DNA of 64,000 nt. Source: Cytobacillus oceanisediminis (GTDB lineage: Bacteria; Bacillota; Bacilli; Bacillales; Cytobacillaceae). Positions 1 through 64,000 of the stretch are shown in pieces. The stretch lies in assembly GCF_022811925.1 (NCBI RefSeq), contig NZ_CP065512.1, positions 176,208-240,207 on the forward strand, in the 5' to 3' direction. How positions within the stretch are numbered: position 1 is the stretch's first letter; every line of letters starts with the position of its first letter. Made by a program: the position numbers and the translations under genes. The notes under the pieces were generated by a model, which saw only the letters and a list, made by a program, of their open reading frames with translations, did not search any database and was not told the origin of the DNA.

Positions 1-3000
1 TTGGAATCGGTTGAGTTTCCGCTACCGAAAGTGACATAAGAAGAGCCGACATTCCTAGCTCCGTCTATGCCAGCGGTGCTTGTTGATGTTCCTGATACCG
101 TTGCACCAATTGCGAGGTTGCCATCCTTTGTGGTGCCCGAGCCAACCATGATTCGTTCAGCACTAAAAGTTCCTGTTGTAATCTTGTCTGCATTGATTTC
201 AAGTTTGCCTGCATTGGTCCAGAACATGCCATTGATATTAGTGTTTGTTGTCAGTTCTGACCAGGTATTAGTGGCATTTGTCGGAGGTTTCGTTCCGCTA
301 ACTTCTCCATAAGATGGTACCCATGTTGATCCCCTTGCTCCTACTTGTGCTGCAGTAGGAGCTGCCACTCCTGATCCTCCCCAAGTAATGGATCCGCCGC
401 TCATGGTAATATTGCCTCTCATTGAAACATTACCATTGGAATCAATGACGAAGTTCCCGCCTGCTGCATTTAGACCATTCAATGACTTAATGTGAGAAGC
501 CTGTATGGTGCCATCTACCAGGAGGTTTCCGCTGTAGCGCTTGCGTACTTCTAGGCTCCGGATGTAAAAATAACCTGTTGTCGAGTTGTCCTTCTCAAAG
601 AAGAAGTCAACAAAGTTTAATGTCTTGGCTGGATCTACATCTGCGGTTATTTTTACATTCGCTGAGAAAGAAGTGTTAGATGTTGAAACTGGAACGGAAG
701 AGCTTCCTGCATTTGTATAGGTTCCGTCTGTGTACTGGTAGCGGATAATGGCTGTTATGCTGCCAATTGCGGATTCTTTATATCCCTTTCCTGCAAAGTA
801 GTATTCATCACCTACAGTAAACTCCTGTGTTTTTGCTTGGACTATAGTGATCTTTGAATAAGCAGACTGTCCTACTTTAAAATACTTAAGGTTGCTGATA
901 TCTGTTGTGGTAAATCCATTCGGATTACTCTCAGCATCAATCTGAGCCATGTTGGTGAAGTCACCGATGGCAATTTGCTGTGCAAAAATAGTGTTGGCTT
1001 CAATCATGCCGCCGTTCATTCTGACTTTCCCGCCGACTGCGTTACCTTTCCAGTCATCTAAAACAGAACCAGTTTCATAGCCGTAGATTTCAGAATCCGT
1101 TGCCGGTCTGACTTTAACGGAGTCGATTTGAATGGTTTTGGCGGTAACAGTAGCAAATCCGCCCCAGGCAGCCATCGGGAATACAGAGTAACCTATAAAT
1201 CCTGCAATTGGGGTATCTGATGCCATTTTAAATATCTTTGAAACGGTATACCATTTTGAAAGGGTTGGAGAAGGAACCATGTCTTTATAGTGCATCTTAT
1301 AATCAACATACGATGTTCCATCAACACGGAATAAAACACCCGAACCGTCTAGCGTGCCTGACTCCAGCATAAAAGTGGATTCTACATAAACGTATTGGAA
1401 GTAAGGTCTATTTCTAATCGTTTGAGTATAGTAGCCTTGTCCACCAGCTGCCATTACCCACTTAGCAGCATTTCCAGTACCGTTTCCAGAAGTGACTTTT
1501 GTAGGAGCAGTATAAGCAAGTGTGTAACCATTCGGACTGGTGCTTGACCAGTCATAAAAATTTGGGTTGATATTCATGAGTAAGGCTTCATCTGATTCAG
1601 GACCTCTTGCACCTGTGCTACCCGTTGAACCCTGCTTGCTCTTACTTAATACAAAACGTTTTGTAATGCTTGAGTAGCCTGAGCGGGATGCTGTTAGGTC
1701 AACATAGCCATTATCTGCAGTGAACCCGGTTACTGTGTAAGTGCTTCCCGATAATGAGCCGGATACATTGCTCACCGTAGCGGTAATGGTCCAGTTCGCT
1801 GTATCGTCTGAACTGCCATTATAGATGGTTAGCTTTGTATTGATCCCGGCATAGCTGCTTACCGTACCAGAAGAGTTCGCTGATAATACTGCAGCTTCAT
1901 TGCTTAGAACTCCAATTATTGCATTCTGTCCATTGCTTCCATTTGTTCCATTGCTTCCATCTTGCCCATCTGCCCCATCAGAGACAATAGGGATAATCTG
2001 TTCATCAAGCAAGGTAGTTGTTCCGCCAGCCAAATACATGCGGACCCGTATAGATTTAATTCCTGCAGAAGGCGTATGCGATTTAGTCGCCTCATTTGCT
2101 GCGCTGGTATATTTGTCAGTAAAGGTTGTACCATCCGTGCTTTCTGCAATGATAAATCTTCCTGAATAATTGGCTGGTGTACCTGAACCTACTTGGGTAC
2201 GCCCGGTCAAATCAATGCTTGCCGGAGTATAAACCCCAGCCTTATTTTTTTGTATAGCTGAGGCATCTGAGATGAGCCAGTAGGACGTGGCACTGCTTCC
2301 TGTAGCTCCCTGTTTTGATTTTGTTAAAGTAAATGTTTTCGTGATACTTGAATACCCGCTTCTTGATGCAGTAAATGTGACAGTTGCCACATCTGCAGAA
2401 ACTGCAGTTACAGTTGCTGTGCGGTTTGCCGGGGTTCCTGAAGCAGTAACCGTGGCATTAGAGAGGGTTTGGGTGATTGTCCAGTTTGCCGTATCATCAG
2501 TCGCTCCATTGTAGATAGTTAAAGTGGAGGCTGCTCCTGCATATGTGCTGACCGTTCCCGAGGAATTTGCTGGGAGGTTATGAGATTCGTTGGTTAGAAC
2601 ACCAATAATAGCATTCTCTCCATCTATTCCGTTGGTCCCATTAGTTCCGTTTTGGCCTCTTATTCCATCAGACACTATTGGCACAATTTGTTCATCAAGG
2701 AGAGTGGTTGTGCCTCCTGCCAGAAACAATTGAAGTTTCACCGCTTTTATCCCTGTGGATGGGGTATGGGACTTTACTGCTTCATTTGCAGAACTTGTAT
2801 ACTTCGTAGTCCAGGTGGTGCCATCTGTAGTTTCCGCTAAAATGAAGCGTCCGGAATAATTAGCTGGTGTGCCTGTGCCCACTTGTGACTTTCCTGTAAC
2901 ATTGATTACATTAGGGGTGTAGTCTCCTGCTTCGCTTTTCTGGATCGCAGACACATCCGCTACCAGCCAATATGAAGTTGCACTTGAACCTGTTGCCCCT

Positions 3001-6000
3001 TGTTTACTCTTACTTAAAGCAAAGCGTTTTGTCACGCTTGGATATCCGCTCCGGCTTGCTGTCAGGTCAACATAGCCAGTGTCGGCGTTTAAAGCTGTGA
3101 CCGTATAAGTTTTGCCTGATAGAGTACCAGTCACATTACTAGGGCTTGCAGTCACAGTCCAGTTTGCACTGTCATCTGTTAAACCATTGTAGATGCTCAT
3201 GGTCGTTACAGCACCAGTGTAACTGCTGACAGTTCCCGAAGAGTTAGCTGCTAATACATGGGATTCATTGCTGAGCACTCCTGTAACTGCGTGTTGTCCA
3301 GGAGTCCCATCATTCCCTTTTTGACCTTGAGGACCTCTGACTAAAGACCAAGTGTAGTCCGCTGGATTGGTGGATGGCACATCCGTGTCATGATTATAGC
3401 TAAAGCCGATATAATCTTTTCCAGATGGATTGCTTGTAATGCCGGTTCCGTTTGCATCTGATGCATACATAACCCAAGTGTATAAGCCTTCGTTATCTTC
3501 TGGAGCAGTCGTAAAATCCGTAACGATATTTCCTTTTTCAACTTTCACTTCATCAAACCAATAATTAACTGCATCTAATGAATCAATGTCAATAAAATTG
3601 AAGACAGTGGAAGTGAAGTTTGTCACATTCACCGTAAAGGAAATCTTCTGGTATTCCGTTGTTAAATTAAAGTTTGCGCCATATTGATCAGCTACATCAA
3701 ATCGGATATTACTAGCAGCACTTGCTTTGACCTTCATGCTTACAGTCCAATATCCATTACTATCTATTACATTACTTATGCGAATGGAACTATCTGCAGT
3801 TACTCCAGTTAATTTAAATCCGTGTGGAGTCGCAGTTTCATCTTTGGTTATCGTGACGGTGCCTGACAACCTGGACACATTAGTAGCCTTCTTATAGTAG
3901 TTTCTTCCACCCACCTGAACATTATCAATTTTTTGATTGATCGTATCAGAAATTGCTTTCCTGATTTTCTCTGCTTCTGAAAAATAGGTGTTAAGCTGGG
4001 TTTTGAACGTATCCCTTGCTGATGCTGAGGAGAAGGAATAAGTGGTACTCATACTTGCCAAGATATCGGCTTCAATACGTGGAGTCGAACTATTTAATGC
4101 ATTGTAGGCATTTACGTAATTCGTCGAGGAAACATTTAGTGCAGCAGCTTGGCCCGACAACTGGCCATATTCCGCTTTAATGGATTCCCAATCTCTGCTT
4201 AGCTGACTTTTCTCAAGCGGAGTGACTTTAAGATCACTCATCATATCCTCTACATTTTGCTTAATAGGACCATAAGTGGTGTCTGCATAGCCCTTGGCGT
4301 TTTCCTCCATGGCAATATTTGTGAAGGAAACATTGTTTATCCAAAGATTGTCGCCGGCCACTCCGCCAGAAGTGCTTCGGTTGGTCAAAAATAGCAGTTT
4401 AATATTAGCTGTTCCATGCGGGAAGTTATTAGCTCCCATACCAAAACCGCTTTGCCACCCCTCTGCCAATGTCCATTCAGCTTTAGCTTTCACATTGCCG
4501 GCTGCAATATATTGATAGCTTCCGCCTGAACTTGTTGCTGATACTTTGTGGCCCGTGCGGAAAATCCCGTTTGGATCTGCTGGGTTTGAGAGGTTGAATG
4601 CCTTATTGAATGTGATTTTTTTAAGGGTTCTATCAATCGCTCCAACTCCCCAGGCAATCGTGAATACATCTCTTGAATATGTTCCATCTGGATATTGATA
4701 TCCAAAGCTATTTTTATATCCCCAAAACACCATGCTGTGACGATGATCCGGAGTTGATGAATTATCCATGAATCCATCTACACTTGTAAGGTAAACTTCC
4801 GTATCACCCACTTTTAAGTCACGCGCAAGTTCTACAATGGGGTATTGGGAACCATAGAAGTGGTAAGGTGATATGACCATCCCATCAATGTCGTAGGCTA
4901 CTGTTCCAAAGTAATTGTTCCCTCCGACACCTTTACCTTTGTACATCAAGGACATTCTATATTTATCATTTGGATTTACAGGAATTAATTCATCACTGAA
5001 AATCGTACCGTTTTGAAGAACAGTCTTAAATGAACCCTTTCCAGAATAAACTTCTGCAGAATCAAAAGTGAAACTGCTGAAATTTGTATTATTACCAAGC
5101 ATTCCACTTCCGTTTGTCACAAGATTTTCGCCGCGGGAAACTACATAATCCTTTGTATCATGCTGCATCTTTTCGTTGATTGCCTTACGGAGTTTTTCCG
5201 CTTGATCAAAATAGGCATTGATTTGATTTTTGAATGTATCCCTAGCTGATGTTGAGGCAAAAGTATAGGTGGTCGTAAGTGAGGATAAAATATCTGTTTC
5301 AATTCTTGGAGATGTGCTATTTAATGCAGAATAGGCATTTTGATAATCAGTCTTCGTAACGTTCCAGGCATTTGCTTGAAGAATCAATTGATTATATTCA
5401 GCTTTGATTGCTTCCCAATCACGGCTTAGAGTACTTTTTTCCAATGGAGTGACCTTCATATCGGACATCATATCGTCCACTCTTGATTTTACTTCATCCG
5501 TATAACGCACGGCCGACGGAAGAATTCCGTCTACACCCATCCCAGCAATTTCGATATCATAGAAATAATAGTATCCAGGATTTGTAGAAGTTGGAGAGCT
5601 TGCCCCTCCTAACACTTTGAAGCTACCACTGTCAAACGGGGCACCGCTTGTATGCCTATGAAGGAGTAAGGAATTTTGGAAGAGAACATATTCTGCCACT
5701 TCCTTACGCAAAAGCATATCCAGTGTTAAAGTGTTTTCTCCCACGACGACTGAATATGTCCTGCTATCTACCTTTTGCCATGTACTAAATTCATAAAGAT
5801 CAACGACAAGCGTTCCGGCTTGACTGCTGTATATTTTAGTTCTTCCAAGGTGAATATCCTCTGTCACGGCCATCCTTGTTCCCCATGCCTGATGGTAAGA
5901 AAGAGAAGTGACTGCAGGAGACTTAGCAATAACATGGGTTGCCGTCTTTAAAGCGGTCTCTGCATTCTCAACGACTGTGCCCGCAGGAGTTCCTGCAATA

Positions 6001-6815
6001 TTTGAATCGGAACTTATTTCAAGACCTGTTGCATAAATCTTTCCATCCGTGTTGGTATAAAATACTTTATGCCATGTGCCATTAACATTTTTCGAGATTG
6101 ATAGCCCCTCAGTTGCATTGAGGATGGCCTTAAATAGATTATCCCCTCTTAGGACTACAACCCCATTTTGTTCGGTCAAGGTTACTCCATTATAGGATTC
6201 CCCTGGCTTGATGGAGTCAGCTAGGTAAGTTGAAGTTGTTACCTGAAGTTTTGACAGGGCTTCAAAATAAGCATCCCAAAAGAGTGGCCATACCGCTGTA
6301 TCAATTGCTGTGTCCCCTGGCTCCCATAGTTTAGGAGAAAGTGATTCCACATAAGCTTTTAAATCTTTATAAGCAGTTTCAAATGCAATATAGTCCACAT
6401 GGTTTGTTGGGACACCAGATGCTTTTGCTTCAGCCCTAACCATGTAAACCTGTCCGCCTTTAATGCCATCAGCTTCCGCCAGAGTTGGTAGCGTACTGTC
6501 TGTTAATGTATCGCCGGTTATTTCAACCAGCAGCAATTTAATGTTTAATTTTTCATTGTTTGAAATTAGTCCATCATCTGCAGAGTTTCTAGCAAAGTCC
6601 TTCAAATCCTGAACTTCATCATAGAAGCCCGGATCGAGTGCCGCAATGGAAAGAGTCTGCTCAACCCATGTGCCGTTCGACCAGGAATAAAGCTTGCTTG
6701 GAGAAACACTGTCGTCAATCCAAAGGACGCCTTCTGTTGGGTTTTTTGGAGGAGTCCCGGAAACGAATGCATCATTTATATCTAAAATGGTTATTTGCCC
6801 ATTGGCTTTCGGCAT
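1..6815 (-). CDS. Giant modular tail fibre protein, 3' end outside window
   Basis: An open frame runs from ATG at 6815 (preceded by AAAGGGCGTGAAAGTGA) to the window edge with no stop in the parts I translated; 2271 codons are visible. The N terminus (ITILDINDAF) matches that of the neighbouring 583-aa protein (ISILDFNDAP), suggesting a shared attachment point. Modules in order: an N-terminal adaptor; a region with two copies of an alpha-helical module (around 5165-5480 and 3950-4260), each beginning MMSD(L/M)KVTPLEKS, alternating with jelly-roll-like carbohydrate-binding segments; then Ig-like modules (about 2660-3300, 1970-2620, and a half copy 1620-1930) joined by collagen-like Gly-X-Y linkers (GQNGTNGTNGIDG type); then another jelly roll and a Gly/Ser/Thr-rich part. 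The likely role is a trimeric receptor-binding fibre or tail appendage. The architecture is clear; the receptor is unknown. Confidence 0.85.
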   Translation of the reverse strand, partial: MPKANGQITILDINDAFVSGTPPKNPTEGVLWIDDSVSPSKLYSWSNGTWVEQTLSIAALDPGFYDEVQDLKDFARNSADDGLISNNEKLNIKLLLVEITGDTLTDSTLPTLAEADGIKGGQVYMVRAEAKASGVPTNHVDYIAFETAYKDLKAYVESLSPKLWEPGDTAIDTAVWPLFWDAYFEALSKLQVTTSTYLADSIKPGESYNGVTLTEQNGVVVLRGDNLFKAILNATEGLSISKNVNGTWHKVFYTNTDGKIYATGLEISSDSNIAGTPAGTVVENAETALKTATHVIAKSPAVTSLSYHQAWGTRMAVTEDIHLGRTKIYSSQAGTLVVDLYEFSTWQKVDSRTYSVVVGENTLTLDMLLRKEVAEYVLFQNSLLLHRHTSGAPFDSGSFKVLGGASSPTSTNPGYYYFYDIEIAGMGVDGILPSAVRYTDEVKSRVDDMMSDMKVTPLEKSTLSRDWEAIKAEYNQLILQANAWNVTKTDYQNAYSALNSTSPRIETDILSSLTTTYTFASTSARDTFKNQINAYFDQAEKLRKAINEKMQHDTKDYVVSRGENLVTNGSGMLGNNTNFSSFTFDSAEVYSGKGSFKTVLQNGTIFSDELIPVNPNDKYRMSLMYKGKGVGGNNYFGTVAYDIDGMVISPYHFYGSQYPIVELARDLKVGDTEVYLTSVDGFMDNSSTPDHRHSMVFWGYKNSFGYQYPDGTYSRDVFTIAWGVGAIDRTLKKITFNKAFNLSNPADPNGIFRTGHKVSATSSGGSYQYIAAGNVKAKAEWTLAEGWQSGFGMGANNFPHGTANIKLLFLTNRSTSGGVAGDNLWINNVSFTNIAMEENAKGYADTTYGPIKQNVEDMMSDLKVTPLEKSQLSRDWESIKAEYGQLSGQAAALNVSSTNYVNAYNALNSSTPRIEADILASMSTTYSFSSASARDTFKTQLNTYFSEAEKIRKAISDTINQKIDNVQVGGRNYYKKATNVSRLSGTVTITKDETATPHGFKLTGVTADSSIRISNVIDSNGYWTVSMKVKASAASNIRFDVADQYGANFNLTTEYQKISFTVNVTNFTSTVFNFIDIDSLDAVNYWFDEVKVEKGNIVTDFTTAPEDNEGLYTWVMYASDANGTGITSNPSGKDYIGFSYNHDTDVPSTNPADYTWSLVRGPQGQKGNDGTPGQHAVTGVLSNESHVLAANSSGTVSSYTGAVTTMSIYNGLTDDSANWTVTASPSNVTGTLSGKTYTVTALNADTGYVDLTASRSGYPSVTKRFALSKSKQGATGSSATSYWLVADVSAIQKSEAGDYTPNVINVTGKSQVGTGTPANYSGRFILAETTDGTTWTTKYTSSANEAVKSHTPSTGIKAVKLQLFLAGGTTTLLDEQIVPIVSDGIRGQNGTNGTNGIDGENAIIGVLTNESHNLPANSSGTVSTYAGAASTLTIYNGATDDTANWTITQTLSNATVTASGTPANRTATVTAVSADVATVTFTASRSGYSSITKTFTLTKSKQGATGSSATSYWLISDASAIQKNKAGVYTPASIDLTGRTQVGSGTPANYSGRFIIAESTDGTTFTDKYTSAANEATKSHTPSAGIKSIRVRMYLAGGTTTLLDEQIIPIVSDGADGQDGSNGTNGSNGQNAIIGVLSNEAAVLSANSSGTVSSYAGINTKLTIYNGSSDDTANWTITATVSNVSGSLSGSTYTVTGFTADNGYVDLTASRSGYSSITKRFVLSKSKQGSTGSTGARGPESDEALLMNINPNFYDWSSTSPNGYTLAYTAPTKVTSGNGTGNAAKWVMAAGGQGYYTQTIRNRPYFQYVYVESTFMLESGTLDGSGVLFRVDGTSYVDYKMHYKDMVPSPTLSKWYTVSKIFKMASDTPIAGFIGYSVFPMAAWGGFATVTAKTIQIDSVKVRPATDSEIYGYETGSVLDDWKGNAVGGKVRMNGGMIEANTIFAQQIAIGDFTNMAQIDAESNPNGFTTTDISNLKYFKVGQSAYSKITIVQAKTQEFTVGDEYYFAGKGYKESAIGSITAIIRYQYTDGTYTNAGSSSVPVSTSNTSFSANVKITADVDPAKTLNFVDFFFEKDNSTTGYFYIRSLEVRKRYSGNLLVDGTIQASHIKSLNGLNAAGGNFVIDSNGNVSMRGNITMSGGSITWGGSGVAAPTAAQVGARGSTWVPSYGEVSGTKPPTNATNTWSELTTNTNINGMFWTNAGKLEINADKITTGTFSAERIMVGSGTTKDGNLAIGATVSGTSTSTAGIDGARNVGSSYVTFGSGNSTDS
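1620..3300 (-). repeat. Tandem Ig-like/collagen-linker modules within fibre gene
   Basis: Three in-frame direct repeats, two full and one half. Each full unit encodes a stretch starting GVLSNES, an Ig-like fold ending KRFALSKSKQG, and a second domain ending LLDEQIVPIVSDG, followed by Gly-X-Y triplets. Approximate units are 2660-3300, 1970-2620 and 1620-1930. A diverged unit with the same landmarks (SDASAIQK replaced by TSASAIQK, then LDEQIVPIVSDG) occurs in the adjacent 583-aa gene at about 7545-8205. Such repeats can expand, shrink or exchange by recombination. Confidence 0.85.
3950..5480 (-). repeat. Duplicated alpha-helical module in fibre gene
   Basis: Two copies of a roughly 110-residue helical segment occur at about 3950-4260 and 5165-5480. 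Landmarks in both are VTPLEKS, SRDWE(S/A)IKAEY, NAYNALNS or NAYSALNS, PRIE(A/T)DIL, and ARDTFK(T/N)Q(L/I)N. The copies are separated by a carbohydrate-binding-like segment, so the duplicated unit may include both domains. This type of helical segment is common in long fibre proteins of Bacillota phages. Confidence 0.8.
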
Positions 6816-6840
6816 TCACTTTCACGCCCTTTTTCAGTAA

Positions 6841-6869
6841 TAAAAACTCCACTAAATCAATAGTGGAGT
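6841..6869 (-). terminator. Rho-independent terminator after 583-aa fibre gene
   Basis: On the minus strand ACTCCACTA and TAGTGGAGT form a perfect 9-bp stem with a 6-nt loop (plus positions 6846-6869), followed by TTTTTATT. It lies between the stop of the 583-aa gene and the start of the giant fibre gene. It may only reduce transcription of the fibre gene, because no separate promoter is evident in the 25 nt that follow. Confidence 0.85.
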
Positions 6870-6897
6870 ATTCTTTGAATCTATCGAAACCATTTGT

Positions 6898-8649
6898 TTA
6901 TGAAATTTCAACCCTAAAAGTAGCTTTTTGTACAACATCATCAGCTGTAATATCAATCCACTTACCCACTTTTGAGCCGGAAGTTCCAAATGACGTATCC
7001 TGTGTACCGTCCATTTTATATTTGGTCCACGTATACGTGTGCTTGTAACCTGTTCCGGTTGCAGCAGCTTGCTTAAGGTCAATCTCCTCGCCATTTTGGT
7101 AAAGGCGGCAAAGTAATTGGGAGCTGATGTTCCCATTCTTGAAGATATTTCCGTTGCTGCTTTCCACTACTACCATGATTGGGTCTGTCTGATCGTAGAA
7201 GATAATCGTGTCATATTTAGCTGTTTGGCCGCTCAATGTTGCTTTCACTTTGAAGGCAGCTAGGTTTGTGATGCCAGAAGCAGCTATTGTTAGAGTATTT
7301 GTATTTACTGCTCCAGACACGCCATAACTTGCCTGGTTAGCTGCATCAATCTTGTCCCAACCTAAGCCAGCACCTTCATCTGCATTACCTGATTTCTGCA
7401 CAAACCATTCATAAGTGACATTAGATGTTTGAATTGTGCCTCCTTTATAAAGGTCAGCCTGTGCAGTTAAGGAAGTAGTGTCCGTTGCATTTTTAAATAG
7501 ATTGCCAGATGGAGCCCAAACGGAAACTAGAACCGCGTCTTGGCCTGTCGCACCATCAGAAACAATAGGGACAATTTGCTCATCAAGGAATCCAGTACCG
7601 TTTGGAGTAGCTACACTGGATAAATATAATTGAACCTTTAAAGCCTTAATTCCAGCTGAAGGAGTCCAGGCTTTTGATGCTTCTGCTGTGGAGCTAGTAT
7701 ATTTAGCTGTCCCCCAGTTAGTCCCGTCAGTTGTTTCCCAGATTTGGAACTTACCAGAGTAATCCCCATACGCTCCTGTTCCAGTCTGTGATTTAGCTGA
7801 GACTGTAATAGAAGTCGGAGTATAAACATTGGATATGTTTTTCTGGATTGCACTTGCACTTGTGATTAAGCGGTAAAGGGTAGGAGTTGTTCCGGCTACA
7901 CCCGTTTTACTCTTCGATAGAGCAAAGCGCTTTGTGATGGAAGCATAGCCGGATTTAGAAGCTGTTAGGTCAACATAAGCCGTGTCAGCACTCATAGCTG
8001 TAACGGTATAGGTCTTTCCTGAAAGGGAACCAGTTAATCCAACAGGTGTTCCTGCTGTTACTGTCCAGCTGGAGCTTACGTCAGTTGCGCCTTCGTAGAT
8101 ATACATTGTGGTATTGGCGCCTGTAAAGTTGCCGTTGTTACCAGCTGAATCTGTAGGAATAACGTCAGACTCATTGCTTAGGACAGCGGTTATCGCCGGA
8201 GCACCCGTTGCCCCAGTAGCACCGTTATTCGCGCGGTTGAATGTAAATTCCGCTTTGATTGTCAAAGGATATCCTGTTGCCGGGTCAGTCCAAACAATAG
8301 ATGCAATATAAGTTTTTGAATATGCAGAGCCTGTCAATAGGTTCTTTACTACCGTGAGGTTTTTTCCTGTTACCGTGTAATTTGTATCCGTAACAAGGGG
8401 TGTGCTTGGAGCTGCAGCGTCATACCAAGTGACAGTAGCTTCTGCGATTTTATCTGTATTTCCAGACGTGGAAACGAATAGGGAAGGTGTTAAAGTGGGG
8501 TTGGCGGTTGCCCAGTTTGGGGTGTAAGAAGTTGTGGCGGGATCATAAATCTGCGTTTTCGGAGACGTTGTGGTCACAAACGCCGTCAGCGAAGGCGCAT
8601 CATTAAAATCCAAAATGGATATGAGGCCTGTTGCAATTGGTTGTGGCAT
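6898..8649 (-). CDS. Tail fibre or adhesin protein with Ig-like module, 583 aa
   Basis: A virion surface protein by context and composition (rich in T, S, A, G, N). The N terminus ISILDFNDAP is shared with the downstream giant fibre protein. After an N-terminal beta-rich domain there is a short GATGATGAP collagen-like linker, then an Ig-like domain ending RFALSKSK, a second domain ending LDEQIVPIVSDGATGQD, and two C-terminal Ig-like domains. The middle part is a diverged copy of the repeats in the giant fibre gene. The start is ATG behind GAAGGAG at somewhat long spacing. Function inferred as an accessory fibre or an alternative receptor-binding protein that attaches where its larger neighbour does. 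Confidence 0.8.
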   Translation of the reverse strand: MPQPIATGLISILDFNDAPSLTAFVTTTSPKTQIYDPATTSYTPNWATANPTLTPSLFVSTSGNTDKIAEATVTWYDAAAPSTPLVTDTNYTVTGKNLTVVKNLLTGSAYSKTYIASIVWTDPATGYPLTIKAEFTFNRANNGATGATGAPAITAVLSNESDVIPTDSAGNNGNFTGANTTMYIYEGATDVSSSWTVTAGTPVGLTGSLSGKTYTVTAMSADTAYVDLTASKSGYASITKRFALSKSKTGVAGTTPTLYRLITSASAIQKNISNVYTPTSITVSAKSQTGTGAYGDYSGKFQIWETTDGTNWGTAKYTSSTAEASKAWTPSAGIKALKVQLYLSSVATPNGTGFLDEQIVPIVSDGATGQDAVLVSVWAPSGNLFKNATDTTSLTAQADLYKGGTIQTSNVTYEWFVQKSGNADEGAGLGWDKIDAANQASYGVSGAVNTNTLTIAASGITNLAAFKVKATLSGQTAKYDTIIFYDQTDPIMVVVESSNGNIFKNGNISSQLLCRLYQNGEEIDLKQAAATGTGYKHTYTWTKYKMDGTQDTSFGTSGSKVGKWIDITADDVVQKATFRVEIS

Positions 8650-8680
8650 ATTCTGTTTTTCTCCTTCTTTTTTTTAGTAT

Positions 8681-8729
8681 AAATACAAAATTAAGCTAAG
8701 CAATAATACAGCAGAATGCAAGCTTAATT
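8681..8729 (-). terminator. Weak terminator-like hairpin overlapping stop codon
   Basis: AATTAAGCT and AGCTTAATT pair perfectly (plus 8689-8697 with 8721-8729) around a 23-nt loop, followed on the minus strand by TTTTGTATTT. The stem is AU-rich, so termination would be weak. It overlaps the TAA of the 894-aa gene. Confidence 0.45.
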
Positions 8730-11408
8730 ATCTAGCACCTCACAGAGGAAAGTTGCCCTTCCTAAAACGTCCGCTCCCGTTATCGTAACGGTTTTGACTC
8801 CTGTATGGGCTGCATTCCATACAGCGTCAGCTTGCCCATCAGCACCTACACGATACCAGTTAAAGCGGTGTGATTCTATCGTTGCTGTTATATCTTCGGA
8901 TCCTTTGTAGACCTTTGGCTCAAGGATTGTGGAAACGACACCGTTTTTGAAGGCAATGCCATTGGAACTGATTATCTCAACTCGATAAGGAATCCGCCCT
9001 TCCATCTCTTCACGCAACTCATCTGGGCTGTATCCATCAGCAAAATTAGTCCCTGGTCCGACTTCAACATATCGCGCTTTGATGGTTCCTGCTACAATCT
9101 TATCGGCATTTAGGGATTTAATATGACCATCATCAATGACAGCTTGATCAATTTCTGCTGAGCCAATGGCGGCATTACCAATCATGGCCCTTAAAATGGC
9201 TGCGTCTGCAATGACTCCACTCTCGGCGGTGATCGTCTTTGCTACCAACTCATTTGCTGAAATTGAGTTTGCCATAATTTCATTTCCCGTAATCGTCTTC
9301 GATGCAATCTCCCTGGCTGTAATCGAATCCATAACAAGCCTATCACCGGTTATCGTGTTTGCATGAATGTGTTTGCTGCCATCCACGGCGGCTTCAGCGA
9401 TTTTCGGATTCGTTATGGCACCATCAGTTATTCCTTCAGAATAAACCCCCTTTTCATCATAGAGAACGGTCACTCCGTCAGCGCCACGGACACGCAAACC
9501 ATATAAGGTCCCATCCGCATTTACATCACCAATAGATATACGTTCGATAGGGACTGTCTGATCATCAAAAACTTGCAATCTATTTCCAGTGATTCTTAGA
9601 TGTCCATTATCGCCCTGCAAGGTTACAAGCGCAGTATCTATGATACCTGCAACAATCTTGTTAGCTACTAAACTCACAATCTTTGCATCTGTGATACTTC
9701 CATCGGCAATCTGTGTTGAACCTACCGTACTCCTTTCGATTATAGCCCCATCAATAAAGGCTCTTTGAATATTTGCGTTAATGGCATCAATAACGGCGGT
9801 TTCAATATGCTGTGAAGTAAGTGCGCCAATTGCCGCCTGGTCAATGACAGCTTGTCCAATAGCTGCGTTTTCAGCATATAAATTGATTGCGTCCACAACG
9901 CTTGATTGAATGTGCTCTGCTGTAAGCTCACCTATCTTGGCCACGTCAATTTCGGCAGTGCCGATATAGGCATTAATTGCTTCAACAACATTAGCCTTAA
10001 GAACATCAATGCTCATGCTTCCACTTTTAATGGAACTGGCATCGATATAATCAATGACTCCCCCATGGATAAAGTCATTTCCTGCAACAGCGTCAAAACC
10101 CGCTCCAGGATTCTTTTGATATGCCGCAGGGGAATTGTTAATGGCACGCACCACAACGTCCTTGATGGTCTCTGGATTTGAACCATCCCCGCTCAATCCG
10201 TCAATCTTTGAATAGTGAATGAGGTGACCGTTTGTGTCATCATTGATCGCGGAAACAATTCGGCTGGTGACGCCGTTTGTGTAGTCGGCACTCTCCAATT
10301 CCACTGCAGTTCCAGGAATCTGCTTCTCATGCCAAGTGTAGATTAAGGGGTTAAGTCCTACCCCTTCAACTGCACATTGATTATTCACTTTGTCAAATAC
10401 AATCTTGCCCTTGGCAAAGGAGCGCTCAACTTTCGTGGTGTCTTCAACATAGATAGGAGTTTCTGCCTTCCATTTACCCAGCTCGAACCCGTGGAGGTAT
10501 CGCTCAACCTTTTCATTGAGGGAATAGCGGCTTTTAGGTGCAAGGCTGTATCCGTCAAAGTTATACAAGGTGGATAGCATTTTCCCGTATAAATAGAGTA
10601 GCCTATTATCATTTACAATATCCGCAGTATCTTCCACAAATATGGAAATCCCTTTTTCTTGCTGGGCTTTATTAAGCTGGAGGACTTTTGAAGAAATAAT
10701 GGAAGGGTCATTTTTTATTCCGTCTGTAACAAACACATTTCGGGAAAGGTAGATGTCACCTTCAAAAATGCTGAGCTCTTGCTGATAGGGGTTTTTCGAG
10801 TGGGGTTTGTTCATGACGTTTGTTTCAATGTCACCGGTTAGAATGGCAACCAGCATGCGGCTATGGATATATTGAAGGAGGTGATTTTGAGTATTGCGAT
10901 CCAGTCCGCTTTCAAATCCAAAACTATCTAGAAAGATTCCATGGAAACCCTTTGCCTTGAACCAATCGATCTCATATTCAGCAGCACTGACAGTGAGATT
11001 GGCGCAGTCAACTATTCCATAAAGCCGCGTCCCGCTCTTCTTTACTTCATTGAGAAAAAAGTCAAATGAGGATGATTCTTCTTTTCGGAGGATTACATGG
11101 GGGATATAGCTGAATGCACTAATTCTTTTTTCTATCGAATCGTATGTGTTTATTGAGGCTCCGGTGTAGTTGATGAACATCGGGCTTCCAAAGTCATTTA
11201 CATCTGCTTTATCTGCCTTAGTTTTTAGGGAACTGGAAATGCTTTGGTCCAATTCTTCAATTCCCATGACCTGTTCAATTCTTTCGATGGATTCCTGCAG
11301 CTCATTCACATCTTCTGCAACTACATAATCGCCATTAGGGTCACCATCATAAGATGCATTTCTTTTCCTTACAAACTTGGAAAACAGCAAAGGAAAATTA
11401 AATTTCAT
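8724..11408 (-). CDS. Tail fibre with GH114/spherulin-4-like barrel, 894 aa
   Basis: Residues about 1-70 form an adaptor with the helical motif AEDVNELQESIERIEQVMG, close to AEHVNSLQDAIMAIQRMLG in the 361-aa baseplate-proximal protein. Residues about 100-355 resemble the TIM-barrel of the GH114/spherulin-4-like family, with a strand-turn GFHGIFLDSFGFESG and a later FDGYSLAP. This family is associated with cleavage of polygalactosamine-type polymers, but I cannot confirm the catalytic acids. From about residue 440 come many short repeats (AIGQAVIDQAAIG, SVVDAINLY, QIADGSITDAKI) typical of trimeric beta-helical fibre shafts, then a C-terminal Ig-like domain. Start ATG follows AAGGTGAG. Probable host-surface binding protein with possible depolymerase activity. 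Confidence 0.8.
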   Translation of the reverse strand: MKFNFPLLFSKFVRKRNASYDGDPNGDYVVAEDVNELQESIERIEQVMGIEELDQSISSSLKTKADKADVNDFGSPMFINYTGASINTYDSIEKRISAFSYIPHVILRKEESSSFDFFLNEVKKSGTRLYGIVDCANLTVSAAEYEIDWFKAKGFHGIFLDSFGFESGLDRNTQNHLLQYIHSRMLVAILTGDIETNVMNKPHSKNPYQQELSIFEGDIYLSRNVFVTDGIKNDPSIISSKVLQLNKAQQEKGISIFVEDTADIVNDNRLLYLYGKMLSTLYNFDGYSLAPKSRYSLNEKVERYLHGFELGKWKAETPIYVEDTTKVERSFAKGKIVFDKVNNQCAVEGVGLNPLIYTWHEKQIPGTAVELESADYTNGVTSRIVSAINDDTNGHLIHYSKIDGLSGDGSNPETIKDVVVRAINNSPAAYQKNPGAGFDAVAGNDFIHGGVIDYIDASSIKSGSMSIDVLKANVVEAINAYIGTAEIDVAKIGELTAEHIQSSVVDAINLYAENAAIGQAVIDQAAIGALTSQHIETAVIDAINANIQRAFIDGAIIERSTVGSTQIADGSITDAKIVSLVANKIVAGIIDTALVTLQGDNGHLRITGNRLQVFDDQTVPIERISIGDVNADGTLYGLRVRGADGVTVLYDEKGVYSEGITDGAITNPKIAEAAVDGSKHIHANTITGDRLVMDSITAREIASKTITGNEIMANSISANELVAKTITAESGVIADAAILRAMIGNAAIGSAEIDQAVIDDGHIKSLNADKIVAGTIKARYVEVGPGTNFADGYSPDELREEMEGRIPYRVEIISSNGIAFKNGVVSTILEPKVYKGSEDITATIESHRFNWYRVGADGQADAVWNAAHTGVKTVTITGADVLGRATFLCEVLDN

Positions 11409-11480
11409 TTGGTACTCACCTTCTTTTTCATGGTATGTCTCTTTATAACCATTTACTTTGAATTTTTTCCATAATAAAGA

Positions 11481-11499
11481 GGAGCGGAATGCCCGCCCC
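11481..11499 (-). terminator. Terminator-like hairpin after 65-aa gene
   Basis: The minus strand reads GGGGCGG-GCATT-CCGCTCC, a 7-bp stem with one G-U pair, directly adjoining the TAG of the 65-aa gene and followed by TCTTTATT. The U tract is imperfect. Confidence 0.6.
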
Positions 11500-11696
11500 T
11501 AGTAATTACTGCCTTTTTTAGGCTGCTTTTCGATGATGCCGTTGCGGCCATCATATTTTACCCATTTCCGGAGGTTTTCATCGTAAACTTCTATTTCAAA
11601 ATGGGTCAGATTGGGGTCATCAACATAACTCCATTGAAGATGGGTCTTGCCAGTTTCCTGCTCAAAATACTGGAATATTCCTAATGGAAAATTCAT
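11499..11696 (-). CDS. Small hypothetical protein, 65 aa, FN3-like fragment
   Basis: The ATG is preceded by GGGAGTGAGG, a usable Shine-Dalgarno site. The protein (HLQWSYVDDPNLTHFEIEVYD, shown here in part as HLQWSYVDD and HFEIEVYD) alternates strands in a way that resembles one edge of a fibronectin type III fold, but is too short for a full domain. It lies between the small plus-strand genes and the 894-aa fibre gene and probably belongs to the fibre set. No function can be assigned. Confidence 0.6.
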   Translation of the reverse strand: MNFPLGIFQYFEQETGKTHLQWSYVDDPNLTHFEIEVYDENLRKWVKYDGRNGIIEKQPKKGSNY

Positions 11697-11714
11697 GCCT
11701 GCCTCACTCCCTTG

Positions 11715-11723
11715 TGTTAGAAT
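11715..11723 (+). promoter_or_regulatory. Candidate extended -10 promoter for plus-strand pair
   Basis: TG at 11715-11716, one base, then TAGAAT (five of six bases of the consensus TATAAT) at 11718-11723 make an extended -10 element. No good -35 box is present, which this class of sigma-A promoter does not strictly need. It lies about 35 bases ahead of the TTG start of the 158-aa gene, the only plus-strand transcription unit in the window. Confidence 0.5.
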
Positions 11724-11757
11724 TGTCCTATATATTTAAGAAAGAAGGTTAATAGAG

Positions 11758-12234
11758 TTGAAAAAAATTGATGTGATATATAAATTGCTCCAGGTCGATG
11801 AGGGCTATAATAATATGCTTAAACCATTAGCTAGTACTAAACTTGAAATCTTTGATATCTTTGAAATCAGTTTAGAAAATCCCATTAGGTTGTTTATTGG
11901 CGATATGTTCACTAACGAAGAAATCGGTTCTGTTTATTATGAAAATACCAGTACATATGAAGCGTCTGCAGAAGAAGTAAGAGATCATATTCTGCAATTT
12001 GATGATGGCCTTTTAAACGAAGCTACTATAGAGGAGCTCGGAGAGGTTTGCATGTATTTAGCTGAAATCGATGGAGACATTTCTTTTACCTGCCAGCATT
12101 TTAAAGACCTGGGAGTTGAATTCAAACTTTTAGAAGAAAACCGGTTTGCAGAACATCTCTTGTTTGAACTTCTTAAGGATGATGCTGTGAAAAAGGAATT
12201 CGGCAAAAAGGTTGAAGCCAGCTTAGCAAAATAA
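11758..12234 (+). CDS. Hypothetical acidic protein, 158 aa, plus strand
   Basis: I do not recognise this protein. It starts at TTG after AGAAGG and encodes an acidic, soluble, mixed alpha/beta protein with no signal peptide or membrane segment (internal stretches VDEGYNNMLKPLAS, CMYLAEIDGDISFTC). It is followed after 21 nt by a second plus-strand gene with an excellent ribosome-binding site, and both are closed by a terminator. Lying against the direction of about thirty virion genes, with its own promoter-like sequence, it resembles a phage moron expressed independently of late transcription. A structural role is unlikely but not excluded. Confidence 0.7.
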   Translation: MKKIDVIYKLLQVDEGYNNMLKPLASTKLEIFDIFEISLENPIRLFIGDMFTNEEIGSVYYENTSTYEASAEEVRDHILQFDDGLLNEATIEELGEVCMYLAEIDGDISFTCQHFKDLGVEFKLLEENRFAEHLLFELLKDDAVKKEFGKKVEASLAK

Positions 12235-12255
12235 GATTTCAAAGGAGCAATTGAT

Positions 12256-12495
12256 GTGGCACTAGATAACTTTGTAAGAACCGTTCATGAAATTGATCAG
12301 CATTGGGAAGGGAAACACATGAACTGTACCTATTGGATTGGCCGTAAAATGTCCGGAGGCTTCACAATCTTTGGTGCCGATGAAACTGGTGTAATTACAA
12401 TTGAAAAGCGCGGCCATTTCGATACCTACCGTTCTGCCAGGGAGTATCTTAAAGAGAACTTCCGCTTTAAAGGAAGAATGGTTTTGGTTAAATAG
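12256..12495 (+). CDS. Hypothetical small protein, 79 aa, plus strand
   Basis: GTG start 8 nt after AAAGGAG. The protein is small, basic towards the C terminus and contains the segments WIGRKMSGGFTIFGADETG and KRGHFDTYRSAREYL. No known family is recognised. It is probably co-transcribed with the 158-aa gene upstream. It ends 30 bases before the convergent 1503-aa gene, with a symmetric terminator between them. Confidence 0.7.
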   Translation: MALDNFVRTVHEIDQHWEGKHMNCTYWIGRKMSGGFTIFGADETGVITIEKRGHFDTYRSAREYLKENFRFKGRMVLVK

Positions 12496-12500
12496 AAATG

Positions 12501-12519
12501 GAGGGGCTAAATGCCCCTC
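12501..12519. terminator. Bidirectional terminator between convergent genes
   Basis: GAGGGGC-TAAAT-GCCCCTC is a perfect 7-bp GC-rich stem, followed on the plus strand by TTTATTTATT and on the minus strand by CATTTCTATTT. It separates the plus-strand 79-aa gene (ends 12495) from the minus-strand 1503-aa gene (ends 12525) and can serve both. Confidence 0.85.
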
Positions 12520-12524
12520 TTTAT

Positions 12525-15500
12525 TTATTCCCACTCAATGATGCAGTACGTTCCATAAGCGACATGTTTATCAATGGATTCTCGTACATGTTCCTCCGAA
12601 AGAGTTCCTCCATAATTAATCAGGATGGATTTTGGCAGCGTCACAATCAGGACACCGTTTCTATAGAACGCTTTTCCATCCCAATTTCCGATATCCCAAT
12701 ATCTTTGCTTGCCCTTTACCCGTTCATCTATTTTCTTACCAGACATCTTACCTGTGATACCGCCGCCCCTAACCCTGGCATCCATGACAACTACTTCATT
12801 TACATTTGTGTGTTCCCTCACCTGGACTTTGGCCAATAAGAGATACATAGGATTAGACTTTTGAAGGTTTCTCCATTCTTCGCTGCTGAAACAGTGACGT
12901 ATGGAATACCCGCCTTCTGATTCCGGGACAATGTATATGTGAATGGACTTATTGAGCAGTTTTGCCGATGGCACTTTCTTGTATTCTACCTTTTCCTCTC
13001 CATTGACATAGGTTGTCATTGGCAGTGTTGAGTAATGGCCTACTGATGGATTCAAGTCCAGATGGAAGAATGTTTCGAACTGTCCGTTGTAGTACCCTTT
13101 GTAATCGTAAAAGTCTTCAAAGTACGCATACTTAGCGAACAAGCTATCTTTAAAGGACACATTCTCATTTAGAAGAAAAATTCCATTTTGGATATCGTAA
13201 TCCTTAACAGTTAATTCCTGATCATCAAAGTAACCATAATCCGCATAGACAGGCCCAACTGGATCATATTTAAAAATAACAGCACCTGTTTCGTAATCAA
13301 GTCGGTAACTGGTTGCCGGGATGATATTATTGTTGGTGGCTTTCCCTGTCGTCGTTTTCAGTACTGGAACGGGCTGTATCATCCAGTTTACTTTGCTTCC
13401 ATAAAGAATGACTTCTTTTGTCTTGCTATCCATCCTTTTGTTTCTAAGGAGGTCATTGGAGACTCTTCCATTTTTGTAAAGGCGCTTATATAGCCTAAAG
13501 TTGCGGTGAGAATAACTGGCATAAATCTTTCCAGTTACAATCTGACCCGGGAAAAAGACAGTACCTTCCTCGTGATTAACCTCATAAGGGAATTCTTCAA
13601 AAATCTCTATTGCGTTCCCATTATGCTGCTCGTCAAGATACAGGTGGACCGTACCTCGGACCCAATGGGTTTCCCTGGCTCTAAAAAGTGTGCCTTCACT
13701 TTCGGCCAGTCCTTCAACAATAAGCTCTTCTTTAATTACCTCTCCTTTTTTTACGAACAAGTTGTGGTGCGGAACCTTTACTGTGTTAGGCGTCAGGTAT
13801 TCCATTTCTTTTTCCACTGTCATAATTCCGATGGAAGGATTAAAGATTTGAGAGTCATACTCTTTAATAGAGTACTTTTCTTTTTTCAAGAATCTTTCTT
13901 TGTATTTTTCCATTACGGATGGATCTTGATAGCTATATAGTTCAGACCATTCTTTGTAGCTTAGGCCATCTTTTGTAAAATGGCCATTATGGATTCTCGC
14001 GTACCAGTTCTCCTTTGCATCCTTGGTCTGAGGAGTCTCCACGTACATTTTTCGATCATCCATGAGCTGCAGGCCAAAATTTCTTTTGGAAGCACGGATG
14101 GTTTCAAAGCCTGTCTCTGCATGAAGTACAAAACTTGGTTTGTCGGTTGCCCAGAAAATGTCTTTATAGCCGATGATTAATTCCTTGCTGTGATACCATT
14201 CAATCCCCGTTTTGCGGTCAAACAGCTTAAGATTCACCAGTGTATTCTCTCCATCATCGAAATCACCAAGGGCAATCTTATAGAAGACCTTATTTTTGTC
14301 ATACCATTCTCGTCCGCTTGGAATTCCCGGCAGGAGTGAATGGAGATATCCTAAGTTTTTCAGACCTTCTTTTTTGCTGACAGTTACATCATAGGAAACA
14401 GGAGTTCCGTATCTTCTTTCATATCGGCTGTACTCCATTCCTGTCGTACTGTCCATTCCGAGAATGAGCTTTTCATATATAAATGGCACAATCGTATATG
14501 AAAAAGAAATTGCCGGACTGATTCTTGTGATATTTGCGCTGTCAAATCCTTCAGCCTCTATATCAATTGTCGAAGAATTAGGCTTGGTGCTGTATGCGTA
14601 GAGAGCCTTCTCCCCTTCATTAAAAGGTACGCCTTTAACAGCCCCTACTGTTTCTACAGCGACATTATCAAAAGTAATCTTCCCGAAGCCGTTACCATCC
14701 GCAAACCCAAGGCGGATTTTAATAGTTTGGGGTTTATCCATACGGAAAGAGATATCTATCTTGATTCCATTCTTCTTCCCGATCACGCCGATAGAAGCAG
14801 CAATTTTCTCCCCGGCCAGATTATAGATGCCTATCTTGGCTCCATCTGTTGTAATGCCTCTAACATTTTCCGTGGTTAACCAAGCCGAAACCTTATAATC
14901 ATCGACTGGAAAATAGATACTTTCGCTTTCCCAAAAAGCATGCGCCCCAACATCGCCATTTGTTGAGTTCAAGGTAATCGTCCTCACTCCAAACAGCGTC
15001 GATTCTGAATCGTGAGAGAACAAAACAGTTTGTCCGGCTAGTTTCTTTGTGTTCCAGGAAGGTATGGCATTCGTGGTACTTGCAGACCATTCTTTTAAAG
15101 GAACACCCTGGGCATCTACACTTCCGGCCTCAAAATCACCATTATTAATAGGAAAGACCCGGTTTCCATCCACTGCATGCTCGAAGCTGCCAACTGCATT
15201 GTAGAACCATGGTTTTGCATATACCTTTACATAGTCTTTAATGTTTGGCGCAAGAATTTTCTTGGCAACAATCTGATTAGAATCGTAGTCGCTTCTATCA
15301 TTGATGTAAACATCGTTATTGTTCACCTTGTATTCCTGTGCAAATAAATTGTCCCTATGATAGACAAAATCGTTTCGCCAAGGCGTCAGCACCCATTGCT
15401 CTTCTGCATGGTGGAGTATTGCGTTAAGAATCAAGCTTAGGCTTTCTTGCTGATTGTGATATAGGCTCCTAAATAGTCCGCTGTTGGATACAAGGATTGT

Positions 15501-17036
15501 CCCCTTTCCGAAAACAGTTTTCTTAACAAGGGATGCCCCTCCATTTATATGTTTAACGATTTGCTGCCATTGAGCCGCTTCCTCGTTCTGTCCAAAAATT
15601 ATTGCCGGGGAGGTGCCCGGGTAGCCAAGATTAGCCATGCTGGTAATAGAATACAGTCTGTTCGAATATGGGGAAGCCGCTGGGAATTCCTTTATCCCGA
15701 ATTCATTTGTGCTGTTAGAGAATGAGATATCAAATAAGAAGGAGTTGCCTTTGCTTGTATTGAAGTCAAGTACCTTGATGCCACTTCCCGCGTTATCAAC
15801 AATAAGCGTTCCGCCATTTTGAAGGAAATGCTGAAGCTTGTCTTTATGCATAGACAAGTCGGTCTTCCCGTATCCTGTAATAACAAGAACATCATAGTCC
15901 TCGTAGTGATGCTCCGGCATATCAAGGTCAGCCATCCAGTAGCGGATATCCCGCTTAAGAAGATCCGGTTCTGGTGTGTGGGGATTTATCAATTCAACAT
16001 AGGATGGGAGGAGTATGGATTCATTTAGTGCCTTCCCAATGGAAGCAAGGTTTTCAACCCCTTGGGCTTCCTGTACAAAATGAAAGCCAATGTAAAGTTT
16101 TCCTGGGTTTGTTTCGCTTAACTTTGTTTTCAGCTTCGCCTCCACACGGTGTTTAAACTGTTGGGGTCTTCTTGTCTGGTAATTGGCAATCATGACGTCA
16201 GACGTTGCGTAAAAAACAAAATCATTATTGTCTTCATCTGCCGTGTAGATTTTAAGGTGTTTGTACTGATCTGGGTTAGCTTCCATCTCGTCAATGGTTT
16301 CCCTGAATTCATCCGGTGTCACCCTGCTGAAAAACGGATAGGCTTTTAAAACCTCTTCCCTCACCTCTGTTTGCTGGATATCAGAGCGGTAATGTGGATA
16401 GATAACCTTGTACGTAAGATTATTTTTATTGAGGAAATTAGTGAAAAGGACTATTCGGTAAACGAAATTCTCTTCCCGTATCAATTGGACCTTGTATACA
16501 TCCCCTTCGTTAAGTGGTCCCCCATTAGCTTCGACACGAATACTGTTTCCGACAAACACCAGCTCCTGCCTTCTTTCCGGCACGATTTCTTCAAAGGCTT
16601 TGGCATCCTGTTCCGATTCTATTGAAAACCCGCCAGAGTAAGGAAGAACCTGAGCAGTTCTTACATCAAATCGACCATTAAGCTCCATCCGATAAAACAC
16701 TGGGCTCGGTATGTCCTGACGATTCTTTCTGATTGTAAATTCATCCGTTATGCTTACAGCGTCAGTCGGGAAAATAGATTGTCCCGCTTCAGTCTCCAGC
16801 ATGTAATCTTTATTGGGGTATACGAGGTAATCTTTTTCAATAAAACTTGAAAGGCCATTCTCTGCAATATGAGAAGAGACATCCTCTAACAAGATGTTCT
16901 CTTCCGGAGAAATAGGCTTTGCCTGTACATATGCGAGGTTTGCACTGTTCTTCGGAACTTTTTGTCCGATACGAATGGCATAACCCCTATTTCTAATGGA
17001 ATCACGGATATGATCCTTATGGGGTTTCAATTCCAT
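12525..17036 (-). CDS. Large tail/baseplate-periphery protein, 1503 aa, with GATase-like domain
   Basis: A virion protein by position between the 826-aa protein and the fibres. Its 5' end overlaps the upstream gene by 20 nt and it has an SD of GGGAGGAAG. Residues about 379-545 look like a class I glutamine-amidotransferase-like Rossmann fold (YDVLVITGYG, LQHFLQNGGTLIVDNAGSG, GKGTILVSNSGLF), but the nucleophile elbow has no cysteine, so catalysis is unlikely. Residues about 630-800 resemble a carbohydrate-binding jelly roll (NNGDFEAGS, ITFDNVAVETVG). The C-terminal half has repeated beta-strand motifs such as YETGAVIFKYDPVGPVYADY and EEGTVFFPGQIVTGKIYASY, spaced like tandem beta-sandwiches. 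It may form a plate or arm linking baseplate and fibres; this is inference. Confidence 0.75.
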   Translation of the reverse strand: MELKPHKDHIRDSIRNRGYAIRIGQKVPKNSANLAYVQAKPISPEENILLEDVSSHIAENGLSSFIEKDYLVYPNKDYMLETEAGQSIFPTDAVSITDEFTIRKNRQDIPSPVFYRMELNGRFDVRTAQVLPYSGGFSIESEQDAKAFEEIVPERRQELVFVGNSIRVEANGGPLNEGDVYKVQLIREENFVYRIVLFTNFLNKNNLTYKVIYPHYRSDIQQTEVREEVLKAYPFFSRVTPDEFRETIDEMEANPDQYKHLKIYTADEDNNDFVFYATSDVMIANYQTRRPQQFKHRVEAKLKTKLSETNPGKLYIGFHFVQEAQGVENLASIGKALNESILLPSYVELINPHTPEPDLLKRDIRYWMADLDMPEHHYEDYDVLVITGYGKTDLSMHKDKLQHFLQNGGTLIVDNAGSGIKVLDFNTSKGNSFLFDISFSNSTNEFGIKEFPAASPYSNRLYSITSMANLGYPGTSPAIIFGQNEEAAQWQQIVKHINGGASLVKKTVFGKGTILVSNSGLFRSLYHNQQESLSLILNAILHHAEEQWVLTPWRNDFVYHRDNLFAQEYKVNNNDVYINDRSDYDSNQIVAKKILAPNIKDYVKVYAKPWFYNAVGSFEHAVDGNRVFPINNGDFEAGSVDAQGVPLKEWSASTTNAIPSWNTKKLAGQTVLFSHDSESTLFGVRTITLNSTNGDVGAHAFWESESIYFPVDDYKVSAWLTTENVRGITTDGAKIGIYNLAGEKIAASIGVIGKKNGIKIDISFRMDKPQTIKIRLGFADGNGFGKITFDNVAVETVGAVKGVPFNEGEKALYAYSTKPNSSTIDIEAEGFDSANITRISPAISFSYTIVPFIYEKLILGMDSTTGMEYSRYERRYGTPVSYDVTVSKKEGLKNLGYLHSLLPGIPSGREWYDKNKVFYKIALGDFDDGENTLVNLKLFDRKTGIEWYHSKELIIGYKDIFWATDKPSFVLHAETGFETIRASKRNFGLQLMDDRKMYVETPQTKDAKENWYARIHNGHFTKDGLSYKEWSELYSYQDPSVMEKYKERFLKKEKYSIKEYDSQIFNPSIGIMTVEKEMEYLTPNTVKVPHHNLFVKKGEVIKEELIVEGLAESEGTLFRARETHWVRGTVHLYLDEQHNGNAIEIFEEFPYEVNHEEGTVFFPGQIVTGKIYASYSHRNFRLYKRLYKNGRVSNDLLRNKRMDSKTKEVILYGSKVNWMIQPVPVLKTTTGKATNNNIIPATSYRLDYETGAVIFKYDPVGPVYADYGYFDDQELTVKDYDIQNGIFLLNENVSFKDSLFAKYAYFEDFYDYKGYYNGQFETFFHLDLNPSVGHYSTLPMTTYVNGEEKVEYKKVPSAKLLNKSIHIYIVPESEGGYSIRHCFSSEEWRNLQKSNPMYLLLAKVQVREHTNVNEVVVMDARVRGGGITGKMSGKKIDERVKGKQRYWDIGNWDGKAFYRNGVLIVTLPKSILINYGGTLSEEHVRESIDKHVAYGTYCIIEWE

Positions 17037-19497
17037 GTCTTACTTCCTCCCATTCTTGAAGCTTATTCAAAATGAGCACTAGCTCCGAATCCTTTTCATT
17101 TGTCTCCAGGATATAAATTTCATCCATTGTAATTCGTCCATCCTGATTTAAGTCTAGAATGTCGAAAAGGAATTCGTCTTCATATCTTTCAAGGCCTTCA
17201 TACATAAGAAGGTAATTGATGATTGCTGATTTAGCTGCCATCGTATTTTTGCTTTCTCTGCTCAGCTGTTTTTGGGTAGCTCTCAGGACCGGGCACAACA
17301 GCATTTTATAGCCGACACCAATATTCGCGTCCCTATCTATGATCCAAATATAGTCTTCTAGCAGCTCTCCATCCCTCGCCGCTTGAATGTAAGGGGCATA
17401 ATACTGGAAAAGATATTGCCCTGAGCGTTTTTGCGCTTCTGCTGCATCCTTTGATATATGCCTTGTGATAAACCCCTTGCTGGCTATGACTTCGATATTG
17501 GAGTGAGAAAGGAAATTCCCCTGGTAATCCAGCGGCTCAACAATCAATGTAGAAAAGCTTGCACCATCAGCATGAAGACGGTCAGGTGTGGCTGTGATAC
17601 GGAAGCTATCTGTTTTGTTAATTGTATTAGTTACGTATAGGAAGCCTTCGTGATTCTGGTTTTGAATTGGGTTCATATCAATCATTGTCGCAAGCTTCTT
17701 TGGCTCTCCATAACGATTCCCTTCCTGATAAACAATCCTTTTTCCGCCGTCATGCTTAGCGAAGTCGATCCTGTAACCATCTACAGCTTTAATGTTGTAA
17801 TCAATAGTATAGGTGTCGTTCACCTGATAGGTTGCCAATAGTGTTTTACTTCTTAAGTTTTTCTTAATCTGTTCAGGAAGTGAGAAGTGAAATCTTTTTC
17901 CTTCAATCCAGTAAGGCTCTCCTATTTTCTCACCATCTTCAGTTCTAATCGCAATGTCCCTGAATTGTTCATCCAGATTATCATAGGAAACTTCTATATA
18001 ATCGCTTTTTCCATCATAGACAAAAGGCTCTTCATTCCAGGTCCTATATGCACCTGTTTCAAAATCAAAGAAAGAGACTTTCCTAAGCGTTTCTCCATCT
18101 TCCTTTTGTACAAGAATAGGAGAGTGATCAATCGGAGCTACTGGGATTTCAGACCATGTAACATTTTGCCCGCTGATACCTCCATCGAATAAAGATTGCA
18201 TGGTAGCGGTTGGGAGCAAGGAAGCAATATCATCATCACTGTCTATTTTCTGATTAAACAAAGCCCATTCTTCAAGGATGATAGGCTCCTGTACAGAGTC
18301 CTCTTCAGCAAAAATCAGCTTTTGCACTGTAAGGGCTAGAGTGCCAGCTTCCCTACTTTCTGATGCATTACCGTTGACCAGCAATGCTGCTTCATTTTGG
18401 TTCCAAGATGCTATTAAATGTACTGTACCTGCAGAGGATAGACTTTCGGCAACTGAAAGGGCATGGCCTTTAACATTTAAGGTAAACACTCCATTCAGGT
18501 AATCAATACGCAGCTGTCCATCATCTGTCCTGAAGATCATCTGGGGAACCGTAATGGATTGCTCCTGAAACCATTTAGGTGCTGAGAGCTTGATATAAAT
18601 ACTTCCAGTTGAAGCAGGGAAACCATTCTTCACAGGATAAACTAATTCAGAATTTCCTCTTTCCGCAGGAAAATCATCGTTATCATTTGGGATATATTCA
18701 GAAGCGTAATCCCTCTTTTCAGCCTGTACTTCCCCTACCACTAATTCGCTGCTCGTCTTAAAAACAAGTTCTACTTGCTTATCAGAAGGAGTATCCAGCA
18801 CAAAACTCGAGCGCTCTTTTAAAAGGCTATCAATTGCGTTATCAAGTAGTACGGCAGTCCCTTCTTTTACTTGACATGTTCCTGTGCCAAACCCCATATA
18901 CGAAATGGAGTTTTTGCCGGCTGATAGAAAGAGTGGCTGTTTCATAAAAGCAGGTGCTGTAATGCTCCCTTTTAGCTTCATGAAGTTTACATCGTCAATT
19001 TGTATCGCCTTTATTTCTACTCCATCCATTTGTTCATTGGTAGTCCAGGCTACGGATTGAGGCTCTTCGATGGAGCAGCTGTAAAAATACTCTCCGGCCT
19101 CTCCACCCATCCTTACCTGCCCAGAAGAGAATAAGGCAGATTCAAAACGGAATACAGACTGACCATTAAATGAAACCGTAAACTGCGATCCGATTGAGAG
19201 TACTTCCAGGTCATTGATTTCCAGGGCTCCTACAGGGACTTCCCCGTATGCTTTCTCCGCCCCTTTTACAATGGCGCCTATTTGAAGAATTTGATCCTTA
19301 TTAAATGTTATAAATAATAAGTTGCTGTCATTTATATATTTGGGAATGAGTGTCATGGATTCTACTGGAGAGGGCAGGGTAACTTTTGTTTTACTATGCC
19401 CGTAATTCTCCTGGGAAATGGACACATAACCGGCACTTTCAAACAAAATAGCGTCCAAAGTAGCGTGTTTTACTATCGTTCCTGGCTGTGTGTACAT
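17017..19497 (-). CDS. Tail/baseplate-associated protein, 826 aa, LamG-like and EF-hand
   Basis: ATG follows AAGGTGGTG. Residues about 296-400 have the strand pattern of a LamG/concanavalin-like sandwich (GSIYIKLSAPKWF, HLIASWNQNEAALLVNG). The C-terminal part is helical and contains a textbook EF-hand loop at about residues 780-792 (DLNQDGRITMDEI), so calcium binding is likely. It is translationally coupled to the 1503-aa gene by a 20-nt overlap, which suggests that the two products are made in matched amounts and act together. Exact virion location is unknown; a host-surface-sensing accessory of the baseplate is plausible. Confidence 0.75.
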   Translation of the reverse strand: MYTQPGTIVKHATLDAILFESAGYVSISQENYGHSKTKVTLPSPVESMTLIPKYINDSNLLFITFNKDQILQIGAIVKGAEKAYGEVPVGALEINDLEVLSIGSQFTVSFNGQSVFRFESALFSSGQVRMGGEAGEYFYSCSIEEPQSVAWTTNEQMDGVEIKAIQIDDVNFMKLKGSITAPAFMKQPLFLSAGKNSISYMGFGTGTCQVKEGTAVLLDNAIDSLLKERSSFVLDTPSDKQVELVFKTSSELVVGEVQAEKRDYASEYIPNDNDDFPAERGNSELVYPVKNGFPASTGSIYIKLSAPKWFQEQSITVPQMIFRTDDGQLRIDYLNGVFTLNVKGHALSVAESLSSAGTVHLIASWNQNEAALLVNGNASESREAGTLALTVQKLIFAEEDSVQEPIILEEWALFNQKIDSDDDIASLLPTATMQSLFDGGISGQNVTWSEIPVAPIDHSPILVQKEDGETLRKVSFFDFETGAYRTWNEEPFVYDGKSDYIEVSYDNLDEQFRDIAIRTEDGEKIGEPYWIEGKRFHFSLPEQIKKNLRSKTLLATYQVNDTYTIDYNIKAVDGYRIDFAKHDGGKRIVYQEGNRYGEPKKLATMIDMNPIQNQNHEGFLYVTNTINKTDSFRITATPDRLHADGASFSTLIVEPLDYQGNFLSHSNIEVIASKGFITRHISKDAAEAQKRSGQYLFQYYAPYIQAARDGELLEDYIWIIDRDANIGVGYKMLLCPVLRATQKQLSRESKNTMAAKSAIINYLLMYEGLERYEDEFLFDILDLNQDGRITMDEIYILETNEKDSELVLILNKLQEWEEVRHGIETP

Positions 19498-19623
19498 GCT
19501 TGCACCACCTTCATTGTGTTTTCTTCTGAAAATCTAACCTATAAAACTTGCAAATGTCCATAAGTAAAGAAAGGGAAAATCTCCGATACTCTTGCTGTCT
19601 CTGTCTTAAAGCCCCTTGTCACC

Positions 19624-19653
19624 AAAAAAAGCAGCTCTCATATGAGAACTGCT
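19624..19653 (-). terminator. Strong terminator after lipoprotein gene
   Basis: On the minus strand AGCAG-T-TCTCA and TGAGA-G-CTGCT form a long stem (plus 19630-19653) followed by seven T residues. It ends the lipoprotein transcript. The 826-aa gene begins about 130 nt later, so it needs readthrough or its own promoter; only a weak candidate (TTTACT-17-TTTATA) is visible there. Confidence 0.9.
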
Positions 19654-19667
19654 CCTGAAACTCCATA

Positions 19668-21032
19668 TTAATCATGAATATTAAATTCATTCGGATCCAC
19701 AAATGTGCCAATGAAAGGGACCCGAGAGGCTGTATGCGAATATGGATCCATATTTACATTCTTAGACCATAGGATTATTCCGTTTTCTGTTAAACTTGTT
19801 TTGTCTGTATTTGTGTTTACTGGATAGATATCGCCTACCGGCTGATAGTTTTCATCTAGTGTATGAATTTGACCCTGTACGTCGTAATCAGTTTCAAGCA
19901 GTCCAAGAATATAGTGATATTTCTTTTCTGGGTCATATCCTGCATAAGCTATCTTAGCATATCCCATTTCATTGAATTCAGTCTGCAATTCAACCTGCTC
20001 ATTGGTATTAATATCAAGAATTGCAAACTTTCCTTCTTCTATATAATCTTCATTGCCCAGGTGAAATATGGTTTTCTTTTCTTCATCAAAGAAAATGGCT
20101 GGAGCATCTTCAGAGGCACGCAGGACCGCTTCATCTACAGAATAAGGAATGACTTGGTTAGAACCATTTAAAAGGAGAACCCCATTGTCTAAATCGTAAG
20201 CAGCCAACCCACTGGTAGAGGGGATAACTTCTCCCCAATAAAAGTCATTGTTTTCCAAGTAAGCCACCTTTTTTTGTTCACCTAGAGTTCCGTCGCTATT
20301 TATTTCTCTTTGGACCACCAGCGTCTTTAGAGCATCCGAATTTTCTAATACCTTATTTCCTGGCTCGGTATAAATGAAGAAAAGCTGGTTCATGTAGAGA
20401 TCCACCATCCTAAGCTCCATTCCATCGAATTCACTATCTACTTGAATATCACTTTCCATCGTGAATTTTTGGGACTCATCACTGCGAATATATAAGCCAA
20501 TTTGTCCCAGTTCCCCTATGGGCTTTTCAACAGAATCCGTGCCAGTAACTCCATGATATAGGATGTACCTTCTTGCTGTCTCAAAATCTTCTTGATTTGG
20601 TTTTATGCGTTCGTATGTAAGTATCTCAAGCATATTGATCTGTTTATATTCTCTTGTACCTGTATGATACTCTTTCATTTCACTGTGAACATATGCTGAA
20701 TCCCGTGCATTATCCTCTAATGCTGTTTGTTTTGAATCGTCAATATCCCTGTTTAGAATATCTTTAGGGTCGAATTCCCCATTGCTCACTTGAAAATTCA
20801 GCGGAAGGCTTATTACTTCATTTACTTCGAAACCTTCTGCAGCAGCTGTATCTTCACTATCCTCTACCTCTTGGGAATTGGACTCTCCTTCATCAGCTGA
20901 AGACTCACTTTCAACATTTTCTTTCTCTTCTGATACTGGTTCACTTGTTTTGTTCGCCTCCTTTTCTTGCGAGCAGCCTGCTGCAATTAACAAGAAAGCA
21001 AACACTATAGTCATCCCCCTGAATCTCTTCAA
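19668..21032 (-). CDS. Secreted lipoprotein, 454 aa, probable moron
   Basis: TTG start after GAGGGAG. The N terminus is a type II signal peptide: positive charges (KRFR), a hydrophobic stretch, and the lipobox IAAGC with the lipidated cysteine at residue 20. It is followed by an acidic Ser/Glu/Asp-rich linker (about residues 21-70) and a beta-rich domain. The mature protein should sit on the outer face of the host cytoplasmic membrane. It is bracketed by a terminator of the preceding tail gene, its own promoter and its own terminator, so it can be expressed apart from late genes. Lysogenic conversion or superinfection exclusion is a reasonable hypothesis. I do not recognise the extracellular domain. 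Confidence 0.85.
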   Translation of the reverse strand: MKRFRGMTIVFAFLLIAAGCSQEKEANKTSEPVSEEKENVESESSADEGESNSQEVEDSEDTAAAEGFEVNEVISLPLNFQVSNGEFDPKDILNRDIDDSKQTALEDNARDSAYVHSEMKEYHTGTREYKQINMLEILTYERIKPNQEDFETARRYILYHGVTGTDSVEKPIGELGQIGLYIRSDESQKFTMESDIQVDSEFDGMELRMVDLYMNQLFFIYTEPGNKVLENSDALKTLVVQREINSDGTLGEQKKVAYLENNDFYWGEVIPSTSGLAAYDLDNGVLLLNGSNQVIPYSVDEAVLRASEDAPAIFFDEEKKTIFHLGNEDYIEEGKFAILDINTNEQVELQTEFNEMGYAKIAYAGYDPEKKYHYILGLLETDYDVQGQIHTLDENYQPVGDIYPVNTNTDKTSLTENGIILWSKNVNMDPYSHTASRVPFIGTFVDPNEFNIHD

Positions 21033-21122
21033 ATAGAACTCCCTCTTTCAGCATTATTTATCCTACCCTAAAACATATTAGATTCCTTTATAGTAAATTC
21101 CTCCTAATTAAATAGTAATGTT

Positions 21123-21152
21123 TTTATATGAAGTAAATTTTTTACAAGTCAA
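21123..21152 (-). promoter_or_regulatory. Sigma-A-type promoter for lipoprotein gene
   Basis: On the minus strand TTGACT (plus 21147-21152) and TATAAA (plus 21123-21128) are separated by 18 bases, a good match to the housekeeping promoter. It sits immediately downstream of the terminator of the 1095-aa gene and about 90 bases ahead of the lipoprotein start codon. Confidence 0.75.
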
Positions 21153-21158
21153 ATAGTG

Positions 21159-21183
21159 AAAAAAGACACCCTCAAGGGGTGTC
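21159..21183 (-). terminator. Strong terminator after 1095-aa gene
   Basis: The minus strand reads GACACCC-CTTGA-GGGTGTC followed by six T residues (plus 21159-21183). It insulates the lipoprotein unit from tail transcription coming from the right. Confidence 0.9.
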
Positions 21184-21211
21184 CTGAAAGTCCGGAATAG
21201 GTTCTGTTATA

Positions 21212-24200
21212 TTAAATAGTGCTACTTGAAAATACCTTAGCATTTTTAAATTCTGTTGCCTCAAACACAGAATCCTTAACTATATTCTGCCCGCTTGGCA
21301 GAAGAAGTGCACCAATGCCTCCTGCGCCATTTACATATTCAATGTTAATAGCAGCTGGCAACTCTTTTTCATCCAAAACTGTTTTCATTGGCTCGGAATA
21401 GAGGTAATGTTCCTGCTCTTTTAGATAGTAATAGCCTGTATTAATGGTTGGATGCCAGTTTTTAGCCGGATCTTTTCCATTAAGCGTCCCGACAAGATAC
21501 ATCTTATCGCCACTGTTTTCAATCTTGGTTACCACCCATAAATCGTTATCTTCTATAACATATCCGACATTTTGGTAGATTGCACTGTAGCCTTCGAAGG
21601 ACTCAGGTGAAGGCAGCTCCATCCTGAAATCTTCCGAAGGGGTACAAACCCCATCAAAGACTTTTACCTCTGGTGAGCGCCATACAATATCCGCTCCTGA
21701 TTTTTCATAATAATTGGTATCCAGGTGGATTCTTAATGTGTCTACTTCAGACCGGATATAGGTAACTGTATAGGCTTCACCAGCTGCTGGCTCCAGGCTT
21801 CCTGAAAGATTGGGAGACCAGTCAATATAGTTGCTTGTTAGCTTGAAGTCACCAAAACTTCCATTCCATTCATGGTAGGTCACGGTTCCCCTTTTAATGG
21901 AAACAATCCGATTTACATGACTTAGCGGGAGGGGATCCATCCCATTCTTATCACTTCCCCTTGTCAGTTCGGCCGTCAGCACTTCTGAGTCCCTGTAGGT
22001 TACGGTCAATGGCAGATGTTTCCCTTCCCAATCAATCGGAATAAAGGATTCATCTACTCTTTGTCCGCTCTTTTTATGGACCGAATCAGGAATGATGGAT
22101 ACCTCATATGGATTATCACCATCAAATTCAGCTTCCGGTGCCAATGCTGGTAGAATGATATTAGGCGGGATTTTTAAAACGACACCTTCTTGCAGGTCCG
22201 TGCCTTCATTCAGAAGCTTCAGATCAAAGGAATGAATATCATGCTTAGCTGCAACACTATCCCAAGTTTCACCGGCTTGGACCGTGTACTCCCTAGTAAA
22301 GTCTGCATAAGAGCTTCGATTGAATTGTGTGCGGACGAATTCCTCTCGAATGTCGTTAAAGTTAATGACACCACTATATATTTTCTCTTCCGACACCCAA
22401 TCCACATATCCTTTTGGCGGAGCAGCAGGCACGCTGACAGAAATCTGTTCACTTGAGAAATCCTCTATATTAAGGCCAACAGACTGATCATATAATGCAT
22501 TGTGGCTGGATTTCATTGTGTAGGCTGTACCATTCTTGAACCTTAGTGAAACATCTGCGTTGGATGTATTGTTGGGAATCTTAATGGACTGGCCTTTCAC
22601 TAATGTGCCATCTTCATTGGCCAATATATTCCCGCCATTAAGGGCATTAATTTCATTTGCATCTGCCTCATACATGTTTGCCACATCAGCCATTGTTTGT
22701 CCTTGGACAACAATGTGCGTATCACTTGGCCACCCATTCTTTAGAAAATAGCGGTATCTTTTCTTTTCATTGAGAGACGGAGTAAAGGTCGAATCTACCT
22801 CCCTATCGTAAGGGCGGAGATATTGTACTCGGCCTGCACCATATTGATAGTGGCTGATAATTCCTGTCTTTTCCCCCATCTCCATTCTTCTGTGGATGAC
22901 TTTTGCAATGACCTCATCTGAAGCTAGGTTAGAAGTGTTGGTCCTTGTTCCCTTCTTCTCTTCGGACTTGAAGTATATCTGGACGTCATTTGGACGTTTT
23001 GTATTATCGGAGAGGCTGTAAAGTAAGCCGGTACGGTTAATGGAATCCTGATTAAAGGCAATATGCCCTGCGGGCGAAGGATAAACAAATGCATAGTCAC
23101 CTATCTTCTGCAACCCTTTAATTCCATTCCCTTCACCATCCACCGCTGTTATATCTTTATCAATTACATGCGCCTTTTCAGTGTACTGAATCATCTGGTC
23201 TATATCGATTAAATCAACAACTGGAGTTCCCCTTACTGCAGAACGGGTTAATTCAACAGTCAGGAAATATGGCTGTGGGGAAAACAATAATGAACGGTCA
23301 CTGACATTCATCGGATTTCCGATTTCCTTCAATTTATTAAGCGGGTTGCGCTGATCTGATTTTGTTTTTGAGAAAATGTAGGAGATTTTAGTGTCACTCG
23401 GATCTTTCGGAGAATAAGCCTGGGTATTCCAGGAGAGGATTTCGGCAGTTCTGCCATATGAGAATCTGGCTCCCTCATTGATTGGACCGAGCGTCAGGGA
23501 ATGAGAGGTAATTCCCCTTTTTAGTCGAAGTCGTTTAGTATTTTTCTTGTATGGGGCACTGATTGGACCCCAGAAAATATTATCACGGCTTGAAGACGAG
23601 CGGATAACCATCTCTGCAGGAGCTGGAATGTTCTCAGTCCATCTGATTCGGTCCATATGTTTAAATTGTTTCCCACTAAGAGTAGCTACCTGAGCCATAT
23701 CAAGCTTCACCGTATATTCCCCGTTATAATCATAAAGCCCGCTGTCATCAGAACGAAGCTCTACCCTGTCAATAACAGGTGATGTTTTGCTATCGGATGC
23801 GTAAAGCTCTATTTTTCCTTGAACATACCGAATATTAGAGTAAGTAATGCTCGACTGCCCTGAAACAAGAAATGCTTCACCACCCTGTACTTGCCTGGTA
23901 AGAGTAAGGGCTTCCCAATTGGACCAAGTAGATTTGTTCGCAGAGGTCCTGATAGAAACTGTCAAATCACTTGTCCGGATTTTTACACCTGCAACAATTG
24001 CATCTCCTGTAGAATTCTTGGCAGCAATCACAATTTTGTAGTTGCCGTAGCCAAACGGGTCGAATACTATTTTGGCAATTTGCCCAGCACTTATCTGGGA
24101 AAGCGTAGGAATTGACTTGGTTTGTTTCAATGCCCATTGAAATGTACCTGCCGCTTCCTCCTCTTTGTATAGCTTTGCTTCGATATTCTGTATCCCCTGA

Positions 24201-24499
24201 CTTTGCATCCGCACATGAACTTCCGGGCTGTCTCCTGTGCCTAAAAACTCTAATGGTGCGTTAATCGTTCTGGTTTTGAGATCCGACCCTTGTAATGTCC
24301 ATGAGTTTACCGTTGGCATACTAAATTCCCGTTGGTTTGCAGAATAGAATACACTCGGCAGCTGCACCAGAATAGATGCATTTACTTTTGAACTGAAAGG
24401 TTCCTGTCCGTCAAATACTTCTGTCAGGTATTCCCCGTAAAAAGCATTAATTCGGCCATATAAAGAACTCGAGTAAAAATTACGTTGGTATTGAGCCAA
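21212..24499 (-). CDS. Baseplate-associated protein with two LysM-like domains, 1095 aa
   Basis: TTG start preceded by AAGGTGGTG. The N-terminal half is a series of beta-sandwich segments (RFSYGRTAEILSWNTQAYSP). Two LysM-type modules follow: about residues 585-645 (HIVVQGQTMADVANMYEADA ... GQSIKIPNN) and about 736-783 (YTVQAGETWDSVAAKHDIHS ... VVLKIPPN). LysM binds N-acetylglucosamine polymers, so the protein may contact peptidoglycan, although LysM-like modules also act structurally in phage baseplates. It is followed by a strong terminator. Start codon choice is supported by the SD and by the absence of a better upstream start. Confidence 0.8.
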   Translation of the reverse strand: MAQYQRNFYSSSLYGRINAFYGEYLTEVFDGQEPFSSKVNASILVQLPSVFYSANQREFSMPTVNSWTLQGSDLKTRTINAPLEFLGTGDSPEVHVRMQSQGIQNIEAKLYKEEEAAGTFQWALKQTKSIPTLSQISAGQIAKIVFDPFGYGNYKIVIAAKNSTGDAIVAGVKIRTSDLTVSIRTSANKSTWSNWEALTLTRQVQGGEAFLVSGQSSITYSNIRYVQGKIELYASDSKTSPVIDRVELRSDDSGLYDYNGEYTVKLDMAQVATLSGKQFKHMDRIRWTENIPAPAEMVIRSSSSRDNIFWGPISAPYKKNTKRLRLKRGITSHSLTLGPINEGARFSYGRTAEILSWNTQAYSPKDPSDTKISYIFSKTKSDQRNPLNKLKEIGNPMNVSDRSLLFSPQPYFLTVELTRSAVRGTPVVDLIDIDQMIQYTEKAHVIDKDITAVDGEGNGIKGLQKIGDYAFVYPSPAGHIAFNQDSINRTGLLYSLSDNTKRPNDVQIYFKSEEKKGTRTNTSNLASDEVIAKVIHRRMEMGEKTGIISHYQYGAGRVQYLRPYDREVDSTFTPSLNEKKRYRYFLKNGWPSDTHIVVQGQTMADVANMYEADANEINALNGGNILANEDGTLVKGQSIKIPNNTSNADVSLRFKNGTAYTMKSSHNALYDQSVGLNIEDFSSEQISVSVPAAPPKGYVDWVSEEKIYSGVINFNDIREEFVRTQFNRSSYADFTREYTVQAGETWDSVAAKHDIHSFDLKLLNEGTDLQEGVVLKIPPNIILPALAPEAEFDGDNPYEVSIIPDSVHKKSGQRVDESFIPIDWEGKHLPLTVTYRDSEVLTAELTRGSDKNGMDPLPLSHVNRIVSIKRGTVTYHEWNGSFGDFKLTSNYIDWSPNLSGSLEPAAGEAYTVTYIRSEVDTLRIHLDTNYYEKSGADIVWRSPEVKVFDGVCTPSEDFRMELPSPESFEGYSAIYQNVGYVIEDNDLWVVTKIENSGDKMYLVGTLNGKDPAKNWHPTINTGYYYLKEQEHYLYSEPMKTVLDEKELPAAINIEYVNGAGGIGALLLPSGQNIVKDSVFEATEFKNAKVFSSSTI

Positions 24500-24519
24500 T
24501 CCTTTTCACCACCTTAATA

Positions 24520-24545
24520 AAATTAGGAGGAGAGCATTCTCCCCC
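24520..24545 (-). terminator. Weak hairpin between 725-aa and 1095-aa genes
   Basis: The minus strand reads GGGGGAGA-ATGC-TCTCCTCC, a stem with one mismatch, then TAATTTTATT. It adjoins the stop codon of the 725-aa gene. It may be an attenuator or mRNA-end stabiliser rather than a full terminator. Confidence 0.4.
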
Positions 24546-26722
24546 TACTTATACTTGATTTTCAACTGGAATGTTCTAGCATCAAAACGCATGTAGGAGT
24601 AAGGTCCTTTTGATGCATCAGGATGATAAAGGGCAAGTCCTTTTATGGATCCATCCCTTAATTTCTCACCGAAGGATTTCGGGAGAGTCACCCAGTGGCC
24701 TTGCCCCTGATCAAAGTCAAGATTGGTCACTTTGTATGAGTTTGCAAGGGCAGGAGCATTCTTTTCAGAAGGAAGATATGAGGCATTCGGATAGTTATGC
24801 GTCCATACATATAGGAATCTTCCGTCATCTGGATATCCATGATGAAATGAATAACGCTTGATGTACATTTGAACGCTCACGATGGTCTTTCCCTTAAGCT
24901 TGCTTTGCCAGCCTGAATAATCAAGGAAAAATAATGACCTATGATTCCCCCACCGAGTTCCCTTTTTTACGTACATGCCGCTTTCGTATTTATCCCGAAG
25001 CTCTATCCACTCACCATGTATAACTTCCTTATTGTTCATTTCAGTCCGATATTCGGCAGCCGGGTAGACATTCCTCCCATTCTGCTTGTAAATTGCATAG
25101 CTCGTACGCCATGTTCGGGTTGTGGGAGATTTCTGCACATGTTCGTATACTGGTTTCGCAGCAGTTGTGCCGGACATTGTAACCCAGGCAGAAGCTCCTG
25201 CCCTATTGACTGCCCGAATCTTGTAAGTGTACTTTGTCTTTTCTGTGAGCCCGTTATACCAGATATAGAGATTTTTGGTCGTAACCGTGGAGCCAGAACC
25301 ATATTGAGGATCAATTTCATAGTGTTCAGCAGTAGTAACAGCCGGCCATTCAAAGTGAACAGTATCGGGGTCTACAGCTTTTAATTTTGGCTTTGGTGCC
25401 GGAGGAGGTTTCAGAGGGTCAATGGTGATAACACTATCAATATAAAACCATGGACTTTCATCTCCATTTATATCAAAAAGCTTAACTGCGTATGTGTAAA
25501 GCCCGTCCACTTTTCCTGTAACAGTATGAACATAAGCTTTATTTGGACCATTGTAAATATCGGAATAACTCCGAATGGTCCCTGTATTGGCCAGGTTTCT
25601 TTGTTGAGTTCTTAAACGGTAGCTCAATACTCCAAGAGGAACCTTGACATTATATGACTTTAAATAAGCGCTGGATGACGAATCCCGTTTATCGATGGCA
25701 TATGCCCTGATCACGTATTTACCTGTCTTTGCACTTGACATGTGTTGAAAATCAACGTGGCTCATGGGGATGTCTATTCTTCTTCCGCTGCTTTCAATAT
25801 CGCTGACTCGGTAATACAGCTTGTAGATTACACTGTAGTCATTAAAACCAGCGTCCAGCTCAAAACGGTAATAAGAAATATCCTCGTTTAATTCACTTCC
25901 AATGTGGATGCTGCATTCACCATGTGTAAGAACAGATGGTTCCCATGAAACATCTACTGTCAGGTCAGAATCACCTTTGTTATAGGCACTGCCCTCTTCA
26001 ATTACAAGATCTGCAGGGCTGGAAAATGACATATATATATTGGATGGTGCCCGGGGAGGAATTCTTGTCAATCGGTCAAAAAAGCTGTAGATCAAGTGAA
26101 TGTCACCAGAACCCAGCCCATCTTCGACCAGTTCATCAATTTCATGGCGGTAAGAACTTTCCTTATTAGCAATTACATTCAATATATGTTCAATCGCCGT
26201 AAAATCCTTCCTGGCAGGAACTACATCGCCAGAAAAAAGGCCGACAGCGTTTTCAAGTGCATGGTTTTCTTCACTGGAGTCATTTACGTAGTCTCCCAAT
26301 ACCTGTATGGCATTCTGTCTAATTTCGTCAAAGTAGCGTCGTGTCCCAATGTACTCATAAGGATCTGGACCAGCCGGCCACACTAAGTCTCCTTTCAGGG
26401 ATACATCAGCAAATACAAAAGGCTTTTTCCCGCTTTGTGCAATGGTATTATTCGAAGCTGTCACACTAACTTCCCATTCATAAGAATCCTCTAAAGTGAA
26501 AGAATTGACATACGGAGCAATGTTTACTTCAGTTTCAGCGGCTGCACTAATGGTGACAATGGCCGCCAATGAGTCTTTGGGATAAATTTTTACCTGTGCA
26601 CTCTTTTGAGAATCAGTTGAATACTGAGGAATGAAACTCCAGGAGAAGATTAATGAGGATGGAACTTGCGGGGAAACGATAGAGTTAAAGTTCGGGGATA
26701 GCCCCTCTGGCCGTTTTGCCAT
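24545..26722 (-). CDS. Tail protein with fibronectin type III domain, 725 aa
   Basis: ATG follows AAGGGTGATG. The first 450 residues are beta-rich. Residues about 441-527 form a clear FN3 domain (VDPDTVHFEWPAVTTAEHYE, LTEKTKYTYKIRAVNRAGAS). The C-terminal 200 residues look like a single jelly roll (GKTIVSVQMYIKRYSFHHG, GHWVTLPKSFGEKL, GLALYHPDAS), suited to binding carbohydrate. FN3 domains are common linkers in phage tails. It lies between the baseplate proteins and the LysM protein and is likely an exposed baseplate appendage. Confidence 0.8.
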   Translation of the reverse strand: MAKRPEGLSPNFNSIVSPQVPSSLIFSWSFIPQYSTDSQKSAQVKIYPKDSLAAIVTISAAAETEVNIAPYVNSFTLEDSYEWEVSVTASNNTIAQSGKKPFVFADVSLKGDLVWPAGPDPYEYIGTRRYFDEIRQNAIQVLGDYVNDSSEENHALENAVGLFSGDVVPARKDFTAIEHILNVIANKESSYRHEIDELVEDGLGSGDIHLIYSFFDRLTRIPPRAPSNIYMSFSSPADLVIEEGSAYNKGDSDLTVDVSWEPSVLTHGECSIHIGSELNEDISYYRFELDAGFNDYSVIYKLYYRVSDIESSGRRIDIPMSHVDFQHMSSAKTGKYVIRAYAIDKRDSSSSAYLKSYNVKVPLGVLSYRLRTQQRNLANTGTIRSYSDIYNGPNKAYVHTVTGKVDGLYTYAVKLFDINGDESPWFYIDSVITIDPLKPPPAPKPKLKAVDPDTVHFEWPAVTTAEHYEIDPQYGSGSTVTTKNLYIWYNGLTEKTKYTYKIRAVNRAGASAWVTMSGTTAAKPVYEHVQKSPTTRTWRTSYAIYKQNGRNVYPAAEYRTEMNNKEVIHGEWIELRDKYESGMYVKKGTRWGNHRSLFFLDYSGWQSKLKGKTIVSVQMYIKRYSFHHGYPDDGRFLYVWTHNYPNASYLPSEKNAPALANSYKVTNLDFDQGQGHWVTLPKSFGEKLRDGSIKGLALYHPDASKGPYSYMRFDARTFQLKIKYK

Positions 26723-26738
26723 TTATCATCACCCTTTC

Positions 26739-27824
26739 TTAGCGGTCAAATACTGCCGGATGAACAGGTTCGACAATCGCGTAGTCTAAGCGCACCTTTG
26801 AAGATGCGGTTAATTTTCTAACTCTTAGCTTCGAACCGGCACTGTTGTTAAAGATAAAATAGAAATTTTTATATTCATTGGGAGCTTTAAAATCGCTCCC
26901 GCTAATCACGGTCTTCTCAAGGATGATGTTGCTTGCATTTAGGGACGCAATTTCCACTAGGGAACCCGGAGAAAGGCTGCTTGCTGATAATCTAACAATG
27001 GCAACATATCTTCCATAATGCATCCCTTGGAGGCTTTTGTTTAGGAGGTCGGTAGTATATAAGGCATCGCTTTCTGCTGCGCGGCCAAGAAGGGTTTTAC
27101 CGTCTTGGACACTTGTTGCAAGAGAGTCTGTATAATCGAATTCCCTTGTCCAGCGAGTATTTGTTTTCCCTAATACTGTTAAGGTAGCATCCTTTTCAAC
27201 TGTGCCTCCTGTTGTCGAGGAAAGCTTGTCATTTAAAGATTGGGAAATCTTTGTGTCCTTACTTGGATCTACCAGAAGGTCAGCCCCCGTAATCCCAGTC
27301 TTAGAGAGATCAACGTTGGCTTTGGGCAATTTGCCCTGCACCTCTTCTGTAAGCACGATTTTTTCAGGCATTCCTGGAATAGCTGAAGCACTTCCAAGGT
27401 GACGGTGCTGCTGAATGGTTGGATTAGTCGTTTTTGATTTATCAAACTTCCAGTTAGGACCTCCATATCGCTTATCAAATTCTGAATACCAGTCATATGT
27501 TTCCAGAGCTGTAATTCGGTCATTAACGGTGGATGTCTTGGCAATGCTTAAAAGCTGTGCCGGGTCTGTGACAGGGTTGCCGTTTACATCCACTGGCTTT
27601 GCTGGAACTTGGGCCATTTCCCCAAGCATCCTCTGAATGGCCATAATGGCATCTTGAAGGGAATTGACATGTTCAGCCATGTTATAGTCTTTTAAATTTG
27701 TCCAGCGTATCAAGTTAGCATTAAGCTTTGAACCGCTGCGCTCGTCAAATGTCTCAGGGAAACGGGTCATGATTAAGTCTTCATAAATCTTGTTCCCCAC
27801 ATAATTCGCTGTTGATCCTGACAT
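26739..27824 (-). CDS. Baseplate-proximal tail protein, 361 aa
   Basis: The ATG at 27824 is 8 nt after AAGGAG and is preferred over an in-frame GTG nine bases upstream, which is too close to the SD. The N-terminal part contains the helix AEHVNSLQDAIMAIQRMLG, which is matched by AEDVNELQESIERIEQVMG in the 894-aa fibre protein, so both may dock on the same partner. The C terminus is beta-rich (DYAIVEPVHPAV at the end). It starts 16 nt after the gpI-like gene. It is probably a connector between baseplate and fibres; no enzyme motif is visible. Confidence 0.75.
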   Translation of the reverse strand: MSGSTANYVGNKIYEDLIMTRFPETFDERSGSKLNANLIRWTNLKDYNMAEHVNSLQDAIMAIQRMLGEMAQVPAKPVDVNGNPVTDPAQLLSIAKTSTVNDRITALETYDWYSEFDKRYGGPNWKFDKSKTTNPTIQQHRHLGSASAIPGMPEKIVLTEEVQGKLPKANVDLSKTGITGADLLVDPSKDTKISQSLNDKLSSTTGGTVEKDATLTVLGKTNTRWTREFDYTDSLATSVQDGKTLLGRAAESDALYTTDLLNKSLQGMHYGRYVAIVRLSASSLSPGSLVEIASLNASNIILEKTVISGSDFKAPNEYKNFYFIFNNSAGSKLRVRKLTASSKVRLDYAIVEPVHPAVFDR

Positions 27825-27839
27825 ATTTATCACTCCTTA

Positions 27840-29420
27840 TTATTTCGGCAAATCAAGAGATATTGAGCCAGTTTTATTAATTTTTACGGATACGCCGGGT
27901 GAACCTTTTTTGAAAGACCCTTCTGTATCAATAACAGCAGAAAACGAACCTTTTCCAAGGGTGACACTGCCATTGACAACCTCCGTATCAAGGAAAGTTG
28001 TTGCGGCCGCTGTCGTATTGGATGTCAGTTCCTCGTCTGTTGTCAGCCTGTAGGTCTGTGGCATATCGGTCGTATCGGTCCACTCGACTATAAGCTCTTG
28101 CAGGGAAGGTGTCACGGTTCTATCCGTCGTTTTCATTTCGACATGGATTTTGACATGGGCTTCTTCCTTATTGTGGAGTACATCTTCCCCTGTCACGATT
28201 TCCAAGCCAGGGTTTAGATTATCCTTAAAGGTATACCCGTAACGGTTATCCCAATTGATTTGGGTTCGGAACAGGAATTTCTTCATGGCTGTGATGGTGT
28301 AGTGAAGAGGAATAATTTCAGAAGCTACCAGCGTGTATCGGTACTGCTCCAAATCATATTCTTCATTCGGCACTTTGCCCTTAGCCACGATTTTATATTT
28401 AAACCTTAGCTCTGGATTATGCTCCTCTACCTGCTCTTCAGTTCCGTGGAGTCCTACATAGGCTTTGAAGTTACGAACAGAAGACTCTTCTTTAGGACCT
28501 GTGACGAGGAGGTCATCCCCACCGCCAATCCCTGACTGAATCTCCTCATCCTTCCACTGGGCTGAAAAACCATCCCATATATGAGGAAGGTAATGAAGGC
28601 CCATGTTGTCCTCTTCGATGCTTCTCCAATAGGCTTCTCCCCAATTCATGTAATCCCACGAGAATCCGAGATTGCTATTGATCTGATCGACATATTGAAT
28701 GTACTTTTCGTTTGGTGTTCCATCTGGATTAATAAGGGTTGACTGAACGTAATCATCATCAGATAAAGCTCCAAGCTTTACATCTTCTTTCGAAATGCCG
28801 AGCTCCCGGCTGATTCCATTAATTAATCCATTTTTGGTTGCACCGCCTGGATTCTTAAACACATCGAGAATCCTTTCCTTGAACGCCAGATTTCTTTCAC
28901 CTGGCAAACGATAAATGCCAAGGAGCATCCCGAATTCATCAAAAGGATTCCATATGTGATGAAGCATATACTCATAGTGGAGGGTGTCCCCAATCTCAAT
29001 TGCGTCAAATGGCTTGAAAATATTTTCTTCCATAAAATAGTCCAATGCTCTGATATAGACATAACCCTCTGTTTCATCAATCATAAATTGGTTTTCATGG
29101 CCTTCAAAAAACAAGCGGACCGTATCAACCGGCATGCACTCTACTCTTTCACCATTCATCACCAAGCGGACATGGACATCAGCACCTACATTGACGACAT
29201 CTCTAAGCGCCAGAGGGACTTTGTAGCAGAAATCGACTTTTTGCAGATCGGCTGTGCCAATGTACATGTTATTCCAAATGCCCTCAAGATAGCGTTCTAC
29301 CTCGCTAATTTCCACCCCGAAAGCATTCAGGAATTTTGCTCCTACGGATTCAGGGTCTTTGGCCATCTTCATCCATTGCGGAAGCATGGACATCATGCTT
29401 TTTGTATGCTTATTTATCAT
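27840..29420 (-). CDS. Baseplate protein, gpI-like position, 526 aa
   Basis: SD AGGTGAA. It directly follows the gpJ-like gene, the place usually held by P2 gpI or Mu gp48. The N-terminal 60 residues (KFLNAFGVEISEVERYLEGI) have the helical character of those proteins. It is about twice their usual length because of added beta domains, including repeated strand segments such as HVRLVMNGERVECMPVDTV and a C-terminal Ig-like part. It should close or extend the inner baseplate and give a platform for fibres. Assignment is from order plus a weak N-terminal resemblance. Confidence 0.7.
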   Translation of the reverse strand: MINKHTKSMMSMLPQWMKMAKDPESVGAKFLNAFGVEISEVERYLEGIWNNMYIGTADLQKVDFCYKVPLALRDVVNVGADVHVRLVMNGERVECMPVDTVRLFFEGHENQFMIDETEGYVYIRALDYFMEENIFKPFDAIEIGDTLHYEYMLHHIWNPFDEFGMLLGIYRLPGERNLAFKERILDVFKNPGGATKNGLINGISRELGISKEDVKLGALSDDDYVQSTLINPDGTPNEKYIQYVDQINSNLGFSWDYMNWGEAYWRSIEEDNMGLHYLPHIWDGFSAQWKDEEIQSGIGGGDDLLVTGPKEESSVRNFKAYVGLHGTEEQVEEHNPELRFKYKIVAKGKVPNEEYDLEQYRYTLVASEIIPLHYTITAMKKFLFRTQINWDNRYGYTFKDNLNPGLEIVTGEDVLHNKEEAHVKIHVEMKTTDRTVTPSLQELIVEWTDTTDMPQTYRLTTDEELTSNTTAAATTFLDTEVVNGSVTLGKGSFSAVIDTEGSFKKGSPGVSVKINKTGSISLDLPK

Positions 29421-29437
29421 AGAATTTCACCTGCCTT

Positions 29438-30238
29438 TTAAACTACACTTATCTTACGCAAGAAAAACCGCTCTTCCTTTGAGGGAACAACATTTTTTAT
29501 AAAATATTGCTTGTCCGCTATGGTCAGTTCCTTGATTTCCATATCAAGAATTTGATCGCTTGTTTCCATAACACGCTGGACAATTTCATTAATAATGATG
29601 GAAGTGCCCATGTTCAACTCCTTCATATATGCACCAACATTGGTAATGACACGATTCCGGATATACTCTCTTTCAAGTGAAGTTGTTTTTGATGTGAAGA
29701 TTAGGTTGAGGTTAATATCGACTGGTTTATATTCGCTGGTCTTAATTTCCGCAGCCATGCCATAAGCAGCTGCTTCATCAACAATAGCTTCCACTCTTGT
29801 TAGAAGGTCATTTTCGATAGGATATACCTGGGGGATGACGTAGCATGTAAAAGATCCAGTTCCTCTAGTGAATCTCTTAAACTGAACATCTGCTACTCCA
29901 TCAATCTGAAGGACTTGTATGCGGAGAGAAGTGAGGTTTGCATTTTGCTGGACACTTACCCAATTGACAATTCTTGCACGGTAATCCATATCAGATTCTT
30001 CGGGAAGACGGACGCAGTTGATCAATTCCGCAACCAGATCGAGATACGCACCCTGTGCAGTAGACACGAAGCCCATTGCTTTGGCTAAATCCAATTCATC
30101 ATAAAAAGGACTGAACTCCTCAAGAATAACTTCCGCAAATGTTCTTGCAACCGAACCCGGGCTTGTCTCCGTGATGCCACCTTGGGCTCTCAGCCTTGTC
30201 AGGACATCCTCCAGCATTTCTTCAAAGGTCTTTTTCAT
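29438..30238 (-). CDS. Baseplate wedge protein, gpJ/gp6-like, 266 aa
   Basis: Recognisable member of the baseplate J family. The N terminus has the usual helix and ETSPGSVARTFAEVILEEFSP-type segment, then GAYLDLVAELINCVRLPEES and the core VLQIDGVADVQFKRFTRGTG, followed by VEAIVDEAAAYGMAAEI and PVDINLNLIFT. Proteins of this family form the hexameric wedge ring of contractile baseplates. The ATG overlaps the preceding stop region (AAATAATGA) after GAGGTGA, so translation is coupled to the gp25-like gene. Length is close to P2 gpJ. Confidence 0.9.
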   Translation of the reverse strand: MKKTFEEMLEDVLTRLRAQGGITETSPGSVARTFAEVILEEFSPFYDELDLAKAMGFVSTAQGAYLDLVAELINCVRLPEESDMDYRARIVNWVSVQQNANLTSLRIQVLQIDGVADVQFKRFTRGTGSFTCYVIPQVYPIENDLLTRVEAIVDEAAAYGMAAEIKTSEYKPVDINLNLIFTSKTTSLEREYIRNRVITNVGAYMKELNMGTSIIINEIVQRVMETSDQILDMEIKELTIADKQYFIKNVVPSKEERFFLRKISVV

Positions 30239-30726
30239 TATTTATTCACCTCATATTCTGTAAGCAGCCCATGCTCCAAATCCATAACGACTGCGATGGT
30301 CATTTCAGCTGCTGGTCTGTTGATAGTTATATAGAAGAGGATTTCGCCTGGACTGATTGGAACAGGACGAATGAAAAGGTCTTCTGGTTTAATGAAATCA
30401 TCATACGTTAGACACTTCTCTATCAGCTGAACGCCCAATTGACCAGTTTCTCTTGTGTTTTGAAGCCCTATCAATTCCGATAAATCTGCTCCAATTTCAT
30501 CATGCTGCTGCCAATCCGGATTATCGGTCCGCAGCCTGTTCATGATCACCTGTTTTTCACTCATGTAAGAAACAGCTAAAGGGATATCCCTTACAAGTTC
30601 CCCTTCTGTGCTTTCCGTTGAAATCTCTCCAGCAGAATCTACATAGACAAGCTGGTCAAATTCGTTGTAACTGGGAGAACCCAATTCCAGGTCTCCATCG
30701 GCCGTTAAGCGCCAATCTACTTTCAT
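30238..30726 (-). CDS. Baseplate wedge protein, gp25-like, 162 aa
   Basis: The product has the landmarks of T4 gp25/P2 gpW-type proteins: an N-terminal strand pair (DLELGSPSYNEFDQLVYVDS), a helix with VIMNRLRTDNPDWQQHDEIG, and the end YITINRPAAEMTIAVVMDL. Such proteins nucleate sheath assembly on the baseplate. I place the start at ATG 30726, in a TGATATG junction with the spike gene; an in-frame TTG at 30774 would add 16 residues but lies inside the upstream gene. It is followed directly by the gpJ-like gene. Confidence 0.8.
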   Translation of the reverse strand: MKVDWRLTADGDLELGSPSYNEFDQLVYVDSAGEISTESTEGELVRDIPLAVSYMSEKQVIMNRLRTDNPDWQQHDEIGADLSELIGLQNTRETGQLGVQLIEKCLTYDDFIKPEDLFIRPVPISPGEILFYITINRPAAEMTIAVVMDLEHGLLTEYEVNK

Positions 30727-30727
30727 A

Positions 30728-31288
30728 TCAGCGGCCTCGCTTTCTACCGGCAGTTTCAATGCCGATTTCTTCAATGATGCTATTCACCTTATCATCGTAA
30801 TAGGCTTTTCGTTTTTGTTCCTGGAATATTGGAAGGTCTTTCTTTCCGCTGAAGGTTTCGGTGCTCACTTTGGGGATAATCCGCTTGCCGGCTACTTTTT
30901 CGCCGTGATAGAAAAAGGGGTTAAAGTTGTGGTTATTCCAAATCAATCCGTGCGGTTTGGTATGCATTCGCATTTCCTTGGTAGCAAAATGGACAGAATC
31001 TCCATAAAAGATAATGCTATTGTCTTTTGGATCAAGCCTAATGCCGGTATCTTCATTGACAAAAAATTCAATGGAACCATCATCGCAAAGCTTAAATGTG
31101 GCTCCCGTCTTCGGATGTTTCAGGGCGATTTCATCTTCACCAATGAATGTCCATTTTTCTAATTCGTTCTCCAGGCTTATGGGGTCAAAACTGACCGCTT
31201 CTTTTTGAAGCACCTGCCTCCAGTAAGGGAAATGGATATCCTTATCCCCGTCACCGTAAACCTTGTTCACATACGCTTCATTCAACAC
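30728..31288 (-). CDS. Baseplate central spike-like protein, 186 aa
   Basis: GTG start behind AAGGAGGG; a TTG three bases further on has better spacing. The middle consists of short beta repeats (GATFKLCDDGSIEFFVNED, GIRLDPKDNSIIFYGDSVHF) like the narrow beta-prism of phage spikes, ending with a histidine-rich segment (WNNHNFNPFFYHG) that could bind metal as spike tips often do. It lies between the OB-fold protein and the gp25-like gene, where Mu and P2 phages place the spike. The role is to puncture the host envelope; assignment is moderate. Confidence 0.65.
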   Translation of the reverse strand: MLNEAYVNKVYGDGDKDIHFPYWRQVLQKEAVSFDPISLENELEKWTFIGEDEIALKHPKTGATFKLCDDGSIEFFVNEDTGIRLDPKDNSIIFYGDSVHFATKEMRMHTKPHGLIWNNHNFNPFFYHGEKVAGKRIIPKVSTETFSGKKDLPIFQEQKRKAYYDDKVNSIIEEIGIETAGRKRGR

Positions 31289-31297
31289 AATCCCTCC

Positions 31298-31663
31298 TTA
31301 AAAAATACGTGACTGGCGTATGGTCCGGCCACCGTATGGGCTGCGGTAATTTTCTTCTGAATGATTATTTTTGTAGACAGTTGATATATATGGGGATTCT
31401 TTCGATTTGTTTTTGAAGGAGATGGTAACCTTATCCCCGTTCTTTACGGACTGGGTAAACACGCCATCCCCATCCTTTGGAAGGGAAACATTTTTCATGG
31501 TTCGGAGCGCGTGGGAGTTTTCATCAGAATAAACTACTTCACAAACAAGTTTTGTATAATCTACCTGCACCACATACCCTTCAATTGTGCCTTGGAGCCG
31601 GTTTAGAGAAGGAAGGACCACTTTACTGTAAATGGATTGATGGATTTGACTGTTAAAGTTCAC
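31298..31663 (-). CDS. Spike-base/OB-fold baseplate protein, 121 aa
   Basis: GTG start overlapping the stop of the preceding gene (GTGA). Residues about 25-95 have the strand pattern of an OB fold (LQGTIEGYVVQVDYTKLVCE, GVFTQSVKNGDKVTISFKN) like Mu gp45 or gpV spike bases. OB-fold proteins connect the hub trimer to the spike. It is followed after 9 nt by the spike-like gene. No catalytic motif. Confidence 0.65.
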   Translation of the reverse strand: MNFNSQIHQSIYSKVVLPSLNRLQGTIEGYVVQVDYTKLVCEVVYSDENSHALRTMKNVSLPKDGDGVFTQSVKNGDKVTISFKNKSKESPYISTVYKNNHSEENYRSPYGGRTIRQSRIF

Positions 31664-31914
31664 TGGTTATCCCACCTTTCCGGAATGTTTTCTTCCAGCT
31701 TGTACTGTTCTTTCAATTTCCCATCAATTATGTCATGAAAAGACTGTTCGGCTACATATGGCCCCTGCCGCTTTCCATCAATGCTGACGTAATAGAAGAT
31801 TTCATGATAATCTTTGCTGAAGCCGAGAATCAAGGACATATCCCCAAAGCATGAATAATTTATTCGAACACATGCCTCTCCTTCATGACTGACCATATAA
31901 TCTCTAATCTTCAT
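31660..31914 (-). CDS. Hypothetical baseplate-region protein, 84 aa
   Basis: I choose ATG at 31914 because it overlaps the TGA of the upstream M23 gene as ATGA, a standard coupling; a GTG at 31926 would add four residues. The product is small and soluble (SHEGEACVRINYSCFGDMSL, KRQGPYVAEQSFHDII). Not recognised. Its place between the hydrolases and the OB-fold protein, with overlaps on both sides, points to a structural or assembly role in the hub. Confidence 0.65.
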   Translation of the reverse strand: MKIRDYMVSHEGEACVRINYSCFGDMSLILGFSKDYHEIFYYVSIDGKRQGPYVAEQSFHDIIDGKLKEQYKLEENIPERWDNQ

Positions 31915-33245
31915 TTCATCACCCACTTTCCTGGACCACCATATATCGGAATACCATCATAGCTAAAATCTTTTCCTTTTGGCGCTATATCCAGGTGGAC
32001 AAATCCCTTGTTCTGCTCAAAATTTCCTCCAATGGCTATTGAGCGGATACCCAGAAGCCAAGCGCAGTCTGCAATTTCCCGAACCTCATCAATATCCCCT
32101 ACAAGAATATCCATGGCACATCCTGCTTCATGGGGAGATAATTGACCTGATTCACTATACCTAAATCCGCTAACTATCTCAAAGTAAGGTTTTTTCGTCT
32201 TCAAAAGCAAGCTTTCAAACACGTTTTTTGCATCGGGAGAGTATAAATTCCCCTCATATCCATCGTAAATGCCTTGATGAACAAACCGTTTTTTATTCAA
32301 ATGGTGATAGCCCCTATAATTTGTGGTGCGCCCCCAGCCGATTCTTTCATAAAGAAAGGCTTCCCTTGTTAAGCTGGATGAACCCGAAGCTATTGGTCTA
32401 TAAACATACGACTCTCTGTAAGCCTGATCTATCAACTTTCCTTCAGGAGGCAACGGCTCGATCAGGTTTCCATAGTCTGCATGCATGTGCTCTTCGCCTT
32501 CATGGCCAGCTTCCTCTTGAAAACTTGCATTGGCTGCAATCTTAAAGTCGGATTTTTCCGCAATCTCCTTAGTAAATGTCATGCTGAGCATTCCGCTTCG
32601 GATATCTACCATTTCTTCGGGATCGAAAGTATTATATTTTCCGTCCTTCCCTTTCCCTTTGCGGTTTCTGAAATCCCTTGTGGTTTCAAAGTGAAGGTGG
32701 ACACCCTGAGACTCCCCTTCATCACCCATTAAAGCGATGTGCTGACCTTTCTTTACCCTGTCTCCAATTTTTACTTTCATGGAGCTCTTAGGCATATGCC
32801 CATAAATGGTATAAAGCTTATCTGAATGCTTAATAACGATCCATTGGCCGAAACCGCCAGCAGGTCCGGCTGCAACTACTACTCCATCACCGGCCGCAAG
32901 GATTTTACAGTTTCGGGCTCCCTTTTGGGCGGGGCCAAGGTCAACACCCCAGTGCATGGTTCCCCATCTGCGTCCATATCCCGAAGTATAGCGGTACGAC
33001 TTTGCTTCTACTGGTGCAACCAGCTCTCCGCTGCCTACAAAATTGCCAATCCCGCCATCTGGCTCAGAAACAGCACTTCCTGTATCTTCACTTTCTGCAG
33101 TTTCTTCTTCCTCCCAGCCCGCCACGAGGTCCCGATTTAGTTTTTTGGTAGAAAGATATTCTTTTCGAACCTTATAGGCTTCCCTGGCATCTTTCAGCTT
33201 TTTGGCATACTTTTCTTTGTTGTATTTCTGCTTATCTGTAGCCAT
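31911..33245 (-). CDS. Tail-associated wall hydrolase: M23 plus M15-like peptidase, 444 aa
   Basis: Two peptidase domains. Residues about 85-190 are an M23 metalloendopeptidase: H98 and D102 in MHWGVDLG, H150 in YGHMP, and H183/H185 in GVHLHFE. Residues about 350-430 are an M15-type zinc carboxypeptidase-like domain: H372 and D379 in PHEAGCAMD and H417/D419 in FVHLDIA. The N-terminal 45 residues are a charged helix shared with the 483-aa neighbour. The enzyme should cut peptide cross-links in peptidoglycan at the infection site. The gene overlaps the upstream hydrolase gene by 14 nt and the downstream 84-aa gene by 4 nt. SD TAGGAGGG. Confidence 0.9.
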   Translation of the reverse strand: MATDKQKYNKEKYAKKLKDAREAYKVRKEYLSTKKLNRDLVAGWEEEETAESEDTGSAVSEPDGGIGNFVGSGELVAPVEAKSYRYTSGYGRRWGTMHWGVDLGPAQKGARNCKILAAGDGVVVAAGPAGGFGQWIVIKHSDKLYTIYGHMPKSSMKVKIGDRVKKGQHIALMGDEGESQGVHLHFETTRDFRNRKGKGKDGKYNTFDPEEMVDIRSGMLSMTFTKEIAEKSDFKIAANASFQEEAGHEGEEHMHADYGNLIEPLPPEGKLIDQAYRESYVYRPIASGSSSLTREAFLYERIGWGRTTNYRGYHHLNKKRFVHQGIYDGYEGNLYSPDAKNVFESLLLKTKKPYFEIVSGFRYSESGQLSPHEAGCAMDILVGDIDEVREIADCAWLLGIRSIAIGGNFEQNKGFVHLDIAPKGKDFSYDGIPIYGGPGKWVMK

Positions 33246-34683
33246 GCTGAATCCCTCCTACCCTTACACTTCCTGGCCCCCTGTATTCTGCAAGGTTGTC
33301 ATAACCCCATACCGATTCTGGACCGACATCGACATGGACAAATTTTGGGCCTATCGCAATAGAACGGACGCCCAGCAGCCATGCTGTGTCAGCAATCCGA
33401 ATGGCTTCTTCTGCAGTTGGAGCAAAAATATCCATTGCTATTCCAATAGAATGAGAACTATCGTTTGATTCTCCAAGCGGTTCATACCCTCTTGCCACAA
33501 CCAGCTGCCTATATCCCAGTCTTGCTTTTAGCAATGAGAATACTTCCTGTGCTTCGGGAGCGTAATAGTTTTCCTGCGGTCCTGACAAATGAATAAATTC
33601 ACTGGAAGGAAGAGGAGCATAATCAACCTTTTCTGCAAAAAGGCGCGATAGTTTTCGGTCAGACACATACTTCTCACGGATATAATCAGGCGCTTGAAAG
33701 TAATTGCCTTTTATTTTCCCTACAGGGACACGGTAGGAATAACTCTGCTGCTGGAGGAAAAGGATTTCTTCTTCATCTTTAGTACGAAGTGGAGCTTCGA
33801 AAGAGGTTTCCGTATCCCTCTCTGATTTAATGGAGGCCATTGTTGGCCCACCTAATGAGCGGGCAGTAGAGGAACTCGCTGAGGAAGAAGCAACTTTGAT
33901 ATCACCAAGGCTATTTAGAGTCAGTGCCGTATCAACAAAAGGATCTCTTCCGAATCCCTTATACATAGCAGCGACCTGATTGGCATAGATATAGCCACCT
34001 GATGTTACTTTACTGCTCCCATTGCTTGGTACACTAAAACCGTTGTATAGCCAGGCTACACCATGGACATTGGGTTTTAGTTCATACCCTTGGCTTTTAT
34101 ATCTTCTGTATCTATCCCCATTATTTTTGATAATGGAATTGACGTAGTTATGCTTGCCCTTAATAACAAGGCAGCCCGCATAGATATTGTAAACCGGATC
34201 ATTTCGGACCTTATCCCATGATAGTCCCTGTGATTTAGCTGTATCATATTCAACCTGCATCAAACCTACACAATTATAGGCATTAGGCTTGGAACTGTGC
34301 TTTCCACCGGTTTCGGTTGCCATAATGATTTTGACAAGCAAAGGATTAACTCCGGCTTTCCCAGCTTGCTCAAAAATTGCATCATTCCACTTATCGGTTC
34401 CTGCCAGCTTTGCTTTTAATCCGGTCTGATAATTTTCACCTATAATCTTATCGTAATAATTGTCAGGCCCTTTATATTTAGCAATGGTTGGCATTTCGCC
34501 ATGGAGCTGAATATTGGCAACACCCGTATCCTCTCCTCCGCTTGCACTGCTTGAACTTTTCTTCTTTTTCTTCAAGGAGAACTCTTTTAAGTAGCTTTTT
34601 CGTTCTTCATATGATTTTTTGGCTTCCTTCAGTTTCTTTACATAACTATCCTTGTTGTACTGTTGCTTGTCTTTATCGGCCAT
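33232..34683 (-). CDS. Tail-associated wall hydrolase: SLT lysozyme-like plus M15-like, 483 aa
   Basis: Residues about 95-230 form a soluble lytic transglycosylase domain with catalytic E124 (MATETGGKH) and the NCVGLMQVEYDTA motif. Residues about 390-460 form an M15-like zinc peptidase domain with H411 and D418 in HSIGIAMD and H450/D452 in FVHVDVG. The N-terminal charged helix and the M15 domain are homologous to those of the downstream 444-aa protein, whereas the middle domain differs (SLT against M23). Together the two enzymes can cut glycan and peptide bonds. SD AAGGAGGG, then ATG. The gene is preceded by the terminator of the 231-aa gene. Confidence 0.9.
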   Translation of the reverse strand: MADKDKQQYNKDSYVKKLKEAKKSYEERKSYLKEFSLKKKKKSSSSASGGEDTGVANIQLHGEMPTIAKYKGPDNYYDKIIGENYQTGLKAKLAGTDKWNDAIFEQAGKAGVNPLLVKIIMATETGGKHSSKPNAYNCVGLMQVEYDTAKSQGLSWDKVRNDPVYNIYAGCLVIKGKHNYVNSIIKNNGDRYRRYKSQGYELKPNVHGVAWLYNGFSVPSNGSSKVTSGGYIYANQVAAMYKGFGRDPFVDTALTLNSLGDIKVASSSASSSTARSLGGPTMASIKSERDTETSFEAPLRTKDEEEILFLQQQSYSYRVPVGKIKGNYFQAPDYIREKYVSDRKLSRLFAEKVDYAPLPSSEFIHLSGPQENYYAPEAQEVFSLLKARLGYRQLVVARGYEPLGESNDSSHSIGIAMDIFAPTAEEAIRIADTAWLLGVRSIAIGPKFVHVDVGPESVWGYDNLAEYRGPGSVRVGGIQHGYR

Positions 34684-34744
34684 GTTTCACCCTCCTTATT
34701 AAGACAAGCTAACCATTTATTTTGAAAATCGCCATAGTTTACAT

Positions 34745-34768
34745 AAAAAAACAGGGGGGCTCCCCTGT
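34745..34768 (-). terminator. Strong terminator after 231-aa gene
   Basis: The minus strand reads ACAGGGG-AGCC-CCCCTGT followed by six T residues (plus 34745-34768). It directly follows the stop codon of the 231-aa gene. Confidence 0.9.
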
Positions 34769-34770
34769 TT

Positions 34771-35466
34771 TTAGTGCTCTACATAGATTTTATTTTCTTC
34801 AATTAATTCCTTTCTCAAGACAATCAAATCCTGCATTGCTTTTTGGTCTACTGGAATTGAGATGAAGTGAGAACGAGAAGTTTCCCGCTCGAAATATTCA
34901 AAGTCGGGATTATATTTAATTGCTTTAAACAGTTCAAATGGCTCTTTTACCACAATGACTTCTTTTGGACGCTTGCAGTAATCGTCCCAGATTACGGTTG
35001 TGAAATATCGCAGGTTGGGCAGACCGTAATATTCACACAACTTTTTCGCTGTTTTGGTTTCCTTTGAAATCGTAATGGATGTTGGAAATTTGTCATTTGC
35101 TGAAAGGACCCGATAACCGTTAGTAAGCATCATCGGTTTCTTTTCTCCAGGAAAATGAACATTGATTTGATTGTCGATAAACTTTTCACAATCAAGTAAT
35201 TCCCGTTCCTTTTTATCTTTGATGTCAACGGTTTCAAAGACATCAACCAGTAATGGTTCACCGAACTCTTTTTCGATAAGTTCCTCGTAAATACCCCACT
35301 GCTTCGTTGCCCAATCATGGACATCTCGTGACCATTTTATCCTTTCTTCCGAACTCCTTTTATAATTCTCCGCAATACGTTTCATGATGTCGGTAAAATC
35401 ATTTGCATGGTTAATGTTTAAATTGAAATTTTCTACATGGTTAATGTTCAAATTATAATCTTCCAC
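34771..35466 (-). CDS. Hypothetical protein, 231 aa, probable moron
   Basis: Not recognised. GTG start 8 nt after AAGGAG. The N terminus holds a direct repeat (YNLNINHVENFNLNINHAND), then a helical charged region and a mixed alpha/beta domain (VIVVKEPFELFKAI, SHFISIPVDQKAMQDLIVL). There is no signal peptide or membrane segment. The gene has a terminator on both sides and a structured leader, so it is set apart from the hub gene before it and the hydrolases after it. Its codon and residue make-up (rich in K, E, N, I) differs from the virion proteins. It could be an accessory gene or a recent insertion. Confidence 0.75.
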   Translation of the reverse strand: MEDYNLNINHVENFNLNINHANDFTDIMKRIAENYKRSSEERIKWSRDVHDWATKQWGIYEELIEKEFGEPLLVDVFETVDIKDKKERELLDCEKFIDNQINVHFPGEKKPMMLTNGYRVLSANDKFPTSITISKETKTAKKLCEYYGLPNLRYFTTVIWDDYCKRPKEVIVVKEPFELFKAIKYNPDFEYFERETSRSHFISIPVDQKAMQDLIVLRKELIEENKIYVEH

Positions 35467-35605
35467 CTTGCCAACTCCTTAGTTTTTATTTTTTTGATAC
35501 AAAAAAGCATGGGTTGGCAAGGAATATCTCAATGGAGAGGATACTCACCAGCCAAACCCATGCTTACTAGGCGGAACCGGTGAGTTCCAATCCTATTTAG
35601 TTTTT
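35464..35605 (-). promoter_or_regulatory. Candidate riboregulator: switching leader of 231-aa gene
   Basis: Several pairings compete in the minus-strand RNA. One: AGCATGGGTTTGGC (plus 35551-35564) pairs with GCCAACCCATGCT (35506-35518) and is followed by T residues, a terminator with a 32-nt loop. Two: GTTGGCAAGG at 35466-35475 (read on the minus strand), between the SD and the first base of the GTG, is an exact 10-nt complement of CCTTGCCAAC at 35513-35522, the 3' side of the terminator. Three: ACTCACC (35579-35585) is complementary to GGTGAGT (35543-35549) in the terminator loop, and overlaps a local hairpin GGAAC-TCACCG-GTTCC. Such mutually exclusive folds are typical of riboswitches or attenuators. 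It matches no riboswitch class that I know. Confidence 0.6.
35501..35564 (-). terminator. Terminator within 231-aa gene leader
   Basis: A 13-bp stem with one bulged base (35551-35564 with 35506-35518), followed on the minus strand by TTTTT. Its 3' half can instead pair with the translation start region, so termination is probably conditional. Confidence 0.75.
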
Positions 35606-35712
35606 CTTAATATCAAGCTATAAATTTACCTTTCTTTTGACGTCATCTCCTTATCTTGATTTGCCTTACACTGATACTGTATGAAGGAGCCCATTCTTTA
35701 TGACAAAAAACA
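35606..35712 (-). other. Untranslated stretch upstream of leader RNA
   Basis: About 100 bases between the terminator of the giant hub gene and the folded leader. It should hold the promoter of the 231-aa gene. I see only a weak candidate (TTGTCA, 19 bases, TACAGT, near the right end), and AAGGAGATGACGTC, which could start a six-codon reading frame (ATG ACG TCA AAA GAA AGG TAA) but with the SD too close. Nothing else is evident. Confidence 0.4.
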
Positions 35713-35742
35713 CAAAAAAACTGCCGAATACAAGTCCGGCAG
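35713..35742 (-). terminator. Terminator after giant hub gene
   Basis: The minus strand reads CTGCCG ... CGGCAG with weak additional pairing inside, followed by seven T residues (plus 35713-35742). It ends the long run of three giant genes. Confidence 0.9.
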
Positions 35743-35757
35743 CTTCTTTTCTTCAGT

Positions 35758-38700
35758 TTATTGTCCTTTTCCTAATTCATTAAGCTCTTTTGCCTTTTCC
35801 TGATCAGCATAGACACCGCCTGAACCGGAAAGGAAGTTTAATAGTTCAATACCGGCATTGCCCCAGAATTCAGCTTCTCCATCGTCATGAAAGAGTGTAG
35901 CGTCGAACATTTTGTCATAGCGACCTGGTGTATCGCCATAGACCATCCCGGCATGATTATTGATGCCGGCCGTTAATTCTTTTCCTCTATATGTGAGCGG
36001 CATGGCAACCACACATTGAAGATTTTCCTTGTATCGACGGTAATGTTCGAACAGCATTTCACTCCCAATCCAGAACCCCATGTTCAGGATGAATCCAATC
36101 GGGGTAGCTGAAGCGACTCCTCGGAGCATACCAATGATGTTCTTGGATGCTTTTGCTACATCATCCGCATTTGTCAGCATCTTTAAACCAGATGTGAGAA
36201 CAAGCTTTCTTGATAACGTCTTGGCTGTTCCAGTTCCCCATTTTCCTTGGGACTTTGTAAGGTTTTGTATTGCGTTTTGGAAGTGCTTTTTAAGCCTGTC
36301 GTTTAGGGCTTTCTTTTTGACCGGATCCTTTTCTTTTATGATATTATCCAGCGTATCAAGAGCAGCCTGGATATCTTTCGAGGTTCCGTCATTAACCAAT
36401 ACTAATGCCTGCCTTAAACCTTTTGTGTTAACCCATTCTCCAACATTCTTTGGCAAATATGGAGACTTCCTCAGCCATGAGCTCAGATTCTTGATTCCCT
36501 TTCTGGCAAAATAGGAAGTTGCCATTCCCGCCACAAATGAAGCAGCAAAGCTGTTGAACCATTTGGCTGTCTCCAAAATGATTTGGTCATCATTTACGCA
36601 GAGAAGGTCAGGCTCAATCGATGTTACAAATCCTGTTTCTGCACTGAAATGGTGAGTTACAGCTTTAACCTGGCATGTTCCATTAATATCATTGATATCA
36701 TCATTGAGGAACATCATATCATGAGGCTTTACTGTAGGATCCCCCAGCACTAGGATATTACCTTTATACATATCCTTCATATTGTCACGAAGAGAGGACA
36801 TTCCAAAGTAGGTTGCCATTACTTCTGACGAGTAGAAATCCGCAAATTTAGCAACGACATTTGCTTCAACCACACGGGTCTTGTGTTTGTCATAACGGAT
36901 ATCCGCATCTGCATAAAGCACTGGCGTCTGATTTCCATCATAGTTAACGATCACGTTGGTATAGAGATTATCCTCACTCGCCTTTATATTGTTTTGGATA
37001 ATATCGTAGTGCGACGTGTACAGCTTATGCTGCATGTATGGCCTTCTTGCTTCTTTTGTCAGATGCCTTGTCCATGTTTTGTTGGATTCATCAAATTGGT
37101 AGTAGGAATCATATTCAAAAGCACATCGCCAATATGGCTTTCCAAAGAATAGGGTAGACCTTAATTCAAACGGGTGCACTGCTGCAATGTAGTCCGGCGA
37201 CGTATTGGCAACGGTCGTAATGATATCCCAAACCGTGTTGTTGTAGAATTTAACAACGACGTTCTTTTCATCCCCTGGATTGAAAATCTTGAATTTATTG
37301 GCCCACAGATTGCTCCAGGTAAAGTCATTAAAGATATTATTTCTTTCTCCATTTGGATGCACCCACTGCGAGAAAGTAGGAGAACCATTTGAGGAATAAA
37401 TGTTTTGAGCTACTTCACCATACTCATCGTTATACCAAATCAGATTTCCTAAAGGTTTGGAAGCGGTAGTATCTGTTGTGTCCCAAGCCTGCCCAAAGTG
37501 CATAATGCCCAACGGGTTTTTCTTGAAGAGCTGTCCATCAGAGGCCCCGTTCATAAAGTCTTTTATCCAGCTTCCTTTAGAACCCATTAAACTGCAGATT
37601 AAATCTCTTGGCTCCGTCACAGAGAAAAGACCGTCATTGTCATCATCCGGGTCACCTGATATGACATTACCAAGCTCTACCCCGTCACCTTGAGCAACAA
37701 TATCAATGACATCCCCTATTTCCATTTCAGTAATCGTTCCATTGAACACTACTGGCAAGTCCTTTGCGTTTCCGCTATAGCCCATCCTCAAATGGATTCT
37801 GGCTCCGGTTTCAAGAGAAATGGTCTTGTGATGTTCATTGGCTTTTTTATCGATCAGATCTTGCGGGATTTCATTCCAAATGTAGTTATCCCACCATTTT
37901 ACTTCGCGATCAACGAAATCAATGTCTGTCCTGCGGGTTGTCAGGTTGGAGTAAACATTTGTCATTGAAATGACAGCAGTATCGGCTGCGATCTTTCTGG
38001 AGCGGTGAACGTCGATACTTTCAATTGCATTAAAGCCGTACATGTTATCCCAGAATTTATATTTTCCGAAGTAATCCCCTTCATGGATGATAAACATTTG
38101 GAATCCAGGGAAGGCCCGGACCATGCGCCCCCTCTGGTCATGCCTTCTTAAATCATGGAACATTTCCCTGTAAAGGGTTTGCGGATCCGCTTCATTATAG
38201 AGTCTCGTGTCGCTTGCAGCCTGTGAAGACTCCACTGCCTTATCCATTTCCTTGGCACTGAAATACAAGTTGTATCCCTTAGATGCCATATTGTAAGAGT
38301 AGAGGTAGCCATTCTTGTCCTCAATATGAAGAGGATGCTTGAGCCACTCCCAGTAGGTCCCCTGGTGCTGGAATAGGTCATGAAGCTTTTTCAAGTGTTT
38401 GAGATACAGATCATAAAGCTGTGTTTTGCTCAGTGTTTCAAGATGTTCTTTCATTGCCTTTTTAATCCCATTCTTATCGGAATTAACTTTCAATCCCGCC
38501 TTCTTGAGTACTTTTAAATCGTAGTATTCCAGTTCGAGCAGGGCTTCCACATAATCTGTTTTCTTGCCTCCGCCAGTTGTGATTTTCTCCTCTTTGCTTA
38601 AGCCGGCATATTTTTTATAAATCGCCTGGTTAAAGCCGCTTGCAGTATCAAACGGTTTTTGCGCATAGTGGTTAAATCTGCTTATGACTCCGGAAGCAAC

Positions 38701-41700
38701 GTCGCTTGCCAGAATATCCTTAGAGGTCTTGACCTTTTTATTTGGATTTTCATATAAGGCAAACATGGCATCCCATGGACGGCAATATACTTCAAAGTTT
38801 TCCAAATTGTCATCAAGATGACGGGACATTTCATAATACGCAGCAAGCTGGGCAACAGCCATCTCAAGGTTATGTTTCCAGTTGTAAATCAACTTTTTGG
38901 CTTCACTGACTGACATGCCATTTGAGCTGATGTCAACCTGTGCTATTCCTGCACGGCCGGCTTTGGAAACCATAGGGTTATTGTTTTTATAATGCTTCCA
39001 TCCAGTTGTCTTATCAAGAAATGCCTTCATCATGGTCATAAAGCGTTCTTTCGTCGGCTTTTTATCCGCCTTGTAAAATGCTTTTGCTTTAATGAAGTCC
39101 TGTTTCTTTGGTTTAACAATCTTTTCTTTCTTGATTAGCTGGTCAACCCTCCAGGATACTGTTGAGCCCATGCTGTAATGCATGTCGAAAACCATGGAAT
39201 AGAATTCTTCTGCTGGAGTATAGGAAACTTGTTTGAGGGATTTATCCGCATCTTTCATGTCCCCTTTGCAGTCCTCAATGAAGTTTTTAGCAGAATAATA
39301 TTTGGAGAAGTATTTATCAACGAGGGTATTGAGGTGGTTGTAGATTTTGTCCTCACTTGGTGTTGGCTCGCTTTTAAACTCTTCATAGCTATAATTCGGG
39401 AAAAGTTTTTGCCATTCGGCCTTTGTAGGGAAAGAATAGAATACAGGCGTTCCATCGTCACTGGTCTTCGTCAGGAATGTTTTCAATTCCGGATTTTTAT
39501 AATTAGCCTGCGCAGCTTCCGAAGCCATTTGCTGGCCAGCTGACTGACTAGGATTAGCTTCGCCTTCTTCTTCTTTAGACCAATTAAAAACCCAATTTAG
39601 CGGCTCTACCCCATCTGTCTTTTGCATTTCCTCCAGGATGCCCCAATCGGCTTCTGTTGTATTAAAGAGTTTGTTGATATCCCCGCTGCTAGTATAAGCA
39701 GCAACACCTGCAGCATCAAACATGTTCATCTGATGGCTCTCTCCATACATCTTTTCTACATTTTCACGGAATGTCGTAAGGGTAGAAAAATAGAAGTCCG
39801 GGTCCACATAAATTCCGTTGGTTAAATTTTTATATGTCTTGATTCCGGCATCCAGGTGAGGAAGGATAGCGTTAACCTCTTCATAGGTCGGAAGTTCAAG
39901 GTCGGGATAAACCTCCAATTTTCTCAGCCTAGCTTCAATCATACGGTCATTCGCAAATGCATTCTTATGTGCCTTTAACATTTCCAGGTCCATATGCTTT
40001 GCATTCCCTGGCAAGGCTTTCAGTTCTTCTCTCTGCCGTTGAGTCTTATCAAAGCCGATAGCTGAAATCATAACGTGGAATCTTCCGGGGAAACCAGGGA
40101 CTGTGCTTATTCTTACACTTTGGAACATGATGTGCCTGATGCCGAATAGCTGAGCCAGATCGTTCTTAACGCCAAGGTAGCCATTCGTAATGCCTTGTGC
40201 GTATTGCTTGGCGTATTCATCGGATTTACGGATTAGCCTGCTGAAATCCTGAGCTGCATCTTCGTCCATCTCCAGAACAATATCAAGATACGGATCTCCT
40301 CCACCCAAGTATTGAAGCGTCGGTGCTTCCCCGGCCAATACATGCCCACTGCTGAACTCATTTGAAAAACGGGCATTTACAGAAAGCGGAATAAGGTGTC
40401 CTTTGATTTCGAAATCGTTCATTTTCACACCGAGCTCACTTGCTTCAATAATGCGCATTCTCTTATTGAACTCTTCTTCATATTTATCAGCCGTTTCAAG
40501 CATATTGTCTGCGCCGGAAGCGATTTTCTTTAGGACTTCAAAATTAGCTGCTGTACCCGGGATATAGAAAACTCCCTTATCCTCATTGAAATAGCGTTTG
40601 AAGAAAGATTCCATGGTCCGCTGATTTTCAACACTTTTCATTTTCGCCAGAATGATTATCCCCTGCTTCTGCCGATTGATGTAAGGAGATTCATTGTAAT
40701 CTACCGGAGGAGTTTCATTGGACCTCTCAAAGAAATCCGTCAGGTCATTCCATTCAAATCTTTCTTTATAGAACACCCTGCTCTCATAAGGAATAAAGAT
40801 ATTCTTTTGCTGAGTCAGCTTCTCCCACTCTTCTTTAAAATCATTGTCATACATCTCGGAGAATATTTCCTCACCAGCGATAACTGCATTTTCAGCTGTT
40901 TCACTCTTAATAGGATATTTATCTTTAAGATATTTGACTACATCCCAGAAAAACCCATCTTTCTTGCCGAAATAATCAATGACCGAATAGTCTTTAATAT
41001 TGGCATCCTTATAAACTTGATATTCTCGGAGAAGTTTTTTGGCAGTTTCTGAATCCTGTTCCTTGCTTTGGAATTGAAGGCTCTTCTTCAAATCGATACG
41101 GTGTTTCTCTGGAGAATCCGCATTCTTCATCCAGTTGATGGCTTCCCTTCGCTGCTCCAAAAATTCTTCATCTGCTAGAGTAAAGGACAACTCATTTTTA
41201 ATGGGGCCTTCCAGACGCTTAAAGTAACGGTGTTTTTCTTCACGCTCTACAAGGGCCTGATTATAATACCAACGCATTAAAGGGTAGCTGATAGATTCAT
41301 TAAGGCTGCTATGATCCATTAGATAAGCCTCAGAGTTGAATTCTACAAGTGTCAGCGTAGCTGTAAGAGATTCAGGGAAATTAGGGACAGTTGATACCTC
41401 AATGTCCATCAAGCCGACATCCTGTACACCAATTACCTCATTAATATAATAGTTGTCGATAGGAACGAAAGGTGTTTTGGCAAATTGAGCCAGAAGCGGT
41501 CTTAGCCCATCAACTTCAAGGAAATTCTCTTTATCTCCGGCTTTTCTAGGGATAAGCTTACCGTTAATGTTCTCAATATCATGAAAGTAAAGGTCCATTT
41601 TTAAAGTAGTGAGGGTTTGCCCACGATTGACTAAAACGGATGATTTCGTGCGGAGTGTTTTGACCCGGGAGATATTTGAGGTTTTGTCCACATCAATTGC

Positions 41701-43014
41701 CACTGGTGGAATTGTCAGGATGACATCCCCAATCCTTACTTTTGAATGCAGCTTTAAGTCATCTTCCGTTTGTATCCCTTTAAGGAATTCTTTCACGCGA
41801 TCATCATAAGCTTTGAAGAAATTGTGATTGTTTGGCTTTTCGTCCTCACCATTCGCAAATAGGAGAGTATCTGTATTCAGCTCACTGTCAGGGAGACTGA
41901 CGGGATCTCCTTCTACATTAGGCTCTAAGGTTCTGTCCGGATGGGACATCCCCTGCCGGTTATCATCACCTGAATCAAAGACCTTTATGTTCAACTCGTG
42001 TATCCAGCTGTATGGATTTAAGATGCTTGAGCCTTTAAGGGCATCGTCAAATTCAAAGTTTGCTAATGGAACATGGGTGAACTTCTTTGATTGTTCTACA
42101 AGCATGGATTTGTTTACATGAACAAAGGAACTGCCTCTTTTGATTTTGTCCTTTATGGGTGCAGGGTTTTTCTCAGCGGTAGCATAGAGGTCGCAAATAT
42201 ATCGGTTTCCATAGTAATCCAAGCTCGGCTGATCTCCATCCTTTGCTCGGTCAAAATGAAGGACAACCAATGCAGTTCCGTTCTCGCTGTATTTAAGAAG
42301 TTTTTTATTGTATGCCAAGGCTTCACTGGCCACCTCAAACATGTCTTCTGTTTTTAACCCGTAGATGTCTGCATATCGCTTATTTTTTGATGATTTATAC
42401 TCATCCTTCTTCTCTGGATCATACTCGGCTGCATCAATTCCGTTGTATCGGACTTCGATCTCGGAACCCTCATTGATTCCATATCCGCTGAGAAGGTCCG
42501 TCGTTGAGACAATTGAAGCTCTTATTGTATCGCCATCATGAATTTTCATTACTTTTGCGATAGCAATGTAATCCATAGTGGTAGAAGGAATACTCTCTGT
42601 TTCTGCCATCGATTTGAACATTGAGTTTGCTTCGTTGATGGTTTCCCCCTGGATTTCGGCTTTTGGACCAATAGACAGCGGGGAACTGAACACTTCTTTT
42701 TCATAGCGGTACCGCCCTGCCCGAACCAGGCGCTTAGCTTCAAAACCGCAATCCACATAGACAATTTGTTCACGTATTTTGGTAATTTCCATATCCCTGA
42801 ACTCAGTAAGATGGTGGAATCCTATTTCAACAGGGTACCGGCTTACTTTCTTTTCTATTTCGGACAGGAACAAATGAAAACGGGGGCTCGTGGCCACTTT
42901 GCCATTATTTCCTGCATGAAAAAACGTATATCCATCATCCAGGTAAACACCTACTCGCCATGGTGAGTCTTTGCTCAATCTGGAAAGAGAGGTAATTAAT
43001 ATTTTTTCCTTCAT
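35758..43014 (-). CDS. Giant tail hub-like protein with nuclease-fold domain, 2418 aa
   Basis: ATG at 43014 sits 7 nt after AGAGGTG; an in-frame GTG at 43023 overlaps the SD. Residues about 150-280 form a staphylococcal-nuclease-like domain with D160-T163 (HDGDT), R189, D194 and E197 (VRYNGIDAAE) and R271 near GNRYICDLY, so the catalytic set looks complete. Two copies of a tail-protein motif follow: VSTVPNFPESLTATLTLVEF (about 540-560) and ISTVPGFPGRFHVMISAIGF (about 965-990). Residues about 1335-1440 resemble an SLT domain whose catalytic Glu is replaced. The C-terminal third has hub-like segments (IDIVAQGDGVEL). It precedes the spike genes, as hubs do. It is far larger than any typical hub. 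Role: hub or penetration device, perhaps with DNA or wall processing. Confidence 0.75.
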   Translation of the reverse strand: MKEKILITSLSRLSKDSPWRVGVYLDDGYTFFHAGNNGKVATSPRFHLFLSEIEKKVSRYPVEIGFHHLTEFRDMEITKIREQIVYVDCGFEAKRLVRAGRYRYEKEVFSSPLSIGPKAEIQGETINEANSMFKSMAETESIPSTTMDYIAIAKVMKIHDGDTIRASIVSTTDLLSGYGINEGSEIEVRYNGIDAAEYDPEKKDEYKSSKNKRYADIYGLKTEDMFEVASEALAYNKKLLKYSENGTALVVLHFDRAKDGDQPSLDYYGNRYICDLYATAEKNPAPIKDKIKRGSSFVHVNKSMLVEQSKKFTHVPLANFEFDDALKGSSILNPYSWIHELNIKVFDSGDDNRQGMSHPDRTLEPNVEGDPVSLPDSELNTDTLLFANGEDEKPNNHNFFKAYDDRVKEFLKGIQTEDDLKLHSKVRIGDVILTIPPVAIDVDKTSNISRVKTLRTKSSVLVNRGQTLTTLKMDLYFHDIENINGKLIPRKAGDKENFLEVDGLRPLLAQFAKTPFVPIDNYYINEVIGVQDVGLMDIEVSTVPNFPESLTATLTLVEFNSEAYLMDHSSLNESISYPLMRWYYNQALVEREEKHRYFKRLEGPIKNELSFTLADEEFLEQRREAINWMKNADSPEKHRIDLKKSLQFQSKEQDSETAKKLLREYQVYKDANIKDYSVIDYFGKKDGFFWDVVKYLKDKYPIKSETAENAVIAGEEIFSEMYDNDFKEEWEKLTQQKNIFIPYESRVFYKERFEWNDLTDFFERSNETPPVDYNESPYINRQKQGIIILAKMKSVENQRTMESFFKRYFNEDKGVFYIPGTAANFEVLKKIASGADNMLETADKYEEEFNKRMRIIEASELGVKMNDFEIKGHLIPLSVNARFSNEFSSGHVLAGEAPTLQYLGGGDPYLDIVLEMDEDAAQDFSRLIRKSDEYAKQYAQGITNGYLGVKNDLAQLFGIRHIMFQSVRISTVPGFPGRFHVMISAIGFDKTQRQREELKALPGNAKHMDLEMLKAHKNAFANDRMIEARLRKLEVYPDLELPTYEEVNAILPHLDAGIKTYKNLTNGIYVDPDFYFSTLTTFRENVEKMYGESHQMNMFDAAGVAAYTSSGDINKLFNTTEADWGILEEMQKTDGVEPLNWVFNWSKEEEGEANPSQSAGQQMASEAAQANYKNPELKTFLTKTSDDGTPVFYSFPTKAEWQKLFPNYSYEEFKSEPTPSEDKIYNHLNTLVDKYFSKYYSAKNFIEDCKGDMKDADKSLKQVSYTPAEEFYSMVFDMHYSMGSTVSWRVDQLIKKEKIVKPKKQDFIKAKAFYKADKKPTKERFMTMMKAFLDKTTGWKHYKNNNPMVSKAGRAGIAQVDISSNGMSVSEAKKLIYNWKHNLEMAVAQLAAYYEMSRHLDDNLENFEVYCRPWDAMFALYENPNKKVKTSKDILASDVASGVISRFNHYAQKPFDTASGFNQAIYKKYAGLSKEEKITTGGGKKTDYVEALLELEYYDLKVLKKAGLKVNSDKNGIKKAMKEHLETLSKTQLYDLYLKHLKKLHDLFQHQGTYWEWLKHPLHIEDKNGYLYSYNMASKGYNLYFSAKEMDKAVESSQAASDTRLYNEADPQTLYREMFHDLRRHDQRGRMVRAFPGFQMFIIHEGDYFGKYKFWDNMYGFNAIESIDVHRSRKIAADTAVISMTNVYSNLTTRRTDIDFVDREVKWWDNYIWNEIPQDLIDKKANEHHKTISLETGARIHLRMGYSGNAKDLPVVFNGTITEMEIGDVIDIVAQGDGVELGNVISGDPDDDNDGLFSVTEPRDLICSLMGSKGSWIKDFMNGASDGQLFKKNPLGIMHFGQAWDTTDTTASKPLGNLIWYNDEYGEVAQNIYSSNGSPTFSQWVHPNGERNNIFNDFTWSNLWANKFKIFNPGDEKNVVVKFYNNTVWDIITTVANTSPDYIAAVHPFELRSTLFFGKPYWRCAFEYDSYYQFDESNKTWTRHLTKEARRPYMQHKLYTSHYDIIQNNIKASEDNLYTNVIVNYDGNQTPVLYADADIRYDKHKTRVVEANVVAKFADFYSSEVMATYFGMSSLRDNMKDMYKGNILVLGDPTVKPHDMMFLNDDINDINGTCQVKAVTHHFSAETGFVTSIEPDLLCVNDDQIILETAKWFNSFAASFVAGMATSYFARKGIKNLSSWLRKSPYLPKNVGEWVNTKGLRQALVLVNDGTSKDIQAALDTLDNIIKEKDPVKKKALNDRLKKHFQNAIQNLTKSQGKWGTGTAKTLSRKLVLTSGLKMLTNADDVAKASKNIIGMLRGVASATPIGFILNMGFWIGSEMLFEHYRRYKENLQCVVAMPLTYRGKELTAGINNHAGMVYGDTPGRYDKMFDATLFHDDGEAEFWGNAGIELLNFLSGSGGVYADQEKAKELNELGKGQ

Positions 43015-43039
43015 CCTTTTCACCTCTTGTCTAATAAAA

Positions 43040-43075
43040 GGAAAAGAGCTAACGGAATCGTTAACTCTCTTTTCC
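43040..43075 (-). terminator. Long hairpin after 2416-aa gene
   Basis: GGGAAAAGAGAGTTAACG and CGTTAGCTCTTTTCC pair almost fully around ATTC on the minus strand (plus 43040-43075), followed by TTTTATT. It lies between the stop of the 2416-aa gene and the hub-like gene. Confidence 0.75.
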
Positions 43076-43078
43076 CTA

Positions 43079-46000
43079 CTAATATGCGTAACCCTTATTC
43101 ATGGCATTTGCAACCTGATTTTCCAACCACTTGCGGTCAATTTGCTTGGAATTGTCATTTACATTGACGTTTGTAGCCATCTTCATGTTGGACATTGCCA
43201 TTACTTCATTGTTGATCAAAGCGGCGATATCATTACTGCTCATGCGCTGGGCTGATTTAGCATTAATCCTGATATTGAGGTATTCCCCATTATCATTCTG
43301 TGCGACACGGGCTGTCGGAGCACCAAGTGTCTCAGGTGCCACGGGTGCCATTTCCTGCAGACCTTCCGGTGTAGGAGCACCTTTCATAGCTGCATTCGTT
43401 GCCCATAGGGACGCAAATCCAGCTGTTGCCACTCCCAAAACTCCAGCTGCGCTTCCGCTGAATTTTGCCTTTGCCTGTGTGGCTATCTCCGCAAGGGTGT
43501 TGTCCATTTGATCACGGATGGTTCTATAAACAGGGACTTCGCTGTTTGGAAGTATACCTGGATTTCGGCTTTGGCCATTCATGATTTCCATTACATTTCC
43601 CGAATCCTCAAAGCGGTCCGTAATGTTGTTTAGCCTGCTGGTATGTGCTCTGAAAACGGCCTTTTCAAGACTTTCTCTGTGGGCATCCATGGATTCATAT
43701 CCAAGTTCTTTGGCGACGCGGTTCAGGTAGCCTGCCCCTTCCGTTCCTGGAAGGTGCTCACCTGTCCGAACTACATTGGATAGTTTATCGAATCCAATAC
43801 CCTGGGAAGCAAACATCATTAAGCTTGACTGCCGGTTTCCGTTAACACCCATGCTGCCGAAAGTCTCTTCTGCCCCGCCTAACAACTCTAAAGCTGTTTT
43901 CATAAAGCTTTCTCGGGATCCTCTATAGACCTCTCCATCCCCGATTTCAAGGAACGGCTTATTCTTGAAGAGTCCTCTATCTGCTAAATCAGCGGCAGCC
44001 TGACCATAATCAAGGTTATTGCTCGGATTATTAACCTTGTCAATCATAGCGTAGAGGTCTTTCATGACTTCTTCAGAAGTTAGCGCAGACCCTTCCACTT
44101 TTTTGGCTGAAATGGATTTCTGTGAGTATTCACGCAAAAATTCATCGACAATTGCTGTTTCACGAACATAATCATCTTGGGTGTATTTAAGGGCACCCTC
44201 TGCCTGGTTGAAAAGCTTATATTTTGTCTCAGACAGAGACATAAAGGCAGCTGACATTCTCATACGGGTGTTATCTACACTTCCGATAGTAGTAGACGTC
44301 GAGCGGGCTAGAACGGACTTTTCATGCTCTTCTAATGCAAGATTTGTGAATTCACCATTCTTCGCAATGCCCCAATTGCCATACTGGCCGGTTTTTGCAA
44401 CTGCTTCCCTGATTCTCTCCCTTGCCTCGTCCCCATGGAGACTGCCAAGAGTGAGGTTTTCTGAACCGGAGAAGAATTGCTCCGAGGCAGTAACAATGTC
44501 TTTATGAGTGACTTCAAGCCCTGTGATTTTTGCCAAACTGGATCGGAAGCTTGCTTCATGGCCACTCATGATTTCTGCAGCTTGATTCAGGTTTTTCGCC
44601 GTTTCCTTTCGGTTTAATCTGGCCATATCGTTAAGGACAGCCGCTCTGCGTTCATCATCTTTAATGCCATATTGTGATAGGATGACTGCGATGTTATCTC
44701 CGTCGAAGTCACCGGATATACGCTCAGCCATACCTGGCAATCCGACAACCTGACCGTTGCCAACCGCTTCACTGATCTTAAGCTTGAGTGACTGGGTTGT
44801 ACCTGTATCAATGGAAGGGTAACGGATGGCAGTTGAATACGTATCATGCTTATTCCAATTCTTCAGTACCCAATCGGTCATCTCATCAGACTTAATGTTG
44901 GATGTGTCTACGCCCCATGATTTTGCGATGTTTTCAGCATTGTCCCCAACCAGGTTCCGGACATCATCCACATTCATGTAAATGTGGCCTTCCCTTGCCA
45001 TCCCTTTGTTCACCCACTTACCATCTTCCTTTTGGTAGGCAAGCAGCGGGTTTACGCCGCCAAATTGGTATTGGGAGGAATTATCGAGCCTTCTGGCCAT
45101 AATTCTGGACATGCCCTCTTTTGAAGTCGAGTCACCCAGCGTTTGAATAAGCCTGGATGCTTCCATATTGATTTCATCTGCAAGTGATGATTTAGCTTTT
45201 GCAACTTGCTCTTCCGAAAACTTGTTTGTAACAAAAGTGGAATTATACTCATCCATCTTTCTGGCGATTTTAGCATAATGCCCTTTAACAGAATCAAGGA
45301 ACTGCACTTTGTCATCCTGCCTCATATCGCTTGGGAGCTTCATGGAATCTACATCAATAAGCGGGATATACTGATTGGCTGCAAATTCAGGGAGCTTCAT
45401 ATAAGCTGTGCCATTATTCCTTAAGAGGAACTTTTGAAGCTTTTCTCCCTGACCTCCGGCTTTGAGGTTGTAGTTCACTGCTCCGGCATTAAGGACCGTT
45501 TTTGCATAATCTCCTACAGTAAACATCTGATTATGAGCGGATTTCATTGGAATCTGTTCGAATGAATCCTTGCTGACATGAAGAACACCATCTTTTAATT
45601 GTGCATTCACGTCCGTCATGATTCCCATTCCATCGCTCGTATAATCAATAACAGCATCTCCCGCTTTCGGTGTCCATCCTTTATCATGATTAAGGGCAGC
45701 TTTCACGGTTTCACTGAAGACTTTCTGCTGCGCTTTTATCTCCCCTGTAGTACCTGCACCGTAAACTGTCTCACGAAGCCAATCTACATGGGCGGATGAT
45801 TCACCAGGCTTAGCCAATTTTGTGGAGCGGTAAGAACGGTCGAGCATTTCAATTTCCTTAATCGTGATCTTGGCATTATTCAATCCACCCTGACGATTCC
45901 ATACATCATGCGCCATTGTCAATTCCCCGAAGACTTCACGGTTCAGGCCAAGATTTTTCCGCCAATTAGCTGAAAATTGCTCCCTAGCCTCATAACTTAA

Positions 46001-49000
46001 TTCCTGGCCGCTCAATCCAAAGTCGGAAGCAACCGTATACTGGCCATTTTTCTCAAGCTTTGTTCTAATTCCAAGGGTTTTTTCAACATCCTCATAATAC
46101 TTGCTGAGGTGGCCAGCGGCTGAAGCACCGTATTTTTCTCGAATGACGGTATCGTAACCACGGATTAATCCGGCAAGGTCATTTACCCCCTTCTTTTCAC
46201 CAAGATGGGAAATGACTTGTTCAATGCCCTTTTGTCCGTACAAATCACTCATGACTTCACCGAGCATCGGCACCATAGTTGCACGGAAACCGCTCTCGGT
46301 CACAGCTTTGAAGCCATGTCCTGTTCTTCGTTCCCTTCCAAGAACCAGAGATCTCGAGGAAGGATCATCGGCATTAAACCCTAGAAGGGTTACCTTATCA
46401 CCCTTGCGGAAACGTTTTTCATCAACGATAGGAGCTGTGACCATGCTATTGATGGTATATTCCCCAACAGTCAGCTTGCCGTTCTTATCAAGCATGCTGC
46501 TGATATCAATTTCAAGTGGTTTGTCGAATTTAATGCCTTTTGTCTTCCAATCTTCTATTCCCTGCTTTTCGGCTTGTTTTTTAATAGCTTCCTCAATCGT
46601 ATTGTTGAAGGACACACTGTCCGCTTTCACATTGATACGAACTTCGTCTATACCATCAAAGGCAGACATGAGTCTATAATCCATGAATGCAAGACCTTCA
46701 CTCGTTGAAAGCATGCCCATATCAAGAGCTTTGGTCATTTGGCGTTTCATGTATTCAGGGGCATCTGATTTATCAATCATTTGCTTATATTCATTTACTT
46801 TTTTAGCGTCTTTTAGCTTAAGAGCAATTTCTTCATCTGTCATGTAACCGGTTTTCATGGTTAAACCGCGCCACTCATTATTTCTTTCAAGAGCTTCATG
46901 TGCAGCAGAAGAAATGAAACTGTTCTTGTAGCGATAATCTCCATCTTTTCCCGCCTTTTTTAAAGCGGCTGAGGCATGCTCCTGGCTAAGGGCACGATAG
47001 TTGATGGTCTTATGCGGGTTCTCTACAGAATCCGAATAATAATTACCAAGGGCCATGTAAGTACGGGCATCCGCACCAGCGGTCCCAATATAACCCATGC
47101 CAGCAGCACGGTTATTCATACCAAACATGCTTCCTTTCAGCCCAACTCCCGGAATGGATTTAGCTGTTTCCATCAAACCTCCGGCTATAGCAAGTCCTTT
47201 TGCCCGGTTGTCCATGGCATCAAAGAAAGAGACACCCTTTTCTTTAGCAATCGAGGCAATGTCATCGACCGTTTTATTAAAACCAAGTCTGCTTTGATTT
47301 CGCCTATACCACAATTCAGCAAAACCTGTGACATCCCAGCGGCTTGAGCGCACTTCCCCCGCAATTGCCGATCTCAGTTCAAACATATTGGCATCTTCAA
47401 AACCAAGCTTCCTATTTGCGCTTGATGGAACAGGGTCCACTTGTCTGCTAACGCGGTAGCGAAGCCCTTGCTGAATTTCCACAAATGGGTTTCTCCGGCC
47501 TGTCCCCTGAGCTTTCAGGGACAACTCCTTTGCCTTTTTTGAATAATCCAATATCATGTTTAAGGCATCGGTAACGGTTGTGCTATGGTAAGCTTCTGAA
47601 TTTCTAACTCCTGAACGAATGACAGCTGCTTTGCGGCTTGAGCCCCACCTAACTTTTTGGTCAGCATCAAAGCTTGGAAGTTCGATTGAAGCCAACCTTG
47701 GATTTCGGACAATCTCCTCATACGTTTTCAATTCACTCATGTTCATGCCGCTTTTCTTATCGGCCAATATCAGGAGAGGGTTGCCACCTTCCATAAATCT
47801 GATTTGCGTATTGAAATCGTTGCTGTATGCAGAAATAATTTTCCCCACCAGGTCTTCATATTTCGCTGCCATGCTTCCGGCTTTTTTGACGGTGCTTGCA
47901 TCGTTCATGCTATGAAGCCCGAAGTTCTTTTGGAACAGGGTATGAATATGTTCATCCTGCTTCTGTAGAAATTCTTTAAGCTTTGAATTGCCATTGATGG
48001 CATCTTTGGCTTTTGCATGGGATTGAGAATAATTAATGCTGTCCTGTACAACCTCTGGCAAGTCAGCCATAAGAGATCTAATAGCTTTGGACCGCTTATC
48101 CGTTACCCTGTCGGTTACTTCACGGACAAAGCTGCTGTTTCCTTTCGTCTCAACGTGATCACGAACAAAATTGGCCATGCTCGTAAGCGCTGTTTCAATC
48201 TTATTGCCGGAATGCACTTCCTGGACCATCCCCTCTGCAATGGCCCTTACTTTTTTAGCCTCTTGGCCTTCTGCAGAGAATCCAAAGTTATTGATAATTA
48301 AGCTTGAGAGTTCGTCAATCCTTGCAATTTTATAAGTCTTTTCAGGATTTCCAACCCGTTCTCCCCTTCTTCCACCATTAATAAGGCTTCTGAAAGAATT
48401 CTTGATTTGTTCAGTATTCTTCGCATTAAAGACCATTTCATCATCTTTGCCAAAAGTAAAATTGAAGAATTTACTGCCTTCTGCAGTTAAAGAGGCTTTA
48501 TTATCCCCAAGCTGATCGAAACGATTTTTTATATGACGGAGAGCTATGGACTTTTGGTCATCCGATAAAGCCGTGTGGTTCAATCTCTTCATAACATTTT
48601 CCCAAACTTCTTTCTCTCCCTCTAGACGGTTTACCAGATGGGGGAACTTCATGGCCAGTTCATCACTGCCGCCCCTGTTCAGTATATGTGTCTTCCAGTC
48701 AAAATCCTTACCTGCATTTCCAGCACTGTTTAAATGACCATACAGCTCATTCATCTTTTTAAAGCCGTTTTGGTCAAACATATTTTCATATTCTCTGAAG
48801 GCATGGTCCTGCAGCTTAATGTTCCTAAGCTGCTTTGTCGCTTCATTATTCATTGGAAGGAATGCACCGTGAATCTGCTGAGCAAGCCCGGCTTCCGTTT
48901 CGGAGAACATCAGGATGCTTTTGCCTGTTATGTCCTTTGAATCAAGTCTTACCCCAAAACCTTTTTGGTCTGAGTTGGGAAGTAGAACGTCCTTAAGAAA

Positions 49001-50329
49001 TTCCTTCACAAAAAAACGTTCATTAGATGGAAGAGAGGTGTCAAGATTTGACCAGCGTGCCTCTATCCTATCTCCATTCATTCTTCCGACCAGTGTGTGC
49101 TTTTGTTTAACCGGATCAAACATGCCACTTTGGAACGAAAAGACTTCCTGTCCAACCTGAAGCGGATTGGTCTTTATGGATGAAGGGGAAAAGGCGTAGG
49201 TTTGGGTCCGCTTAGCTTCTTCGATAAATCCCTGGATGTGTTTGTTTGTGAATCCTGCTAATTCGATATTCGCCTGAATATCATCAGCAGCTAAGTGATA
49301 GAGATAAGAGGGCAGTTTTCCTTTTCCCGCCTGCTTTCCGCTCTTAATATCACCTTTTCCTAATAAATACTGGTGGATATGTTCCTGCCTTAGACTGGCA
49401 CCGGTTAAAGAATAAGGATTTTTTGTTGTAGCGGAATAAGCGTGGTAGAAATCGAGGGAATTTTTAGAGGCTGTTTCAAGAAATCTTTTCGTGCTCTTGT
49501 TTTTAACGGTGCTCATAAGCGCTGGCAAGTCATAGGCATGGATATTGTAGCCGCCTAATAGCGAACCTGTCTTCTTAACATGACCTTCAAAAATGGACAT
49601 AGCTTGGCTCAATTTCGTCCCTTTGGAATAGAGGTTTTCAAGCCCCATCTCAATTTCCTCAATCGTCTTTCTTGTAAAGGCAGCTCCTGCTGAAGGCACC
49701 CTTTTATGTTCCAATAAGGAGGTGTAAGCTTTCCCGTCAAACTGGGCAGTTTTAAAGTGGTTGACATTTGAATATTTGGCCAAGTCCAGCAAAGTACGGT
49801 GCATATCCTGCGAGACCCCCATCATCGGGTTCTGCTTCAATAGCTGGATCTGGTCCTTCATCCGCTGGTATTCTTTCTTACCTGGAGCTATTGCCATAGA
49901 GACAATATTCTCCTTCGATTTGACGAATTCTCCTTTACTGAACCGTGTTCCTCCAAAGCTAAGCTCGGTAACGGCGAAAAGGTCAATGCCTTTTCCGACC
50001 CTAAGATGTTCAGGAGTTCCAAGTGCTTCTATATCAAAGAAAGCAACATTCTGATTGGATTTAAGTTTCATAAATGGGTTGAGTGCCTGCTGTGCGTTTA
50101 CGTTAAAGCTGTTTGGTGTCCTGGCAGACTCCCATATGTCCAAGGTCTTCGTTCGGTGTCCTTCACTAAGATTGTTATAGAGGGCAGCAAGAGGCTCCTG
50201 TCTTTCCCTAGCGGCTCTTCGGGCTTCCTCATTTTGTATCTTCATGTCATAGGAGCCATCCGCTGAATCATAAACAGGATACAAAGTTCTGTTTTTGGGC
50301 TCTACTCTTTCAATATCGGCTTTAGCCAT
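43079..50329 (-). CDS. Giant virion protein: DEDDh exonuclease plus two-barrel RNA polymerase-like core, 2416 aa
   Basis: Start at ATG 50329, 5 nt after AGGAGGG; an in-frame ATG ten codons upstream lies in a hairpin and lacks an SD. Residues 99-350 show the DEDDh exonuclease set: D99/E101 (FFDIEALG), N262/D267 (GYNIHAYDLPAL), H345/D350 (HLAADD). Residues about 1308-1365 resemble the first double-psi barrel of RNA polymerases: GDK with K1312, GHGFK with K1341, then RATMVPMLGEVMSDLYGQ, comparable to GDK...HGNKG...NPLGVPSRMNVGQ of RpoB. Then come R1836-x-P1838, DFDGD at 1874-1878, IGSVDN at 2015-2020 and AEGALKYTQ at 2043-2051, as in the QDE-1/YonO/crAss-like family. The likely role is a virion-carried RNA polymerase injected with DNA. 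The motif reading is direct; the activity is inference. Confidence 0.8.
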   Translation of the reverse strand: MAKADIERVEPKNRTLYPVYDSADGSYDMKIQNEEARRAARERQEPLAALYNNLSEGHRTKTLDIWESARTPNSFNVNAQQALNPFMKLKSNQNVAFFDIEALGTPEHLRVGKGIDLFAVTELSFGGTRFSKGEFVKSKENIVSMAIAPGKKEYQRMKDQIQLLKQNPMMGVSQDMHRTLLDLAKYSNVNHFKTAQFDGKAYTSLLEHKRVPSAGAAFTRKTIEEIEMGLENLYSKGTKLSQAMSIFEGHVKKTGSLLGGYNIHAYDLPALMSTVKNKSTKRFLETASKNSLDFYHAYSATTKNPYSLTGASLRQEHIHQYLLGKGDIKSGKQAGKGKLPSYLYHLAADDIQANIELAGFTNKHIQGFIEEAKRTQTYAFSPSSIKTNPLQVGQEVFSFQSGMFDPVKQKHTLVGRMNGDRIEARWSNLDTSLPSNERFFVKEFLKDVLLPNSDQKGFGVRLDSKDITGKSILMFSETEAGLAQQIHGAFLPMNNEATKQLRNIKLQDHAFREYENMFDQNGFKKMNELYGHLNSAGNAGKDFDWKTHILNRGGSDELAMKFPHLVNRLEGEKEVWENVMKRLNHTALSDDQKSIALRHIKNRFDQLGDNKASLTAEGSKFFNFTFGKDDEMVFNAKNTEQIKNSFRSLINGGRRGERVGNPEKTYKIARIDELSSLIINNFGFSAEGQEAKKVRAIAEGMVQEVHSGNKIETALTSMANFVRDHVETKGNSSFVREVTDRVTDKRSKAIRSLMADLPEVVQDSINYSQSHAKAKDAINGNSKLKEFLQKQDEHIHTLFQKNFGLHSMNDASTVKKAGSMAAKYEDLVGKIISAYSNDFNTQIRFMEGGNPLLILADKKSGMNMSELKTYEEIVRNPRLASIELPSFDADQKVRWGSSRKAAVIRSGVRNSEAYHSTTVTDALNMILDYSKKAKELSLKAQGTGRRNPFVEIQQGLRYRVSRQVDPVPSSANRKLGFEDANMFELRSAIAGEVRSSRWDVTGFAELWYRRNQSRLGFNKTVDDIASIAKEKGVSFFDAMDNRAKGLAIAGGLMETAKSIPGVGLKGSMFGMNNRAAGMGYIGTAGADARTYMALGNYYSDSVENPHKTINYRALSQEHASAALKKAGKDGDYRYKNSFISSAAHEALERNNEWRGLTMKTGYMTDEEIALKLKDAKKVNEYKQMIDKSDAPEYMKRQMTKALDMGMLSTSEGLAFMDYRLMSAFDGIDEVRINVKADSVSFNNTIEEAIKKQAEKQGIEDWKTKGIKFDKPLEIDISSMLDKNGKLTVGEYTINSMVTAPIVDEKRFRKGDKVTLLGFNADDPSSRSLVLGRERRTGHGFKAVTESGFRATMVPMLGEVMSDLYGQKGIEQVISHLGEKKGVNDLAGLIRGYDTVIREKYGASAAGHLSKYYEDVEKTLGIRTKLEKNGQYTVASDFGLSGQELSYEAREQFSANWRKNLGLNREVFGELTMAHDVWNRQGGLNNAKITIKEIEMLDRSYRSTKLAKPGESSAHVDWLRETVYGAGTTGEIKAQQKVFSETVKAALNHDKGWTPKAGDAVIDYTSDGMGIMTDVNAQLKDGVLHVSKDSFEQIPMKSAHNQMFTVGDYAKTVLNAGAVNYNLKAGGQGEKLQKFLLRNNGTAYMKLPEFAANQYIPLIDVDSMKLPSDMRQDDKVQFLDSVKGHYAKIARKMDEYNSTFVTNKFSEEQVAKAKSSLADEINMEASRLIQTLGDSTSKEGMSRIMARRLDNSSQYQFGGVNPLLAYQKEDGKWVNKGMAREGHIYMNVDDVRNLVGDNAENIAKSWGVDTSNIKSDEMTDWVLKNWNKHDTYSTAIRYPSIDTGTTQSLKLKISEAVGNGQVVGLPGMAERISGDFDGDNIAVILSQYGIKDDERRAAVLNDMARLNRKETAKNLNQAAEIMSGHEASFRSSLAKITGLEVTHKDIVTASEQFFSGSENLTLGSLHGDEARERIREAVAKTGQYGNWGIAKNGEFTNLALEEHEKSVLARSTSTTIGSVDNTRMRMSAAFMSLSETKYKLFNQAEGALKYTQDDYVRETAIVDEFLREYSQKSISAKKVEGSALTSEEVMKDLYAMIDKVNNPSNNLDYGQAAADLADRGLFKNKPFLEIGDGEVYRGSRESFMKTALELLGGAEETFGSMGVNGNRQSSLMMFASQGIGFDKLSNVVRTGEHLPGTEGAGYLNRVAKELGYESMDAHRESLEKAVFRAHTSRLNNITDRFEDSGNVMEIMNGQSRNPGILPNSEVPVYRTIRDQMDNTLAEIATQAKAKFSGSAAGVLGVATAGFASLWATNAAMKGAPTPEGLQEMAPVAPETLGAPTARVAQNDNGEYLNIRINAKSAQRMSSNDIAALINNEVMAMSNMKMATNVNVNDNSKQIDRKWLENQVANAMNKGYAY

Positions 50330-50340
50330 AATATCCCTCC

Positions 50341-50379
50341 TAAAAATAAAGGCGCCCATCCTTAAGAAGAGTGAGCGCC
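50341..50379 (-). terminator. Hairpin between the first two giant genes
   Basis: The minus strand reads GGCGCTCA ... TGGGCGCC (plus 50351-50379) with a 13-nt loop, followed by TTTATTTTTA and then the SD of the 2416-aa gene. It would reduce or shape downstream expression. Confidence 0.7.
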
Positions 50380-50386
50380 GCGGTAT

Positions 50387-53300
50387 TTAGAATAATGAAT
50401 GGACAGATTCATTAATGGTGTCTAATACATCTTTGTGAACGTCCCGCATGACGTTAATGGAGGTTTTCACTCCACCTGGACCATTTCCAAAGTTTCTTGT
50501 AAGCTGGACATCAACATCTGATAGTCCGGCACCCTGCAGGACTTCACGGATTCTTCCGACATCGATCAAACTGCTGAGTGAGTTCATTGGAATGGCTTTC
50601 TCGCCTTGCCTGTCAGCTCGGTCCTGGTCTTTTTGCCAGTAGCCAGAGTTTGTCGGATTAACTCCCTCTTTTCTCATAACCTTGATTTTTATATCATCAA
50701 GATTGACACCAGCATTCCAGCCAGACCAATTTTCTTCCGGAAGGTAATGGGTCTTGAAATAACTGTCGATGTCTTCTCTGCTATCTACATCCATGCCCCA
50801 TGATCCTTGGAGGATTCTTTTTATGTCTTTCGGGACATACTTCAGAATCTCCTTTCTTTCCTTCGCACTTGTCGTTTCAAGGAAACGAGGAACATACTCC
50901 CTCTCTTTCGGAGTCAGGGCTCTCATTAGCGCAGTTCTATCAGCGGCTGAACCATCCATGCCATAAAGCGTACTTTCATATTCTTTTCTGTATTGGATGG
51001 CTAATGCGGTATATTTGCCTGCCTGATAGGCTTCCTTATCGGAATCAATCATGTCAATTCCGCTGGAAAGGTCATCAATTTTTGTTTCTACGGCTTCTAA
51101 GTCACCATAACCTGTTTTTTTCGCCAACGACAAGAGTTTTTTCTGATCGGTTAAAAAACGTTTTAACCCCTTGTTTCTCCTGCCCTTTTCCTCGGCTTCG
51201 TCGAAGAATTCATTAACATCGACACCTTCTTCTGCCATGGCGAGCTTTCGGGTCTTTTCATAAAGTCCGCGGTATTTTACATACTTAAGCCGGTCAAAAT
51301 ATTCATTGATTTCCCTTTCCGTCTCCCGCTCTTTCGGTATCCACACCCCATCTGCACCTGGAATAAAGCCTTCAACGGTTTCATCAAATACCCGGAGAGA
51401 AGAAAGGCCGGCACCAATAGCAAAACCTCCAACCCTGCCTAAACCAGCCATTTTCTTTGATTTACCCCAAAGATGCCCGATTGCAGCCAATTCCGCCCCA
51501 GCCAGGAGCGGATTCTGAGAAGCTACTGTGTTCAACATCGGCTTAATCCATGCCTGGTATGGCTCCGTCCAAGGACGCCAATCTGAACCATAAACCTGAT
51601 CGCGCCTGTAGCTTTCAATTGGTGTTCGGACCTGGAGGAATTTATCCGCTAATACACCGACAAATGGAACTTTCGGCAGGATATCATGCGTCAGCGCCTC
51701 CATGTATTTTCCGACTGTTATCATGTCTCTTGAATAGATGGCATTGGTTGCGGCTGAGCTTCCATTATCCTTTATCTGTACAGGGTTCTTCCATGTCCGG
51801 TTGGCAAGGATCGCGTTTAGGGATTGGCCCTTATTGGTCTCAAACCAGAAGCGCCCCTCCTCATTTTTATTCGCATATACCACTGCAGACATGGTTTCAT
51901 AGGTATCCTGGTTGTAGCGGTCTGCAGGATTTGCAGATATGCCAATTTCCAGTTTTTCTCCCGGCTTAATGAATTGTCCTAACCAATCAATGGCATCCTG
52001 ATTGTCCTTTTTCGTTAATTTCACACCGGCAAGACGAATAGGAGAATCAAATTCCCTGACCATAAAGGTATTGGCATCGACAATCTTCGTTACTGTTACG
52101 CTCTTCTTCTCTATTTCAGCATTGGAGAATTTTTTATCGTACCACCTCATGGTGTCTTCCTTGCTTCGCACCTGGTCGATGATCTCATCGTATTCTTTCT
52201 CCATGTCCGGAGTCATGCCGCCTGATTGACGGAGCAGGGATACTTCATGCTTTGCTACTTTATATTGGTCGGAGTCTGGGTCAATATCTGCTAGAATCCG
52301 GAAGCGGTCAAATATTCCGTATTGACCTGTCCCGTCTGGGTGAAGATTGTAAAACCTTTCATATGCCTCTCCAGGAAGTCTCATTTCACCTTGCTTGATT
52401 TTTACATATGGATCACCATGGAGGAAGTCAACTGAAGATTCAATGCCCGGCAGCCAGTCTGGCATGGTATTTCGTATTGGAGAATAATAGTTTTTGTTAG
52501 GGTCACGCGGAACATAACGACGGCCAATCTCCGAAAGTGCTCCACCCATACCGCCAAGGCTCATGTCCCAGAAAGCGCGGTTAGGAGAAGTCATCAAACT
52601 GGAGGAGGCCAGGGTAGTGCCACGCCATGATTCTTCGTAGCCCATACCAGTTTTGGTCAAGAAACCATAAATACCGGATAATTCCGAAGCACTGTAGAAT
52701 GAATCCAGCGCCATGCCTTTTAAACTATCAAGTCTTTCAATATCCCCAATAGAGCCTTCAAGCTGCTTATTATTGAGCTTAAGCATGGAGGTCAATGAAG
52801 CTGTCTTTGTTCCTTTTCCTTGAAGTGCAAGTTCGTAGTTTTGGTATGCTAGCAGCTGTTTGATCTCCTCAGAACTTGCACCTGAACCTGCTCCAACGGC
52901 ACCATAGCCTGTTCCATATCCTCCAGAACCAGTTGCTCCTGGAGTCTTGTATGCAGCTGTCAGGAAGTTTCCATAGTTTATGACGCCAGCTCCGGCACCA
53001 TGAGTAGGTCCGCTTCCGCTCATTCCGTTAATAGGATCAATAGGATTTATCCCGCCCCAGGTTCCTTGGCTGCCATATTTATCATAGGTGGTTATGCCAC
53101 CGGATTGGGAGACTCCCACATACGCGCCTTCTGTTGCAGGATTGCGCTGCTGGTCAATATAATCATTTATGGCTGCAAGATACTCCCTATGTGCACTCTT
53201 CAGACCATCATGTTCTCTTCTTGGCTTAAGAATTCTTCCAACTGTACCATCAATCAAATTACCGACAAGCGGAATGTTTTGAATTTCGCTAAAACCGCCA

Positions 53301-56300
53301 GTAACGGCGTATGGTCTGTCTGCTTCGTGCTTCTTCTCATAATGATAAGGGTCTGTTATGAAATGCCTGATTGGAGCAAGAGGATTTGTTAATGTTGGCA
53401 TCCAATGATTGGACCAGTATTCGCTTTCGCTTCCATACATGGTGTCGGTGAATTTGTAATCTGACTTTAACTGGCGATACCAGTTTGGTCGGTAATACTC
53501 AATTCCGCTACCTGCCCATGGAGTAGGAGAACCAACGCCCCAGTATCTATTCTTACGTACTGGATCCTCTCCGCTTTCATAGTAATCCCTTACCTGTTCG
53601 GCACTTCGGAAGTCCGTAAACATGCCAAATGTCATGAAGTCGAGCTGCTTAACACCAACCCACTCATTCATTTGGTCAAATCCGGCATTCTGGAAAACTC
53701 TTGACCAAGGGCGCATTGCCTTGTTGATGCCAAGTAAGTCTTTGGCCATTGCAATGGTCTCATGTGTATTCACATAGGCATCTGCAGCGGTATCACTGAT
53801 CGTGTCTCCTGTTAAGCCATCGAAGTAAACAGCTTGCTGATAAGCCATATAAGGCATAGCGATCCTGCGGAGATATTGGTTTCCTATGATGCTTTGGAAA
53901 GAACCAAGATTTTGCCTTGATAACCCAAGCCCAAAGTTTGTGAATTGGTTATCTAATCGCTCTGCCAGCCCATACATAATAGCTGTTGTAGTCGTGACAT
54001 TTTCTAAGCTGTCGCCATTTGCACGCCTTCCTGCGAATAATTCCCTCGCAGCAACCTTTCCGGCAGAAAGCACATTGGACACAGCATCCCGCGCAAACAT
54101 TTCTGCATTAATCGCCACATCCCAAGCATCGTCTACTGGACGTGTAAGGAGACCAAAATTGATTTGGGAAAGCTGCTGCTTAACCTGGTCAGCCATTTGG
54201 GATTTTCTCATAATGATGAAGTCGGCACCATTTACTGCAGGTGTTTTAGGCTCAGGAGCCCTTCCCCACTTTGGCTGGGCTCTTAGAATACCTTCCTGAA
54301 GGTCAAATCCAAGAGCGGTCAGTTCTGGGGAACCGGCATACATCATTGCTGTTTCATCGAAAGCTGTAGCGGGCCCGTTGAAACGGAGCACATCGTCAAG
54401 GAAGGTTTTTGCTTCATAAGGACGCAGTTTTTCCTCAAATATGTTTTCATAGCTTTGAAGGTCTGTTAGAAGTTCAAGGTCTTTGGCTGCCTTAACATCG
54501 GCATCAGAAATAACACCTTTTTCCCTGGCATCGATCAGATACGCTAAAGAACTTCTCCTTCGCTCCCCGCTCTTTGCCAGTTCAGGAGCGAAATCAACCG
54601 CTTCGTTGTCTAATGCCCTAAGTGCATATTGATGAAAGGCCCTCCTGATATTATCTGCAGCCGGAGTAAGTGTTTCATCTTCCCCAAGGAATGGAACCAT
54701 CATTGCAAGCGGGCTTGGCAGTTTTCTTTGAACGGCTACGTCCCTTGAGGACATTGTGCCTTCTGGATCATCGATATAAGCTTTTGCCCATTTCTTTATT
54801 GCGTTAACGGATGGGTCCTTTACAATAGCAGATTCCCGTTCTGCTAAGCTATTGTAGTGGGAGGAGCGACTAAGCTCCTTATAAAGGGAAAGGTTTGAAT
54901 TGCTGTCAAACTCCTTATTGAAGGCAACCAGGGCTTCTACCAAGTAACTGTCATCAGACAAGCGGGAGAAGTCAAAGGATTCCCCGTTTACTTTTACGCT
55001 TCCCAATACTCTGTTCACATGAGGTGCAAGCACTTCTGCTGCTTCTCTGTTTAACCCGGTAGCACTTCTTTCAATTCCTGAACGGAGGATTCCATAAACG
55101 TCCCTAACCCTATCCGCCTGTTCTTCAGGTCTTGCAAGCTGAAGGTCATAAGCAAGGCTTCTTAACGCATTCGGACCATAATTAGGATCTGACAGCTTAT
55201 TCCATGCCTTTTTATAGGTAGTTGCATGACTGTCACCCTCTTGGTGGCCAATATCGAAAGCTTTTTTAAGCCAACTACGATCATCCGTTTTTTCGAGCTC
55301 ACTGTAGTTGATCATGTTTTTGTGCATACGGGAGAATGCGCCAAACTGAGGGGCGATGTATAGATTTTCATCAATTAGCTGCAGACCACCCTGTTCGGTA
55401 AAGCGGAATACATTTCCCCCAGTATAGAAGTGGCTGCTGTTATTAAGAGGATTCCTAATAGCGCCTTCCTGAGTGGCTTTTGATACATCTTCAAAGGTCT
55501 GGCCATTTAAATTTCTAAGAAATCCCTGTGTAGTACCTACATTAAGGACATGGAGCCCTTCCTTCATTTTTCCGGAGCGGAATGCCTGCCACGGGGTTAG
55601 GTCAAGGGGGTTGATGTTTATAAATGGAACCTTCCATGATTCCTGGGCAAAATCAAGGGCATTCCCAATCCCTTCCCTTAAATGCCGGTTATCCAGCACT
55701 TCCCCCGTCCCTTTGTGGGACAGCAGATAAGGGTCAATGACCATATCATTAAAATCAAAGTTGATTCCTTTTTGTCTTAAGAGGTTGTTTAAGTCCTTAT
55801 CATAGCGATTCCGATCCAGGAATTTTTGCATTTCCTTCGTTACATCGACTGTTACCTTATTGTTCTTGTAATCTATATCGTCGATAAGTAACCCATGCTG
55901 GCGCTTTCTTGCTTCATCCCAGTTAATGGCCTCACTTACTTTTACAGGGTTAAACCCCTTGCCTTTAAGAGCTTTTCCAAGAAGGGAAGTGGATTCCACA
56001 GCCTGCTTAATAAATCCATAAGCCGCTCCACTTTCCATTCCCTTTGCAATCCTTGAGATATCTCCTTTATGCTTTGCAAAAAGCTTAGGTGCAGAATCCG
56101 AGAAATCCTGAATGGTATCGTGAAGGGTTTTCTGGAAAGTATCTCTTATGGTTTTATCCTGAAAAGAGATTTTGTGCTTGTATTTTCCTTCCTCAAGCTG
56201 CTTAACAAAATCGGAAACGTGCTTTGAAGGAGAGTGGAAGACATCTCCTTTAGTGGTAGAATGGTAATCTGCAAGGGCAGATAAGACTCTGTCTCCCCCG

Positions 56301-56821
56301 TGTTTTTGAATAACGGCATTCTTGCGAAGGGAGTCCATAATTTTCTGCTGCCTGTATTGCGATGTCGCCGCATATTGGAATTTTGTCAGCCCGCCAGTCT
56401 GCCGTTTACTGAATTGGTTGTAGAACGCAGAGCCAAACGTCGTTTTATTTTGACCAGGACGGTTCAGCTGAGCATGTCTTTTTTGGATATTATTCCGGAC
56501 GGAGTGTTCAAAGTTTCGGCGCATCTCGTCCTGAATATTTCGGTCAAACCCTGCCCTGACAGTCCTTATAACAGATGGGTTGTCTCCCAGCGCATCTGAA
56601 ACGCCCCCCATTAAGGTGCGAATATCTGATAAAGCATTCATTGCCCTCGTATCTTGACCGAGCATCCTGCTGGTCGTCAGAGTCGCACCAGAAGTGGCTT
56701 CTGAAAGTCTTCGTGCAAGTGCTGCACGATTACGATAAGCCACTATTCCTCCCCCAACAGCTGCGCCGGCTTTAACAGTGGATTCCAGCAGACTCCCTTT
56801 ATCTTCGCGCTTTTCAGCCAT
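50387..56821 (-). CDS. Giant virion protein at tape-measure position, 2144 aa
   Basis: It follows the two chaperone-like genes, which is where the tape measure lies, but it lacks the long coiled coils and hydrophobic repeats of most tape measures. The N-terminal 200 residues are basic and helical. The middle has regions rich in aromatic residues and proline (GVGSPTPWAGSGIEYYRPNW, HWMPTLTNPLAPIRHFITDP) and a Gly-rich segment. Residues about 1575-1680 resemble a staphylococcal-nuclease fold, but DGDT is DANT (1582-1585) and the Asp/Glu positions after R1596 are Lys (K1601, K1604), so it is probably inactive. SD GGTGAGG. It could be a tape measure, an injected internal protein, or both. Confidence 0.75.
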   Translation of the reverse strand: MAEKREDKGSLLESTVKAGAAVGGGIVAYRNRAALARRLSEATSGATLTTSRMLGQDTRAMNALSDIRTLMGGVSDALGDNPSVIRTVRAGFDRNIQDEMRRNFEHSVRNNIQKRHAQLNRPGQNKTTFGSAFYNQFSKRQTGGLTKFQYAATSQYRQQKIMDSLRKNAVIQKHGGDRVLSALADYHSTTKGDVFHSPSKHVSDFVKQLEEGKYKHKISFQDKTIRDTFQKTLHDTIQDFSDSAPKLFAKHKGDISRIAKGMESGAAYGFIKQAVESTSLLGKALKGKGFNPVKVSEAINWDEARKRQHGLLIDDIDYKNNKVTVDVTKEMQKFLDRNRYDKDLNNLLRQKGINFDFNDMVIDPYLLSHKGTGEVLDNRHLREGIGNALDFAQESWKVPFININPLDLTPWQAFRSGKMKEGLHVLNVGTTQGFLRNLNGQTFEDVSKATQEGAIRNPLNNSSHFYTGGNVFRFTEQGGLQLIDENLYIAPQFGAFSRMHKNMINYSELEKTDDRSWLKKAFDIGHQEGDSHATTYKKAWNKLSDPNYGPNALRSLAYDLQLARPEEQADRVRDVYGILRSGIERSATGLNREAAEVLAPHVNRVLGSVKVNGESFDFSRLSDDSYLVEALVAFNKEFDSNSNLSLYKELSRSSHYNSLAERESAIVKDPSVNAIKKWAKAYIDDPEGTMSSRDVAVQRKLPSPLAMMVPFLGEDETLTPAADNIRRAFHQYALRALDNEAVDFAPELAKSGERRRSSLAYLIDAREKGVISDADVKAAKDLELLTDLQSYENIFEEKLRPYEAKTFLDDVLRFNGPATAFDETAMMYAGSPELTALGFDLQEGILRAQPKWGRAPEPKTPAVNGADFIIMRKSQMADQVKQQLSQINFGLLTRPVDDAWDVAINAEMFARDAVSNVLSAGKVAARELFAGRRANGDSLENVTTTTAIMYGLAERLDNQFTNFGLGLSRQNLGSFQSIIGNQYLRRIAMPYMAYQQAVYFDGLTGDTISDTAADAYVNTHETIAMAKDLLGINKAMRPWSRVFQNAGFDQMNEWVGVKQLDFMTFGMFTDFRSAEQVRDYYESGEDPVRKNRYWGVGSPTPWAGSGIEYYRPNWYRQLKSDYKFTDTMYGSESEYWSNHWMPTLTNPLAPIRHFITDPYHYEKKHEADRPYAVTGGFSEIQNIPLVGNLIDGTVGRILKPRREHDGLKSAHREYLAAINDYIDQQRNPATEGAYVGVSQSGGITTYDKYGSQGTWGGINPIDPINGMSGSGPTHGAGAGVINYGNFLTAAYKTPGATGSGGYGTGYGAVGAGSGASSEEIKQLLAYQNYELALQGKGTKTASLTSMLKLNNKQLEGSIGDIERLDSLKGMALDSFYSASELSGIYGFLTKTGMGYEESWRGTTLASSSLMTSPNRAFWDMSLGGMGGALSEIGRRYVPRDPNKNYYSPIRNTMPDWLPGIESSVDFLHGDPYVKIKQGEMRLPGEAYERFYNLHPDGTGQYGIFDRFRILADIDPDSDQYKVAKHEVSLLRQSGGMTPDMEKEYDEIIDQVRSKEDTMRWYDKKFSNAEIEKKSVTVTKIVDANTFMVREFDSPIRLAGVKLTKKDNQDAIDWLGQFIKPGEKLEIGISANPADRYNQDTYETMSAVVYANKNEEGRFWFETNKGQSLNAILANRTWKNPVQIKDNGSSAATNAIYSRDMITVGKYMEALTHDILPKVPFVGVLADKFLQVRTPIESYRRDQVYGSDWRPWTEPYQAWIKPMLNTVASQNPLLAGAELAAIGHLWGKSKKMAGLGRVGGFAIGAGLSSLRVFDETVEGFIPGADGVWIPKERETEREINEYFDRLKYVKYRGLYEKTRKLAMAEEGVDVNEFFDEAEEKGRRNKGLKRFLTDQKKLLSLAKKTGYGDLEAVETKIDDLSSGIDMIDSDKEAYQAGKYTALAIQYRKEYESTLYGMDGSAADRTALMRALTPKEREYVPRFLETTSAKERKEILKYVPKDIKRILQGSWGMDVDSREDIDSYFKTHYLPEENWSGWNAGVNLDDIKIKVMRKEGVNPTNSGYWQKDQDRADRQGEKAIPMNSLSSLIDVGRIREVLQGAGLSDVDVQLTRNFGNGPGGVKTSINVMRDVHKDVLDTINESVHSLF

Positions 56822-56836
56822 TATTCCTCACCGCCT

Positions 56837-57409
56837 TTATTCTTGCGTTTCTTCTGAACTTACCAGGCTAAGACCCCGGATGTTTTCAAGAAGCCATTTA
56901 GCTTTCACATAATACTCCGTAATCTTTTCCATTGGCCATGCCTCTATTTCTTCCAGCGGAATATCGTGGAAGGCTTCCTTTATCACAAGCGGAAGCTGAT
57001 TTTCTACATCCTCCATCTGTTTTTCCCATCTGGCAATCATGATTTTGATTTTCTGGGCATCTGTATAGCCAGATTCCTCGAGGATGGCCCGGCATAATAC
57101 TTCCGGCACACCAGCAAAAATATCTAAAGAATAATCATCGATTTGGGGCTCGATGACACAGACTTTGCATATATATTCCGTTCTTTCGTAATCGTCCTTA
57201 TAGACTTCTTTGGCAATCTCCATTTCTTTTCTGGTTAAAGCCCTAAAAAAGAAAGCCACTTCATTGATTTCAGTCATAAAGATAGAGCCGTATGTTTCAT
57301 GCCATTGCCGAAGCTGTTCCTTAAAAGCTACTTCATCCTCATAGTTCTCAAACTCAAAGGGGAGTTCATCCACCCTATCGTCCTCAAGCAAACTCGGATC
57401 AATCAGCAT
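56837..57409 (-). CDS. Tail assembly chaperone-like protein 2, 190 aa
   Basis: SD GAGGAGGG, ATG. Acidic, helical. Paralogous to the gene before it: WHETYGSIFMTEINE against WKGQYNGEVYLTEFDD, then FRALTRKEM against WRPIKRKEY, and YICKVCVIEPQ ... LCRAILEESGY against RICEKSVLFPA ... LLSELILEKSGF. This one has a C-terminal extension of about 60 residues. Position just before the putative tape measure is typical of tail assembly chaperones, which bind it during tail assembly. In many phages the two forms come from one gene by frameshifting; here two separate genes exist, so frameshifting is not needed. Confidence 0.75.
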   Translation of the reverse strand: MLIDPSLLEDDRVDELPFEFENYEDEVAFKEQLRQWHETYGSIFMTEINEVAFFFRALTRKEMEIAKEVYKDDYERTEYICKVCVIEPQIDDYSLDIFAGVPEVLCRAILEESGYTDAQKIKIMIARWEKQMEDVENQLPLVIKEAFHDIPLEEIEAWPMEKITEYYVKAKWLLENIRGLSLVSSEETQE

Positions 57410-57432
57410 ACAATTCCCTCCTCAATAAAAAT

Positions 57433-57453
57433 AGGAGGCGATTTACGCCTCCT
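57433..57453 (-). terminator. Hairpin between chaperone-like genes
   Basis: The minus strand reads AGGAGGCG-TAAAT-CGCCTCCT, a perfect 8-bp stem, followed by ATTTTTATT. The stem and loop resemble the hairpins at 12501 and 59347. It may set the ratio of the two chaperone-like proteins. Confidence 0.75.
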
Positions 57454-57459
57454 TAGCTG

Positions 57460-57897
57460 TTAGCTTAAGCGCATAGCGCCTGTTTTTGCCACAAACCCAC
57501 TTTTCTCAAGGATTAATTCGCTTAGAAGAGTTGGAATTCCAGCTTTTCCGGCACTCATATGCATGAAGCTGTATTTTGCTGGGAACAGAACGGATTTTTC
57601 ACAAATACGTTCCTCTTTATAAAACTGGTCTGCGTTTTGGATTTTTGCGATATCCTTGTATTCTTTACGCTTAATTGGGCGCCATACAAATATGTTTTCA
57701 TCGTCAAATTCAGTTAAGTAGACTTCGCCATTATATTGGCCTTTCCACTTTTCAAGGTCATCGTGAGTAGGTCCTCCAGGGAAAATCTCCTGTTCAGCCA
57801 TCGCTGGGTCTTCTTCAGTGATTTCTTCTGCCACATTTACAGTGGATACGCCATCTCCTTGGATGTCTTCCACGAATAACTCTTCTTCTCTTTTCAT
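57460..57897 (-). CDS. Tail assembly chaperone-like protein 1, 145 aa
   Basis: SD GAGGAGG at 11-nt spacing, ATG. The first 45 residues are acidic and probably disordered. The rest aligns with the next gene product (see there): WKGQYNGEVYLTEF, VWRPIKRKEYKDI, SELILEKSGF. It is shorter at the C terminus. It probably acts early in tail assembly, in the cytoplasm, and is not necessarily present in the virion. Confidence 0.75.
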   Translation of the reverse strand: MKREEELFVEDIQGDGVSTVNVAEEITEEDPAMAEQEIFPGGPTHDDLEKWKGQYNGEVYLTEFDDENIFVWRPIKRKEYKDIAKIQNADQFYKEERICEKSVLFPAKYSFMHMSAGKAGIPTLLSELILEKSGFVAKTGAMRLS

Positions 57898-57966
57898 CTT
57901 GGGTGTTTCCTCCTCTTGATCTCTTCTTGTTGGTTAACCGTAATAACGTTATGTCAATAAGGGAAT

Positions 57967-58740
57967 TTACATAGGGACTTGAATATTGCCGGAGAGGTCT
58001 TTGGCAATAAAAGAGTAGATTTCCTGTACGGGGTTGCCGGACGGGTCGATTCTCGTAGATAATCCAGTCAGCTGTACACCGATAATGGATTGTGCTGTTT
58101 GGAAGCTGTTGATTCTCGAAATATCGGGGGCTTGTCCGTAGGTAATGAGGATGTTGAATCCTTGGTCTCTAAGGGCATGGTTTTTCTCATTGGACTGCAC
58201 CCCATAGAAGAAGGAATCGGTTTTGCGGCTATTAATCAAATCGCTGGAAGAGCTTTTTGCTCCCCATATGGCATTCTCGTAATCGTCCGCTAATGCCTGA
58301 AAGTTACTGATAACAGATTCAACGGAGGTGTTCTTCTGTGCTGCCTTGTCCTTAGTTCCATTAAAGTCATTAAGGTTAAACCATTCTGGGTTATTTCCAC
58401 CTTGCTTGGAACTTAACCTATCAACTATGGTTTGTAAATACCCTGCTTCTTTAAAGTTGATAGAAAATTGACCTTGTACGAAACGATTTCCCCTGGCCAC
58501 CTTATCCCAGGTATAAGAGGCATATCCATAGACGGGAGCAACCTGCTCCTGTAGTCCAAATTCAATTTCAACAATCTCATCTACCCAAGTATCTCCAAAG
58601 TAGATGCGGATGTCCGTCCCGGAATAATAACGGGAGTATTTTTGCTTTCCGGGTGCCATGCTCCCTGCTGACTTGGGACTCTTATTCCCAATTCCAATAT
58701 TGTTAAGGTCCACTGTTGAAAAGCTATCGCCGCTGCTCAT
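57967..58740 (-). CDS. Tube-fold virion protein, 257 aa
   Basis: SD AAGGAGGG, ATG. The segments GTDIRIYFGDTWVDEIVEIE, QVAPVYGYASYTWDKVARG and FVQGQFSINFKEAGYL match the strand layout of tail tube proteins, in which a GYAS-type turn is followed by a long strand pair. It carries a central helical insertion (about residues 110-190). It is third in a row of tube-like genes. It could cap the tube, form a distinct tube segment, or join the tube to the baseplate. Confidence 0.65.
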   Translation of the reverse strand: MSSGDSFSTVDLNNIGIGNKSPKSAGSMAPGKQKYSRYYSGTDIRIYFGDTWVDEIVEIEFGLQEQVAPVYGYASYTWDKVARGNRFVQGQFSINFKEAGYLQTIVDRLSSKQGGNNPEWFNLNDFNGTKDKAAQKNTSVESVISNFQALADDYENAIWGAKSSSSDLINSRKTDSFFYGVQSNEKNHALRDQGFNILITYGQAPDISRINSFQTAQSIIGVQLTGLSTRIDPSGNPVQEIYSFIAKDLSGNIQVPM

Positions 58741-58754
58741 GATGTCCCTCCTTC

Positions 58755-59273
58755 CTATTTATAGTCGTAATCCCAATGTTCTTTCACGGCATCTGGGATC
58801 ATGGTGTCAATATCGAGTGCGATGAATTCCATAACATTTTCTGTGATCATATCTTCGATGGACATGGTTTGACCCTCAGACATCAGATGGACTCCATAAA
58901 TGATCATCTGGGCTGCCTGGCCATATTCATTTAGAAAATTGATTGTTACATCAAATGCAGGTATTTCATCCGATTTCATAGGGCGATATTTGCTGTTTCC
59001 CTGCATATCCTTCATGACGTCATATAGGACATGTCTATCAAACACAGTGAATATTAAACTTCCTGCAACGGTTCTTGCTCCCCTTACCGCACCCTTAGCG
59101 CCAATTCTTCCTAATGCGAAGACCGGTGCTGTTGGCCGGAACACAGAATAAGAGATGGTTTGAAGCTCTCCCAGTACACGGGCTTTTCCGCCATTCTGCG
59201 GGGTAATGACTGCAATAATGTCAGCGCCGCTGAAACTGTTAAAGGTGCTTTGGTATCTGCTTGCGGAACTCAT
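58755..59273 (-). CDS. Tail tube-like protein 2, 172 aa
   Basis: Paralogue of the next upstream gene: SGADIIAV, LGELQTISYSVFRPTAPVFA, VAGSLIFTVFDRHVL, FDVTINFLNEYGQAAQMIIYG and MSIEDMITENVMEFIA all have counterparts there. Weak SD (GGCGGGAG), so it is probably made in smaller amounts than the main tube protein. It could form a specialised ring at the tube end. Confidence 0.75.
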   Translation of the reverse strand: MSSASRYQSTFNSFSGADIIAVITPQNGGKARVLGELQTISYSVFRPTAPVFALGRIGAKGAVRGARTVAGSLIFTVFDRHVLYDVMKDMQGNSKYRPMKSDEIPAFDVTINFLNEYGQAAQMIIYGVHLMSEGQTMSIEDMITENVMEFIALDIDTMIPDAVKEHWDYDYK

Positions 59274-59340
59274 ATTCTCCCGCCTTTCTTATAATATAGA
59301 AGGAACATAACCACTTAACGGGCTATATATCTAGTAAAAA

Positions 59341-59367
59341 CAAAAAGGAGATGCTTTACGCACCTCC
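59341..59367 (-). terminator. Hairpin between tube paralogues
   Basis: The minus strand reads GGAGGTGC-GTAAA-GCATCTCC, an 8-bp stem with a G-U or mismatch, followed by TTTTTGTTTTT. A partial terminator here would make the first tube protein more abundant than the second. Confidence 0.75.
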
Positions 59368-59380
59368 CTTCTGCTGATGA

Positions 59381-59977
59381 TTAGACTTCCCAATCATCCA
59401 TAGCTGTCATTTCAACGACATTTCGTGCGATGAATGTACAAGCCTTTTCAGTTGTGATGTCATCCACGGACATTCCCATACCCTCGTTAAGGATTTCAAC
59501 TCCATAAATTTCAAGCTTCGCAGCTTGTCCATATTCGTTCAGGAAGTTGATAGTAATGTCAAATGGAGGAATTTCATCGATGAAGTTAGCTTTACGCTTC
59601 TGCTGCCATTGCTGGATCAGGTCATTACGAGCTGTTAAGCCAGCTGCGTTGGAAGCAACATCTAACACTTGGCCATCTTGTGAAAGAGCATCTGTCTGGT
59701 TCAAGCCATGACGGTGAACAGTAGCCTCTTTCTTAAGGTTTGACAAAGCGTCACGGTCAAAGATTGTAAATACTAGAGAGCCGGCAATTCCACGCTTCCC
59801 ACGAGAGAAAGATTTTGGATTCGGGTCTCCCATTACGTAAACCGGGCCTTTTTCACGAGTTACAGAGTAAGTGATCGCCTGCAAGTCACCAATTACGTGA
59901 CCATTGAACGTAGCTACGATATCTGAACCTGAGAAAGTCGTGAAAGTTTTAGAATATCTAGAAACTGTTTGACTCAT
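59381..59977 (-). CDS. Major tail tube protein, 198 aa
   Basis: It follows the sheath gene, the usual place for the tube, and has SD GGGAGGT. Landmarks: FSGSDIVATFNGHVIGDLQA, ITYSVTREKGPVYVMGDPNP, IAGSLVFTIFDRDAL, FDITINFLNEYGQAAKLEIY. The pattern is that of hexameric tube subunits. An insert of about 40 residues after FDRDAL is absent from the 172-aa paralogue. It is probably the most abundant tail protein after the sheath. Confidence 0.8.
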   Translation of the reverse strand: MSQTVSRYSKTFTTFSGSDIVATFNGHVIGDLQAITYSVTREKGPVYVMGDPNPKSFSRGKRGIAGSLVFTIFDRDALSNLKKEATVHRHGLNQTDALSQDGQVLDVASNAAGLTARNDLIQQWQQKRKANFIDEIPPFDITINFLNEYGQAAKLEIYGVEILNEGMGMSVDDITTEKACTFIARNVVEMTAMDDWEV

Positions 59978-60007
59978 AGGATGTACCTCCCGATATTTTT
60001 ATAGATT

Positions 60008-60030
60008 GGGAGAGGATCTTGTCCCCTCCC
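60008..60030 (-). other. Intercistronic hairpin after sheath gene
   Basis: The minus strand reads GGGAGGGG-ACAAGAT-CCTCTCCC, a stable stem between the sheath stop and the tube start, but without a T tract. Likely an mRNA stability or processing element rather than a terminator. Confidence 0.5.
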
Positions 60031-60036
60031 TGGGAA

Positions 60037-61746
60037 TTAGATCAATCCAGCAAGCATTGCATCAGAAGGAGTAAGAGTTACCTCAATATCCACGCGACGC
60101 AATTCGAATGCAGGGATGATAGAAAGGCGTACTGTTGCGCGGTCTAAGCGAGCAGATACGTTCTGAATTGTGAAGTTATAGCCAGTGATTGCACCTGCTT
60201 CACGAAGCTTCTCCAAAGCAGACTTGATGGCTGTGTTAAGAGCGTTATACTGAGGGATTTCGTTGCTTTCACCGATGAAGGGATCAACAGCTTCACGAAC
60301 TACAGTGATTGCAAGCTGAGTGATACGAAGCGTTGATAAGCGAGCAAAATCGCTTTCGCGTACCTTGCCAGCAATATTGATGGAAGGAGCAGTTGTAACA
60401 GCATCTGTTACCACAAGCTGGTTGCCGTCTTTAATGCGGAAAGTAACAATTTTCTTGGAAGTCAACTTGGAGAGCTGACGAAGAGAGTAATCGAAGCGGA
60501 TAGCTTTAACACCTTTAACAGCTTTGTTAGTAGGTGCGCTTTCTGGGCGAAGGCTTGAAACAAGTGCTGCATAATGAGTAGCACCGTTCACATAGTGGAC
60601 AGTGTTAGTACCCGGCATAATAACGCCTGTTTCGATACCAACTACTTGAAGATAAGGAGAAATTTCTGTGTCTAGCTTCATTAGGTCATCCACGTATTTG
60701 CGAATTGTAGAAACTTTTGTATCAACTGGGGATTTGACACCGATATATCCGACAACAGACTCTTTCATTAAAGTCTTAGTCGCACAGTAGTCAGCGACTG
60801 TCTGAGCGAATGAGCCCTTAGCAATTAAGCCATTAGGAGTCTTCTTGTAGACAGCTGCTCCGGCTAAGCCAAGTCCAACTGCAGTTGTACCAGAACCTAC
60901 AGATACCGCTTCGGCAAAATAGATAACAAGCTGTCCTGCATCTTCTTTTACAGAAGCTTTAATCTTGGAAGAGTGAGCATCGATTACGGCCTGCAGATCA
61001 GCTGCAAGGTCCTTCACAGTTAAGTTGGCCCCATCATAGCTCTTTGCAGGAAGAGTAAATGTTTGATTCGTCCCACCAACATTTAGCACTAATTTGTCAT
61101 TAGCAGCTGTAGTCACCTCAAGTGGCAAGCTTAATCCGTTTGAAGTCAAAACATATGAAGAAACAACCATTCCTCCAATATGCGGGAAGTCTTCGCCGTT
61201 TGGCACTTCAGGGAAGAAAGCTGCATCAAGCTGGCCAACTTCATCTTCAAGCGTCATGCCCTTTAGAACGACATGATCTACAGAGAAATCAAGAAGTGTA
61301 CCCATTAGCAAATCATAGAAATATACAAATTTCCTGCGATTCATTGCAGCATCTGTATTCCCTGTTAGAACACTTTGATATTTAGCCTGCGCTTCAACTA
61401 GAGTGCCGCCATTGGCTACAAATCCATCAATAGCGTTTTGCTCTAATTCCGCTGCACGCTCTTGTCCGATTTCCTTTAAAGCAACCAGGTATACAACTTT
61501 TGCCCCGCCGTCAGTTGCTGCTTTCCATTCAGCGGCGATAGGGTTAACTTCTCCGCCTACATAGAAATCACCGAAGCCATATTGTGCTAGTTCAGAGGAA
61601 CTGCGAACCAATACCGGTTCTTCGGGAGCATCTTTAACAAGGGATGGAGCGATGATAAGAATAGATTCTGAGCCGCCCCGTTCTGGGATGATTAAGCCAC
61701 CATCCTTAAGAGTGACATTAATACCAGGAAGGTTTTCAAAAAGCAT
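60037..61746 (-). CDS. Tail sheath protein, 569 aa
   Basis: The N terminus (LPGINVTLKDGGLIIPERGG) and the C terminus (LDRATVRLSIIPAFELRRVD, followed by IEVTLTP) are those of contractile sheath proteins, whose termini form the interlocking mesh. About residues 205-290 carry an inserted domain (NDKLVLNVGGTNQTFTLPAK, LTVKDLAADLQAVIDA) that resembles the flagellin_IN-type modules found on the surface of filaments. SD AAAGGGGG. Length is close to that of T4-like sheaths. This gene is the best evidence that the phage has a contractile tail. Confidence 0.9.
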   Translation of the reverse strand: MLFENLPGINVTLKDGGLIIPERGGSESILIIAPSLVKDAPEEPVLVRSSSELAQYGFGDFYVGGEVNPIAAEWKAATDGGAKVVYLVALKEIGQERAAELEQNAIDGFVANGGTLVEAQAKYQSVLTGNTDAAMNRRKFVYFYDLLMGTLLDFSVDHVVLKGMTLEDEVGQLDAAFFPEVPNGEDFPHIGGMVVSSYVLTSNGLSLPLEVTTAANDKLVLNVGGTNQTFTLPAKSYDGANLTVKDLAADLQAVIDAHSSKIKASVKEDAGQLVIYFAEAVSVGSGTTAVGLGLAGAAVYKKTPNGLIAKGSFAQTVADYCATKTLMKESVVGYIGVKSPVDTKVSTIRKYVDDLMKLDTEISPYLQVVGIETGVIMPGTNTVHYVNGATHYAALVSSLRPESAPTNKAVKGVKAIRFDYSLRQLSKLTSKKIVTFRIKDGNQLVVTDAVTTAPSINIAGKVRESDFARLSTLRITQLAITVVREAVDPFIGESNEIPQYNALNTAIKSALEKLREAGAITGYNFTIQNVSARLDRATVRLSIIPAFELRRVDIEVTLTPSDAMLAGLI

Positions 61747-61790
61747 CAGGTTTGCCCCCTTTAGGTTTTATATGGAAAGCGCATTTAACG

Positions 61791-62429
61791 CTATTCACCA
61801 ATTTGTTTTTGAAGCTGTCCTTCGGCGTCCTTTTGGAGCCTGTTTTCGACAACCTCAATAATTTGGAAGAGCTCAGTCGGCACTTCCGTTAATTCTTCGA
61901 ACCTTACAAAATAGACCAGTCTGCGAATCTTGTAATTGTCCTTGATCCGCGAATTGGATAGATCCGTCTCCATCCTTAAGAACTGAATCTCTTTTAACCC
62001 CTTCTCTTTGAGATAGCCCGTAAAGGCAGCCAACGTCTGACGGAATTGCTTTGCCAGCCTGGCAGCACTTGCATTGGTCTCCTCCCATATCTCAAAAACC
62101 ACTTCCGCATCGAAAACTTGGCCATAAATCCTGACGGCCTGTGGCTGTCCCCCGCCTGCTTCGTCATTTGTGGCAAAGTAGCGGTGTCTGGGTTTTAGCT
62201 CTCTTGTGCTTGTCCCAATTTTGCCGGGCATCATTTCGCTCATGTAATGCACAATGACTGGATAATCCACATTAGTGGGATCCGTTACATTGGGGCCGTC
62301 TGGCGAAAAATTGCCCCACTCCGGTCCCCAGGAAGCATCCAGCAAATATTTAATGGTAGTCGCCAAGTCGTCATAATCCATGCTGCCGTTAGCCTGCAAA
62401 GGAGGTTTTGGTCGGTTGTTCATTACCAT
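61791..62429 (-). CDS. Tail terminator/completion-like protein, 212 aa
   Basis: The 5' end overlaps the preceding gene by 7 nt (SD GAGGTGAG). About residues 90-185 match the pattern of tail terminator proteins: VRIYGQVFDAEVVFEIWEET, a helix ARLAKQFRQTLAAFTGYLKE, then IQFLRMETDLSNS and RRLVYFVRFEEL. Such proteins form the ring that stops tube and sheath growth and connects to the neck. Its place before the sheath gene agrees. Confidence 0.75.
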   Translation of the reverse strand: MVMNNRPKPPLQANGSMDYDDLATTIKYLLDASWGPEWGNFSPDGPNVTDPTNVDYPVIVHYMSEMMPGKIGTSTRELKPRHRYFATNDEAGGGQPQAVRIYGQVFDAEVVFEIWEETNASAARLAKQFRQTLAAFTGYLKEKGLKEIQFLRMETDLSNSRIKDNYKIRRLVYFVRFEELTEVPTELFQIIEVVENRLQKDAEGQLQKQIGE

Positions 62430-63910
62430 TGGACGCTCACCTCACTTGATGGCGTATACGTGAATGACGTTCTGATGCTTTCCACTTCTCCATAAAGCTC
62501 GAAAGCTAAGGACAGGGACACTTGCTGAGGAGAATAATCAATGACTTCTATAAAGAGGTTTTTATATAATGGATGATTATCGAGAAGTTCCTCACTGAAG
62601 GTGTTGACCTGCTGGAGAATGGATTGAAGCAATGTGATGCTTAGCGGCTCACCAATATGCTGATTGAAAAAGCCAGTTATGCGCCGGACATCGTAATGGA
62701 TGCTGCGAAGGTAATTTGGTTTTGAAAATAGCGGGTATTGAGAATAGAGGTTTTTGGAGGAAAAAGGAACAAATCCTTTTTTAATCGAAGGTACGATACA
62801 TATATAACCACTACCTGATAATTTAGCAACTTCGTCTTGTTCCAGTTCTTTACTTAGCAACGATCCGACAGTTGGAAGCCCCTTATTGGTAGCAGATTCA
62901 TAGAATTTCAGCTGAGAGAACCTCATACTGGCATAGCTTGCGGCACAGGAGACAGCTCCCTTCTCGGCATTAATGGCATCCTGGCTTCCCAAGACAACCT
63001 CTATATGCTGAAGGTAGGTTCCTTCTGCCAATTGGTTTTTATAATCCAACAGGGCAAGTACCGCTCCTGTGTAGGTATCTTCTTCGTTTTCATCCAGCCT
63101 TGGTCCGCTAAAGTAGTCAGAACCTATAATCACGGAACAGAAAAGGTTTTGTTCCTCTGTCTTCGCTTTGGCAAACTCACCAAAGATAGAAGTTAATGCC
63201 GCAGGCGCTTTCTCGTAAGGGATATCAGTGAACACAACCGTATCTGTGGTATAGCCGATTAGTTCCCCCGCATAATAGAGATCATTGCCCTCACCCTCAA
63301 TCATGCTTCCCCTTAAAAGCTCAAGCTGCATTTGCATTTTGTCTTCTGTATCCTCTGGAGTAGTCATGTAATGGTAACCGTCATCCGCATTTTCGAAGGA
63401 GAGATACTTCTCCGTAATGCATAAGCCTGATAAAGGAAGTGCATTTAGGATTTCCACTTCGATTTCTCCCTGGGCAAATGCATGATGCTGGTTGATGGCA
63501 AAGACCATTTCATGAAGATTTTTATAGTCTGCGAAATAGTAAGAGTAGCTTGTATATAAACCCTTAACAACCATATGGGTAGGGAATAAGTGGATCATGA
63601 TATTGTTGCATTCATCGTGCGCTTCAACCGTTTTGAACCTTAAAACAGGCACTCCCTGCTCTTCATGCATTAAGGTGGCTTCTCCGTGAGTGCCGTTTAG
63701 TCGCAGAATTAACGGTGTGATTCCATACTGTCTGGCAATCACAAGATTTTCGGCCATTGGACAGTTTCCGAGCACTTCATATGGGTCTACTCCATCCCGC
63801 AGTCCAAAGGGTGTCCCGACTGGGCCATTGAGAGAGAACCCCGCCAGAACTAGAAAGCGGGAGTTCTTTTCTAAATGCGAAGGGAAGATAAGCTGGTTAT
63901 GACTGTACAT
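62423..63910 (-). CDS. Sheath-like protein of the neck region, 495 aa
   Basis: SD GGAGGG, ATG. The N-terminal 60 residues follow the sheath pattern (VLAGFSLNGPVGTPFGLRDG, then LVIARQYGITPLILRLNGTH) and the C-terminal 100 residues also fit (YDVRRITGFFNQHIGEPLSI, LYKNLFIEVIDYSPQQVSLS, LAFELYGEVESIRTSFTYTP). The middle differs. It is therefore a diverged relative of the main sheath protein encoded two genes downstream. It may start or end the sheath, for instance at the neck. Overlap with the next gene implies coupled translation. Confidence 0.65.
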   Translation of the reverse strand: MYSHNQLIFPSHLEKNSRFLVLAGFSLNGPVGTPFGLRDGVDPYEVLGNCPMAENLVIARQYGITPLILRLNGTHGEATLMHEEQGVPVLRFKTVEAHDECNNIMIHLFPTHMVVKGLYTSYSYYFADYKNLHEMVFAINQHHAFAQGEIEVEILNALPLSGLCITEKYLSFENADDGYHYMTTPEDTEDKMQMQLELLRGSMIEGEGNDLYYAGELIGYTTDTVVFTDIPYEKAPAALTSIFGEFAKAKTEEQNLFCSVIIGSDYFSGPRLDENEEDTYTGAVLALLDYKNQLAEGTYLQHIEVVLGSQDAINAEKGAVSCAASYASMRFSQLKFYESATNKGLPTVGSLLSKELEQDEVAKLSGSGYICIVPSIKKGFVPFSSKNLYSQYPLFSKPNYLRSIHYDVRRITGFFNQHIGEPLSITLLQSILQQVNTFSEELLDNHPLYKNLFIEVIDYSPQQVSLSLAFELYGEVESIRTSFTYTPSSEVSVQW

Positions 63911-63913
63911 TTC

Positions 63914-64000
63914 TTATCCCTCCAATAAAACACTGTATTGTTTAATTCCGTTCATCTCTGAAATGCGGATGCTTCGGATTTTGCTTCTTACCGGATTTTC
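63914..64000 (-). CDS. C-terminal end of an upstream virion gene (partial)
   Basis: An open frame enters from the right edge and ends at TAA at 63914-63916, three bases before the start of the 495-aa gene. The visible 28 residues end NGIKQYSVLLEG. They are basic and contain a repetitive KIRSIRIS segment. From gene order a neck or head-tail connector protein is expected, but 28 residues do not allow identification. Confidence 0.6.
   Translation of the reverse strand, partial: ENPVRSKIRSIRISEMNGIKQYSVLLEG

What the first reader, a model, noticed from the sequence alone, without database searches (positions are those of the whole stretch)
43079..47000. RNA polymerase-like two-barrel core inside a giant tail-cluster protein
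The protein shows, in order, a lysine-bearing segment like the RpoB-side double-psi barrel (GDK at K1312, GHGFK at K1341, then RATMVPMLGEVMSDLYGQ), R1836-x-P1838, the metal-binding DFDGD at 1874-1878, and IGSVDN ... AEGALKYTQ (2015-2051). That order and those residues are the hallmarks of the QDE-1/YonO/crAss-like single-chain RNA polymerases. The gene lies in the tail cluster, which suggests that it is packaged and injected to transcribe early genes. Virion RNA polymerases of this fold are known in crAss-like podophages; one in a contractile-tailed phage of Bacillota would be notable and perhaps undescribed. DxDGD also occurs in calcium loops, but here the surrounding motifs fit the polymerase.
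Basis: partly seen in the sequence, partly recalled or inferred. Interest (0 to 1): 0.93.

Follow-up and report, generated by a model that had tools for sequence, protein, structure and literature searches.

The report
Phage tail polymerase with fused exonuclease
A giant tail-cluster protein of a Bacillus-type jumbo phage carries an RNA-polymerase-type two-barrel catalytic core fused to a 3'-5' exonuclease-type domain, which suggests that the phage injects its own polymerase with its DNA.

Summary
The 2426-aa ORF (43079-50359, minus) has no Pfam/PHROG call itself, but 14 of 20 scanned relatives match Pfam RNA_pol_Rpb1_2 (E<=0.1), two shown above cut-off. K1351, R1359, R1846-x-P1848 and DxDGD (1884-1888) are invariant in 33 of 33 aligned sequences; two further relatives lack R-x-P and DxDGD. 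A model of residues 960-2140 (pLDDT 78) finds only RNA polymerase or transcription-complex chains in the 50 PDB rows shown; QDE-1's aligned range spans both barrels. Missed: an N-terminal DEDDh exonuclease domain (residues ~97-379) and a second two-barrel polymerase on the same 240-kb contig, a candidate non-virion RNAP; 8 of 8 plasmid records with the second enzyme also carry the first. The gene lies between a tape-measure-sized gene and baseplate genes. Most likely: a virion polymerase injected to transcribe early genes; packaging, activity and RNA-versus-DNA product are untested. Tail-borne two-barrel RNAPs are known (P23-45); the exonuclease fusion and this lineage appear undescribed in the papers I could search.

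The parts
43079..50359 (-). Giant tail-cluster ORF, 2426 aa (P0001): N-terminal DEDDh exonuclease domain + two-barrel polymerase + conserved C-terminal tail
49223..50071 (-). DEDDh 3'-5' exonuclease domain, residues about 97-379
50027..50035 (-). Exo motif I, D109-x-E111
   Evidence: 32 of 32 sequences that have the region
49529..49546 (-). Exo motif II, N272 ... D277
   Evidence: D277 32 of 32, N272 31 of 32
49280..49297 (-). Exo motif III, H355-x4-D360
   Evidence: 32 of 32
43940..47482 (-). Two-barrel polymerase module as modelled, residues 960-2140
   Evidence: AF2 pLDDT 78.4, pTM 0.73; Foldseek and VIA-align rows shown are RNAP or transcription-complex chains
46277..46309 (-). DPBB-B basic pair: K1351-x5-G1357-x-R1359-x-T1361
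   Evidence: 33 of 33; same spacing as host RpoB GDKMAGRHGNK
44816..44824 (-). R1846-x-P1848
   Evidence: 33 of 33
44696..44710 (-). DFDGD 1884-1888, DPBB-A metal triad
   Evidence: D-x-D-G-D 33 of 33; absent in P0012 and P0014
44264..44287 (-). IGSVDNTR 2025-2032 (bridge-helix region, by analogy)
   Evidence: G2026, D2029, R2032 33 of 33
44102..44125 (-). SQKSISAK 2079-2086
   Evidence: S2079, Q2080, I2083, S2084, K2086 33 of 33
43082..43375 (-). Conserved C-terminal tail, residues 2329-2426, role unknown; kept also in the copies without polymerase motifs
50387..56821 (-). Upstream 2144-aa gene in the tape-measure slot (tape-measure role inferred from position and length)
   Evidence: no PHROG or Pfam family at E<=0.1; a gene of 5.9-6.5 kb in the same place in pAD3 and in a B. 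licheniformis and a Paenibacillus plasmid
35758..43023 (-). Downstream 2421-aa tail/endolysin-type gene
   Evidence: phrog_20474 'endolysin' E 1.3e-195
60037..61746 (-). Tail sheath gene (a second sheath-like gene at 62423-63910)
   Evidence: phrog_16991 E 9.1e-51; phrog_23 E 3.8e-5
57967..59977 (-). Three genes in the tail-tube position
   Evidence: PHROGs calls them phrog_9206 'major head protein'; the three genes in this position in KLEB27-3 are annotated tail tube
29438..30238 (-). Baseplate wedge gene
   Evidence: phrog_6 E 5.7e-24

Best explanation
The ORF encodes a bifunctional tail protein. Its C-terminal half is a single-chain two-barrel (double-psi beta-barrel) polymerase, most likely a DNA-dependent RNA polymerase; its N-terminal part is a DEDDh 3'-5' exonuclease. 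It is built into or beside the tail tube together with the neighbouring tape-measure-sized protein, enters the cell with the first DNA, and transcribes early phage genes without host RNAP. One likely early target is the operon of a second two-barrel polymerase on the same element, which would take over as the non-virion RNAP. Shown by computation: fold, hallmark residues, exonuclease fold and residues, tail-cluster position, second polymerase gene. Inferred: RNA (not DNA) synthesis, packaging, injection, early-gene role. The exonuclease is inferred to have a job of its own at entry (trimming nucleic-acid 3' ends of phage, host or transcript), since it is kept in relatives that lost the polymerase motifs.
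Against: P0001 itself gets no RNAP call from Pfam or PHROGs, the precomputed Pfam column is empty for its 12 close relatives, and a profile search of PDB sequences finds no RNAP. Whole-chain TM-scores against PDB chains are low (TMq 0.09-0.17 in the rows shown), so the match is to the core, not the whole module. Two of 34 database relatives have lost DxDGD while keeping an open frame and the exonuclease, and the Moorella phage gene has an exonuclease-like region but no DxDGD in the parts read, so the polymerase is not needed in every lineage. KLEB27-3 has no P0039-like gene but two annotated sigma factors, so the two-polymerase scheme is not universal. No repeated promoter was found on the contig. 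No proteomic or enzymatic data were seen.
Confidence: 0.75

Rival explanations
1. It is a two-barrel DNA polymerase with its own proofreading exonuclease, working like archaeal PolD: it makes or repairs DNA at the ends of the incoming genome instead of transcribing.
For: Two-barrel core plus a 3'-5' exonuclease is the PolD combination (passages of PMC6355029). DEDDh exonucleases are common proofreaders of DNA polymerases (established knowledge), and the domain matches Pol III epsilon. The exonuclease residues are kept in 32 of 32 polymerase-bearing sequences that have the region.
Against: The structure and profile hits shown are to RNAPs, QDE-1 included. PolD's exonuclease is a PDE/Mre11-like subunit, not DEDDh. 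The element encodes its own DNA polymerase (phrog_405) and a primase. Exonuclease kept where the polymerase motifs are lost argues against pure proofreading.
Confidence: 0.12
2. It is a tail protein whose polymerase module is a relic: the fold is kept for structure but no synthesis takes place.
For: P0012 and P0014 lost DxDGD and R-x-P but keep frame and exonuclease residues, so the rest of the protein has a polymerase-independent role.
Against: In P0001 and the 32 other members of A3 all the catalytic residues named are intact although identity to P0001 falls to 20%; without selection the triad, R-x-P and the basic pair would not be among the 53 invariant positions of a 2400-aa protein.
Confidence: 0.06
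3. DxDGD is a calcium-loop or chance match in an ordinary tape-measure or baseplate protein.
For: DxDGD alone appears in 725 of 20,000 shuffles of this protein.
Against: R-x-P plus DxDGD at the right spacing appears in 17 of 20,000; Pfam RNAP hits in relatives; fold match; invariance.
Confidence: 0.02

Closest known systems
Thermus phage P23-45 gp96, tape-measure-fused virion RNAP, with its non-virion partner gp64 (PMC10770324; Results section read)
   Same: Single-chain two-barrel RNAP in a giant tail-cluster protein, with a second single-chain two-barrel RNAP elsewhere in the genome.
   Different: [quoted passage not shown] Here the RNAP is the C-terminal half of a separate 2426-aa protein next to a tape-measure-sized gene, in a cluster with tail sheath genes, with an N-terminal exonuclease domain.
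crAss-like phage phi14:2 gp66 virion RNAP (PMC7886860 passages and section 7 part 1; primary paper not held, otherwise recalled)
   Same: Giant single-chain two-barrel RNAP, virion-borne in crAss-like phages.
   Different: Different phage group and hosts (Bacteroidetes); there in a transcription block, here in the tail block. Relationship not resolved here.
YonO of SPbeta and the YonO-like enzyme of Bacillus phage 0305phi8-36 (PMC5467207 and PMC7824862, passages)
   Same: Single-chain two-barrel RNAP of Bacillus phages with aspartate triad.
   Different: YonO is about 100 kDa and lacks proofreading cleavage per PMC5467207. I compared no YonO sequence here; 0305phi8-36 was not in the collections under the accession tried.
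AR9/phiKZ multi-subunit virion and non-virion RNAPs (PMC13282480, PMC7824862 passages)
   Same: Jumbo phages with two phage RNAPs; the AR9 nvRNAP core is the best PDB hit of the model.
   Different: Multi-subunit there, one chain here.
QDE-1 / eukaryotic RNAi polymerases
   Different: Not a phage protein; no exonuclease domain in QDE-1 (recalled).
Archaeal PolD (PMC6355029 passages)
   Same: Two-barrel polymerase working with a 3'-5' exonuclease.
   Different: DNA polymerase with a PDE-type exonuclease in a separate subunit.

Membership tests
Two-barrel (double-psi beta-barrel) RNA polymerase superfamily | DxDGD metal triad in DPBB-A preceded by R-x-P | tested here: met
   33 of 33 in A3; 3 of 3 examined in the third branch; not in P0012, P0014
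Two-barrel (double-psi beta-barrel) RNA polymerase superfamily | Two basic residues contributed by DPBB-B | tested here: met
   K1351 and R1359, 33 of 33; spacing K-x5-G-x-[K/R] as in host RpoB. Assigned by spacing and conservation, not by measured distance. In the third branch R1359 is K in 3 of 3 and K1351 is not cleanly aligned
Two-barrel (double-psi beta-barrel) RNA polymerase superfamily | Two-barrel fold | tested here: met
   AF2 model pLDDT 78.4; 29 PDB matches at E<=1e-3, all 50 rows shown are RNAP or transcription-complex chains; QDE-1 range model 31-1145. The ten-residue block with DFDGD has pLDDT 71; barrel geometry was not inspected
Two-barrel (double-psi beta-barrel) RNA polymerase superfamily | Curated profile match | tested here: met
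   in relatives only: PF00623 above cut-off in P0031 and P0033, E<=0.1 in 14 of 20 scanned; not in P0001 itself
Two-barrel (double-psi beta-barrel) RNA polymerase superfamily | NTP-dependent RNA synthesis | not testable with these tools
   needs purified protein
Virion RNA polymerase | Present in the particle | not testable with these tools
   tail-cluster position and the depositors' label 'structural protein' on the KLEB27-3 homologue are indirect; no paper naming that phage was found (one search listed none on it)
[quoted passage not shown]
   RNAP module lies within residues 960-2140 of a 2426-aa protein; the tape-measure-sized gene is separate
crAss gp66-like virion RNAP | Sequence or close structural relation to gp66 | tested here: inconclusive
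   no gp66 entry recognised among the rows shown; absence from the list does not exclude it
AR9/phiKZ multi-subunit RNAP | beta and beta' functions split over several chains | tested here: not met
   both parts in one 2426-aa chain
DEDDh exonuclease superfamily | D-x-E, D, H-x4-D residues in the DnaQ fold | tested here: met
   [not shown]
DEDDh exonuclease superfamily | 3'-5' exonuclease activity | not testable with these tools
   needs assay
PolD | Mre11/PDE-type exonuclease subunit | tested here: not met
   exonuclease domain here is DEDDh

The most novel reading that the evidence does not exclude
A two-barrel polymerase that carries its own DEDDh 3'-5' exonuclease in the same chain and is injected with the phage genome: either an RNA polymerase with a dedicated DnaQ-type nuclease, or a PolD-like DNA polymerase that evolved independently. 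The exonuclease would act together with the polymerase (editing or end-processing at the moment of DNA entry) in a lineage of jumbo phage-plasmids that runs a two-RNAP relay.
Probability: 0.3. Interest if true: 0.88.

Novelty: new variant of a known kind. Interest (0 to 1): 0.74.

Why it matters
If true, it extends tail-borne two-barrel RNAPs from P23-45 to sheath-bearing Bacillota jumbo phages that persist as ~200-250 kb plasmids, and it joins this polymerase to a DnaQ-type exonuclease, a combination I did not meet in the papers I could read. It makes two open questions testable: how such a large enzyme passes a contractile tail, and whether a nuclease edits or clears 3' ends during phage entry. 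The paired second polymerase gives a ready system for studying a phage RNAP relay in Bacillus.

Tried and rejected
Sequence search of PDB with the family profile: no RNAP, only a marginal DNA polymerase delta exonuclease stretch, E 3.1; with P0039: nothing. Profile-profile comparison of the P0039 family with the P0001 family: no significant match, so a recent duplication is not supported. PolD and gp66 were not recognised among the rows shown; this excludes nothing. Genome-contig scan with A1: no confirmed relative. First viral-contig scan with P0001 alone: none; with A2: 4 loci. Promoters: no 14-mer repeated five or more times on the contig; sigma-70-like sites upstream of P0039 no more than in shuffles. 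A first alignment of regions upstream of P0039-like genes was faulty: for L024 and L025 I took the wrong side of the gene. Redone with the right strands, it shows one strongly conserved block in 5 of 5 elements; it has no covariation support as an RNA structure and the part searched for occurs only once on C2, so I do not call it a promoter. Transmembrane segments: none at Kyte-Doolittle 1.5 over 19 residues in P0001, P0002, P0003. Rfam on the window: nothing at E<=0.01. Pfam RdRP in the other records: below cut-off in three (G001-G003), none in G004 and KLEB27-3; the 14 control genomes rang once, B. subtilis, below cut-off. Rejected: calcium-loop coincidence (see rivals).

Rows dropped before counts. 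From A3 and A5: P0004 (the window's own copy) and P0012, P0014 (no DxDGD); A6 also lacks P0022, whose N-terminal motifs are missing. Pfam scan of A4: 20 of 22 KLEB27-3-like proteins (P0024, P0027 left out for size); scores of individual members were seen for P0031, P0033, P0035, P0037 only. A8: P0039 plus 17 of 25 non-own relatives. The 12 close relatives P0005-P0016 were not rescanned with Pfam. Third branch: three genes examined of the seven records.
Full report
WHAT IS THERE. The window is G000:C2:176208-240207, one end of a 240,207-base contig in a two-contig, 5.58-Mb bacterial genome. C2 encodes a major head protein, a portal protein, a weak terminase match, DNA polymerase pieces and a primase and, in the window, two tail-sheath-like genes, three genes in the tail-tube position (PHROGs calls them 'major head protein'; KLEB27-3's are annotated tail tube), a baseplate wedge gene and cell-wall hydrolase matches. 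A relative, plasmid pAD3 of Bacillus velezensis (220 kb, circular), has a similar tail order plus MCP and portal genes. I read C2 as a jumbo phage kept as a plasmid (inference). Only 1 of 193 genomes searched in the taxonomic family, the window's own, carries P0001-like, P0039-like or KLEB27-3-like proteins, as expected of an accessory element.

THE PROTEIN. The ORF 43079-50359 (minus) gives 2426 aa. Pfam and PHROGs name nothing in it. Database relatives: 12 besides the own copy from a search with P0001 (38-68% identity over the part aligned), 22 from a search with the KLEB27-3 homologue (one is nearly identical to it), and a third, more distant branch on ~200-230 kb plasmids of B. licheniformis, B. 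paralicheniformis, B. halotolerans and Paenibacillus. The only phage-collection hit to P0001 is Bacillus phage vB_BauM_KLEB27-3 gp034, 24% identity over 97%, labelled 'structural protein'.

SECOND POLYMERASE. C2:19283-23521 (+), outside the window, encodes P0039, 1412 aa, with Pfam RdRP (the family that includes QDE-1, recalled) at 31.8 bits against a cut-off of 23.8. In 18 of 18 aligned sequences (P0039 plus 17 relatives) R775, P777, D824, D826, G827, D828, K590, K612, D990 and K993 are invariant; of four relatives scanned alone none matched RdRP at E<=0.1. The B. licheniformis counterpart also passes the cut-off, 24.5 bits. All 8 plasmid records with a P0039-like gene also have a P0001-like gene; several are near-identical. 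Among the five other records with P0001-like genes, three have it; the 129-kb record G004 and KLEB27-3 do not. KLEB27-3 instead has two annotated sigma factors. A block of about 100 bases upstream of this gene or operon is strongly conserved in 5 of 5 elements; RNA structure is not supported by covariation. It is a candidate control site, perhaps for the virion polymerase, but this is untested.

HOW IT PROBABLY WORKS. By analogy with P23-45, where a tape-measure-fused RNAP transcribes pre-early genes including the gene of a second RNAP (PMC10770324, Results section read), P0001 would ride in the tail, enter with the first DNA and start early transcription, including the P0039 operon. Shown: fold, residues, gene order, second enzyme. 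Inferred: everything about packaging, injection, promoters and product.

WHAT IS KNOWN. [quoted passage not shown] AR9 encodes two multi-subunit RNAPs (cited title in PMC13282480; its contractile tail is recalled). I found no description of this family or of an exonuclease fusion in my searches, which cover only open-licence papers, most of them seen as listings only; two searches returned no paper at all. The gp66 structure paper was not held; what I say of gp66 comes from PMC7886860 (passages and part 1 of section 7) or recall.

VERDICT. A new variant of a known kind: a tail-cluster two-barrel polymerase with a fused DEDDh exonuclease domain, in a lineage of Bacillota jumbo phage-plasmids. 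Two-barrel polymerase fold: about 0.95 sure; RNA rather than DNA product about 0.85; virion-borne about 0.75.

Noticed in passing
G000:C2:19283-23521 (+), L018:5283-9521, outside the window: Second single-chain two-barrel polymerase, 1412 aa, Pfam RdRP above cut-off; candidate non-virion RNAP; a Dda-like helicase gene lies shortly downstream.
   Followed up: yes
L018:5240-5300 (+) = C2:19240-19300: Twister-P1 ribozyme match at the 5' end of the second polymerase gene, E 6.5e-12, 57.8 bits, below the gathering score of 67.2; it overlaps the predicted start, so translation may begin later.
   Followed up: partly
L030:37927-37981 (+), plasmid pAD3: Hammerhead type III ribozyme match (40.6 bits, E 7.5e-7, below gathering 48.5) upstream of the equivalent gene: a different ribozyme class in a comparable place. 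None found in L024-L026 at E<=0.01.
   Followed up: partly
L023:about 830-935, L024 and L025 (- strand), L026, L030:about 37320-37415: Block of about 100 bases (TCCTGACTT ... TATATAGG ... TTTTT ... CGCAAGGTGGTATATATGGGT ... GGTGGACTTTCGATGCCCACCCC) strongly conserved in 5 of 5 elements upstream of the second polymerase gene or operon; no covariation support for an RNA structure. Function unknown.
   Followed up: partly
P0012, P0014 (database proteins, 2083 and 2082 aa): Relatives with the R-x-P and DxDGD region deleted or changed but open frame and exonuclease residues intact.
   Followed up: partly
L033:6487-13843, Moorella phage MTATph1: Tail-cluster gene with an exonuclease-like region, no DxDGD in the parts read; it appears interrupted by an integrase-type transposase plus an ATPase gene that looks like an IS21-type pair.
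   Followed up: partly
L009:10265-11764 and 12974-14890: DNA polymerase gene (phrog_405) in two pieces 1.2 kb apart; KLEB27-3 has two DNA polymerase III alpha genes on either side of an HNH endonuclease gene.
   Followed up: no
window:35758-43023 and 50387-56821: Thermonuclease-like stretches in both giant neighbours by eye; only the first has a weak PHROG endonuclease match, E 0.0065.
   Followed up: no
OM634661.1 (KLEB27-3): Two annotated sigma factors (gp089, gp210) and no P0039-like polymerase found.
   Followed up: partly
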